This document shows, one piece after another, positions 1-35,323 of a stretch of 35,323 nucleotides of DNA. The DNA is from a virus, in IMG/VR virus record IMGVR_UViG_3300034012_000932, positions 1 through 35,323 of that record. One strand, written 5' to 3'. The translations under genes were made by a program, and so were the position numbers. The notes under the pieces were generated by a model. The model searched no databases. It saw only the letters and a program-made list of their open reading frames with translations, and was not told the origin of the DNA. Position 1 is the stretch's first letter; each line of letters begins with the position of its first letter.

Positions 1-2
1 AC

Positions 3-1484
3 GACAAGAACCTGTTCGAGTACATCCGCGCTTGCATCGAGGATGCCAGCGTCACGAAGAAGGCCATCAAGATCCCAGGCCAGTACGGCTGGCAGGAGGA
101 TGGCACGTTCGTCTACAACGGCAAGGTCTACTTCCAAGACGGCAGCACGCGCACGGTGCCGATGCCAGACTTGGCGAACCTCACCCGCGTCACGCGGTCA
201 CAGGGCACGCTGGAGGAGTGGAGACGCTTCCCACAGATGCTCATGCGCAAGAAGCAGTTTGACCTGCTGGGCATCGCCTGCATGGGGTTCGGTGCGCCGC
301 TGATGAAGTTCACGCAGATGGCGGCGCTGACGATACATGGCGGGTCCACCGACAGCGGCACGGGCAAGTCGTTGGCGCTGAGCTTGCTGAACTCGATCTG
401 GGGCCATCCGATCCGCTACCGCACAGGCAAGAGCACTTCGCCTGTGACCATGCAGCAGCGCATGGGTAACCTCAACAGCCTGCCGTTCACATCGGACGAG
501 ATCACGCACAAGTCTCGGCAGGACATGGAGTGGTTCCCAGGCTTCATCTTCGACGCCTCGGAAGGCCAGGGCAAGGAGAAGAGCGAGGCGCACCACAACC
601 GTGAGCGGCTGAACCTCGTGTCGTGGGCAACGCTGGTCTTCCTGACCTCCAACACCCACATGCAGGACTACATGTCCGGGGCTCGGCAGCACACCTCGCA
701 GGGCGAGTTGCTGCGCATGCTGGAGTGGACGCCTGAGGTCAAGCTGAACTGGACGCCGGAGGAGGAAGACCTTCTCAAGATCCCCGTGCACAACCACGGC
801 GTGGCTGGCGACATCTACGTGCGCTGGCTGGTGCAGAACCAAGAGACTGCAGAGCGCATCACCAAGGAGTGCATCCGCAAGATCAAGGTCGAGTGGAAGA
901 TGTCGGGCGATGAGCGCTACTGGGCCGCTGGCTGCGGCGCAATCATTGCCGGTGCGATTCTTGCTTCAAGTAGGTACGCAGGCATCATCGACCTGCCGGT
1001 GGACAAGATCATCGAGTTCCTCAAGAGCTTGGTGGAGAAAGCCCGCAAGGTGATCAAGACGGGCGGGCGCACGGCAGAGGATGTGCTGAACGCCTTCACC
1101 CGGGAGAACTACGGGCAGTTCGTGGTGATCCGCCAGAGCAACGGCGCTCTGTTGGCAGCGCTGGGCTCAGGGCAGGAGATCGACCAGACGGTCACGCGCA
1201 GCAAGGTCATGGGCCGGGTGGAGCACGGCATCAACAAGAAGAACTACGTGGAGTACTTCATCGAGGAGCAGATGCTCAAGTCGCACTGCGTGGCGATGTC
1301 CTTCGGCTACGACGCGTTCAAGAAGCAGATACAGGCCATGCCCGGGTACACGGTCGGCTTCGAGCGCAAGGACATGATGGCGAAGACTCGAGGCCCGCAG
1401 ATGCGCGTGCGCACGATCTGCATAGGCCGACCGATAGAAGAAGACCCTCACAATGCTGCGGCACTATCCGTGGGACCGGCTTGA
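3..1484 (+). CDS. DUF927-type phage helicase/primase ATPase, C-terminal part (5' end outside window)
   Basis: The reading frame is open from the first bases of the window, so this gene begins upstream and only its C-terminal part (about 493 residues) is present. The start of the visible part (GWQEDGTFVYNGKVY) and the following ATPase core resemble the DUF927 family of P-loop proteins, often fused to primase domains in phage replication modules. A Walker A loop (GGSTDSGTGKS) is encoded at 339-371, with its lysine codon at 366-368. A Walker B-like TSDE follows at 489-500, and a sensor-1-like LTSN lies further on. The expected role is ATP-driven DNA unwinding or priming in the cytoplasm. It is one of only two plus-strand genes here, so it probably belongs to an early replication operon transcribed towards the late genes. 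The family call is from recognition and the biochemical role is inferred. Confidence 0.8.
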   Translation, partial: DKNLFEYIRACIEDASVTKKAIKIPGQYGWQEDGTFVYNGKVYFQDGSTRTVPMPDLANLTRVTRSQGTLEEWRRFPQMLMRKKQFDLLGIACMGFGAPLMKFTQMAALTIHGGSTDSGTGKSLALSLLNSIWGHPIRYRTGKSTSPVTMQQRMGNLNSLPFTSDEITHKSRQDMEWFPGFIFDASEGQGKEKSEAHHNRERLNLVSWATLVFLTSNTHMQDYMSGARQHTSQGELLRMLEWTPEVKLNWTPEEEDLLKIPVHNHGVAGDIYVRWLVQNQETAERITKECIRKIKVEWKMSGDERYWAAGCGAIIAGAILASSRYAGIIDLPVDKIIEFLKSLVEKARKVIKTGGRTAEDVLNAFTRENYGQFVVIRQSNGALLAALGSGQEIDQTVTRSKVMGRVEHGINKKNYVEYFIEEQMLKSHCVAMSFGYDAFKKQIQAMPGYTVGFERKDMMAKTRGPQMRVRTICIGRPIEEDPHNAAALSVGPA

Positions 1485-1656
1485 GAAGGGTCAGGGATTC
1501 TTCGTCCCTGCCCTGGACCTAGAGGCCGTGCGACAGGCGGGACTGCTGGCTGCAGTCCCGCTTCACATCAAGGATGCCCGCGCCCAGTTCGGTATCAGGC
1601 AAGGGCGGCTTGGGGTGTACTTCTACCGGATCGATTTACGTCGCGCCAGTCGCTAG
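1453..1656 (+). CDS. Small conserved phage protein (67 aa) following the DUF927 gene
   Basis: This 67-residue protein begins inside the last 32 bases of the DUF927 gene, an overlap typical of coupled phage genes. The N-terminus (YPWDRLEKGQGFFVPALD) looks like a small protein often found beside phage replication genes, where an aromatic and basic start is followed by a short helix and a basic C-terminal strand. No catalytic motif is visible and the function is unknown. It is a plausible accessory of the neighbouring ATPase. Its last 21 bases overlap the 3' end of the giant minus-strand gene. An alternative is that the ORF is fortuitous, but the conserved-looking start and its position argue against this. 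Confidence 0.65.
   Translation: MLRHYPWDRLEKGQGFFVPALDLEAVRQAGLLAAVPLHIKDARAQFGIRQGRLGVYFYRIDLRRASR
1535..1563. repeat. Strong hairpin in the convergent gene junction
   Basis: A perfect 9-bp inverted repeat (GCGGGACTG, 7-nt loop, CAGTCCCGC) lies at 1537-1561 and extends to 1535-1563 with one G-T and one A-T pair. It sits inside the 67-residue plus-strand gene and about 73 bp past the stop of the giant minus-strand gene. Neither strand has a U-run after it, so it is not a classical intrinsic terminator. It could stabilise or define a 3' end of the minus-strand transcript. Confidence 0.45.
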
Positions 1657-4600
1657 CTGCTGGAGTTTCGCAGCGTCTGACGCCTCACGAGTCATTGATG
1701 CCAGTCTGATCCTGTACTGCTGGATCTTGTTGAGTATCTCGCGTTTCTCGTCTGGCGACTTGTTCGACGCCTTGATGGCGGTCTCCATCTGCGTCAACTC
1801 GCCCATCTGCTGCCGCAGGTAGCCGCCAAGCTCGGCACGCGCATAGTCCGTAGCCCGGGTCTCCAGCAACTGTTTGGCTTCGGCACGTTCACCCTTGTTC
1901 ACCAAGTCCTTGAACGACGCCTGCACCTGCTGTGCCTCGCGCAATTGATCGAACGTGTTGTTGATGATCCACCGCGCATCGTTAGGCTGGAACATGGTGC
2001 CAACCACCGGCATATCAGACAGGCGCTTGGTGGCCTTCTCCGGGCCTTCGCGTACCAGCGGCAAGCTCAGCGCGGCGAGGACCGCCATACCCGCTCCACC
2101 CAGGTAACCTCGGATGAGCGCCTCAAACTTGATGGGGGAGATGCCCGCGCCGCCGAAGAGCTTGGCAAGCTCCGTGGTCTGATCGCGGTACTGGTACTGC
2201 GGCAACAGCAACTGCTCCTTGGCCGAAACAATGTCGCGCCCTGTGAAGAACGAGAAGTTGCTTGCCACCTCGATGCCGGGTTTGAACACCTGCGGGATGA
2301 AGTACGACGACCCGCCTGGGACGGTGTTGCGCAGGATGGCCTTGAACGCTTGTGCTGCCGCATCTTGTTCTGAAGCGGCGCGTGCCGCTGCATTAGCTGC
2401 CGTGTTTCCACCTTCAGCGGCATTGTCGTAGTTCTTGGGGACAAGAATGTTATACAGCGCCTCAGGCAGTGCCTTGAAGATGTAGCCGAGTTCAAACGGG
2501 ATCGGCACGCGCAGCGGTTCCGCAACACCTGGAATGCGCACAAACCAATTACCGTACTTGTCCTCAGGCAGCGCGTTCTTGTACGCCTCATCGTCCTGCA
2601 TGGCGTGCGTGTAAGCCAGGGAGATGGCGAACATCATCATGCCCCGCGTGATCAGCTTCTGCTTGATACGCGCCTTCTCCGCCGCTGTGATCTGTCCGAA
2701 CATAGCCCGGTACAGCACGTTCAAGCCCTGGATCTGGGCGTTGAAGAACGGGATCATTGAGTTGGCAAAGTGGATGCTGGGGGACGCACCACGCTTGTTG
2801 AAGTTCATGGACTCCAGCGCCAGCAGCGTGGCCTCCATCTCCGACATGCCCTGCTTGAGATAGCTGTTGTACTGAGCGCGGCGAGTGAGCGCATCGGCCT
2901 CCATGCCCAACGCTTCGAGCTTACCCATACCCACGTTCAAAAGATTCCCGCCCTGGAGCATGTCACGCATGATCAAGCTGATGTCCTCGGTGGTGCCCGT
3001 GAACATCTGACCGCCGACGATGCCGCGCTTCTCTAGCTTCTTACCGGCGGCGCTGCCGATTTCTCTCAGCGCACCCAGCACAGGCGTAATGTCCGCACCA
3101 GAAGCGATGAACGCTTGCGTCGAGTCCCGCACGATCTGCCGCAGCATGTACGGCGGCATCAGTGTGATGGCCTTACGCAGAATCGTGGTCGGCATCGCCA
3201 TCATGCGCAGGGCGCCCGTCAACTGGACGGGGATACCCTCCATGCCCTTGACCAGCAGATCAGCGGGGACTCCGGTGTTCACATCCTTGCCGTTGACCTT
3301 GATGGTCTCGGTGTCGAGGATGGCGTAGCGGTCTTCACCCTTGACGCGGAACTTCACCACATCCGTGCCACTGATGGGCTTGTTGGTGACCTTGGCTGCG
3401 CCCAGGTCCACAAGCTCCATGACGGCGTTCTTGGTAGCAAGATTGCGCAGAGACATGTCCACCAGCATGTTGGTATTCTGTATCGAGCTGATGGTGAAGT
3501 CCAAGATGGGTTTGTCACCGCCCACAAGCTCTGCGAGGTGCGGCATGTCCTTGACGTTGCCGACCTTGAACGGCGCTTCACCGCCGATCACCAACTCAAC
3601 CACGCCGTTGCGTGAGCGATACCAGGGGATGTAATCCTTGGCTGACAGCAGCTTGTCAGCGTAGTCCTTGCTGAAGACGCCGGTCTTCTGAGCAAAGCGC
3701 ACGAGCCCTTCGTTGTACTCGTTGTACTGATCGCGAGCGGTCTCGAAGATGTCCTTCAGCCCGGGCACGGAGTCAACCTTCTGCAGCACCTGTCGCAGTT
3801 CCTGCTCGGTCACTTGCCCGCTCATGTCGAGCTTGTCGTAGCCCACACGCTTGGCACGATTGGCAGCGACGTACAGCGTGAACAGACGGCTTGTGGCGTT
3901 GGCATCACCCACCATCGGGGTGGCTCGCTTGAGCGTAATGACGACCGAGCGCAGGCTGGTGCCATCCTGGCTCTCGATGATGAACTCGCGCTCACCATCC
4001 TTACGCTGGATCTCGAGCAGGTCCAGCGCCCCGTTGCCTGCCGACTGCGAGACGAAGTTCATGCGCTGGTCGTACATGCGCAGGTAGGACATCATCTGCG
4101 TGCCCTGCAGCTTGGGCAGGTACTTGCGCAGGCGCTCGAAGCCAGCGAAACGGTCAATGACTTGCGTTTCGAACCCCAGCCCGGTGCTGTTGGCCTTAAC
4201 GCCTTGCCACCACGAGCGGTTGCCTGCCACGACTCTGCGGGCTACAGCGTCGGCTTCTGCAAGCTCCGGGTTCAGCCCGCGTGGGCGGTTGAGCACCTTC
4301 GGCCCCAGCAGGCTCATGTCCTGCGCAGTGGCACGCGGCACACGCGTCATGAGGTTGTCCACCGACGCTAGCGTGGCGTCCAGCATGTTGGCGGGGGTCT
4401 TCACGCCCAGCATGTCGAGGATGAGGCTCTTGAACGTGTCCCACATGTGGCGCAACGTCCACTTCTGCTGGCGCATCTCCGCCTGCATGACATCGTCAGA
4501 CAGCGCCTCGGAAGCGAACTCGCTCAGGCTGGTCTTGGCGTTCTCATTACTGGCGTTGGGCAGCTTCTTGTAAGCCTCGAAGAGTTCTTCCAGTTCACGC

Positions 4601-7600
4601 TTGGCTCGAAGCTGTGCGTCGGTAAGCCGGTCCTCAGGCATGCGCAGCACGCGCTCGACTGCAGCGTGGGTGCCCTCATGCAGGAACGTGCGCTCGTTCA
4701 AGCCGTACTTCTTGTCCAGGCGAATGAAGGAGCCATCGACCGCCGCTTGGCCGTAGGCAGCAGCGCCATCGGGATCACGCAGGTCATCAACCAACTCCAT
4801 GCGCGTGTTGCCCAGCAACAGCTTGAGCCGCTGCCCGATGGCGCGGTTGAGTTCGGTGCTGCCGTTCTCCGCCACGTTGGCTGCGACTGCCGCAGCACTG
4901 TCCTCAGTGTCCACGGGCTCCTTCAGTGCAGGGCCTTGGGATGCGGTGGCAGCAAGCTGTTCGAGCGTTTCGGTAGCCGCATCAATATCAGGCGTTTTAA
5001 TCTTTTTTAGATCTTTGGAAAGTGCATCGATCTCGGTTTGTAGCTTTCCCTTTTCCGTTTCAAGTTGCTGTTTTGCAGACTGCTGTTTGTCAGACAGCGT
5101 TTTAGCACCCGCAACAACGGGGCCATTTTTGTTTGCCTCAATAAAAGCCAGTTGGGATTCAACGTCATTTAACCTAGCGCGTTTAGTGGCAAACCGCGCT
5201 AGCGTGCTGGTGCCCGCAGAACGGATCTGCTCTTGCACCGTTTCTGCAAACTCTTTTCTTGACTTCACTTGCGGCAAACCAAGCGACTCGGCTTCTTCTG
5301 CGCTTACACCAAACAAAGACGCTATTGTTGGCTGTACGCCGCCCACTTCTTCTAGCTCTTCGGCTTCAAACGTCGCTCGTTCTTTTGCATAAGCCCTTTC
5401 CGTGCGCTCTTCGCTGGTATCTTCTTCGATAGCCGCTTCTTCTACCTCTTCTTTTGCCTTACCTTTGGACGGACTGCGACTCAGGTTGTACTGGTCCAGC
5501 ACCATCTGCTCGATCTCAGTCAACGGCTCCTTCTTCGCCTTCTTGTCCTTGGCTTGGTTAACGATTGTCAGGATGGCCTGCTCTTCGCGCTGCTGCGGCG
5601 TCATGGGCTGACGCAACATGGTGCGCTGCTCAGCTTGCTCTCGCGCTGCATCCTCGGTGATCGTCGTGTCCTGCCCCACGCCCTTGCCGGTGTAGCGTGT
5701 CTTCTGGGACTTGCGGGCTTTCTCGATCTGCGTCTTGGTGGTTTCGGTGGCGTCAATCTCTGGTGACTCTGCGCGTGTGGCAGCTTCCTGCGTGTACTGC
5801 GCCAGCCGCTCAGCCTCTTGTGCCTGCTTCTGCTGTGCGGTCATTCGCACGGTAGGTGTCGGCACAGTGGCGGTCTCGACCGCTCCTCGGTTGATGCGGT
5901 CTTGCAGCCACGCTTCCTTGCGCAACATTTCGGCAAGCTGAGTCTGGAACCCGAGCACGCCCTTGGGCATGACCCGCGCAGCCATCGCGTTGGTGACTGC
6001 ATCCCTGTACGCTTCCTCCAACTTGCGCAGGGTTGGCTCAAATTTGGCACGCCCCTCCGCACTCGTGATGCGGTTGTACGCCGCTAGCGCGTTTTCGTAG
6101 GGCTTGCGCTCCTTGACCCCTTCGACGGTGAACCGACGAGCGCGATCCAACGCCTCCTGTAGCTGTTTGGTGAGGTCCGTTATGCGTGACTTGTACCCCT
6201 TGAGCACCTGCTGCGGGTTGCCCTTGATCTGCCGCATTTCGTCGGCCAGGATCGTCGGCGTCGGGTCTTCCTTGGCAAGGCGCTGTGCAGCCGTGATAGC
6301 TGGGTAGGTCGTGGCCTGAAGCGGTCGCCCTTCCGCATCCACACCCTCAGGCGCTGACTGCGCCCGCTCCAGGCGGGCTTGCTCGGCCTTGAGCTTTTCT
6401 GCGCTGGCAGTACGGCGCTCTTCACGGTCCACCGCGTCACGTTGGCGCTTGCGTGCGGCCTCTTCTGCGGTCAGCTTGGTCTCGGTTCGCGAGACGAGCG
6501 CCTTCAGTTTGTTGACTTCTCGCTGCGCTGTGCGCACATCCTTGCTGGCTGCAGCCAGCATCGTCGCATCAGGCTCGGCGCGGTCTGCGTAATCGGACAT
6601 GCGCTGCGACGCGTCTTCCAAACGGATGTTGGCGTCGATGTAGGCCAAGCGGGCGTCAATTTCTTGTATCTGCTTTTGCAGCGCTATCTCATCGGCGTTG
6701 ACCGCATTGACCATCTCGTTCAGGAGGGCCTTGTCCTGCTCAGAGATGTTGGCCTGCTGGATAACACTCAGGCGTGCATCCCGCGCCGGATTGCGCTCAC
6801 GCTCCAATGCTTCCAAAGCACCTTTTAGTTCTGCTTGAGTCGTCACCTTCTTGAGCACGCCGCCTGCTTCGCGCAGCATGACCTCATACTGGTCGAACGA
6901 TGCACGGCCTCGCTTCTTCAGCAACGCACGGGCTCCCTTGAGCTTGGCGGTCTGCTCATCAGCAGCACTGAGGAAGCTGCGCAGCGCGTCGATACGCGCT
7001 GATACGCCGGGGAACGCCGCTTCTCCCAACGTAGTGGTCTCGCGTCCCTGGATGAGCGTCTCAAGCTTTGAAAGCTCTTTGCGGGCCGCGTTCAAGCGCG
7101 GGATAGGGAAGACCTTATCGCGGATCTCCGTGATCTCATCAATAACCCCTTGCAGGTAGTCCAGCGTCTTCTGAAGCTCCGCCATCCGCTCCTTGGACCG
7201 CTCCACCACACGCCCGGGGTCAGCGATGTCACGCAGGCGGTCTGCCGCTGCGCTCTTGAGGAAGCGCTGGAACTGCGCCGGGGTCTTGCGCTCGGTGACG
7301 ATCTTCTCTTGCTCTTCGGGGAACAACGCCTGTTGCCCTGCCTGAGTCTCGGCACGACCACGCTCCAGCCTGGAGATGATGGGCTCCAACTCCTCCTGCA
7401 TGGACAGCGGGAGTGCCTGAGCGCTGGGGCCACGGATGGTGTCACGCGAGATGTCTCTGCCCAGGCGCTTCTCTACGGCTGCGGTGCCTTCGACTTCCTT
7501 GCGCTCAGCAGGAGCGACTGCGGCCTCAAGCTCTTGCGGCGTGGCTTTGAACACGGCTGCTGCCGCGTCCCTGCGGCTCGCACCTTGAGCAAGTTTTTGT

Positions 7601-10476
7601 TGGAACAGAGCCTGACGTTTTACATCATCCGGCGTCGCTGTAGTGGGGGCTTCTACGGCTGCGCGGCCTGTGGCCGGGAAAGCCTTCAGCATGGTCTCGC
7701 GCCCAGCACCGGGGCGGGCAACACCTTCTTGCTGCGTCTCGATACGACGAAGCTGTTCGTCGAGCGTTTGGTAGAGGCTTTGGGGCGCGGCCTGTCCTTC
7801 TGGGCGTGTGGCTTTTGGCTGTTGTACGCTTTCAATCGCATCAGTATCGACAAGCTTTTGTAGTACCTGCTCGTCCGTCTGAACCTCCTGCGCACCTAAA
7901 GTTAAGAACGGTTTTTCATTACCTTTACGAATACGTACATCTGAAACCGTGTTAGCAAGCCTAGTAGGCTGCACTGGCGTAGCAGTTTTAGCGCCTTTCT
8001 TTTTCTCAAGTACAACAGGACGGAAGATTTCAACCTGTACTTCCGTGCCGTCTGCTTGCCGTGCAGAGTACGAAATTTTGGCTTCTTTACCGCTACTTAC
8101 AGGTGTATAGCTTGGCGTGGTATCAGCAGTGGTGTATCCCACCCCCGGCTTCAAACCTTCAGTAGCCTCACGCCCCGGAGCCTGCACATCCTCCTTGGGC
8201 AGCACAGACTCGACACGGCTCAGGAAGTCATACGCGTCATCAGACAATCCCGGGGTTGCCTGCAACCGGGCAAGGCGTTCGCTCAGGCCCTCGTAGGTCA
8301 CCTCACGGGCAGCGGGCTCGGCTTCGCCAAACAGCTTGAACTCACCGGCCACACGCTGCTTGGGACCAACAGGCGTAGCGGGCCCCTTGCGAGGCATCGC
8401 TTGGCCTTCCTGGGCAAGATCAAACAGCTTGCGCTGGAGGTTCTTCTCCGCGTCGTCCTTGATCTTCTGCAGCTTGGCTAGGCGTGCTTCAGGCACTGTG
8501 GCGTCTTGCCCTGCCGCCTTGCGTGCTGCAATCAATTCCTCAGTGGCGCGGATGGCTTGGTTAGCACGGTCGATACGCTTAGTCTCGGGGGCCAACTGCA
8601 ACTGCTGCGCAACGTCGGTCAGTGCACGACTGGGCGCAGGTACACCCTCCGTGGGAGCCAGCGCCTCGAACGCTTGGGCAACGGCACGCTGCTGGTCGGA
8701 CTTCTCAACGATGTCCCCCATGCGCTGCTGGAAGCCTTCAACGCCTTGGCCGACCCGCTGCGTGGCTTCGAACGCGGCCTTGGCCTGCTGTTGCTGTGCA
8801 GTACGCTGCTGTGCCGCTGCGTCTGCTGCTTGCTGCTCTTTGAGCGCCTCGGCTTCTGCAGACTTTTGCTGCTTGTCGCGCTCTTTAAGTTGCAGCTTTA
8901 GGCCGCTGAGAATCGCGTTGCTCTCACGCTTCTTCAACCCGGGAATTGCCACATCACCTGCCACAAGCGCTTGCGCCATCGCAGGGTCTTGCATCAGATA
9001 CGCCACGTAGAACGAGGGGCGATCAGCCGAATCCATCGAATCAACAAACGCCTGTTCATTTGCGAGGTTGATTCGAGACTGCGCGTAGGCGACTGCTGGT
9101 GCTGGAGAGGGCGGTGGTGGCGCGAACGTCTCTTCCCCGGTGAACACACGCGGTTGCAGAGGTGTGAGGTCCACACCGGCCTGCTCCATCTGGTATTCCA
9201 GAGGCGATAGCCCTGCAATGCGCTGTTGTTCAGGAGTTAGAACGGGCGGCTTCGCCGCTGCGGCAGCAGCCGCTTCCTGCTCACGGATGGGCCGTAGGAC
9301 GCCCATGACCCGGTTGTACTCGGGCGCTTGCTCCTTAAGCTGCTCGGTCAGCGCCTTGCGACGCTCGATCAGATCCTTGTTGGCCTGCCTGTCTGCGAAG
9401 CTAGCCCCCTTGGGCAGCTTCTCCTTGAGCGTGGCAGTGAGGTCGTTGTACTCCTGCTGCAGCGCCTCGTGTGACTGGGCGAATTCCTGCGCGTACTCAG
9501 GGGACTGCTTGCGTGCTTCCTCGGCCTCCTCGGCAGCAAGCTGTGCGTTGCGCTTGGCCTTGGCTTGCTCCGCAGTTTGCCTTTGCAAGACATCTTGCGC
9601 TGCGGCTTGTTCACGCCCGCGTTCTGTATAACGTCCAGGCACCGCCAGTGCGCCGCCCAGGACGGCACCACCGAGGAAGCTCTCGAAGTACTCGTCCCGA
9701 GCCTTCTCGTCCGTGATGTTCAGTCCCGCCTGCAAGCGCTCGAACACCTGTTGTGCAGCTTCGGTTGTACCTTCGATGCCTGCGGTCTTGCCTGTTTTGA
9801 CGGTGTAGTCGATGAGCGTTCTCTTCAGGCCCTGCTCAGCGATCTCCTTGGCGTTCTCAGCCGTAATCTTGATGCCCGCCTGACCGAACAAACGCCCGAT
9901 GCCCGGGATCATCCGCATGGACAACGTATCCAGCGCAGCTTGTGGGATGGCCGCAGCAGCGGCGGAGCCCAGGCTGGTCTCACCCAGCGTCTTGCCCTCC
10001 TCCATCTGACGAGCGAGGTTGGTTGCCGTGAACTGACCAGCAGAGGTCAGACCGGCAGCACCGAGCGTAGTGAGCGCGGCAGCAGTGCCCGTCACGGGCA
10101 ACGTAGCAGCGGCAGCACCAGCGGCAAGGGGCGCGGCCATGTAGGGCACAGACCCGCCCAGCAACTCTTTGAACTTGGTGAACGGCGCTTCAGTCCAGCC
10201 CTCTTCGGTGGGCTTAAAGATCTCAGCCGCACGTTTCTTGGCCGCTTGGTACTCGGCCTCTGCCTTGGCTTCATCCTTGAGGCCTAGCTTGCCTGCAAGC
10301 GCAGACAGCCCACCACCTAGCTCGGTAGCACCGGCCTTGGCCGCAGCAATGAAGCCGCCTTCGGGTTTTGCCCCTACACCTAACTGACGGCGAATGATTG
10401 CCGCCGCCTCCTCCCTGGACACACTGTCCGGAAATTCAACGGTGCGCCCATCAGGAAGTGCGACGGTGTATGTCAT
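1636..10476 (-). CDS. Giant polyvalent virion protein (2946 aa) with zincin-like metallopeptidase motif
   Basis: At 2946 residues this one gene fills a quarter of the window. The N-terminus (TVALPDGRTVEFPDSVSREEA) resembles a small domain seen at the front of large phage virion proteins. An Ala/Gly-rich hydrophobic stretch follows at about residues 108-156, then long Ala/Gln/Glu/Lys-rich, probably coiled-coil regions to about 1830. A zinc-peptidase motif HEGTH lies at 1933-1937, and E1986 in LSEFASEAL is a plausible third ligand. Around 2425-2680 lies a helical region (RQIVRDSTQAF, IPFFNAQIQGLN) resembling large polyvalent protein-associated domains. Such proteins are thought to be packaged and ejected into the host with the DNA. 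The gene follows its neighbour by 6 bases with no clear ribosome-binding site, so translation may be coupled. Two segments, about 4985-5460 and 7850-8115, are clearly A+T-richer than the rest. Peptidase activity and ejection are inferences. Confidence 0.85.
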   Translation of the reverse strand: MTYTVALPDGRTVEFPDSVSREEAAAIIRRQLGVGAKPEGGFIAAAKAGATELGGGLSALAGKLGLKDEAKAEAEYQAAKKRAAEIFKPTEEGWTEAPFTKFKELLGGSVPYMAAPLAAGAAAATLPVTGTAAALTTLGAAGLTSAGQFTATNLARQMEEGKTLGETSLGSAAAAAIPQAALDTLSMRMIPGIGRLFGQAGIKITAENAKEIAEQGLKRTLIDYTVKTGKTAGIEGTTEAAQQVFERLQAGLNITDEKARDEYFESFLGGAVLGGALAVPGRYTERGREQAAAQDVLQRQTAEQAKAKRNAQLAAEEAEEARKQSPEYAQEFAQSHEALQQEYNDLTATLKEKLPKGASFADRQANKDLIERRKALTEQLKEQAPEYNRVMGVLRPIREQEAAAAAAAKPPVLTPEQQRIAGLSPLEYQMEQAGVDLTPLQPRVFTGEETFAPPPPSPAPAVAYAQSRINLANEQAFVDSMDSADRPSFYVAYLMQDPAMAQALVAGDVAIPGLKKRESNAILSGLKLQLKERDKQQKSAEAEALKEQQAADAAAQQRTAQQQQAKAAFEATQRVGQGVEGFQQRMGDIVEKSDQQRAVAQAFEALAPTEGVPAPSRALTDVAQQLQLAPETKRIDRANQAIRATEELIAARKAAGQDATVPEARLAKLQKIKDDAEKNLQRKLFDLAQEGQAMPRKGPATPVGPKQRVAGEFKLFGEAEPAAREVTYEGLSERLARLQATPGLSDDAYDFLSRVESVLPKEDVQAPGREATEGLKPGVGYTTADTTPSYTPVSSGKEAKISYSARQADGTEVQVEIFRPVVLEKKKGAKTATPVQPTRLANTVSDVRIRKGNEKPFLTLGAQEVQTDEQVLQKLVDTDAIESVQQPKATRPEGQAAPQSLYQTLDEQLRRIETQQEGVARPGAGRETMLKAFPATGRAAVEAPTTATPDDVKRQALFQQKLAQGASRRDAAAAVFKATPQELEAAVAPAERKEVEGTAAVEKRLGRDISRDTIRGPSAQALPLSMQEELEPIISRLERGRAETQAGQQALFPEEQEKIVTERKTPAQFQRFLKSAAADRLRDIADPGRVVERSKERMAELQKTLDYLQGVIDEITEIRDKVFPIPRLNAARKELSKLETLIQGRETTTLGEAAFPGVSARIDALRSFLSAADEQTAKLKGARALLKKRGRASFDQYEVMLREAGGVLKKVTTQAELKGALEALERERNPARDARLSVIQQANISEQDKALLNEMVNAVNADEIALQKQIQEIDARLAYIDANIRLEDASQRMSDYADRAEPDATMLAAASKDVRTAQREVNKLKALVSRTETKLTAEEAARKRQRDAVDREERRTASAEKLKAEQARLERAQSAPEGVDAEGRPLQATTYPAITAAQRLAKEDPTPTILADEMRQIKGNPQQVLKGYKSRITDLTKQLQEALDRARRFTVEGVKERKPYENALAAYNRITSAEGRAKFEPTLRKLEEAYRDAVTNAMAARVMPKGVLGFQTQLAEMLRKEAWLQDRINRGAVETATVPTPTVRMTAQQKQAQEAERLAQYTQEAATRAESPEIDATETTKTQIEKARKSQKTRYTGKGVGQDTTITEDAAREQAEQRTMLRQPMTPQQREEQAILTIVNQAKDKKAKKEPLTEIEQMVLDQYNLSRSPSKGKAKEEVEEAAIEEDTSEERTERAYAKERATFEAEELEEVGGVQPTIASLFGVSAEEAESLGLPQVKSRKEFAETVQEQIRSAGTSTLARFATKRARLNDVESQLAFIEANKNGPVVAGAKTLSDKQQSAKQQLETEKGKLQTEIDALSKDLKKIKTPDIDAATETLEQLAATASQGPALKEPVDTEDSAAAVAANVAENGSTELNRAIGQRLKLLLGNTRMELVDDLRDPDGAAAYGQAAVDGSFIRLDKKYGLNERTFLHEGTHAAVERVLRMPEDRLTDAQLRAKRELEELFEAYKKLPNASNENAKTSLSEFASEALSDDVMQAEMRQQKWTLRHMWDTFKSLILDMLGVKTPANMLDATLASVDNLMTRVPRATAQDMSLLGPKVLNRPRGLNPELAEADAVARRVVAGNRSWWQGVKANSTGLGFETQVIDRFAGFERLRKYLPKLQGTQMMSYLRMYDQRMNFVSQSAGNGALDLLEIQRKDGEREFIIESQDGTSLRSVVITLKRATPMVGDANATSRLFTLYVAANRAKRVGYDKLDMSGQVTEQELRQVLQKVDSVPGLKDIFETARDQYNEYNEGLVRFAQKTGVFSKDYADKLLSAKDYIPWYRSRNGVVELVIGGEAPFKVGNVKDMPHLAELVGGDKPILDFTISSIQNTNMLVDMSLRNLATKNAVMELVDLGAAKVTNKPISGTDVVKFRVKGEDRYAILDTETIKVNGKDVNTGVPADLLVKGMEGIPVQLTGALRMMAMPTTILRKAITLMPPYMLRQIVRDSTQAFIASGADITPVLGALREIGSAAGKKLEKRGIVGGQMFTGTTEDISLIMRDMLQGGNLLNVGMGKLEALGMEADALTRRAQYNSYLKQGMSEMEATLLALESMNFNKRGASPSIHFANSMIPFFNAQIQGLNVLYRAMFGQITAAEKARIKQKLITRGMMMFAISLAYTHAMQDDEAYKNALPEDKYGNWFVRIPGVAEPLRVPIPFELGYIFKALPEALYNILVPKNYDNAAEGGNTAANAAARAASEQDAAAQAFKAILRNTVPGGSSYFIPQVFKPGIEVASNFSFFTGRDIVSAKEQLLLPQYQYRDQTTELAKLFGGAGISPIKFEALIRGYLGGAGMAVLAALSLPLVREGPEKATKRLSDMPVVGTMFQPNDARWIINNTFDQLREAQQVQASFKDLVNKGERAEAKQLLETRATDYARAELGGYLRQQMGELTQMETAIKASNKSPDEKREILNKIQQYRIRLASMTREASDAAKLQQLATGAT

Positions 10477-10482
10477 GGGTGG

Positions 10483-12246
10483 TTACTCGATTTGGCCTGT
10501 TGCGGGGTTGTACTTTAGCGTGGCACCGGGCTTGCCGCCCCTAAGTTTTGCGATTTCGTCTTTGACGAGCGCCTGGATCTCAGGCGGATACTGGCTTAGC
10601 ATGAACGGGTTGGCTATGACCTTTGCCACGATCTCTTTCACGATGGATGCTTCACCCTTAGGTCCTTGTTGTACTTCTACAAGCTTGCCAACATTCTCAA
10701 GCGTAGGTGCCAGTCCAAGTTCTCTTAAGAGCGCCACTGTCCCCGTAGGCTTGCCTGCATTGATTTCTGAGGCCCGCGCTTGCCGCTCAGTTGCCGCAGC
10801 CTTGCGACTTTCCAACGCTTGATCAAACGCCTTGTTCTGAACATCGCGCTCCAGCTTGGCACGTTCGGCTGCGTTCTGAGCAATTGCATCGTCAAGCTGG
10901 TTGACACGACCGTATTCTTGCTCATTCATCGCCTGCACACGCTGGGCCTCCAGCATGTTGCCGCGCCGAATGTTGGACTGAAGCAAACGCATGGTGCCTT
11001 GGGCGGTGGCGTACTCTTTGCGTGCAGCCTCAGCGGCGGCTTCGCGCTGACCCATGATGCCTGACAGGCCACGAGCAAACGAGCCCATGCCCTGACCCTT
11101 GCGGGTATCAATCGTCCCAGCCAGTCCAAGCAAAGCCATCGGGTCACTAAATACGTCACGCTGCGCACGCGCAAGTGCAGCATCCCGAGCAGCCAGAGCT
11201 TCCTTGCCAAACGTCTCGGCTTCAGCCCGCTCTTCAGCAAGGTTCTTCTGCATCAACGCTGATAGTCCTGCGCGACCTGCAAGCAGATCGGCGGGCAGCG
11301 TCTTGCGGCCTTCAAGTGCAGCTTTGCGCTCGTCATACATGCGCTGCTCTTCAGGAGTCAGCGTACTGCGAATACCGGGCATGAGAGCCGCAGGGGCTGC
11401 GGCGGGTGCTGCTGGGGGACGTTGTTGTCCTGTACCCAGGTTCCGTGCAGCCGCCACCGTTTCGGGTGTAGCCCCACGCGTATCTCGCATAGTCATCGGC
11501 ACAGGTGCAGGCATTCTCCCAAGCATCCGTGTCAGTTCGTCGCCTGTGTCAGTAGTGCTTTGTGCGGGATCGGGGAAACGCTCAGCAAACGAACGCCCCA
11601 CGCCTTGTTGACGCGATAGCGACATGCGTTTTTGCGCACGTGCTAAGCGCTCACTCAAGGGCAAACGAGGATCGTCGGACAGATCTTCCGTTTCACCACC
11701 ATCTTCAAACGCCACCGCACCGCCACCTGCGTAGCCTTGGTCGCCGGACGTAAACTGTTCTTGCTCCACTTGCTTGAGCATGTCCATAAGCTGACTTGCT
11801 TCGGCAACCTTACCTTGCGCCAGTGCGGTTTCAATACGGCGGCGTATTTGCTGCTCAGGACTTTGCTGCCCCGCTTGTTGTTCCACCTGTTGCATCTGCT
11901 GCGCTTGCGCCACTACTTGCTGTGCAATAGGGGGCTGTTGTCCAGCGTTCTGCTGCATAGCCATCTGGTTCTGCACTGACTTTCGTGCAGCCATCTCTTT
12001 CTGCTTCTCAACAATCGCAGCAAGTACTCGGTTCTTTGGGATGGGAGAGTTTGGGTCCCCAAACAATTGCAACATCTGCGGGATCTCAAGCCCCACCAAA
12101 GATGGCACAAACGCCGTCAGCCCAGGCTTCGGCCCCGACTGACTAGGCATCATCCCCGGCATTGGTTGCGTTTGCATAGGCGCTTGCCCGGGCATCGGGG
12201 CTTGCGCCCCTTGTGGCATCACCGAACGAATACCTTGCGGTTGCAT
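10483..12246 (-). CDS. Gln/Ala-rich virion-type protein (587 aa)
   Basis: This 587-residue protein has a Met/Pro/Gln-rich N-terminus (residues 1-40), a short ordered patch (LTAFVPSLVGLEIPQMLQLFG) and a Gln-rich helix-forming stretch at about 90-135. A Gly-rich motif (YAGGGAVAFEDGG) lies near residue 170, and a long Ala/Arg/Glu-rich, probably coiled-coil half occupies about 300-500. No enzymatic motif is seen. It lies directly upstream of the giant gene in the same operon, separated by 6 bp, which suggests an internal or ejected virion component, but its function is unknown. An AAGGA element precedes the ATG at 12246 and overlaps the stop of the preceding gene. The GG motif links it to several smaller proteins of this phage. 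Confidence 0.75.
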   Translation of the reverse strand: MQPQGIRSVMPQGAQAPMPGQAPMQTQPMPGMMPSQSGPKPGLTAFVPSLVGLEIPQMLQLFGDPNSPIPKNRVLAAIVEKQKEMAARKSVQNQMAMQQNAGQQPPIAQQVVAQAQQMQQVEQQAGQQSPEQQIRRRIETALAQGKVAEASQLMDMLKQVEQEQFTSGDQGYAGGGAVAFEDGGETEDLSDDPRLPLSERLARAQKRMSLSRQQGVGRSFAERFPDPAQSTTDTGDELTRMLGRMPAPVPMTMRDTRGATPETVAAARNLGTGQQRPPAAPAAAPAALMPGIRSTLTPEEQRMYDERKAALEGRKTLPADLLAGRAGLSALMQKNLAEERAEAETFGKEALAARDAALARAQRDVFSDPMALLGLAGTIDTRKGQGMGSFARGLSGIMGQREAAAEAARKEYATAQGTMRLLQSNIRRGNMLEAQRVQAMNEQEYGRVNQLDDAIAQNAAERAKLERDVQNKAFDQALESRKAAATERQARASEINAGKPTGTVALLRELGLAPTLENVGKLVEVQQGPKGEASIVKEIVAKVIANPFMLSQYPPEIQALVKDEIAKLRGGKPGATLKYNPATGQIE

Positions 12247-12255
12247 GTCGATTCC

Positions 12256-13920
12256 TTACTTCGGCGTAGCCGTAGGATTGAAGGCGTTGTACAGCGCCAG
12301 CCCAGCCAGTGCACCTTGCAGACCCGAGAACATCCCAGACTGCCCTTGATTTGACGAATACGGCGCAGCTTGCAATGGCAACCCACCCAACAACGACTGC
12401 ATGTACGTAGCCTGCTGATACGGGAACTTCACCGACTCTTGGAACTGCTGGTAGCCAAAGTCCAGAGGCTGCTGTGCAAGCGCCTGCTGGGTAGCGCCCC
12501 CCGCAAGCTGTGCGTTCAGACCTTGAATTCCTGCACCAAACTGTTGCTGCCCAAGGCCACCCAAGGTAGAAGCAGCGCTCAGCATCGGGTTGAGAGACTG
12601 CAGGCCCAGGTTTGCACCGAACTGCCGTGAGGCTTCCGTCTGCCTTGCGCCCTCAAGCCCGTACTGAGCACCCAACTGAGCAGCATTCATGCCTTGGCCG
12701 TAGCCGTATTGACGCGATTGCTCAGTGCCCTTTTGAGCTTCCAAACCAAGCTGAGACTCAGCAACACGCTGTGCCTGCGCACGATCATACGCGGACTGCA
12801 AGCCTTTCTCTTGGATATCCCCGATCTGCGTGCCCAAGTTGCGCTGACGCTCCGCTTCCATGATAGCTTGGCGTGACCCACCATACGCACCAGCTTGAGC
12901 CAGCCGCGCTTGTTCTGCCTGCCTGCCGATGTCCGCTTGACGCCGAGCTTCCCGAGCCTGGATATCAATGACGTTTTGCTGGTACGGATTCATGTAGTCC
13001 TGTACCGACTTCACATCACCCAGCCCCGTGCTCATCGTCTCGGGGGAGTACTCTTGCGGCGTCTGGTAGAAGTTTGCGAAGCGCCCAGGGGCGTAGTTGC
13101 CCAGGTTACCGGCGCTGATACCTGCTAGGGCGGCAAGTTGTGAACCCGCTTGAAACTCTGCGGGCAACTGAAGATTGCTCAAACCTTGGAACGCCTGCTG
13201 CTGCAGCGGCGACGGCCCCGCAAAGCGCTGACCCGTGAACGGTTGATACGGCAGGTTTGCCGCAGCCTCACCCTTTGCCAGCATGTTGTAGACATACGGC
13301 GAGAAGTTTGGGCTCAGCGTGGACTGAGAAGGATCAATAGTTGTGGTCTTTGCGGTGGTTGGTGTAACTCCGCCCGTGTACCCTTGGCCTTTCATCCAGT
13401 CAATATCGCCTTGTGACACACCGGCTTGCAAGAGCTTATCCGGAGCAACTTTGTTGGTGTTAAACCAGTTAATCTTTTGCTGAGCGTTGAATGAATCCCA
13501 CCCGGCAGGCAGGGTTAGACCAGCGAGTGTTGCTTGTTGCTGAGGAGTAGACGTAGGTGCGTTTACGGGCATTGTCGTAGCCCAATTCTCGTAGCCCATA
13601 TCCCCCATCGTATCAACAAGTTCGTTAGACACTCCTGCGCGTTGCAACTGACCGGGCGTAACCTTCTGTTCGTTAAACCAGTCAATCTTTTGATCACCCG
13701 TGTAGTTGTTCCAACCAGTGGGTAGCGTTAAGCCTGCTTGCGCAGCCTGCTGCTGCGGGGTCATTCCGGCGTAACCTTGACCCTTCATCCAGTCGATGTC
13801 GCCCTGAGATACGCCAGCGTCCAGCAGTTGATCTTCGGTTACACCGTTCTGGTTGAACCAGTCAATTTTTTGCTGGGCACCAAGGTTTTCCCAGCCAGTG
13901 GGCAAATTAGGCATAGCCAT
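12256..13920 (-). CDS. Virion-type protein with three N-terminal repeats (554 aa)
   Basis: The first 184 residues consist of three imperfect tandem repeats, at residues 6-65, 66-136 and 137-184. Each has the pattern LPxGW...QKIxWFN...AGVS...GY and ends with a PQQQA-type linker in the first two. The middle part (FSPYVYNMLAKGEAAANLPYQPFTGQRFAGPS) resembles a family of hypothetical phage structural proteins. It is followed by a Gln/Ala/Gly-rich probably helical region to about residue 460 and a hydrophobic Gly-rich C-terminus (GLQGALAGLALYNAF). A GAGGAG ribosome-binding site lies ahead of the ATG, which overlaps the preceding stop codon (TAATG). Its place between the fibre-like genes and the giant gene suggests an internal virion or ejection role. 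This is inferred from context. Confidence 0.75.
   Translation of the reverse strand: MAMPNLPTGWENLGAQQKIDWFNQNGVTEDQLLDAGVSQGDIDWMKGQGYAGMTPQQQAAQAGLTLPTGWNNYTGDQKIDWFNEQKVTPGQLQRAGVSNELVDTMGDMGYENWATTMPVNAPTSTPQQQATLAGLTLPAGWDSFNAQQKINWFNTNKVAPDKLLQAGVSQGDIDWMKGQGYTGGVTPTTAKTTTIDPSQSTLSPNFSPYVYNMLAKGEAAANLPYQPFTGQRFAGPSPLQQQAFQGLSNLQLPAEFQAGSQLAALAGISAGNLGNYAPGRFANFYQTPQEYSPETMSTGLGDVKSVQDYMNPYQQNVIDIQAREARRQADIGRQAEQARLAQAGAYGGSRQAIMEAERQRNLGTQIGDIQEKGLQSAYDRAQAQRVAESQLGLEAQKGTEQSRQYGYGQGMNAAQLGAQYGLEGARQTEASRQFGANLGLQSLNPMLSAASTLGGLGQQQFGAGIQGLNAQLAGGATQQALAQQPLDFGYQQFQESVKFPYQQATYMQSLLGGLPLQAAPYSSNQGQSGMFSGLQGALAGLALYNAFNPTATPK
13363..13905 (-). repeat. Three tandem protein-coding repeats of about 50-71 codons
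   Basis: Repeat units are encoded at 13726-13905, 13513-13725 and 13363-13512. The first and third units are the closest, sharing AGVSQGDIDWMKGQGY identically, whereas the second unit has diverged (AGVSNELVDTMGDMGY). This pattern suggests an older duplication followed by a more recent copy or conversion between the outer units. Confidence 0.8.
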
Positions 13921-14765
13921 TACGCGCTCCTCTGCAACTTGTTCATGATTTCGTACATGCGCTGTGCGCCGCCTTGATCGTCAACTGCAGCTTTAGGTAC
14001 ATAGGCTTCACCGCTAGACACTTTGGCAGGGGTGGTCCCGTTGGGGCCATGAATCACTGCAGGGGTGAGATCTTTGCGTCCTGTGGGGTCCGGTGGACCT
14101 CCGATCATTCTCGCACCTGGGACCAGTTGCTGTATACCCCTTGGGCCACCTGCGCCGTCCACAGCCTTCTTGGTCATGACGAAGCCGCCATCTTCCATCT
14201 GCACCTTGCCGCCGTTGGCGTAAGCCTGCATCAAGCCGCCGTTGGCTGCGTAGGTCACCAGCGGGCCGTACTTGCCGGGGACTGTGCTGGGCGTGAGTTG
14301 CTTGGACGGACCCGCGTAGGCTTGCGTTGCGCCACCGCCGTAACTTTCGCCCCTCTGTCGGTCGAGGTAAGACAAGAGCGCCATGAGCGCAGCGAGGCCT
14401 CCTTTGGAAGTGGCGAAGTCCAGCCCCTTGCCCAACAGCCCTTTGGCTCCTCCAGCACCCATCATGTCTTTGATCATGCGGCTAAAGGAGGTGTCCCCAC
14501 TAGCAGGACTTGTGCGGTACTCTTGGTCGGCAGTTTCTACGCCACCACCAGACGGCGTGCCTCCAACATCCCCAAAGCCACCTTCATCTGCATACGGATC
14601 GCGTGCGTATAGCGGCAATCCAGTAAAAATGTCTGGGTTTGAAGCTACGCCAGGGTCATCGTAGTTGTAGTTTTCCCAGTCATCAGAATTTTCCCCGCCA
14701 CTCATGGCGAATGAATTAGGATCAATATCATATTCCCCTGTAAAGGGGTTATAACGAGTTACCAT
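13920..14765 (-). CDS. Phage virion-type protein with GG motifs (281 aa)
   Basis: The N-terminal third is acidic and Gly/Asp/Tyr-rich (TRYNPFTGEYDIDPNSF) and probably flexible. A hydrophobic stretch (GLAALMALLSYLD) lies near residue 130. The C-terminal half carries repeated Gly-Gly motifs (YAANGGLMQAYANGGKVQMEDGG) and ends in a conserved-looking segment (PAKVSSGEAYVPKAAVDDQGG, then RMYEIMNKLQ). That ending resembles the tail of many phage structural-region proteins, where PA+LSDGE(F/Y)VIPAD is the common form. The function is not established. A GAGAGG ribosome-binding site precedes the ATG, and the stop overlaps the start of the next gene. Confidence 0.75.
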   Translation of the reverse strand: MVTRYNPFTGEYDIDPNSFAMSGGENSDDWENYNYDDPGVASNPDIFTGLPLYARDPYADEGGFGDVGGTPSGGGVETADQEYRTSPASGDTSFSRMIKDMMGAGGAKGLLGKGLDFATSKGGLAALMALLSYLDRQRGESYGGGATQAYAGPSKQLTPSTVPGKYGPLVTYAANGGLMQAYANGGKVQMEDGGFVMTKKAVDGAGGPRGIQQLVPGARMIGGPPDPTGRKDLTPAVIHGPNGTTPAKVSSGEAYVPKAAVDDQGGAQRMYEIMNKLQRSA

Positions 14766-14766
14766 A

Positions 14767-16248
14767 TCAACCTCTCAAATCGTACATCAAGCCAAACGGC
14801 GATTCTGGTGTGCCGCGTGCCACGTTTGACTGCGCAGGCATACGCACATCGTTTCCTTGGCTTCCCCCCATAGCACCGAGGAGTGCGAACAACGCAGCCA
14901 GATCCATGCCGGGAGCGGGAGCAGGTTTGGGCGCAGGACCGGGAGCGGGCGCAGGCCCAGGAGCGGGCGCAGGCCCAGGAGCGGGCGCAGGCCCAGGAGC
15001 GGGTGTGGTAGCCACAGTTCTATCTTCATCTGACGGCGTGTCAAGCGGCGTACCCGGCGTGCGGTCAGGCTCTTCCATGAAATCCCAGTCCGGGATGATG
15101 GTGCCTTCGCGCTTTCCTGTGATTTCAACCCGAGCAGGCTCACCCTCAGTTACGTTCACACGGCGCTCGGTGTCTACAAACGGTTGCAACCACGGGTCAA
15201 TGTTCAGGTCATCTCTACGGCCCGTAACACCCACTGTTTGGCTTGTCTCTTCACTCGGTACTTTACCTGCCTGTAGTACAGCATCCAGTGCATCATCCCA
15301 TTCAGGTACGCCCGAATATGTAGGCGTTGCACCTTCTTGATACCAATCATCGGCAGTTGCGGTTGCAGTTACGTCAATGGTCGGCCTATAAGGATCAAAC
15401 GCCCAGTCAGGCAGATCCCCTGCGTCGGGCTCCATGTACCCTGGCCCATCGACATCAAAGAAGCCTTCTTGAATTTCTCCGGGCGTCTCGTATCCAGGGA
15501 AGTATTTCTTGCCCGATTTGCCGCCAGCTTTACTAGCCCCCACTATCTCGTTAAAAAGTCCTTGGAAGTTATCGTTCTTTACAGCTTCTCGTATACGACT
15601 TGCTTGCCCTACGCCTTTTAGGACATCAGTAAGTTCTGTCGGGACTTTTGGTGCACCAGGGATACCTGATGTGGACTCAAGCAGCGCAAGGATGTCTTTG
15701 TTCTCAATTGCTTTCTGAATAGCGCTGCCAGTTTTTGCGTAGCCACCGGCAGTTTTTAGGGTATTTGCAAGCTCTGAACTTACACCTGGGATCTGACCCA
15801 CTCCAGGCAAAATTGACGCAGCGGCGGACAGCCAATCACCACTCTTGGCAGCCTGAACTCCCTTGTAAGCGTTTGCCGCAGCAGTAGCAATAGGGCCGAA
15901 ACCACCAAAACTTGCCGCGTTTACTGCAAATTTTACTAGGTCTGTTAGTCCAGAAGTCTTTTGCGGTTCGGAAATTGCGGTTCGTACAAACTTCCCGTTG
16001 TTGTCGTAGATATCGTTTCGGTGGTAACCTTCATATTTTCCTGATAGCGGAGCACTGACCATATACCCGTTTTCAGGTGCGTCTTCGGTACCTCCGTAAA
16101 CCAACGGGCGAACTTGAACCCCACTAAATTCAGCAACGGTGTCTAAAACTTGACCGCCAGGATCGCCTTCCCCGCTTGGGCCAGCCACAATAGACTGAAA
16201 CCCCGTCTTCAGGGCCTGATCTAGGAAAGATTTTGGATCGTAGGCCAT
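14767..16248 (-). CDS. Virion-type protein with Pro-Ala-Pro-Gly repeats (493 aa)
   Basis: This 493-residue protein has an ordered N-terminal half with a hydrophobic Ala/Gly-rich segment at about residues 105-150 (FAVNAASFGGFGPIATAAAN), a feature shared with phage internal virion proteins. From about 250 it is acidic and Pro/Thr-rich. It then runs into a PAPAPG repeat at about 418-448, followed by a short Ala/Leu helix and a basic C-terminus ending in YDLRG. No enzyme signature is visible. It abuts the next gene (1-bp spacing) in the operon. The 5' end is A+T-richer than its neighbours. The likely role is a minor virion or linker protein, inferred from position only. Confidence 0.7.
   Translation of the reverse strand: MAYDPKSFLDQALKTGFQSIVAGPSGEGDPGGQVLDTVAEFSGVQVRPLVYGGTEDAPENGYMVSAPLSGKYEGYHRNDIYDNNGKFVRTAISEPQKTSGLTDLVKFAVNAASFGGFGPIATAAANAYKGVQAAKSGDWLSAAASILPGVGQIPGVSSELANTLKTAGGYAKTGSAIQKAIENKDILALLESTSGIPGAPKVPTELTDVLKGVGQASRIREAVKNDNFQGLFNEIVGASKAGGKSGKKYFPGYETPGEIQEGFFDVDGPGYMEPDAGDLPDWAFDPYRPTIDVTATATADDWYQEGATPTYSGVPEWDDALDAVLQAGKVPSEETSQTVGVTGRRDDLNIDPWLQPFVDTERRVNVTEGEPARVEITGKREGTIIPDWDFMEEPDRTPGTPLDTPSDEDRTVATTPAPGPAPAPGPAPAPGPAPAPGPAPKPAPAPGMDLAALFALLGAMGGSQGNDVRMPAQSNVARGTPESPFGLMYDLRG
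14925..15004. repeat. 18-bp tandem repeat encoding PAPAPG
   Basis: Three perfect copies of an 18-bp unit (GAGCGGGCGCAGGCCCAG) occupy 14943-14996, flanked by degenerate or partial copies. The unit is in frame and encodes six residues, so changes in copy number would keep the frame of the 493-residue protein. Slippage at this site is plausible. Confidence 0.85.
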
Positions 16249-16249
16249 A

Positions 16250-17620
16250 TCATTGCGTCAAATCGTAGAAGGTCAAAGACCCGATGGCCGCACCGGAAGA
16301 GCCCGACAGCACCCGGATGCCCAGCGTATAGATATCACTCGTCCCCGTCAAGGAGGAGCCCAACTGAAGATCCCAGTTGTACACCGCAGGTTGGTTGATC
16401 GTTCCACTGGACTGGTTAGTGGACTTCACGTACTGGATATCTACGATAGTGCCTACCGTCATGGCCGTGGCAGAGGTGTCCTGCTCCACGTTGGCATCGC
16501 TTGCAACTGCAGCCCAAGAGGCCCCAGTCAGCCCTGTGCTGTTCTTTGCCAGGATAACCTCAAAGTCATCCCCCGTCGAGGTCGGCATCACGTTAAATTT
16601 TACAGGCAGCACCACTGCGTTCAGCGCCGTGGAAGCCAGCCGGATGGATACCAGAGGAAGAAAGGTTGTGCTGATTGAAGTTTTGGTCGTTGTCCTGCGG
16701 GCCACGTGCTCAATGGATGTCTGCTCGTACCCGCCTTCTGAAACCACCGAGGAGCAAATCTGCTTCATGGACGAAGCGCTTGCCGTCGCTGCGGTGTTGG
16801 TAATCTCATACCTGACCGGCAAAATTGCCGTGGTCATGTAAACAGAAGTGATGTCGTTTGCATTTTCAAACGTGTGGCAGACGATGTAGTTGCCGTCAAT
16901 GATGAACCCACAACGAACAGATCCAACCCCCAACCACTCAAAGTCCATCCACAAAATTTGTGCTTTGGTCAGGTCAAGGGTGTAGCCGGAGTCTCCAGTA
17001 CCGTTAAGTTTGTCGCCGTTCCAATCCGCTTGGTTAACCGCCCGCGCATCGCTGACAGACCCTGAGATGTAAGACCGCAGGACAAAGGAGACAGTGCTGT
17101 CCGCTTGCTGGATAAACACGCCGTTCTGGGTTCCAAAGTACCCCACCCGCTGGCGTAGCCCGGTCTTGGCGGTGTTCATGACGAACGTAGCCAAACACAA
17201 CAACCCCTTACCCGGCTGATACGGCATGCACCTGTAAGTCTGCCTTACAACTTCAGAACCACTGGAGGTGGTGACATCCATCCGCACAGATGATTCGTTG
17301 GGCAGGTACGTGGTTGACCCCCCAGTAGCGGTGCTCGTATCAAACTGATTGTCAATAGCGTAGCGGTTCTGAGAGTCAAAGATGGTGTAAGGAGCGCTTA
17401 CACGCACCCTGCCAAACGCATCTACGTTTGTCCCGCCGATGGAGACTGGCACAGCGCTTCCTGTTGTAGTCACGATCTGCTCCAGCAGGTTGTCTAGTTG
17501 GTTGAAGTACAGGCGAAGGATGTTGACGAGGTTGTCAAGATATCCCTTGTCGTAATCCTGCGTAGGCTTGGGCAGCGGCGGCGCTTTGAAGCGCTTGATG
17601 ATGGTGGCCCAGATGGTCAT
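16250..17620 (-). CDS. Phage structural (adhesin-like) beta-rich protein (456 aa)
   Basis: A short basic N-terminus (IIKRFKAPPLPKPTQDYD) and a helix (LVNILRLYFNQLDNLLEQI, residues 31-50) could anchor or trimerise the protein. The remainder is beta-rich and Ser/Thr-rich. The segment around residues 199-245 (DWNGDKLNGTGDSGYTLDL, then WMDFEWLGVGSVRCGF) matches a family I recognise from virion structural proteins of marine and cyanobacterial phages. This suggests a jelly-roll-like surface or tail protein. The start overlaps the previous stop by one base (TAATG), implying coupled translation. Its exact place in the virion is unknown. A tail fibre or spike component is the best inference. Confidence 0.75.
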   Translation of the reverse strand: MTIWATIIKRFKAPPLPKPTQDYDKGYLDNLVNILRLYFNQLDNLLEQIVTTTGSAVPVSIGGTNVDAFGRVRVSAPYTIFDSQNRYAIDNQFDTSTATGGSTTYLPNESSVRMDVTTSSGSEVVRQTYRCMPYQPGKGLLCLATFVMNTAKTGLRQRVGYFGTQNGVFIQQADSTVSFVLRSYISGSVSDARAVNQADWNGDKLNGTGDSGYTLDLTKAQILWMDFEWLGVGSVRCGFIIDGNYIVCHTFENANDITSVYMTTAILPVRYEITNTAATASASSMKQICSSVVSEGGYEQTSIEHVARRTTTKTSISTTFLPLVSIRLASTALNAVVLPVKFNVMPTSTGDDFEVILAKNSTGLTGASWAAVASDANVEQDTSATAMTVGTIVDIQYVKSTNQSSGTINQPAVYNWDLQLGSSLTGTSDIYTLGIRVLSGSSGAAIGSLTFYDLTQ

Positions 17621-19506
17621 TAGCTCTTCCTGCCGTCCTGACGCACATCAATTCTGGGCGCACCCAACTGCCACTGCACGCCAATTTGATCAGACGCAGC
17701 CTTGATAGACATCTGCCTTCCACGAACACGAATGTTGACTTGTCCAGTGTATTGATCCACCGGAACTGTCGCACTGCGCACTACCGGATAAGAATTCTCA
17801 CCCGCCACCGACATGTCCGAAGTCACAGACGCTACAGGTACAACGCCTCGGGTATACCCTGAGCCTGAGTTTTGCAAAGGAAGCAGCGTCAGATTCATCG
17901 TGGGGCTTCCAGCCGTAGACCCCGTGAAATTTACGTCAGGAATAACCCGCCACACAAACCCAAAATTGTGCCCGTCATCGATGTCAAATTCTGATGAGGT
18001 GATGTAGGCTTCAATCGGAAGAGTCGTAACGGTGGCGTTGTCATCTACTCCAGTTTCGTGGTTTAGCAGACGGCGGTTGTAGTCTGTTGCCATCGGAACA
18101 TCACTAGATACGCTAGTGTCAATCCAAGCCGTGCGGCCCATTGTGCCGTAATACCAAGATTTCTCAACATAGTTGTAGATTACATAACGGTCTACAACCG
18201 TAGAACTGGCAGAGCAGTAGAACCACCAGATTTCATTGAACTGCTCGTTGGTGGATGCAAAAACTTGTTGCGACTGGTTTGTGTTGAAGTCACTAAAGAC
18301 ATACTGCCTCAAGTCACAGACCAGCGTTTCCACACGACCATCGTAACGGTAGAACTTGCCGTTCCCCATCCAGTAAGTAACGCCTGCTGCGGTAGCCCAG
18401 GCTCGGTCGCTCACAATCGATGTGTTGTCAGAAAGAATCTGCGTGCCCCAAACAATCGGGGGGCCAAGGTACTGCAATGAGTACAGGGCCGTATCAGACC
18501 AAACCAAAAACTCTTGACGAACCTGAGCAACAGATTCAATTCTTGAACCGTGAGACAAGCGCACACTGCCCGCTTGGTTGGTAGCCGCAGGCGTCCAGTT
18601 GACGGCGCTTTCTTGATCCGACCAGCGAATGAGCATTGGATCTTGTGTAGATGATCCATAGTCGTTGCAGCCAAACGCCAAGACAAACCGAGAAGTGTCA
18701 GATATTGACAAGAGATGCTGAACTGTCGGAACGTCAGATGCGCCAGCCAAAGATGTTAGCGCCACACCCCGAGCAAATCCACCCGTCTGATCCCAGTAGT
18801 ACATTGGCCCGTCCAAGGGGCCGTAAATTAGATCTTCGCCAAAGTTATCATGGTTCCAAATTCGAATAGAGGTAGTACTTGTAGCACCAACACCCCAGCC
18901 ACCACCACCCCATCCACCTCCACCCCAACCAGAAAGCACTGTTTGGGTCTCGTCACCAACATTGATCTGGTATGCCGCATTTACCGTGCCGCCTCCGGGG
19001 CCAGCAGTGGATGAAGCATTGGAACTTGCTGTAATGGTGTAGGCGTCTACGGTAGTAACCGTAATCTGGTACTCGCCGTTCAGAGTCAAGCCACCCACTG
19101 CGGTAGCGCCGGAGAACGTCACAAAGTCGCCGGTAACCCCACCATGTGCGACATCGGACACTGCTACCGTTGGAGAGCCGTTAGTTGTAGAGAACGGGTT
19201 TGTAAGCGTTACGGTATCCCTAATGGGCGTTACATCGTTGTACAAACCACCACCCGCAAGGGCGATGTAATACTTGAGGTTCGTCCCAAGCCCGACATAT
19301 TTAAGCCCATCAAGCGCTGACCACGCCCACAACGAACGGCAAATACCAAGAAACTGCTCATTGGTAACCTGTTGCCAGCCACCAATCTTCTCAGGTTGAC
19401 CTGAACGGAATCGAATCTTGTCGCACGAGAACCAGCCGCCCTCGGTGCTGTAGCGGGTTCCTTCGCGGTTGACGCCCGACTTCAACTGAAGTTTCTTGAG
19501 TGGCAT
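17620..19506 (-). CDS. Large tail/virion structural protein (628 aa)
   Basis: The N-terminus (LKKLQLKSGVNREGTRYSTEGGWFSCDKIRFRSG) is a pattern I recognise from structural proteins of environmental podovirus-like phages. The rest is rich in Trp, Tyr, Thr and Gly, with motifs such as RWSDQESAVNWTPA and WWFYCSAS that suggest a repeated beta architecture, possibly propeller-like. A WGGGG repeat occurs near residues 193-206, and an embedded Ig-like segment (VTFSGATAVGGLTLNGEYQI) lies just before it. It is immediately downstream of the lysozyme gene (2-bp spacing) in the transcript. The likely role is a tail hub or fibre component, but this rests on resemblance and context. Confidence 0.7.
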   Translation of the reverse strand: MPLKKLQLKSGVNREGTRYSTEGGWFSCDKIRFRSGQPEKIGGWQQVTNEQFLGICRSLWAWSALDGLKYVGLGTNLKYYIALAGGGLYNDVTPIRDTVTLTNPFSTTNGSPTVAVSDVAHGGVTGDFVTFSGATAVGGLTLNGEYQITVTTVDAYTITASSNASSTAGPGGGTVNAAYQINVGDETQTVLSGWGGGGWGGGGWGVGATSTTSIRIWNHDNFGEDLIYGPLDGPMYYWDQTGGFARGVALTSLAGASDVPTVQHLLSISDTSRFVLAFGCNDYGSSTQDPMLIRWSDQESAVNWTPAATNQAGSVRLSHGSRIESVAQVRQEFLVWSDTALYSLQYLGPPIVWGTQILSDNTSIVSDRAWATAAGVTYWMGNGKFYRYDGRVETLVCDLRQYVFSDFNTNQSQQVFASTNEQFNEIWWFYCSASSTVVDRYVIYNYVEKSWYYGTMGRTAWIDTSVSSDVPMATDYNRRLLNHETGVDDNATVTTLPIEAYITSSEFDIDDGHNFGFVWRVIPDVNFTGSTAGSPTMNLTLLPLQNSGSGYTRGVVPVASVTSDMSVAGENSYPVVRSATVPVDQYTGQVNIRVRGRQMSIKAASDQIGVQWQLGAPRIDVRQDGRKS

Positions 19507-19508
19507 GT

Positions 19509-19991
19509 TTACCCCAGCAGTGCCGCCTCTGCGGCTCTACGCTTTACCAGACCGGGCAGTACACGCCAACCACCGCGCACCCACAGGGCCAACTGCTCTT
19601 TGGCACCTTCCCAGTCAAGCGCCCGGAGTTTGCGCCGTAGGGTGGAGGTCTGCAGTCTACCTGACCCCAGGTTGTAGGTGAAGTCTGCAATGGCACAGAA
19701 GGCCCGCCAGTTCCCGTTGGTCACGCTCCAAGCAAAAAGCTCAGGACATTGCCTGATCACAGCCGAAGCACAGACACGGCGCAGTTCGTCCATGAGCCAA
19801 GCGTCGGCCACCTCCCGCGTGATAGGCGGGTGGTCCATCGTGACCTTGGAGCCGTCAGGCTTGTAAACGGTTCCCCAGCCGATAGTCGCGTAGCCTGCTG
19901 GGCAGATGTAGGGATAGATCAGCCCGTCCTTTCCAAGACGATGCAGCCCCTCAAACTGCTTGCACAGCGCTACCGCTACGTCGAGGTTCAC
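19509..19991 (-). CDS. GH24-type endolysin (lysozyme)
   Basis: At 160 residues this fits the size of T4-like GH24 lysozymes, which cut the glycan strands of peptidoglycan at the end of infection. The N-terminal active-site region is clear: catalytic E14 in KQFEGL, then CPAGYATIGWGT with C30 and T36 where T4 lysozyme has Asp20 and Thr26. Cysteine at this second position is known from phage P1 Lyz. No signal peptide or SAR segment is visible, so release probably needs the holin. The region AFCAIADFTYNLGSGRL and the basic C-terminus fit the fold. The start overlaps the end of the upstream holin candidate by 4 bp (ATGA), an arrangement typical of lysis cassettes. Confidence 0.9.
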   Translation of the reverse strand: MNLDVAVALCKQFEGLHRLGKDGLIYPYICPAGYATIGWGTVYKPDGSKVTMDHPPITREVADAWLMDELRRVCASAVIRQCPELFAWSVTNGNWRAFCAIADFTYNLGSGRLQTSTLRRKLRALDWEGAKEQLALWVRGGWRVLPGLVKRRAAEAALLG

Positions 19992-20485
19992 GCAAGCCCC
20001 CGCGACTTCAAAGCCCTGTCAAGGAACCAGAAGTTGATCGTACCCGCCACCAGCGCCGCGAAGTCAGGTGACATGGCGGTCTTGAACACTTCCACAGGCG
20101 GCATGCCTTGCAGCCAAGCGTTCCAGGCAAACCAGATATGCACGAACGACCAGATGAACAGAATCCAGTAGGTGACCACCGGACGGACTGAAGCGCTGAG
20201 AGAAGCTACCCAGCCGCCTGCGGCCTTGACCATTTCAGTCTGCTGGTCCAGCGCGGACTTGAACGCATCCAACACCCCAACATCCACGGCCATACCGTGC
20301 TGAGCACCAATCTCCTGCAACTTCTGCGCCCCGCGCATCTGCTCCAGTTGGCACTGCTGCTCAAACATTTTGAGTTCGTGCAGGCGCTCGTTCTTGCGGT
20401 CCAAGAACTTCAACACTTCCGGAGCAAGTCGGAACAGGCCCCCAAAGATTGAGCCCAGCAGGCCCCCACCGAGGATGTCAATCAT
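19988..20485 (-). CDS. Putative holin, GTA-type three-TM family
   Basis: This 165-residue protein has a Gly-rich hydrophobic N-terminus (residues 4-20), an amphipathic, charged middle helix (about 25-60), a strong membrane segment at 102-122 (PVVTYWILFIWSFVHIWFAW) and another at 141-157. The ASVRPVVTYW stretch resembles the holin family described for gene transfer agents (three TM segments, Pfam GTA_holin_3TM). Its job would be to open the inner membrane so the cytoplasmic lysozyme reaches the cell wall. It overlaps the lysozyme gene by 4 bp. The family assignment is from recognition. An alternative is another kind of lysis-accessory membrane protein. Confidence 0.75.
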   Translation of the reverse strand: MIDILGGGLLGSIFGGLFRLAPEVLKFLDRKNERLHELKMFEQQCQLEQMRGAQKLQEIGAQHGMAVDVGVLDAFKSALDQQTEMVKAAGGWVASLSASVRPVVTYWILFIWSFVHIWFAWNAWLQGMPPVEVFKTAMSPDFAALVAGTINFWFLDRALKSRGLA

Positions 20486-20488
20486 GTC

Positions 20489-20731
20489 TTACTCCAAAGT
20501 CATGATCTGTGCCTGCAATTCCTGCAGCTTGGCGAATAACTGCTCTTTTGTCGGCTTGGGGGGCTCAGGAGGTGGTGGAGGTGCAGGCGGTGCGCTGAAC
20601 ACGCCGTCTGCGTACAGCCAGCCGATGCCCGCCCCTTCAGGCAGTTCCACCCAGCCCTGTTCGGCTGCGTATTCGGGAGACGCCAGAACAGCGTTCTTGA
20701 CGACGCCAGATTCGATGATTGCGTGTCTCAT
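20489..20731 (-). CDS. Small tail-fibre-assembly-like protein (80 aa)
   Basis: This 80-residue protein has a compact N-terminal domain (MRHAIIESGVVKNAVLAS, then PEGAGIGWLYADGVFSAP). A proline-rich linker follows at about 47-60, then a short coiled-coil end (KEQLFAKLQELQAQIMTLE). This layout is common for small proteins encoded right after phage tail-fibre genes, often annotated as fibre assembly or chaperone-like. It follows the Gly-rich fibre gene by 9 bp, with a GAGGTGA ribosome-binding site. A chaperone or fibre-cap role is inferred from neighbourhood and layout. No direct functional motif is visible. Confidence 0.7.
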   Translation of the reverse strand: MRHAIIESGVVKNAVLASPEYAAEQGWVELPEGAGIGWLYADGVFSAPPAPPPPPEPPKPTKEQLFAKLQELQAQIMTLE

Positions 20732-20740
20732 GTCGTCACC

Positions 20741-22327
20741 TCACCAAGAGTAGATGCGGGCGTAGCCTGCGCCGCCGGTGCCACCGGCACCGGAGTTAAA
20801 GCCGTTGAGGGAAGCGCCTCCGCCAGCACCACCGCCGCCACCAGCACCGCCAGCGCCGCCTGCACCGCCTGCTGCCACATCTGATCCCCCGCCCCCGCCG
20901 CCGCCGCTTCCAGAGCCTGCTGTGTTTTGCGCCCCTGCGGTTCCTGCTGCTCCAACAGCTCCACCGGATGCGCCGCCGCCTTGGTTATAGGACTGCGTTT
21001 GTCCACCAGCGGCTCCCCCCACCGCTGTACCGCTGGTTACACCACCACCGCCCGCGCCGCCTGCACCGCCGAAAATCGAACCCGCCCCCGGTTGCCCACT
21101 GGCACCCCCGCTGACATTGGTTCGCCCACCACCACCGCCGCCCCATTCAGCCGACCCTGCCGACAACCCGGACCTACCTCCCAAACCGCCGCCACCTCCG
21201 ACGCTGCTTTCTTGTCCGGATGTTGCAGCGCCAAAACTGTTTGTTTGCGGAGTCCCGCCAAGAACACCACTGCCGGCGCCGCCAGACCCACCGCCGCTGC
21301 CGCCGTTTACACCACTTGTCGAACCGCCTTGGCCGTCGCTTCCACCGTATGCGGTAAGCACAGAGCCAAAAGTAGTGTCTCCACCTGCGCTGCCCGCGTT
21401 GCCGTTCGTGTCGTTTGTTGTTTGCGCTGCGCCGCCTGAGCCACCTGCGCCGATGGTGACGGTGTATGACGCCGCCAAATCGGATGCGCGATACATCTGA
21501 AAGACACGCGCACCACCACCCCCGCCGCCGCCTCCTGATCTATCGGTGCTGCCCCTTCGCCCACTCCCACCACCCCCACCCGCACCCCAAAGCTCTACCA
21601 TCACGAACACTGCGCCGGAAGGCTTTGTCCAAGTGCCGGAGGATGAGAAGACTTGGAGGTTGGCCGAACCAACAGGCGGGGCTGCAGACTGCCAAGTCGT
21701 TCCGTTGCTGGTCAGCAAATTCCCCGATGCTCCGGGAGCAACCGCTTGGAAAGTTGACGTACCGTTGCCCAGCAGGACGTTGTTGGCCGTGAAAGTACCC
21801 ACGCCCGTACCGCCGTTGGCTACAGGCAAAATGCCAGTGACGTTAGTTGTCAGTGAACAGTAGGTCGTAGACGTACTTCCAGTACCACCCGAAGCCACAG
21901 GCAACGCCGATCCAAGCGTCAGGGAAGCAAAGTAGTTCTGCGCCACCACAACGTCAGTGCCATCGCACCGAAGCGTCATCCGCGCACCGTTGGGTACAGA
22001 GATTCCAGAACCAGCAGAAGTCTTGACAGTCTGAGCAGCGCCCGTGCTGTTGGTCACAAAATACAGCTTGCTGACCGCAGGAACAATGACGTTGTACGAA
22101 CCGCCCGGAGTCCCGCTCAGCACGAGGAACATGGCCCGTGCTTCATCCGATGCACCGTTGTTGTTAGACAGCGTGTAGTTTGCCGCCGTCATCGTGATCG
22201 TGGCGGTCCCCGCGATAGAAGCATCTACCAGCGCTGTCAGGCCGGTGTTGACCTGCGTGCCCCAAGTTCCAGAGTATTCCCCGGTAGAAGGCTGGACCAG
22301 CCGAAGGCTTGTGGTGTATGAAGCCAT
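20741..22327 (-). CDS. Tail fibre / receptor-binding protein with polyglycine tip domain (528 aa)
   Basis: The N-terminal part (TTSLRLVQPSTGEYSGTWG) resembles a virion-attachment domain of tail-fibre proteins. Between about residues 140 and 215 are repeat motifs (LPVASGGTGSTS, LPVANGGTGVGTF) typical of trimeric phage fibre shafts. From about residue 223 (LQVFSSSGTW, then VELWGAGGGGGSG) the protein is a Gly-rich domain with about ten polyglycine runs separated by short variable loops. This resembles the polyglycine-sandwich tips of phage adhesins such as S16 gp38, in which the loops contact the host receptor. A GAGGT ribosome-binding site precedes the ATG. Receptor binding is inferred from this architecture. 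The C-terminal YARIYSW ending is typical of Gly-rich domains. Confidence 0.85.
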   Translation of the reverse strand: MASYTTSLRLVQPSTGEYSGTWGTQVNTGLTALVDASIAGTATITMTAANYTLSNNNGASDEARAMFLVLSGTPGGSYNVIVPAVSKLYFVTNSTGAAQTVKTSAGSGISVPNGARMTLRCDGTDVVVAQNYFASLTLGSALPVASGGTGSTSTTYCSLTTNVTGILPVANGGTGVGTFTANNVLLGNGTSTFQAVAPGASGNLLTSNGTTWQSAAPPVGSANLQVFSSSGTWTKPSGAVFVMVELWGAGGGGGSGRRGSTDRSGGGGGGGGARVFQMYRASDLAASYTVTIGAGGSGGAAQTTNDTNGNAGSAGGDTTFGSVLTAYGGSDGQGGSTSGVNGGSGGGSGGAGSGVLGGTPQTNSFGAATSGQESSVGGGGGLGGRSGLSAGSAEWGGGGGGRTNVSGGASGQPGAGSIFGGAGGAGGGGVTSGTAVGGAAGGQTQSYNQGGGASGGAVGAAGTAGAQNTAGSGSGGGGGGGSDVAAGGAGGAGGAGGGGGAGGGASLNGFNSGAGGTGGAGYARIYSW

Positions 22328-22334
22328 TTGAACC

Positions 22335-22856
22335 TCAGTTGACTATCTGCGTCCAGTTTGGACCTTGGACTGTTGGGACTTGAACCCACCCCGGAGCCTG
22401 AGCGTCTACAACCCCTGTCCAGTTTGGACCCTGCGCCGTAGAAACCATAGACCAACCCGGCGTTTGACTTGTTCCTGCCGCTGACCACCCCGGTGACTGG
22501 GCGTCTGATATCAGTTGCCAGTTAGGCGTTTGCCCAGATGGGATGGTAATCCAAGAGCCCGATGCCGTAAAGGAACTTTGCCAGTTTGGACTCTGCGTGC
22601 TCAGCACATCTGCCCAGCCCGGAGCTTGCGGTGTTGGAACATTGCCCCACGATGAAGCTTGTGTATTTACAACAATCTGCCAGTTCGGAACCTGCGTGTC
22701 ATCAATAATGTTCCACAGTGCCGTAGTGACAGAGACATTCCCAATGAAACCTTGGGCTTGAACTCCGGTGACTTGAACAATGACACTTGTACCAGAGGAA
22801 ACTGCTCCGTTGTAACTACCGAAGTAGCTGCCGAAGTAAGTGCCTGCGTAACTCAT
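22335..22856 (-). CDS. Tryptophan 11-residue repeat protein (173 aa)
   Basis: The N-terminus (YAGTYFGSYFGSYNGA) is a Tyr/Gly motif often seen at the front of small phage virion proteins. Residues 22-42 form a short Val-rich strand region. From W48 to W168 there are 12 tryptophans, 11 residues apart except for one 10-residue step, each in the frame W..V...Q.P(N/G)W. Such regularity suggests a beta-solenoid or stacked-hairpin rod. The gene overlaps the previous one by 4 bp (ATGA) and lies directly upstream of the Gly-rich fibre gene. It is probably a fibre or adhesin component. No homologous structure can be named from sequence alone. Confidence 0.75.
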   Translation of the reverse strand: MSYAGTYFGSYFGSYNGAVSSGTSVIVQVTGVQAQGFIGNVSVTTALWNIIDDTQVPNWQIVVNTQASSWGNVPTPQAPGWADVLSTQSPNWQSSFTASGSWITIPSGQTPNWQLISDAQSPGWSAAGTSQTPGWSMVSTAQGPNWTGVVDAQAPGWVQVPTVQGPNWTQIVN

Positions 22857-23725
22857 GCCGGGTTTACAGTTGTGACATCTCTTGTGCCTGTTGTGTAAGA
22901 AGCCTGCACTCGTGTCGTTGTCCCGTCCTGCGCTTTGAAGGTCATCGTGCCTCCTTCTAGACCTGTTGCATCACCCGCGTTTACCGCAAGCAATAGACGC
23001 AGCACATCCTTGACTGTCAGAGTGCCTTCCACAATCTCTAACAACGGATCTGTACCTGAGTTGTTCAGCAACTCGCCCATCGTGCCGGGGTCGTTGTACT
23101 GCGCTGCCAGGGCTTGCCACACTGCCGCTGCCAAATTTTGAGGAGACAACGTTGATTCGCCCGTGATGTCAGCCGACAACTCTCCAGTGGCGTAGGGGAC
23201 GAGAGTCAGCGTGCCTGTGCCTGACAGATCTGCTTGGACCGAAGCAATCGCTTCTAGAACGGCGGTGATGGCCCCCGCGCCGGTCAGGTCACCGGACAGG
23301 TTTAGCAGCGCCAGCAAATTTGGTGGGGGCGAAATGTCGCCCGCGCCAGTCAACGACGCAATCAGGTCGGCAATCAGCGACAGGAACGCATTGGTAACCG
23401 TGCCTGATCCCGTCAGATCCGCAGTAGCGTTTCTGGCCCCCGCCAAACTAGCGACGATGCTCCCCAAGCCATAGATCTGGTTGCTTGATCCGATTTGGCC
23501 CGCTTGTTGTGGGATGAACCATGTCAGGCTGGGATACGCACCGTTCGGCAGTGCGTAGTACTCAAGCGCCGTGGTGGTCCGATCCTGCATCATGCGGCTA
23601 CGCACACGACCTGATTGAGAAAAATTACCCCGGTTACCTGACTGAATAGCCGTGATAGCGCTGGACCCGCCGCCGTACTTCAGCGGCAGCTTGTCATAGA
23701 CGGAGTAATTGCCGATCAGAGCCAT
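22853..23725 (-). CDS. Tail-module protein with LTGxG repeats (290 aa)
   Basis: Residues 1-90 form a compact start (MALIGNYSVYDKLPLKYGGG) rich in aromatic residues. From about 90 to 205 there are five imperfect repeats of roughly 25 residues built around (A/S/G)(D/S)(L/I)(T/S)G(A/S/T/E)G, each with a hydrophobic helix between. The C-terminal segment (LAAAVWQALAAQYNDPGTMGELL) is a pattern I know from ends of phage tail or baseplate-region proteins, followed by a basic strand (TFKAQDGTTTRVQ). No enzymatic motif is seen. Position between the paralogous pair and the Trp-repeat protein supports a tail or adhesin-associated structural role. Confidence 0.7.
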   Translation of the reverse strand: MALIGNYSVYDKLPLKYGGGSSAITAIQSGNRGNFSQSGRVRSRMMQDRTTTALEYYALPNGAYPSLTWFIPQQAGQIGSSNQIYGLGSIVASLAGARNATADLTGSGTVTNAFLSLIADLIASLTGAGDISPPPNLLALLNLSGDLTGAGAITAVLEAIASVQADLSGTGTLTLVPYATGELSADITGESTLSPQNLAAAVWQALAAQYNDPGTMGELLNNSGTDPLLEIVEGTLTVKDVLRLLLAVNAGDATGLEGGTMTFKAQDGTTTRVQASYTTGTRDVTTVNPA

Positions 23726-23726
23726 G

Positions 23727-24848
23727 TTAGCCCCAAGCTACATCAATGCTGCCGTAGTAGGCGGTGTTGACAGGAGTAGCTGCGCCTGCGTACATCAACC
23801 ACTGCAAATTTGCACCGTCAAAAATTCTCGGCATTGACGGCAACTGATTCACCAAGTCACGCTCCGACGCCACACCAACCGTCGTCAACGGTATCGTCAA
23901 CAAAGGTTTACACAGTACAAGAACCAAACAACCCGACGTCATTGTGGCGGACAGGCTGATGGACTGGACTGACAAAATGCCCGTGTCACCAGCCGCAAGG
24001 GGGAGGAAGGGTCCGTACTTGCCCGCGCCCGTACCGGAATAGATGACCGACCCCACCGGAGATGTGGTGGTGGCAGTTGGCAAAACCGGGGTTGCAGGCG
24101 TCAATCGACCTGATGTACTCCCCACGTTTGTGTAGCTAAGCTGGATTGTCGGCGTGCCAGCACCCATCACAACAGAGGGCACGATATACGCCTGTAGGCC
24201 CGCACCCGTTGCATAACGTGGCAGCGTCTGTGTACCCGTAAACGACTGAGCGCCTGTTGTGGTGACAGAAGAAATGGTAAACATCGCCACCTGATCTATC
24301 AGCATCAGAACGGCTGGTGAGCTGGTCGCTGCGGCTGAGTAGGCCGATATGTTCAGGATGTTCTTGACAGACGGCGAGACATCGCCCCCCGTGTACAAAC
24401 CGTTGGTGGCAGAGGTGCCTGTGATGGTCTGCGAAGTGACCGTCTGAGAAACGCTGACGGTGTAAGTACCGCCGTTGTTTGCGCCTGTGCCCGTACCCAG
24501 CGCGGTGATAAACGTGCCCGCCGAAACACCTGTGCCGGTCAACTGCATGCCGATTGTGAATCGACCCGTGCCGTGCGTGGTGTCGGTAAACGTGGTGCCC
24601 GAGATGCTGCCGCTTGTCGCCGCCGTTGTTGCGGTTGTGGTCGTGGTGGCCGACAGCGATTGGAACGCTAGGTTCGTCGTAGACCCGTGCGTCGAGTTCT
24701 GAAACGGATTGCCCGCGCCGACTGAGAGGTCATACCAAACACCTGCCGTTTGCGCGGTTGTTGGCAGCGCGTTTTTGTTCCAATCCGTGCGGTTGAACTG
24801 CCCTGCGGTGATCGCAGAGATGATCTGATCCATTGACTGCAGCGGCAT
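23727..24848 (-). CDS. Tail-module structural protein, larger paralogue (373 aa)
   Basis: This protein and its upstream neighbour (24852-25733) are paralogues. They share W(Y/F)D(L/V)...GNP near the start and L(A)PGDTGI.SVQS, L(V)LV.KPL and Y.G(S/T)I...WG near the end. The copy here is 80 residues longer. The excess corresponds to an inserted Thr/Gly-rich module at about residues 66-146 with [19 protein letters not shown] and YTVS.SQTV.S.TI motifs. I recognise this as a mobile module widespread in phage tail proteins. It is Thr-rich and beta-type throughout. A role as a tail or virion surface component is inferred from context. Confidence 0.75.
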
Positions 24849-24851
24849 GCT

Positions 24852-25733
24852 TTACCCCCAAACGGTTTGAATTGTGCCTATGTATGAGGCTTGGCTTGAA
24901 GCGGATTGCCCAGTGTTCAGCAATATTGACAGATAAGCATTGTCTGCAATCACTGGCAAATCAAAAAAATCTATGGCGGGGGTGCGCTCACCTGCTTGCG
25001 CAACCTCACGCAAAATGATCTGCTCTAGCGGCTTGACCAACACAAACGCAAGCAATCCAATGTCCGGCGTGTCAAATGTTACGCTCTGAACACTTCTGAT
25101 CCCTGTATCCCCTGGAGCCAGAGTAAGAAATGGGTAGTTACTGTTTAGTCGTGCAGCCGCTGCGTTGTTGCCGGTTACCAATGCGCCAGTAATGGTCGCT
25201 GACCCACAAGTTTGTGTGGGCGATGTTTTAAGCACACCGCTCTGATTGATGTATGTAAACCGGAATGTTGGACCCCCAATACCCAGCATACCTGCCAACT
25301 GAACCGCCATGACACTCACGCCTTGCCCATCCGTATAGCGTGTCAAACTTGCCGTGTTGTCAAGCACCTGTTCGTCAGTAATACCTGTGTCTACAAACGG
25401 GTAATAGAACAGGTAATCCATCAGGATCATCGGACCCGTTGCCACACCTGTTATTGATATTGGGACTACTGTCAGTGTTTTTAAGTATGTCTTGTACCCC
25501 AAACTTGCTACAGGAGGGTTGTGCGGTATCCCGCCATTTGCTGCTTGCCCAATTGGAGCGCCAACAAGTGGCGTAGAGGCGTAGTAAAAAGGAAGCGGAT
25601 TACCAGGGCTCAAAGTCACATCAAACCAAGCGCCAGCACCTGTGGTCTGGTTGATTGCCTTACGAAAGCCGCCAAAAAACGTCTGCCCGTTCTGTTCGGC
25701 GTCAACCAAATCTTTGAACGAGTTGATAGCCAT
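24852..25733 (-). CDS. Tail-module structural protein, shorter paralogue (293 aa)
   Basis: This 293-residue protein starts with a helix (INSFKDLVDAEQNGQTFFGGFRK) and then resembles the downstream 373-residue protein over its whole length, without the Thr/Gly-rich insert. Shared landmarks are AWFDVTLSPGNP, RFTYINQSG, LAPGDTGIRSVQSVTF, LAFVLVKPL and the end IGTIQTVWG. No enzymatic motif is visible. The pair probably arose by tandem duplication and could form a hetero-oligomeric ring or serve alternative adhesin positions, but this is speculative. It directly follows the small zinc-ribbon gene without spacing. Confidence 0.75.
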   Translation of the reverse strand: MAINSFKDLVDAEQNGQTFFGGFRKAINQTTGAGAWFDVTLSPGNPLPFYYASTPLVGAPIGQAANGGIPHNPPVASLGYKTYLKTLTVVPISITGVATGPMILMDYLFYYPFVDTGITDEQVLDNTASLTRYTDGQGVSVMAVQLAGMLGIGGPTFRFTYINQSGVLKTSPTQTCGSATITGALVTGNNAAAARLNSNYPFLTLAPGDTGIRSVQSVTFDTPDIGLLAFVLVKPLEQIILREVAQAGERTPAIDFFDLPVIADNAYLSILLNTGQSASSQASYIGTIQTVWG

Positions 25734-25904
25734 TTACGTTACCGCGCTGGTGCCACGCAAAGCAGCTTCCATGTTAGCCAAGACCGGCGCGTCCTTGTGC
25801 CCGCAGGGCTTGTAGACGATGTGCTGCACAAGAAACACCGGCTCATTGCACTGAGCGCACAAATACTTGGGCAACTCGCCCTTGGCAAGATTGGGCTGGT
25901 CCAT
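25734..25904 (-). CDS. Small zinc-ribbon-like protein (56 aa)
   Basis: Reading the 171-bp gap between two tail genes gives an intact 56-residue frame. Its ATG follows the previous gene's TGA directly (TGAATG), and its TAA lies next to the start of the following gene. The protein has a Cys knuckle (YLCAQCNEP) and a second pair of potential ligands (YKPCGHKDA). This is the layout of a small zinc ribbon or a structural Zn site. Exact packing between neighbours makes a chance ORF unlikely. Zinc binding is inferred from the cysteine and histidine spacing. The role is unknown. Confidence 0.7.
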   Translation of the reverse strand: MDQPNLAKGELPKYLCAQCNEPVFLVQHIVYKPCGHKDAPVLANMEAALRGTSAVT

Positions 25905-26336
25905 TCAAGTCTCCGTGACGGTCAGAGCCGAAGCATTGAACTGCGGTTGAATGCCTGACGCAACCGCCAGCGAACTGTTTAACGCGCCAGCGTACAGCAC
26001 GTTGCCCGCACCACTCGCAGCCGTACCAATCGCCACATGGGTTAGCGTAGCGCCCGTGGCACCGCACTGAGGAAACTGGATCAGCGCAGCGTTGACCGCC
26101 GTGTTTGTTGAAACCGTCCAGCCTCCCGAAGTTCGCACAACCGCAATCCGGGTGTAGTTTGTGTACGAAGTCTCGTTGGTGGTCTGGTTGTTGCCGGTGC
26201 CCGGATCAGCCGTATACAAGCCAACGTACAGATTTGTGTACGGCGACGAAGCGGCGTTATCCGCCATGTTCGCCCAAGGCGTCGCGTTGAAGATCAGCTT
26301 CAGCAGGTTGTTGCAGGTGGTTATTGACTTTGCCAT
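25905..26336 (-). CDS. Phage tail-fibre-type protein (143 aa)
   Basis: This protein resembles a family often annotated as phage tail fibre or tail protein. It has a short helical start (NNLLKLIFNATPWANMADNA), then LYVGLYTADPGTGNNQTTNE, YTRIAVVRTSGGW, and a beta-rich C-terminal part (LTHVAIGTAASGAGNVLYAG). The whole is compact and probably all-beta after residue 30. An AAGGAG ribosome-binding site stands 4-5 bases before the ATG. It lies next to a similarly sized protein (26346-26768) of comparable beta architecture. The location in the virion is not deducible from sequence. Confidence 0.75.
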   Translation of the reverse strand: MAKSITTCNNLLKLIFNATPWANMADNAASSPYTNLYVGLYTADPGTGNNQTTNETSYTNYTRIAVVRTSGGWTVSTNTAVNAALIQFPQCGATGATLTHVAIGTAASGAGNVLYAGALNSSLAVASGIQPQFNASALTVTET

Positions 26337-26345
26337 GCTGGCTCC

Positions 26346-26768
26346 TTACGAAATACGAATGATTGCGTTGGTTGCATCTGCAACAGGGAACTGGACGGTA
26401 AACGTACTACTAGAGGAGGACTTATCCTGCCCAAAGTCCAGCACCGCGACAGATTTATTTCCCTTGCTGAAGTTGTATATCAACGCTCCTCGGGCCGTGA
26501 TGGTCGCAGAGGTAAATGAGATATTGTCAAACGTCACCCAAGCGGTAGTGCCAGAACTTGCCACTGTTACGCCTGTCAGCGCCCCGCCACCAGCAACGTA
26601 TGACCCGCTTGCGGCTACTTCGTTGGTCGAGGAATAGACCGTGGTCGCAGCGCCTAGATCCGCAGCAGAAGTGTACAAGGCAAGTTTGAATGTGTCCGTA
26701 CCAAAAACCTGAGTGCCCGTGAATAGCTCCGCCTTGAAGCTGGTGGTCATCGTCTGAACAATCGCCAT
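26346..26768 (-). CDS. Conserved phage structural-region protein (140 aa)
   Basis: This 140-residue beta-rich protein belongs to a widespread environmental-phage family that I recognise by MTTSFKAELFTG, TFKLALYTSAADLGA and the end QFPVADATNAIIRIS. The pattern of VYSSTNEVAASGSYVAGGGAL followed by TITARGALIYN suggests a small jelly-roll or tail-tube-like fold. The function has not been demonstrated to my knowledge. It sits between the adaptor candidate and the 143-residue protein in the neck-to-tail part of the operon, and its ATG follows the previous stop directly. Tail or decoration protein is the inference. Confidence 0.75.
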   Translation of the reverse strand: MAIVQTMTTSFKAELFTGTQVFGTDTFKLALYTSAADLGAATTVYSSTNEVAASGSYVAGGGALTGVTVASSGTTAWVTFDNISFTSATITARGALIYNFSKGNKSVAVLDFGQDKSSSSSTFTVQFPVADATNAIIRIS

Positions 26769-27425
26769 TTAGATCACCTGCGTTCTGAGTTGGCCGCTGC
26801 GGTATGCGTCTTGACGGTTCTTGCCGTCGCCCAGGTTCTTCAGCAATGTCAGTGATTGAACGTATTCTTTGTCCATCATCTGCATGATGTCAGGCTCTTG
26901 CTTCATAAACCGTGCTGCTTCCAGCATCACTGCGTTAAACAGTACAGAGTCAAAATTGTCACCCAGCCAAGACGTACCCGCAGTCACAATGCTGACCGGG
27001 TAGTAGAAGTAGTGCAGTTCTGCCGTCAACCCAGCAGAAGGAGTAGGACCGAGGATGAAGGTCAACTCCGTTAAATTTGACGAGTCAGGGCCGAAGAGAG
27101 CGTAATACTTTGGAGTTCCTGTCGTGCTGGGGTTTGGGAACGCCGAGCGGATGAAGTTCACATCCTTGTTCAGCAGATACTCGTAGTTCCCCAGAGCATC
27201 AATGACCGCGATGCTGAACACAGACAAGAAATCTGTCGGTGCCGAGAGGTACTGATTCCCGCTGGTCAGCGTGCCCGTGACGTTCTTGCGCAGCGCAGGA
27301 AGCTGCACAGAGTTGTAGATGCGCTGCTCTGCCAACTGCGTGAGCGTGGCGAAGTCTGTCGAAGAGAACGTGTTTTCAGTACTGTCCTCGACGGCAGTCT
27401 GAAGCTGCGCATACGTCAATGCCAC
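26769..27425 (-). CDS. Head-tail adaptor candidate, GTG start (218 aa)
   Basis: The protein from GTG at 27425 begins VALTYAQLQTAVEDSTENTF and continues through LAEQRIYNSVQLPALRKNVTG, FLSVFSIAVI and a C-terminal helical part (FMKQEPDIMQMMDKEYVQSL). This matches the family I know as phage adaptor proteins (SU10 adaptor type), which join portal and tail. GTG is preferred to the in-frame ATG at 27488: the protein then starts in the family's usual MALTYAQ form, the extension would lie inside the preceding gene, and GAGGT precedes GTG by 8-9 bases. Together with the protein at 28191-28886 it probably forms the neck. Assignment is by family resemblance. Confidence 0.75.
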   Translation of the reverse strand: MALTYAQLQTAVEDSTENTFSSTDFATLTQLAEQRIYNSVQLPALRKNVTGTLTSGNQYLSAPTDFLSVFSIAVIDALGNYEYLLNKDVNFIRSAFPNPSTTGTPKYYALFGPDSSNLTELTFILGPTPSAGLTAELHYFYYPVSIVTAGTSWLGDNFDSVLFNAVMLEAARFMKQEPDIMQMMDKEYVQSLTLLKNLGDGKNRQDAYRSGQLRTQVI

Positions 27426-27435
27426 GATCAGTACC

Positions 27436-27627
27436 TCACGCCATCGGCCCGCGAGACATGAAGCCCCGCGTAGCAGCACCGGACCCACGCTGCTTGATGC
27501 CCGTGGTCTTGGCCGCAGGAGCAGGGTGCTTGGAGATGTTGCCCAGCACCATGCACAGATCCCGAGGGTTCTCAGCCTCTTGCGGGTATGCCTGCTTGGC
27601 AGGGGGGAGTTGCTTGATCTTGCCCAT
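27436..27627 (-). CDS. Small basic phage protein with RG-rich tail (63 aa)
   Basis: This 63-residue protein has a Pro/Lys-rich start (MGKIKQLPPAKQAYPQEAENPRD), a short helix (LCMVLGNISKH) and a basic Gly/Arg tail (GIKQRGSGAATRGFMSRGPMA). I recognise this type of small protein from environmental phage structural clusters. The tail recalls the GG/RG-motif tails of nearby genes. It overlaps nothing, with a TGAAAC spacer from the previous stop to its ATG and 10 bp to the next start. No function is known. DNA-binding or packaging-related roles are possible because of the charge. Confidence 0.65.
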   Translation of the reverse strand: MGKIKQLPPAKQAYPQEAENPRDLCMVLGNISKHPAPAAKTTGIKQRGSGAATRGFMSRGPMA

Positions 27628-27630
27628 GTT

Positions 27631-27795
27631 TCACCCCGTCTTCTGGTTCATGGCGCGGGACAGATTCTTGCCCAAGCGCATACGGTCCTCAGAGGTGGGA
27701 CCGCCCTTCTTGAAGGCTTTCCCGCCCTTGGCGAGCTTGGTCATCGGCTTGCCGGGGTGCATCGCACGCTCGTGCTTGTGAACATCTTTCATCAT
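27631..27795 (-). CDS. Small lysine-rich GG-motif protein (54 aa)
   Basis: This gene was found by reading the gap. It starts with two methionines (MMKDVHKHERAMHPG), has the motif KLAKGGKAFKKGG and ends in TSEDRMRLGKNLSRAMNQKTG. The ATG at 27795 is preceded by AAGGAG formed by the previous stop region (TAAGGAG). The stop lies just before the next gene. Basic and Gly-rich, it resembles short proteins of environmental phages whose role is unknown. The repeated K-G-G pattern links it to the motif family of this region. The packed layout and good ribosome site argue for a real gene. Confidence 0.65.
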   Translation of the reverse strand: MMKDVHKHERAMHPGKPMTKLAKGGKAFKKGGPTSEDRMRLGKNLSRAMNQKTG

Positions 27796-27801
27796 CGCTC
27801 C

Positions 27802-28194
27802 TTAGGAAACGGATACTGTGACTGTACCTACTAAACCACTTGGTGCCAAGGCATTTGGCGTCAAGGCGGCATCAAAACTTCTGGACCCACCCACAGGGTT
27901 CCAGCCCCACTCAATCACCCGGCTACCCTCGCCGATAGTCCCGATGGCAGTTTGTCCCGAGGCGTACCAAGTGTTCGTATCTGGGCGGGGATCGCGGATG
28001 GCCTGGGGGTCGCTGACTGGGTACATCCCGAGTTGCAACTGTGGTTGATCTGGGGTCCAACAAGCCGTACAGGCACGAATCTGCGTTTGCTTGGTTTTGA
28101 CTACGAGGTTCTTGAGCTTTTTGAGGTCGAAACGGAACCCGCAGACATCGCAGAAACCAAATGCCTTTGCGCCGTTTGCAAAGCGGTTGCTCAT
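27802..28194 (-). CDS. Zinc-finger-like phage structural-region protein (130 aa)
   Basis: The first half holds two Cys pairs (FCDVCGFRF and ACTACWTPDQP) about 30 residues apart with a Lys-rich segment between, which is a likely treble-clef or zinc-ribbon site. The second half carries DPQAIRDPRPD, then GWNPVGGSRSF and a beta-rich end. I recognise this as a family of conserved environmental-phage proteins near neck genes. The start overlaps the preceding adaptor-like gene by 4 bp (ATGA), so the two are probably co-translated. Zinc binding and a role in neck assembly are inferred. Confidence 0.7.
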   Translation of the reverse strand: MSNRFANGAKAFGFCDVCGFRFDLKKLKNLVVKTKQTQIRACTACWTPDQPQLQLGMYPVSDPQAIRDPRPDTNTWYASGQTAIGTIGEGSRVIEWGWNPVGGSRSFDAALTPNALAPSGLVGTVTVSVS

Positions 28195-28886
28195 GATATG
28201 AAATACTGCCTTGGTGTGAAGCGAACAGCGGCCTTCTCGCGGTCCTCGGAACTGGCAAGATCCCAGTCCTGATCGTATTGCGCCTTCAGCACCTGCATTC
28301 GCTCCATCGCACCGGGGATCTTCATGGACAGGTAATACGCCAGTCCTGACACCAAAGCGGGGATAAACCTGAACGGTACATCTTGTGTGTACGTCCCGCC
28401 CGCACCAGCGTCCTGAATCCTGCGAAGCCGCCAGTAGACAAGCGTGTACGTCTGAGAATTGTCAGGCGTGGGCCACACGGTGAACTGCGGCGCTGCTGCT
28501 TGGCGGTTGATCCAAATTTGGATCGGCCTTGCAGACTGGAGTTTGTTCGGGATGGACGAGTAGGTAGAAACTGAGATGCGCGTGATGGTCAGATCAGTCT
28601 GCGTGGAGACATTTCCTGCGCCCGTACGAATCACGTGCTCAATCAGATCCACCGTATCGGCGGGCAGCGTGTAGGTGTTTGTGCCAGCGGTCAGGACTTG
28701 TGAGCCTTGTTCGATGCACCACATGTTTATGCCGCGATTCGACCAATCTGCGAACAACAAATTTAACGACCGTCGTGCTGTCCTCAGGTCATAACCTGTG
28801 CGCAACTCAGCACCACAGCGCTCAAAGGCTTCCTCGACGTACTCATTGAGGTCGAGATTAAACGTAGCGGTGCCGGATGTGGTCAT
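28191..28886 (-). CDS. Neck / head-tail connector-like protein (231 aa)
   Basis: This 231-residue protein has helical start motifs (LDLNEYVEEAFERCGAEL, then ARRSLNLLFADWSNRGINMW) and a beta-rich middle (NTYTLPADTVDLIEHV, QFTVWPTPDNSQTYTLVYW). It ends in FIPALVSGLAYYLSMKIPGA. This is a pattern I recognise from conserved proteins annotated as tail tubular or head-tail joining in environmental podoviruses. Together with the protein at 26769-27425 it may build the connector below the portal. Its stop overlaps the next gene. The precise level in the neck is not deducible. The structural class is from resemblance. Confidence 0.7.
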   Translation of the reverse strand: MTTSGTATFNLDLNEYVEEAFERCGAELRTGYDLRTARRSLNLLFADWSNRGINMWCIEQGSQVLTAGTNTYTLPADTVDLIEHVIRTGAGNVSTQTDLTITRISVSTYSSIPNKLQSARPIQIWINRQAAAPQFTVWPTPDNSQTYTLVYWRLRRIQDAGAGGTYTQDVPFRFIPALVSGLAYYLSMKIPGAMERMQVLKAQYDQDWDLASSEDREKAAVRFTPRQYFIS

Positions 28887-28889
28887 GGC

Positions 28890-29156
28890 TTACTTTGCTG
28901 TCAGCGCAGAACGCTTGAAGGCTTTGGCAGTAGGAGCGCCGGGAGAACCCGGCTTGCGCATGGTTTCACCCGATCCAGCGGCAATCCGCTTGCGCTTGGC
29001 GTTGATGTTGGCGTAGAGCCCACCACCCTCGGCGTACTCGGCAAAGTCGGTGTTGTCCCTGCGGGCATGGCGTTTCCCGCCCTGAAGGAAGTCAGTGTTG
29101 TCACGGCGCTTCTTCAGTTCAGGTCGAATGTCACCCATGCCACGCGAAGGTCTCAT
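28890..29156 (-). CDS. Basic GG-motif small protein (88 aa)
   Basis: The chosen ATG at 29156 overlaps the previous gene's stop by 4 bp (ATGA). An upstream in-frame ATG at 29231 would lie inside that gene. The resulting 88-residue protein starts MRPSRGMGDIRPELKKRRDN, repeats RRDNTDF, and has the motif EYAEGGGLYANINAKRKRIAAG before a basic tail (KPGSPGAPTAKAFKRSALTAK). I recognise this type of small protein from environmental phage genomes. The function is unknown. High basic content and the shared YAxGG motif link it to the neighbouring small genes. Confidence 0.7.
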   Translation of the reverse strand: MRPSRGMGDIRPELKKRRDNTDFLQGGKRHARRDNTDFAEYAEGGGLYANINAKRKRIAAGSGETMRKPGSPGAPTAKAFKRSALTAK

Positions 29157-29455
29157 GTCAACTCCTGCACTCCACGCCACTGCCTGAAAGCTGGCGCCAT
29201 GTATTTTCCGCGCGGGATCGGACCAAAGCACACATAACGCAAAGCATCATCTGGCGTTGATCCCTGCGGATACCAATTCTTGCCGTCCCACAACGAGAAG
29301 ACAGGCTGCTCCACCTGATCCGGCCAACTTTGGTCAACCATGTAAACGCCTTTGCGTACAGGCTTAGACGTATGTTTGAACCACGGCGTCAGCGGCGGAA
29401 ACTTGGTATACCAACGGTCAACATTGACCTTGAGGCTTGGATCGTTGAGGTTCAT
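29153..29455 (-). CDS. Conserved small phage protein (100 aa)
   Basis: This 100-residue protein is rich in Trp, Pro, Lys and Phe (DRWYTKFPPLTPWFKH, DQSWPDQVEQPVFSLWDGKNW, RQWRGVQEL). The central WDGKNWYPQG resembles small beta-barrel proteins found beside phage structural genes. No catalytic or metal motif is seen, and its function is unknown. It lies in the run of small genes between the capsid and neck genes and overlaps the next start by 4 bp. The upstream 14-bp spacer allows an independent ribosome site. Confidence 0.65.
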   Translation of the reverse strand: MNLNDPSLKVNVDRWYTKFPPLTPWFKHTSKPVRKGVYMVDQSWPDQVEQPVFSLWDGKNWYPQGSTPDDALRYVCFGPIPRGKYMAPAFRQWRGVQELT

Positions 29456-29469
29456 TTTACGTCGTGCCC

Positions 29470-29838
29470 TTATACAAACCGGCCTTTGGTCTTTCCCTGC
29501 CGCTCACAACCGCCACCACGAACTTTGCCGCCGGAGGCGTAGCCTTTGACTTTGCCGCCTGATGCCTTTTTTACAGGTGGTGCTGTAAACTCTTCAAACT
29601 CCCGCCGTTTTTTCTCGTCTAACTGACGCGTTATCTCCGCCGCTTCCTGGGGCGATAGCACGCCGGTTTTTGACGCTTTAGCAGCACTTGCGGCAGGTTT
29701 GGAGGCAGGAGCAGCGCTTGGCATAAGCCTTCTTACTTGCGCAGCGTTAGCTGGGTTCTCCATTTGGTACTGCCGCATAAGACGGTTAACGATATCCTGC
29801 CCCGCCGCTTCTTGCTGCTTTGCAATATCGGTTGCCAT
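29470..29838 (-). CDS. GG-motif protein with basic C-terminal tail (122 aa)
   Basis: ATG at 29838 follows the stop of the previous gene with one base between. An in-frame ATG at 29910 would lie inside that gene and is rejected. The 122-residue protein starts with an Ala/Gln-rich helix (TDIAKQQEAAGQDIVNRLMR), has an Ala/Lys/Ser-rich flexible middle and a charged helix (QEAAEITRQLDEKKRREFE), and ends in two Gly-Gly motifs and GGGCERQGKTKGRFV. The terminal motif is closely similar to that of the next gene upstream. The role is unknown. The shared tail suggests a common binding partner or processing signal. Confidence 0.7.
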   Translation of the reverse strand: MATDIAKQQEAAGQDIVNRLMRQYQMENPANAAQVRRLMPSAAPASKPAASAAKASKTGVLSPQEAAEITRQLDEKKRREFEEFTAPPVKKASGGKVKGYASGGKVRGGGCERQGKTKGRFV

Positions 29839-29839
29839 G

Positions 29840-30055
29840 TCACACCACCTTGCACTTGCGAAGGCCGCGCTGTTCGCAGCCGCTACCCTTGACGGAACCG
29901 CCTTTGGCATACTTGGAGTCTGGCGTCAAAGCGCTCTTTTGCTTGTCTACAAGCATTTCACGGATTCCGGCAGGAATCGTTGAGTCAATCCCTTTCTTGG
30001 GATGACGCTTCTTCAGCGACTCTACTTCACGCTTAGATTCGGCTGCGTAATCCAT
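29840..30055 (-). CDS. GG-motif small protein (71 aa)
   Basis: This 71-residue basic protein starts MDYAAESKREVESLKKRHPKK, a Lys/Glu helix. It ends in KYAKGGSVKGSGCEQRG plus a basic tail (LRKCKVV). The tail matches the pattern YAxGGxVxGxGCE found in the adjacent gene (29470-29838). No enzyme motif is seen. The stop is followed by one base and the ATG of the next gene. It resembles small conserved proteins of environmental phages. The function is unknown. Confidence 0.7.
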   Translation of the reverse strand: MDYAAESKREVESLKKRHPKKGIDSTIPAGIREMLVDKQKSALTPDSKYAKGGSVKGSGCEQRGLRKCKVV

Positions 30056-30064
30056 GACTGTTCC

Positions 30065-30373
30065 TTAGCAGGCTTTGCCGCCCATTGCCATCTTGACCAT
30101 CTTGCCCTTGGTCTTGCCCTTGGACTCGATGCCGCCGCCCTTGGCGTAGCCCTTGGCTTCCTTCATCTCGTGCTTGAGCATCGACTTCGGAGCGCCCTTC
30201 TTCTTCATGAAGGCCACTTCCTTCTTCATCATTTCCTTGGACTCTTTCATACTGCCTCCTTCGGCATGTGCTTTGGGACCAACAAACTTCTTCGCTACGC
30301 TGGGTGAGACATCTGTCTTGCCTGCAAGTGAAGCATACATAAACCTGCGCTGTTTCTCGGACTCAACCGGCAT
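30065..30373 (-). CDS. Lys/Met-rich GG-motif protein (102 aa)
   Basis: ATG at 30373 shares one base with the stop of the upstream gene (TAATG) and has GAGGAAAG ahead of it. Upstream in-frame ATGs at 30391 and 30433 are less well placed. The 102-residue product starts MPVESEKQRRFMYASLAGKTD, a motif I recognise from small phage proteins. It continues with a Lys/Met-rich helix (MKKEVAFMKKKGAPKSML) and two motifs, AHAEGGSMKES and GYAKGGGIESKGKTKGKMV, ending in GGKAC. Functions of such proteins are unknown. The charge suggests DNA or protein binding. Confidence 0.7.
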   Translation of the reverse strand: MPVESEKQRRFMYASLAGKTDVSPSVAKKFVGPKAHAEGGSMKESKEMMKKEVAFMKKKGAPKSMLKHEMKEAKGYAKGGGIESKGKTKGKMVKMAMGGKAC

Positions 30374-30549
30374 TACTTCTTTCCTCGCCATCCGCGAACT
30401 GTTTCTGTTTCCCAGATGCGAATTGCAGTCCATACAATGGTAAAGATCGCTGCAATAGCAGGTAAAAATTCCACGAGCGTGCCAACCACTGTAACGACTG
30501 ATAGGGCGTCAACAGCATGCTTTGTGCCCTCAGAAACTTCGTGTTTCAT
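30373..30549 (-). CDS. Small one-helix membrane protein (58 aa), holin-like
   Basis: Reading the gap between two small genes gives an intact 58-residue frame: MKHEVSEGTKHAVDA, a hydrophobic stretch of about 28 residues (VVTVVGTLVEFLPAIAAIFT then IVWTAIRIW), and a charged end (ETETVRGWRGKK). It ends in a TAATG overlap with the next gene and starts 1 bp past the previous stop. It has one long or two short membrane segments and resembles tiny holin-like proteins found in phage structural clusters. Membrane location is a strong inference. Lysis activity is only a possibility, since a lysis pair exists elsewhere (19509-20485). Confidence 0.65.
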   Translation of the reverse strand: MKHEVSEGTKHAVDALSVVTVVGTLVEFLPAIAAIFTIVWTAIRIWETETVRGWRGKK

Positions 30550-30550
30550 G

Positions 30551-30805
30551 TTAACAGTTCCACGCCCTAAGTGATTTATTGATACGAGAGTTCGGATCTT
30601 TAGCCGTCTTCTCGCTGGTGAGTTTATTCTTCATACCCTTCATCCGGGCACAGAATGAATCACGGCGCGGGCCACCCTCGGGTTGAGGGGCTTTGAGCCC
30701 AGGCTTGCCGGGGTTGGCTTTGTTGTAGGAGGCGCGTCCTTTGGCGTTGAGGCCACCAGCCTCGGCTTTGCCTTCCTTGCGGGTCCAAGCAGGCGACTTA
30801 GCCAT
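30551..30805 (-). CDS. DUF6321-like small phage protein (84 aa)
   Basis: This 84-residue basic protein matches a very recognisable phage family (DUF6321 type). It starts MAKSPAWTRKEGKAEAGGLN, continues AKGRASYNKANPGKPGLKAP, has a PRRDSFCARMKGM core and ends in INKSLRAWNC. Such proteins are common in environmental phages near structural genes. Their function has not, to my knowledge, been shown. It overlaps the previous gene by 8 bp, and a GGAG ribosome site lies within that gene's last codons. The Lys/Arg content suggests nucleic-acid contact, which is only an inference. Confidence 0.85.
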   Translation of the reverse strand: MAKSPAWTRKEGKAEAGGLNAKGRASYNKANPGKPGLKAPQPEGGPRRDSFCARMKGMKNKLTSEKTAKDPNSRINKSLRAWNC

Positions 30806-31205
30806 TCATCGGCTCCTGTACCAGTTGCACACCCATGCGGCCCATCGCCACAAAGGGCTCTTGGTCGCTCACATCGGCCTCGGCAAAGAGGTCGTCAATC
30901 TCGTCCTGCGTGACCTTCATGCCCTGAGCAATGCAGGCGTGGTACACCGTGATGGGGTCGCCCGGATAGGCGTCTGTCTCCACCCAGGCATCGTCCTCCC
31001 ACGCCCAGAACACGCACGGCACCATGCTGGCGAAGGCATCTGGAATCTGCCCGGAGGAGATGTAGTGCGTGGCAGGCTCTGCACCCGTGGGGCTCAGCGG
31101 CGTGATCCACATGTTGGCGTTGTGCGCCGGGTCCAGCGTGTCAGCAATGGTGCGGGCCAGCGAGACTTGCGCGGCTGGGATGATCATGGTGCGGAAGATG
31201 TCCAT
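30798..31205 (-). CDS. Conserved phage structural-region protein (135 aa)
   Basis: The start at 31205 is preferred because it forms a one-base TGATG junction with the stop of the LamG gene. The longer in-frame ATG at 31235 lies inside that gene. The 135-residue protein has a helical start (MDIFRTMIIPAAQVSLARTIA), then NMWITPLSPTGAEPATHYIS and an acidic helix (VTQDEIDDLFAEADVSDQEP). No enzymatic motif is visible. It resembles small conserved proteins seen next to phage adhesin genes. A chaperone-like or decoration role is possible but unsupported. The function is unknown. Confidence 0.65.
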   Translation of the reverse strand: MDIFRTMIIPAAQVSLARTIADTLDPAHNANMWITPLSPTGAEPATHYISSGQIPDAFASMVPCVFWAWEDDAWVETDAYPGDPITVYHACIAQGMKVTQDEIDDLFAEADVSDQEPFVAMGRMGVQLVQEPMNG

Positions 31206-32569
31206 CAGTACGCTCCCGTCTTGCCGTTGACCCATGTCTCAGTGCTGCTGATCTGCGCGGCAGAAGACTGTGCGCCTCGGATGATGAGGCTGTAGAGGTT
31301 GCCGTTGAATGGGAATGTGGCGTTGTTGCGGCGACCGATGTAGAGCGGGTAGTTGCCGAAGTTGCCGGTGCCTTGCGTAGTAGCTACGCTGCCCACTTGA
31401 ACACCATTGATTCTGATGATGTTTGACGCCCCAGCAATATCTGCGATTCCCGTCACGACGTTTGTAATTGGTGCGGTGTAAGTCGTAACTGTGTTGTCAA
31501 CTTGCGTTGTGCCTTTGCTTGACCAGTTGTAGTTTGCCGCTGCTGAGTTGGGCGCGGTCAACAAGAACGAACCGTTGTTTGATGCTATGGTCGCGCTAAG
31601 TTCTGACACAACACCTTGCGCCGCATCACTCAGCTTCCTCACCCCCGCCCAGACCGTAACCTTGTCCGTCGCGGTGAAGTCCACGCTGTTGGTCAGCAGC
31701 GAGTCATCGGTGCCGTCAAACGCCAGATACGGCAGGAAGCCCGCAGTGTCGTAGTCCGTCGCAGCGGCAATGCGCTGATAGGCGTTGCTCGTCAGGCTGT
31801 TGGTGACGATGAGTTGAGCGCCCCAGAGATAGATGCCAGAGGTGCCGTCACCAGCGTAATTGGCTGTTGAACTTGATGTTGACCAAACACCTATGTAGAT
31901 TGTCGCCGCTGCTGTTGTTGTAACAGTCATCGAGCAGCGATACCAACCATTGCCGACACTTGTTATGGTTGCCGGTGCAATTGGTACTCCAGAATCCCAT
32001 CCAACACCCAAAACCGTGCCTGCATTTAAGTCAAATCTATTGGCACCGACTGACCCAACTTCAAACCCCAAAAAGTCGTAACCGTTTCTTTTTGCATATA
32101 CAGACAATACAACTTGGGTCGTTGCAGGCGCTATTGAGCCAACACTTACAAAATGTTGACCTGATGTTGTATTTGGAACCGCAAAATCTGCTGTCGTCGT
32201 TCCATCAGGCGCTACAGCCACGTTCACCCACGGTGGTGTTCCGGTTGTGATGAGGTTTGTTTTTGTCCACGCCGCATTGTCAAACTGCTCCGAATACGTC
32301 AGCAGGTTATACCGCGCCCGCAGCACAGGGCGGGATGTGGAGGTGGATTGCGTCGCGTGATTCCCTCGCCCTGATTTGTCGAGCATCCGCCCAACAGGTT
32401 GCTCCACCGCCGTCACCGGCGTCCCTCCAGCCGAATCCTGAAACAGCGTGCTCAGGTCGCTCGGGTCATACCACGCGCCTTGTTCGCCTGCGGAGAAGAG
32501 CGACGCCGGAGTAAACCCGCCAGACAGCGTTTGCCAGTGGGGCAGAGCGAAGCCGAAGCCGAACGACAT
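31205..32569 (-). CDS. LamG-like / carbohydrate-binding virion adhesin (454 aa)
   Basis: This 454-residue protein has the start GAWYDPSDLSTLFQDSAGG, then PVGRMLDKSGRGNHATQ, which is a phage LamG-type hallmark. A CBM-like segment follows (NLLTYSEQFDNAAWTKTN to AYQRIAAATDYD, about residues 88-270). A second LamG-like beta-sandwich (LAFDGTDDSLLTNSVDFTAT onward to IGRRNNATFPFNGNLYSLII) ends the protein. Such domains bind sugars, so it may be a surface adhesin or decoration that contacts host polysaccharide. It is transcribed between two small capsid-region proteins and the small-gene cluster, which points to a head or neck location, but a tail location is possible. Sugar binding is inferred. Confidence 0.8.
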   Translation of the reverse strand: MSFGFGFALPHWQTLSGGFTPASLFSAGEQGAWYDPSDLSTLFQDSAGGTPVTAVEQPVGRMLDKSGRGNHATQSTSTSRPVLRARYNLLTYSEQFDNAAWTKTNLITTGTPPWVNVAVAPDGTTTADFAVPNTTSGQHFVSVGSIAPATTQVVLSVYAKRNGYDFLGFEVGSVGANRFDLNAGTVLGVGWDSGVPIAPATITSVGNGWYRCSMTVTTTAAATIYIGVWSTSSSTANYAGDGTSGIYLWGAQLIVTNSLTSNAYQRIAAATDYDTAGFLPYLAFDGTDDSLLTNSVDFTATDKVTVWAGVRKLSDAAQGVVSELSATIASNNGSFLLTAPNSAAANYNWSSKGTTQVDNTVTTYTAPITNVVTGIADIAGASNIIRINGVQVGSVATTQGTGNFGNYPLYIGRRNNATFPFNGNLYSLIIRGAQSSAAQISSTETWVNGKTGAY

Positions 32570-32823
32570 CAGAAGATCCTGACGATACCTGTGGCAGTGG
32601 TCGTGGATGCGTAAACACGTATCACACGCAGCGGCAAGATAGATCCGGGCTGAAGATTGGCAAAGGTCACATCTGAACCTTCAGCAGTCAAAACCCGGAT
32701 CGTGCCGCCAGACCCCGTAAACAGCACGCTAGGCTCACGCAAGTTGTTGGTGTCACTCGTGGTAACAGCAGCCGCATCCCCAGGAAATGCCGGGAATGTC
32801 GGGCTGTAATTGGTCTTAGCCAT
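32569..32823 (-). CDS. Small capsid-region protein (84 aa)
   Basis: This 84-residue beta-rich protein (MAKTNYSPTFPAFPGDAAAV, then SVLFTGSGGTIRVLTAEGSDV, ending VYASTTTATGIVRIF) resembles small conserved phage proteins found beside capsid and spike genes. It shares a base with the LamG gene start (TGATG), so the two are coupled. A small head-spike or decoration protein is a possibility. No functional motif is visible. The upstream hairpin at 32836-32851 and a TAGGAG ribosome site precede it. Confidence 0.65.
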   Translation of the reverse strand: MAKTNYSPTFPAFPGDAAAVTTSDTNNLREPSVLFTGSGGTIRVLTAEGSDVTFANLQPGSILPLRVIRVYASTTTATGIVRIF

Positions 32824-32835
32824 TCAGCACTCCTA

Positions 32836-32851
32836 GGGGGCCGAAGCCCCC
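32836..32851 (-). repeat. GC-rich hairpin with TTCG loop between two genes
   Basis: A 6-bp perfect stem (GGGGGC/GCCCCC) with loop TTCG on the minus strand lies between the stop at 32856 and the ATG at 32823. It is followed by the ribosome site TAGGAG, not by a U-run. It therefore looks like an RNA-processing or attenuating hairpin, not a terminator. Confidence 0.55.
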
Positions 32852-32855
32852 GTCA

Positions 32856-33350
32856 TCAGTTCTGGATTGCGGTCGGAGCCTGAGCGCCGTTGTCAGCACG
32901 CTGGATGTACTCAATCGTCACCACAGCAGCACCAGCAGTAGGATTACCGCCAGTAGCGGTGAAAGTCCCAGTCACCGTCACATCAGCCGTGCCAATATTG
33001 TCAGTGGCAGAGGAAACCAGCGCGGCATCCAGCGTGGCGCGAACCGCTTGAGCAGTCGTCAGACCAATCGCAGCAGAACTCTGGTACGCGGTGGCAGATC
33101 CCGCGTTGCCGAACGTCACGGCCACAGCAGAAACCGAACCGCCAGAAATAGCGGTGGTCTTCTCTACGTTGAACCGCAGGATCTTGGACCCGGCAGGCAA
33201 GTTGAAAAGATTCACAGCAGACGGCGAAGTTGTCATGGCCGAGAACGGCACATTGACAGATTGCGTCAGCAGGGGCAGGCCGGTGTTGGTGACGGAACCG
33301 TAGCGTTGGGTGCCCGCACGGATCGGGCCAGAGAAGGTCGAGAAGCTCAT
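32856..33350 (-). CDS. Conserved phage virion-type protein (164 aa)
   Basis: This is the first gene after the promoter in the 33351-33588 gap. The 164-residue protein starts MSFSTFSGPIRAGTQRYGSV and is beta-rich, with motifs such as VTFGNAGSATAYQSSAAIG and TADVTVTGTFTATGG. This resembles a family of environmental-phage proteins beside capsid genes, where a decoration or capsid-stabilising role has been suggested by position. A GAGGAAT ribosome site precedes the ATG. No experimental function is known to me. Head decoration is the working inference. Confidence 0.7.
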   Translation of the reverse strand: MSFSTFSGPIRAGTQRYGSVTNTGLPLLTQSVNVPFSAMTTSPSAVNLFNLPAGSKILRFNVEKTTAISGGSVSAVAVTFGNAGSATAYQSSAAIGLTTAQAVRATLDAALVSSATDNIGTADVTVTGTFTATGGNPTAGAAVVTIEYIQRADNGAQAPTAIQN

Positions 33351-33394
33351 GGCTATTCCTCAAATCTGCGCCCGTCGTCTCTGAGGAGAAGTCT

Positions 33395-33409
33395 GCCGAG
33401 TCAGTCGGC
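33395..33409 (-). promoter_or_regulatory. Leader stem-loop upstream of the 164-aa gene
   Basis: GCCGA and TCGGC pair around a 5-nt loop in the untranslated leader between the promoter at 33437-33465 and the start at 33350. It could affect leader stability or translation. It is short, so the call is tentative. Confidence 0.35.
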
Positions 33410-33436
33410 GGGCTGTGGTGAAGCTCGGTTTGCAAG

Positions 33437-33465
33437 AGGGTAGCATAGTGAAATGGGGTAGTCAA
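33437..33465 (-). promoter_or_regulatory. Sigma-70-like promoter driving the downstream late genes
   Basis: On the minus strand, TTGACT (33460-33465) and TACCCT (33437-33442) are spaced by 17 bp. The -35 matches the consensus at 5 of 6 positions and the -10 at 3 of 6. It stands downstream of the capsid terminator and upstream of the first gene of the next transcript, so it fits a restart point for the rest of the late genes. Strength may depend on a regulator because the -10 is weak. Confidence 0.6.
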
Positions 33466-33475
33466 GCGTTTTGAC
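33461..33475. promoter_or_regulatory. Operator-like inverted repeat overlapping the -35 box
   Basis: A perfect inverted repeat GTCAA-N5-TTGAC covers 33461-33475 and shares its TTGAC arm with the -35 element on the minus strand. The position suggests a binding site for a dimeric regulator that could block or recruit polymerase. This is inferred from symmetry and placement only. No regulator gene is seen in the window. Confidence 0.4.
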
Positions 33476-33535
33476 ACCGGTAACGATGGGTACAAAGCTC
33501 AAGAAAGCATTCCTTTGCTTTGTAACACAACAGAC

Positions 33536-33560
33536 AAAGAAAAAGCCCCCGAAGGGGCTT
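33536..33560 (-). terminator. Intrinsic terminator after the major capsid gene
   Basis: On the minus strand, AAGCCCC, loop TTCG and GGGGCTT form a 7-bp stem (33543-33560) directly followed by TTTCTTT, giving a run of T residues. It lies 28 bp past the stop of the capsid gene, which fits the end of the capsid transcript. The stable UUCG loop strengthens the call. Confidence 0.85.
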
Positions 33561-33588
33561 AAGTGCTTGATTTACAAGGACTTTTTGC

Positions 33589-34497
33589 TTAGGCTCCAGG
33601 GGAAGCGAACATTCCCAAAGGATCGCTGACGCCGAAAGAAAATCTTTCGCGCGCCTTGTACCGAGAGTTCCCGGTGTCGAAATCAGCGTCCATTGACGTA
33701 GCCAGCGGTACACGAACAAAGTGCTTCAGACCGTTGGGCACATCCGTCTTCAAGAACCAAGCGTTGGTGTCGGTCAAGAAGTGGTTGACGGTGTAGCCTT
33801 CCGGGATGGAGCCGTTGTTCTTCAGCGCGTTGATGTCGTTGTCGGTGGTGCCGACACGCAGCGACGTTTCCAGCAGTCGGGTTGCGACGAACTGGAGTTG
33901 CGGAGGAACGATCAGCTTGCGGGGCTTGGCAGCGATCAGCAGACCACGTTCGTCGGTCCAACCAGCGATCTGGATCACAGCCGCTTCGAGGGACGTTTCG
34001 TTCAGGTCAGCCGCCGTCGCAGGACGGTTGCTGTTGGTGCCGCCAGAAACCAGCGGGTGAGCCGTCGAGAACAGGGCTTGGCCGTCACCGTAGGTGAATG
34101 CCGAGTTGAAGCCGTTGTTCAGGATGGACGCCGCCTTGACCTGCTTGGTGTAAGCCATAGCCCGTGCGAGGGACTTGGTGTACCGGGCAGACAGACTGTC
34201 GTACAGGTTGTCTTCCATCGCCTCTTCGGTGATGGAGAAACCCATAGCGATGGTCTCGTGGTTGTAACGAGCGGTCCAGGCTTCCTGCGCATTGTCATAC
34301 GCGATGGCCGAGCCTTCGTTCTTCACCGGGGCGGCGGAGAAACCAGCGAGCTTGGTCTCTTCTTCAAACGAGCGCTCGGAGGTCTCCGTTTCGTAGATCT
34401 CCTTATGCTCTTCACCGTAGGTCTTGTACTCCATGCCAAACAGAGCGTTCAGCCCAGGCAGGAGTTCCTTCAGTAGTTGGGCACGTGAAATTGCCAT
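33589..34497 (-). CDS. Major capsid protein (Mu gpT-like, HK97 fold expected)
   Basis: The 302-residue protein has the features of gpT-like major head proteins. It starts with a helix (ISRAQLLKELLPGLNALFG), then EIYETETSERSFEEETKLAG, a helical core region (ETIAMGFSITEEAMEDNLYD, KSLARAMAYTKQVKAASILN), TSLEAAVIQIAGWTDERGLL and the ending SFGVSDPLGMFASPGA. I recognise this pattern from Mu-like gpT-type major capsid proteins of environmental phages. It assembles the icosahedral head. An AAGGAG ribosome site (7 bases before ATG) is present, and the gene is followed by its own terminator. This is one of the best-supported genes in the window. Confidence 0.93.
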   Translation of the reverse strand: MAISRAQLLKELLPGLNALFGMEYKTYGEEHKEIYETETSERSFEEETKLAGFSAAPVKNEGSAIAYDNAQEAWTARYNHETIAMGFSITEEAMEDNLYDSLSARYTKSLARAMAYTKQVKAASILNNGFNSAFTYGDGQALFSTAHPLVSGGTNSNRPATAADLNETSLEAAVIQIAGWTDERGLLIAAKPRKLIVPPQLQFVATRLLETSLRVGTTDNDINALKNNGSIPEGYTVNHFLTDTNAWFLKTDVPNGLKHFVRVPLATSMDADFDTGNSRYKARERFSFGVSDPLGMFASPGA

Positions 34498-34507
34498 GAT
34501 TCACTCC

Positions 34508-35323
34508 TTAGGCGGTTGTGCTGCTGTAATAGCCATGCACCAGCAGGTTCATCTTCACCAGAATTTCTGGGTACTGAGTGAACACGATGGTAGAGGCCGA
34601 GGGAATGGCAACGACGCTGCCAGGAACTGCGATGGCTGAGTTCAGCGTGACCGAGGTCGCGCCAGCCGAAGCCGCTGCCGTCACGAAAGACGACGTTTGG
34701 ATCAGTTGCCCGTTAGAAGCAACATACGCCACGCTGGTGCCAATCGGGATCGCCGCAGGCAAGCCAGAACCCGTGAGGGTGATAGCCGTACCAGACGAAG
34801 AACCCGTTGCCGACACGCTGAAGGCCGTATCTTCAACCACGCCAACACAGCGAACCGGCAGGATCGTAGACACAGGCGTAGCGGTCGGGGCCAGCACGGC
34901 GTTTGCCGAGTTGCCCGTGTTCACGTTGCCAGTGTTGTTGATCATGCTCAGGTTCGTGCCTACCATCGCCAGAGCGCCAGAGGCAATCGCCGTGGTAGCA
35001 GAGCAAACCACAGCCTTGAACACCGTGTCAGGATCGTCAGCAACAACCGCTGCCGCATCGCCAGCCAGCGTAGACGCGGGCCAGTATTGCGAGAAACGCT
35101 TCTGCTTCGTCACCGGGTCGGTGTACGAACAACCGAGGAAAATCCCGGTGACTTGGTTGGAACCCGTGCCGGTCGTGACCGAAGCGCGAGTGATGAAACC
35201 ACGACTGAGCACCACGAATTCACCGTAGAAGATGTCCGTAGCGTAGCCGTACTGAATCGGCAGGGAACGGGTAGAACCCGCAAACACCTGCCCACCGATC
35301 AAATTGATCGGCTTTAGCCCGTA
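34508..35323 (-). CDS. Capsid-associated protein upstream of MCP, N-terminus cut by window edge
   Basis: The frame stays open to the edge (YGLKPINLIGGQVFAGSTRSL), so at least part of the N-terminus, probably only a few residues, is missing. The 271 visible residues are rich in Gly, Ala, Val and Thr. Conserved-looking segments are SLPIQYGYATDIFYGEFV, FLGCSYTDPVTKQKRFSQYW, and the end PEILVKMNLLVHGYYSSTTA. The protein is encoded immediately before the capsid gene (10 bp apart) and resembles a family of structural proteins found in that place in environmental phages. A head decoration or capsid-stabilising role is likely from context. Scaffold function is less likely because helices are scarce. 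Confidence 0.75.
   Translation of the reverse strand, partial: YGLKPINLIGGQVFAGSTRSLPIQYGYATDIFYGEFVVLSRGFITRASVTTGTGSNQVTGIFLGCSYTDPVTKQKRFSQYWPASTLAGDAAAVVADDPDTVFKAVVCSATTAIASGALAMVGTNLSMINNTGNVNTGNSANAVLAPTATPVSTILPVRCVGVVEDTAFSVSATGSSSGTAITLTGSGLPAAIPIGTSVAYVASNGQLIQTSSFVTAAASAGATSVTLNSAIAVPGSVVAIPSASTIVFTQYPEILVKMNLLVHGYYSSTTA

Follow-up and report, generated by a model that had tools for sequence, protein, structure and literature searches.

The mismatch in symmetry between the 12-fold or 6-fold rings of phage tails and the fibres of few chains attached to them is an old question of phage structure. A fixed total of repeats that is reached with different numbers of chains is known from the beta-propeller lectins and from the barrel of TolC (3 x 4 strands). 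Repeats of Trp or Phe at 11 residues are known within the long tape measure protein of long-tailed phages. In podophage GP4, fibre I reportedly consists of gp80 dimer beads threaded on a rope protein. In SU10, the adaptor is a dodecamer in which the fibre-dock domains are not alike in adjacent subunits, and Trp839, Trp847 and Trp857 of the nozzle form a quasi-threefold star which binds a trimeric short fibre, with a clamped segment before each Trp (PMC9509320). Other mismatches in such tails are reported in a preprint on DEV (PMC10925440).

The window, which is the whole viral stretch of 35,323 nucleotides analysed here, encodes on its minus strand a protein of 173 residues (22335-22856, whole ORF) with seven full-length viral relatives of 84-100% identity. 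This W-array protein starts with an aromatic and Gly segment (residues 1-16, MSYAGTYFGSYFGSYN; 22809-22856, minus strand), probably the counterpart, by position and composition, of the GWGxGxWG segment of its relatives. A single 22-residue repeat of the shaft type, assigned by eye, follows (residues 26-47, containing VTGVQAQGFIGNVSV; 22716-22781, minus strand), and the rest of the protein is a Trp array of 12 units with the consensus W-x-x-[IV]-x-x-x-Q-x-P-x (residues 48-173; 22338-22715, minus strand). The Trp residues stand at positions 48, 59, 70, 81, 92, 102, 113, 124, 135, 146, 157 and 168, with steps of 11, 11, 11, 11, 10, 11, 11, 11, 11, 11 and 11 (ten of 11 and one of 10), and these ten equal steps compare with a maximum of 6 in 100,000 shuffles of the protein for any period from 5 to 24. 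The positions and the shuffles bear out the original prediction of 12 Trp at an 11-residue period from W48 to W168 with one 10-residue step. The predicted span, 22355-22715, extends between the first coding bases of W168 and W48, and the ORF is larger. Self-identity of the residues, calculated from residue 46, was 0.31, 0.32 and 0.24 at lags 11, 22 and 33 and at most 0.14 at the remaining lags from 3 to 39. Of the 11 units, 10 have Gln at W-4 and 9 have Pro at W-2; the 10-residue unit between the fifth and sixth Trp (QSSFTASGSW; 22551-22580, minus strand) has neither at the usual place, and it is kept in 7/7 close loci. The predicted 33-bp period holds as a coding period but not as a DNA repeat. 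Since ten 33-nt units of the array are only 30-67% identical in pairwise nucleotide comparison and Tandem Repeats Finder (score 30) reported no array inside 22338-22715, a young tandem repeat at the DNA level is absent from the window array. A short 12-bp repeat was reported by the same program at 22812-22844, in the N-terminal part of the ORF.

The gene set of the window resembles that of a short-tailed phage, and this morphotype is therefore the probable one. The six genes listed next lie on the minus strand. Directly downstream of the W-array gene is the gene for a tail fibre-like protein of 528 residues (20741-22327; PF21722, phrog_863), which has an N-terminal TGEYSGTWGTQVNTGL motif and a Gly-rich part. 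Upstream are a homologue of the podophage GP4 fibre I protein gp80 (25905-26336; PF23140, PDB 8jou), g140 (26346-26768; phrog_644), whose homologues occur in many W-array loci, a homologue of the tail adaptor (26769-27488; PF24175 SU10_adaptor, E 1e-19), a second adaptor homologue (28191-28886; PF24175, E 1.9e-12), and the major capsid protein (33589-34497; phrog_371, PF25209). The likeness of the window to GP4 fibre I lies in the gp80 homologue (PF23140) and the two adaptor homologues. The gp80 homologue adjoins g140 and is similar to it in length and pattern by eye, and the two may be paralogous beads. The W-array gene and the gp80-like gene are separated by three genes for proteins of 290, 373 and 293 residues (22853-25733). 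Among the 318 loci counted below, homologues of these genes were confined to seven: five with twelve units, namely L607 and four loci of the window lineage, and two with six units (L018 and L460).

A protein search with the window protein gave 11 viral loci, including the seven full-length ones. These seven close loci have all 12 Trp and the 10-residue step at the identical place, and they comprise four distinct arrays, one of which is identical to that of the window. The DNA pattern of two successive W-x6-Q-x-P-x-W units matched at least 120 viral stretches; all 120 listed had a coding array, and 115 of them passed a filter that asked for Ile, Val or Leu at W-8 and a short distance to the stop. 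Searched in bacterial and archaeal genomes, the same pattern matched at least 120 stretches, with a coding array in 86 of the 120 listed, and 6 passed the filter; among the matches listed, three of the latter (L161, L196 and L248) look genuine by reading. The W array is thus mostly viral among the matches listed. In 433 units from 126 distinct loci, Gln was found at W-4 in 419 and Pro at W-2 in 378, both of which belonged to the search pattern, and Ile or Val at W-8 in 409. A GWGxGxWG or FGxxxFxxxPF segment opens many of the relatives, many contain 22-residue repeats (VTGVxATGxVGxVxV), and the array ends few residues before the stop. The array is the C-terminal module in a family of proteins that is widespread among phages and encoded in their tail regions, and the expectation of such a protein with the 11-residue period kept among relatives was supported.

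A fibre-type motif, (S)GTWGxxxN, searched as (G/N)(T/S)WGxx(x)(N/D), was found near the start of the downstream frame in 105 of 134 array loci, close relatives and repeats included, and 98 of these 105 frames open within 60 nt of the stop of the array. The remaining loci comprise 12 with a looser variant, at least 9 of which resemble the same fibre by eye, 10 with less than 300 bases of room and 7 without the motif. The motif matches at L031 and L109 were discarded as false. Phage DSL-LC04 is a cultured relative with four units (n=4); weaker cultured relatives are pelagiphage HTVC023P, with three Trp at 11 residues and without Gln, and HTVC027P, with two Trp at irregular spacing. In all three, the gene after the array gene carries the fibre motif. 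The 22-residue shaft repeats are also present in roseophages CRP-901 and CRP-902, there on a different N-terminal protein (L682, 1973-2917; L685, 2452-3378), which ends with GWGxxxWGxGTWG, without a Trp array, and adjoins a gene annotated as tail adaptor.

The number of Trp per array (n) was counted in the viral loci sampled as Trp in register with steps of 10-12; values of n from 2 upwards were covered. The count filter required half of the units to have Gln or Glu at W-4, Gln being present at least once, and half to have Ile, Val or Leu at W+3; it further required at most 20 residues to the stop, an ORF of at least 40 residues and a stricter end for n=2, and kept one array per locus. It dropped some rows, including L021, and L575 was entered as six. 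Among the matches listed there were 388 array loci, 329 of them distinct and 318 of these complete. The 318 distinct complete arrays, again among the matches listed, had 2 units in 51 cases, 3 in 43, 4 in 72, 6 in 111, 10 in one, 11 in six and 12 in 34; values of 5, 7, 8 and 9 and all values above 12 were absent. A chain therefore has a number of units that divides 12 in 311 of 318 arrays, as does the window protein with its 12. The 11 distinct arrays that run into a contig end include two with 5 visible units, one with 10 and one with 11. Because the loci were pooled from relatives, from scans for at least 3, at least 5 and at least 7 Trp and from a scan for the C-terminal end only, whose biases differ, the relative sizes of the classes mean little and it is the missing values that count. 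The scan for at least seven Trp that required Gln in four of six units was a complete listing, all other pattern scans being read among the matches listed. It gave 79 stretches, of which 49 were distinct; two were unrelated and 47 genuine by reading, namely 37 twelves, 7 elevens, 1 ten and 2 sixes. A scan without the Gln requirement, anchored at the stop, matched 127 sampled loci (108 distinct) and provided 62 complete new arrays among the matches listed. One was an artefact (L696), and the 61 genuine ones were 57 sixes, 2 twelves, 1 eleven (L739) and 1 five (L716). Clustering at 70% array identity left 17, 30, 41, 83 and 21 clusters for n = 2, 3, 4, 6 and 12, and at 55% identity 3, 4, 5, 21 and 17; with only 3, 4 and 5 clusters at 55%, independence is limited for n = 2, 3 and 4. 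Within the samples, the rule that the common values are the divisors of 12 is strong.

The strict exceptions are L424 with 10 units, L593 and L739 with 11, and L561, also with 11, whose relatives L748 and L757 have 12. L021, the ten of the scan for at least seven Trp, has 10 units, an insertion and two more Trp. The elevens L547, L551, L564 and L610 form one lineage in which the twelfth slot is present without Trp, and in L595 the array is cut by the contig end. The five (L716) has Tyr in the first of six slots, and L567 is a six-unit array which was matched via a TGG beyond its stop. In L575 an in-frame TAG divides a 12-unit array into 6 + 6, lying precisely at the border of units 6 and 7; L590 and L617 have the same sequence as L575 in the 1500 bases compared around the array, so that the three count as one virus. 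Recoding of TAG as Gln in these loci was rejected, since the upstream frame is closed by all three stop codons and reading TAG as Gln lengthens few frames. Counts of 5, 7, 10 and 14 obtained under a looser rule were false and came from extension over Tyr or Phe, contig ends and an insertion. Some loci have two W-array genes, with 6 + 4 units in L319, 3 + 3 in L128 and 2 + 2 in L479 and L537.

Two controls were compared with these counts. The 22-residue shaft repeats of the same proteins, counted with a repeat HMM, range from 0 to 62 per chain without gaps of the divisor kind; a tie between their number and n was considered, and no relation was seen. A pattern for at least seven Trp gave 132 distinct arrays in the viral loci sampled, 85 of them outside the W-array class. 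Four of these were Glu variants of the W array with 6 Trp, and the other 81 were unrelated 11-residue Trp arrays, which we take to be mostly of tape-measure look. The unrelated arrays have 7 to 37 Trp without quantisation, some being possibly cut by contig ends. Numbers of 7-9 Trp were found in 28 of the 58 controls with 7-12 Trp and in none of 41 W arrays (Fisher p 9e-9, relatedness ignored), whereas exactly 12 Trp were found in 15 of the 58 controls and 34 of the 41 W arrays (p 2e-8, relatedness ignored). Arrays of the tape-measure type thus share with the W array the 11-residue period, but they have hardly any Gln at W-4, are mostly far from the C-terminus and are not quantised. A tape measure protein was rejected as the identity of the window protein in view of the C-terminal position of the array, its Gln/Pro units, the length of 173 residues and the SU10-type adaptor genes.

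The arrays also show how they change. With arrays of odd steps excluded, similarity at lag 2 is higher than at lag 1 in 25 of 28 twelve-unit arrays (reverse in 3) and in 68 of 110 six-unit arrays (reverse in 36). In six-unit arrays the internal even slots favour N-W-Q-N and the odd slots G-W-S, and odd and even slots differ at W-1 (p 8e-20, relatedness ignored); in twelve-unit arrays Gln at W+1 favours even slots, and Asn/Gly at W-1 does not alternate. Pairs of units with at least 90% DNA identity lie two units apart in 5 twelve-unit arrays, 8 six-unit arrays and the ten-unit array, and at lag 1 in 4 six-unit arrays. These sequences suggest that recent growth was mainly by two units, which would lead via 8 and 10, values hardly seen. 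That arrays are found at 12 despite such growth is most simply read as selection on the total. The 16 loci whose capsid protein is 83-89% identical to that of the window have n = 2 (1 locus), 4 (2), 6 (12) and 12 (1). On a FastTree tree of the adaptor and g140 proteins from 211 loci, with two elevens entered as twelves, n needs at least 86 changes, compared with 107-125 in 100 shuffles of the labels, so that n follows lineage only loosely.

Since the Trp counts are divisors of 12, it can be proposed that 12 units complete one assembly. The most far-reaching reading, to which we give a probability of roughly 0.42, is a divisor rule in which one 12-unit Trp ring of the tail would be built from 6, 4, 3, 2 or 1 chains depending on the phage, the length of the array would encode the oligomeric state, and evolution would move between divisors while tail genes and capsid stay unchanged; the window would represent the single-chain ring. 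Our main proposal, that the W-array protein is a component of the tail appendage or adaptor whose C-terminal array gives a fixed total of 12 units, stands in our view at even odds. It builds on the C-terminal position of the array, its period of 11, its linkage to genes for the tail adaptor and fibre, and the restricted numbers of units. In such an assembly, 12/n chains (6, 4, 3, 2 or 1) would join to supply 12 equivalent units, all of them on one chain in the window, and the units might form a closed ring of 12 short strands among themselves or occupy one site each in a dodecameric ring, for example the tail adaptor. The shared assembly would thereby resolve the mismatch of chain number and ring symmetry. 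The two alternating flavours of units (NWQN and GWS types) would suit a ring with six-fold pairs, and also an adaptor ring of the SU10 type, because neighbouring adaptor subunits differ in their docks there. Most likely, the W-array protein would serve as the tail anchor of the fibre whose gene follows. The counts make a 12-unit ring a good candidate, with a putative stoichiometry of 12/n chains; candidate partners of the array remain the adaptor, the downstream fibre, and the g140 or gp80-like beads. Several observations speak against a 12-unit assembly: n=3 does not fit an alternation by two units, the classes from n=2 to n=12 share N-terminal types so that the same shaft would be present in 6, 4, 3, 2 or 1 copies, loci with two genes (6 + 4, and equal-n pairs in three others) are not predicted, strict exceptions with 10 or 11 units exist, and the array is poorly modelled and gave no credible match in the PDB. 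The beta-propeller lectins and TolC are parallels in principle, from which the W array differs in that all divisors of 12 from 2 to 12 occur in one family. If the divisor rule is true, the stoichiometry of chains could be read from sequence alone across a widespread family of uncultivated phages, with a sharp prediction for each n, and the arrays may serve as natural blocks for closed rings of any divisor number.

Other explanations fit parts of these data. The original prediction had the array as a rod whose fibre length could be tuned by recombination between 33-bp repeats. It was right in that the repeat number differs between related phages, but the number is not free, being 2, 3, 4, 6 or 12 in all but seven of the arrays counted; the proposed survey of related phages accordingly found the period kept and the number quantised rather than kept. 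Free variation is contradicted by these quantised counts, by the 12 Trp of all close loci and by the window array being without a repeat at the DNA level, which makes a tuned rod very improbable, and this reading is superseded by that of a quantised array. Considerably more weight, although still on the unlikely side, can be given to a dock in which three Trp motifs plug one trimeric downstream fibre, so that 3, 6 and 12 units would hold 1, 2 and 4 fibres. The SU10 nozzle, whose Trp839, Trp847 and Trp857 hold a trimeric fibre, is the precedent (PMC9509320), and the frame with the fibre motif downstream of 105 of 134 arrays, 98 times within 60 nt, also speaks for it. The SU10 dock loop is like the W array in having serial Trp on one chain, clamped segments and a tail with a dodecameric adaptor, but it has three Trp in a nozzle loop, spaced by 8 and 10, whereas the W array is on a separate protein with 2-12 Trp spaced by 11. 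The 12 Trp of the window agree with a multiple of three as in an SU10-type dock; however, 123 of the 318 arrays (n=2 or n=4) do not, n=9 is absent, and a profile of the fibre matched no phage protein among the PDB sequences. Its best match there, a fungal protease at E 0.022, was taken as chance.

Little probability is assigned to an elongated rope protein that threads dimeric beads (gp80-like or g140) with two units per dimer, as reportedly in GP4 fibre I, 12 units holding six dimers. The window has the gp80 homologue, loci with n = 2, 3, 4, 6, 11 and 12 include some with a homologue of g140, and the tendency of the units to pairwise alternation would fit. However, no more than 5 of the 318 loci counted, all of them fragments, had a homologue of the gp80-like protein of the window, n=3 would correspond to 1.5 dimers, and a rope would permit 8 and 10. 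Similarly placed is frozen ancestry, in which present arrays would descend from a small set of ancestral lengths that recombination has shuffled and the missing lengths would be due to chance. The loose dependence of n on lineage and the few clusters for n = 2-4 at 55% identity are what it would lead one to expect, but the 21 twelve-unit and 83 six-unit clusters at 70% identity and the recent duplications point to repeated origin, and intermediate lengths are missing.

Predicted structures and family searches were consulted as well. The AlphaFold monomer of the window protein is poor (pLDDT 52.6, pTM 0.13), perhaps because mostly six-unit rows were aligned to the twelve-unit query, and it neither shows a rod nor demonstrates disorder. 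In the monomer predicted for a relative (L130), the shaft forms regular strands with block means mostly of 71-87 from residue 31 to 180, and the array has block means of 53-63 and no regular structure. Foldseek with the model of this relative gave no match in the PDB at E 0.001, and its three BFVD matches that reached E 0.001 were all from uncultured Caudovirales phages, two of them uncharacterised and one named glycine-rich domain-containing. The window protein had no significant match in Pfam or PHROG (best E 0.15 and 0.18), profile searches of PDB sequences found no credible match, and the Spt5 CTD (PF12815) did not match the window protein up to E 1. A match of this domain to one of nine relatives scanned (L130; 35.1 over 25.4 bits) was taken as chance among repeats of the TPxW type, and one of PDB chain 5il7 to the L130 shaft (E 0.0025) as similarity of repeats. 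The matches of phrog_8501 to L020 (1.3e-6) and phrog_18723 to L009 (1.9e-5) are weak and lie outside the array. A literature search found no paper on the W array, which is weak evidence since subscription papers were largely outside its scope.

Two large proteins were noted in addition. One ORF of 2946 residues (window 1636-10476, minus strand) had no PHROG match at E 0.01 and is perhaps a large internal virion protein. In L593, a protein of 1265 residues has many GWNxxxxxWGxxGWGxG segments alternating with short repeats, followed by its 11-unit Trp array.

Follow-up and report, generated by a model that had tools for sequence, protein, structure and literature searches.

A short C-terminal peptide tag shared by otherwise dissimilar small proteins of a phage head-neck locus

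Why would adjacent small phage genes, whose products are otherwise dissimilar, end in nearly the same peptide? The question is raised by a 35.3-kb virus record of 35,323 nucleotides (here, the window means this whole stretch), for which an earlier note had proposed that a Gly-Gly-containing motif in several genes is a common targeting, packaging or processing signal.

Motifs of the window and the genes that carry them

The late module of the window is transcribed leftwards. After the capsid gene come small genes, a 231-amino-acid (aa) adaptor, tail genes and a probable ejection module, and a 2946-aa protein with an LPD38 domain is also encoded. The small genes share a strand and are set close together, some a short gap apart and others with short overlaps; Rfam and tRNA scans of the window were empty, and its DNA repeats are all short and diverged. 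The relevant features are as follows.

10483..12246 (-), 587-aa protein of the putative ejection module
11719..11733 (-), YAGGG motif of the 587-aa protein (YAGGGAVAF), invariant among homologues
12256..13920 (-), 554-aa protein with a weak match to the phrog_4287 DNA ejection protein
13920..14765 (-), 281-aa protein, adjoining the probable DNA-ejection protein
14208..14222 (-), YANGG motif of the 281-aa protein (YANGGKVQMEDGGFV), invariant among homologues
27631..27795 (-), 54-aa protein carrying LAKGG
27721..27735 (-), LAKGG motif of the 54-aa protein
28191..28886 (-), predicted head-to-tail adaptor, 231 aa, downstream edge of the cassette; fold match to portal-tail adaptors such as T7 gp11
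28890..29156 (-), 88-aa protein (phrog_16028), at the downstream edge of the cassette
29022..29036 (-), YAEGG motif of the 88-aa protein (DNTDFxxYAEGG)
29470..29838 (-), 122-aa tagged protein, body without family match
29473..29541 (-), its C-terminal tag YASGGKVRGGGCERQGKTKGRFV, a hybrid with a type-B-like start and a type-A-like end
29840..30055 (-), 71-aa tagged protein, body without family match
29843..29911 (-), its C-terminal tag YAKGGSVKGSGCEQRGLRKCKVV, type-B-like
30065..30373 (-), 102-aa tagged protein of the KQxxFM family
30068..30148 (-), its tag plus extension YAKGGGIESKGKTKGKMVKMAMGGKAC, type A, extended class
30551..30805 (-), DUF6321 protein, 84 aa, upstream edge of the cassette
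33589..34497 (-), major capsid protein, 63-72% identical to the capsids of the Pelagibacter phages HTVC023P/HTVC027P and Planktothrix phage Pag-Yong1

Assignment of the 231-aa protein as a podophage head-to-tail adaptor of the T7 gp11 type is supported by its predicted fold, since the model (pLDDT 64) matches portal-tail adaptors in the PDB with Foldseek E values of 1.3e-6 to 1e-3 and TM scores of 0.4-0.5. The 84-aa open reading frame (ORF) at 30551-30805 matches DUF6321 (PF19846) with 67.2 bits against a curated cut-off of 28.5; it neighbours the tagged genes and is itself untagged. The bodies of the 122- and 71-aa proteins had no significant match in Pfam, PHROG or NCBIfam. In an AF2 model of the 102-aa protein (mean pLDDT 60), helices are predicted in the first ~75 residues and the tag is unstructured.

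Every motif quoted in the earlier note was located. The motif, as (Y/L/H/M)AxGG, is present in five small genes, as LAKGG (54 aa), YAEGG (88 aa), YASGG (122 aa), YAKGG (71 aa) and, in the 102-aa protein, three times as HAEGG, YAKGG and MAMGG. The tails that had been described as near-identical in two adjacent genes are so (GGKVRGGGCERQGKTKGRFV in the 122-aa and GGSVKGSGCEQRGLRKCKVV in the 71-aa protein), and the KTKG(R/K)(F/M)V string is common to the 122- and 102-aa proteins as KTKGRFV and KTKGKMV. The YAxGG repeats ascribed to two long proteins hold for the 281-aa protein (YAANGG, YANGG), but the word is too strong for the 587-aa protein, which has a single YAGGG.

The seven named proteins together hold 9 copies of [YFLHMW]AxGG, where shuffling each protein would give about 0.3. 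Among homologues (with partly overlapping loci, and near-copies counted), the motif is kept in 48/48 aligned pieces for the 281-aa protein, 24/24 for the 587-aa protein and 82/85 for the 88-aa protein. Gapped alignments of the 54-aa family have it in 19 cases and lack it in 33, with a GG nearby in most rows shown. The motif therefore exceeds chance and is kept in homologues, contrary to the alternatives that the earlier note had named, a frequency expected for Gly-rich basic proteins or absence from related phages. The observed motif is confirmed as real, and its extent had been understated. Two things had also been merged: a loose YxxGG element in several proteins of the head and ejection modules, and a strict C-terminal tag in one cassette.

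A strict C-terminal tag on many bodies

The strict tag is about 20-27 aa long, basic and rich in R, K and G, and occurs in two types. The type A consensus, from 190 aligned cases, is [YMF]xxGG..SSAS[KS]R-A-D-G-[IC]-A-Q-[RK]-G-K-T-[RK]-G-[KR]-[MI]-[VC]-COOH, with G, K and T positions of the core 98-100% conserved, a figure partly built in by the regular expression. Type B reads [YMF]xxGGKVRGCG[MI]A[RK]xGVRxxKMV, sometimes with KMKGS or KMKGA appended. The type A expression matched 318 times in 8015 ORFs and 0 times in the same proteins reversed. Placement is exact: 195 matches leave exactly 3 residues to the stop, 18 run right up to it, and most of the remainder carry a VKMxxGGKxC-like extension after the tag (the extended class). 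In three members of the 54-aa family (L030, L055 and L074), the type A core stands at the N-terminus instead.

Loci were obtained by capsid protein (L006-L085), by tag profile (L086-L165) and, among the matches listed, by a DNA pattern for GGKVRGCG (L174-L253). Because the later loci were selected by tag, tag frequencies are taken from the capsid-selected set. Of its 29 loci that extend 8 kb or more past the capsid gene on the downstream side, 22 carry type A in its strict form; variants are found in L010, L018, L057 and L080.

In all, 298 distinct proteins in more than 100 phage loci carry the type A tag. Their bodies fall into 102 clusters, a threshold-dependent number, and the largest cluster (118) arose by single-linkage merging. 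K, M, P and G are abundant in the bodies, with K at 2.35 times background, and Cys is almost absent; 81% have a net positive charge (median +0.048 per residue), and 84% have a FoldIndex below 0, which is disordered by this simple charge-hydropathy index. After removal of the tag and 14 aa from each tagged protein, [KR]x?[YFM][AKS]xGG was still found 112 times in the bodies, against 4.7 expected.

A few bodies are recognizable. The tag is fused to a DUF6321 domain in L055 and L070 and to a DUF6496 body in L101. In 31 of 32 members of the KQxxFM family, the opening ~50 aa match the start of proteins that PHROG labels "virion structural protein", one of 845 aa (residues 1-56) and one of 263 aa (residues 1-48); the 102-aa copy of the window is diverged and gave no such match when searched alone. 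Relatives of this module occur in giant phages, among them phiKZ (PHIKZ165.1), and in Stenotrophomonas phage BUCT555 as a 52-aa gene between the capsid gene and the gene after the large terminase. Pfam DUF6321 and DUF6496 and PHROG 16028, 16759 and 22033 flank the cassette or have some tagged members; all are body families, and none describes the tag. Searches of the PDB with the tag profile, tagged proteins, DUF6321 and the capsid returned no useful relative. The literature searched on DUF6321, Pag-Yong1 and virion or internal-protein motifs contained no description of the tag, and neither there nor in the PDB was proteomics or a structure of a tagged protein found.

Tags of different genes in the same genome share 75% of their amino acids (a figure inflated by the regular expression, which leaves the codon figure unaffected), whereas their codon identity at residues in common is 0.445, against 0.408 expected from codon usage. 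Since the choice among synonymous codons is close to random and the residues are kept, selection acts on the peptide; that the tag is genuine, and works at the peptide level, is almost certain. The same comparison rules out recent DNA duplication or gene conversion as the source of tag similarity, as well as a DNA or RNA element. The within-genome excess of amino-acid similarity is small (0.753 versus 0.732, sd 0.007).

The earlier note had argued for a shared signal and against common descent, and it is supported in part. Dissimilar proteins do carry one short peptide under protein-level selection; judged from sequence, this peptide would fit a targeting or assembly signal better than whole-protein descent, with packaging or targeting as candidate roles. 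The denial of descent is valid for the bodies only; the tag may well go back to a single old module, shuffled since and saturated at the DNA level. As for processing, a cleavage signature was sought in the tagged proteins and none was found, though processing may still take place.

Cassette position, clade and tag type

Tagged genes form one co-oriented cassette, with 1-6 per phage. In nearly all loci, including those fetched by the tag, it lies between DUF6321 and the 88-aa or adaptor gene. Tags are essentially confined to the cassette in ten longer contigs of 49-67 kb, with one weak additional match in G008. The capsid or adaptor of the window's clade was present in 75/80 loci with the GGKVRGCG pattern, among the matches listed, which binds the tag to this clade. 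Only five bacterial metagenome-assembled-genome contigs carry tags; their taxonomy is mixed, and they are probably binned phage.

Among cultured relatives, Pag-Yong1 has a tagged gene (UMO75986.1) and DSL-LC04 has variants of the tag. HTVC023P-type pelagiphages share the major capsid lineage (63% identity) and a conserved adaptor, but in the marine phage HTVC027P and the roseophage CRP-901 the interval from capsid to adaptor contains no tagged cassette. As these two share the capsid lineage, the cassette is dispensable for that capsid in general.

Tag type is nearly uniform within a genome. Multi-tag loci comprise 96 pure A, 16 pure B and 2 mixed, and the window, a rare hybrid of tag types, is one of the mixed. 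Capsid-selected multi-tag loci are pure A in 21/21 cases; in B-selected loci, with the selecting tag left out, the other tagged genes are 19 B and 3 A. One body family can carry either type, as KQxxFM proteins have type A 50 times and type B 23 times, the type matching that of the phage. On the adaptor tree, tag type changes only 3 times, against a shuffled mean of 28, with switches at L047, L058 and L060, so that type behaves as a character of the lineage and switches as one unit. It also follows that within-genome purity can stem from descent or whole-cassette exchange rather than partner fit; whole-type switching fits partner co-adaptation and whole-cassette exchange equally.

Bodies turn over quickly. 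In near-identical phages (adaptor identity at least 93%), 47 of 78 tagged genes have no partner with the same N-terminus. A homologue is detectable for half of tagged bodies where adaptors are at least 95% identical (only 4 pairs) and for 12% where they are 60-70% identical. L129 and L101 have adaptors 99.6% identical and an identical 195-aa protein, and yet bodies have been exchanged and the tag kept. Some genes, as in this pair and in L216/L177, keep both ends with a changed middle; others are replaced outright.

Candidate roles of the tag

The capsid-targeting peptide of phage T4 is N-terminal and is removed by the prohead protease. The locus described here resembles that of T4 IPI, IPII and IPIII in its diverse, exchangeable small proteins, short common peptide and polymorphism: a short conserved peptide is common to otherwise unrelated proteins, and the set of carriers differs between close relatives. 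Unlike the T4 peptide, the tag lies at or near the C-terminus rather than the N-terminus, is longer, and has two types plus an extended class; no protease step is known for it, and its bodies are mostly disordered, in contrast to the compact T4 IPI. We infer that the tag would work like the T4 sequence but is unrelated to it and not a member of that family. Among T4 internal proteins, the targeting sequence is the sole conserved part (PMC3012670), and these proteins have a role in host range (PMC9391042).

We know of no common C-terminal tag in the ejection-protein sets of phiKZ-like giant phages. In SPN3US and other phages of that kind, many head proteins are packaged with DNA and then ejected (PMC5694885, PMC10052503). 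Those sets use propeptides that a phage protease cuts, a signal not found in the tagged proteins.

The reading that we favour, tentatively and with a little less than even confidence, is that the tag is a docking or virion-incorporation signal by which accessory proteins are drawn into the head or neck as it assembles. It would dock on one assembly partner in the procapsid or neck (the inner face of the capsid, scaffold, portal or adaptor), helped by the upstream YxxGG element that recurs in bodies and in the 281- and 587-aa proteins. Docked proteins would enter the virion, perhaps to be injected with the DNA, and bodies could then be freely exchanged, as with T4 internal proteins that share only the capsid-targeting sequence. 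The two tag types might be lineage-specific address codes, each matched to its own lineage's partner. Both the virion location of tagged proteins and their binding partner are putative. The YxxGG of the 281- and 587-aa proteins, beside a probable ejection protein, would agree with a place in the virion, though as a looser motif it is weaker evidence. Docking is favoured by exact tag placement, the many body clusters, peptide-level selection, the single head-neck locus, cargo-like turnover, one type per genome and a KQxxFM module common to virion structural proteins. Against it, bodies look disordered, the cassette is missing from HTVC027P and CRP-901, tag type tracks the adaptor tree, the within-genome gain in amino-acid similarity is slight, and a basic tag could bind nucleic acid. 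Whether the tag goes further, as a modular C-terminal address of a widespread aquatic phage clade, with at least two mutually exclusive codes, that loads any fused body as hypervariable cargo, unlike described packaging signals, we regard as possible but doubtful.

Nucleic acid could itself be the target: the tag and KxYxxGG would be nucleic-acid-binding peptides, and late in infection the small, basic, disordered proteins would cover or compact the phage DNA, or else bind RNA. The R/K/G-rich tag and the K-rich, mostly positive bodies speak for this, but a charge-based binder needs neither exact C-terminal placement nor an invariant DG..GKT core nor a genome-wide type switch, and the median body charge is modest; we consider this unlikely. 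It is quite unlikely that the tag is instead an assembly or neck element, its proteins serving as disordered tethers, plugs or chaperones at the portal or adaptor, with tag and YxxGG as anchors and the body as a free-length spacer. Tagged genes do adjoin the adaptor gene, YxxGG is repeated inside bodies, and some genes vary only their middle, yet 1-6 genes, with none in some relatives, is odd for a part of fixed stoichiometry.

Fast-changing bodies are also typical of host-interaction proteins, and the two cultured relatives without a cassette are from marine alphaproteobacteria, whereas Pag-Yong1 and DSL-LC04 have the tag or a variant. The tag might thus address a host target (membrane, protease, ribosome or another complex), for instance in takeover or defence evasion, with proximity to head genes reflecting late expression only. 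This is very unlikely given that the tag is tied to one phage clade and one head-neck locus, and that the module of one family is also found in virion structural proteins. Finally, adjacent genes with a common end are the expected trace of tandem duplication, and tags could be relics of an old one, without dedicated function, kept by chance or recombination beside fast-decaying bodies. That account is highly improbable: codons are near random at synonymous positions while the peptide remains ~75% identical, which indicates that selection keeps it, and tags sit on distinct recognizable domains (DUF6321, DUF6496, KQxxFM).

The tag brings together, as a single functional group, hundreds of small phage proteins that otherwise escape annotation, and it predicts their destination. 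If it is a virion address, the cargo of abundant uncultured aquatic phages would become directly testable, and a short C-terminal peptide would be available to test for loading proteins into phage heads.

Repeats and domains in other window proteins

Several proteins of the window carry repeats or domains of their own:

3-1484 (+), on the opposite strand to the others and at the window edge: DUF927 protein, a probable primase/helicase
1636-10476 (-): 2946-aa protein with a C-terminal LPD38 domain, confirmed by Pfam
12256-13920 (-): 554-aa probable ejection protein
14767-16248 (-): 493-aa protein
22335-22856 (-): 173-aa protein

The 2946-aa protein has the N-terminus TVALPDGRTVEFPDSVSREEAAAIIRRQLG. 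At the start of the 554-aa protein the motif LPTGWxNxxxQQKIDWFNxxxVTxxQLLxAGVSxxxIDWMKGQGY is repeated imperfectly, in three copies. In the 493-aa protein, several PAPGPAP repeats in a row precede a hydrophobic stretch. The 173-aa protein, which is conserved in several relatives, is built of QxPxW-type repeats.

Extensions of the C-terminal tag

What marks the extended class depends on the tag type: VKMxxGGKxC at type A loci and KMVKMKGS/A at type B loci. Within type A, members of the KQxxFM family of tagged proteins are almost always extended (37 of 39).

N-terminal elements

Besides the C-terminal tag, many tagged proteins have a KRYxGEE- or KRYxxGG-like element at the N-terminus, among them these two from relatives' loci:

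L101:2350-3087
L129:1510-2181

At three further loci, proteins related to the window's 54-aa protein have the type A tag core itself, as ADGI[TA]KxGKTxGKNLGxSGP, at their beginning:

L030:6807-7001
L055:5781-5975
L074:11926-12114

The type A core can thus occupy an N-terminus as well.
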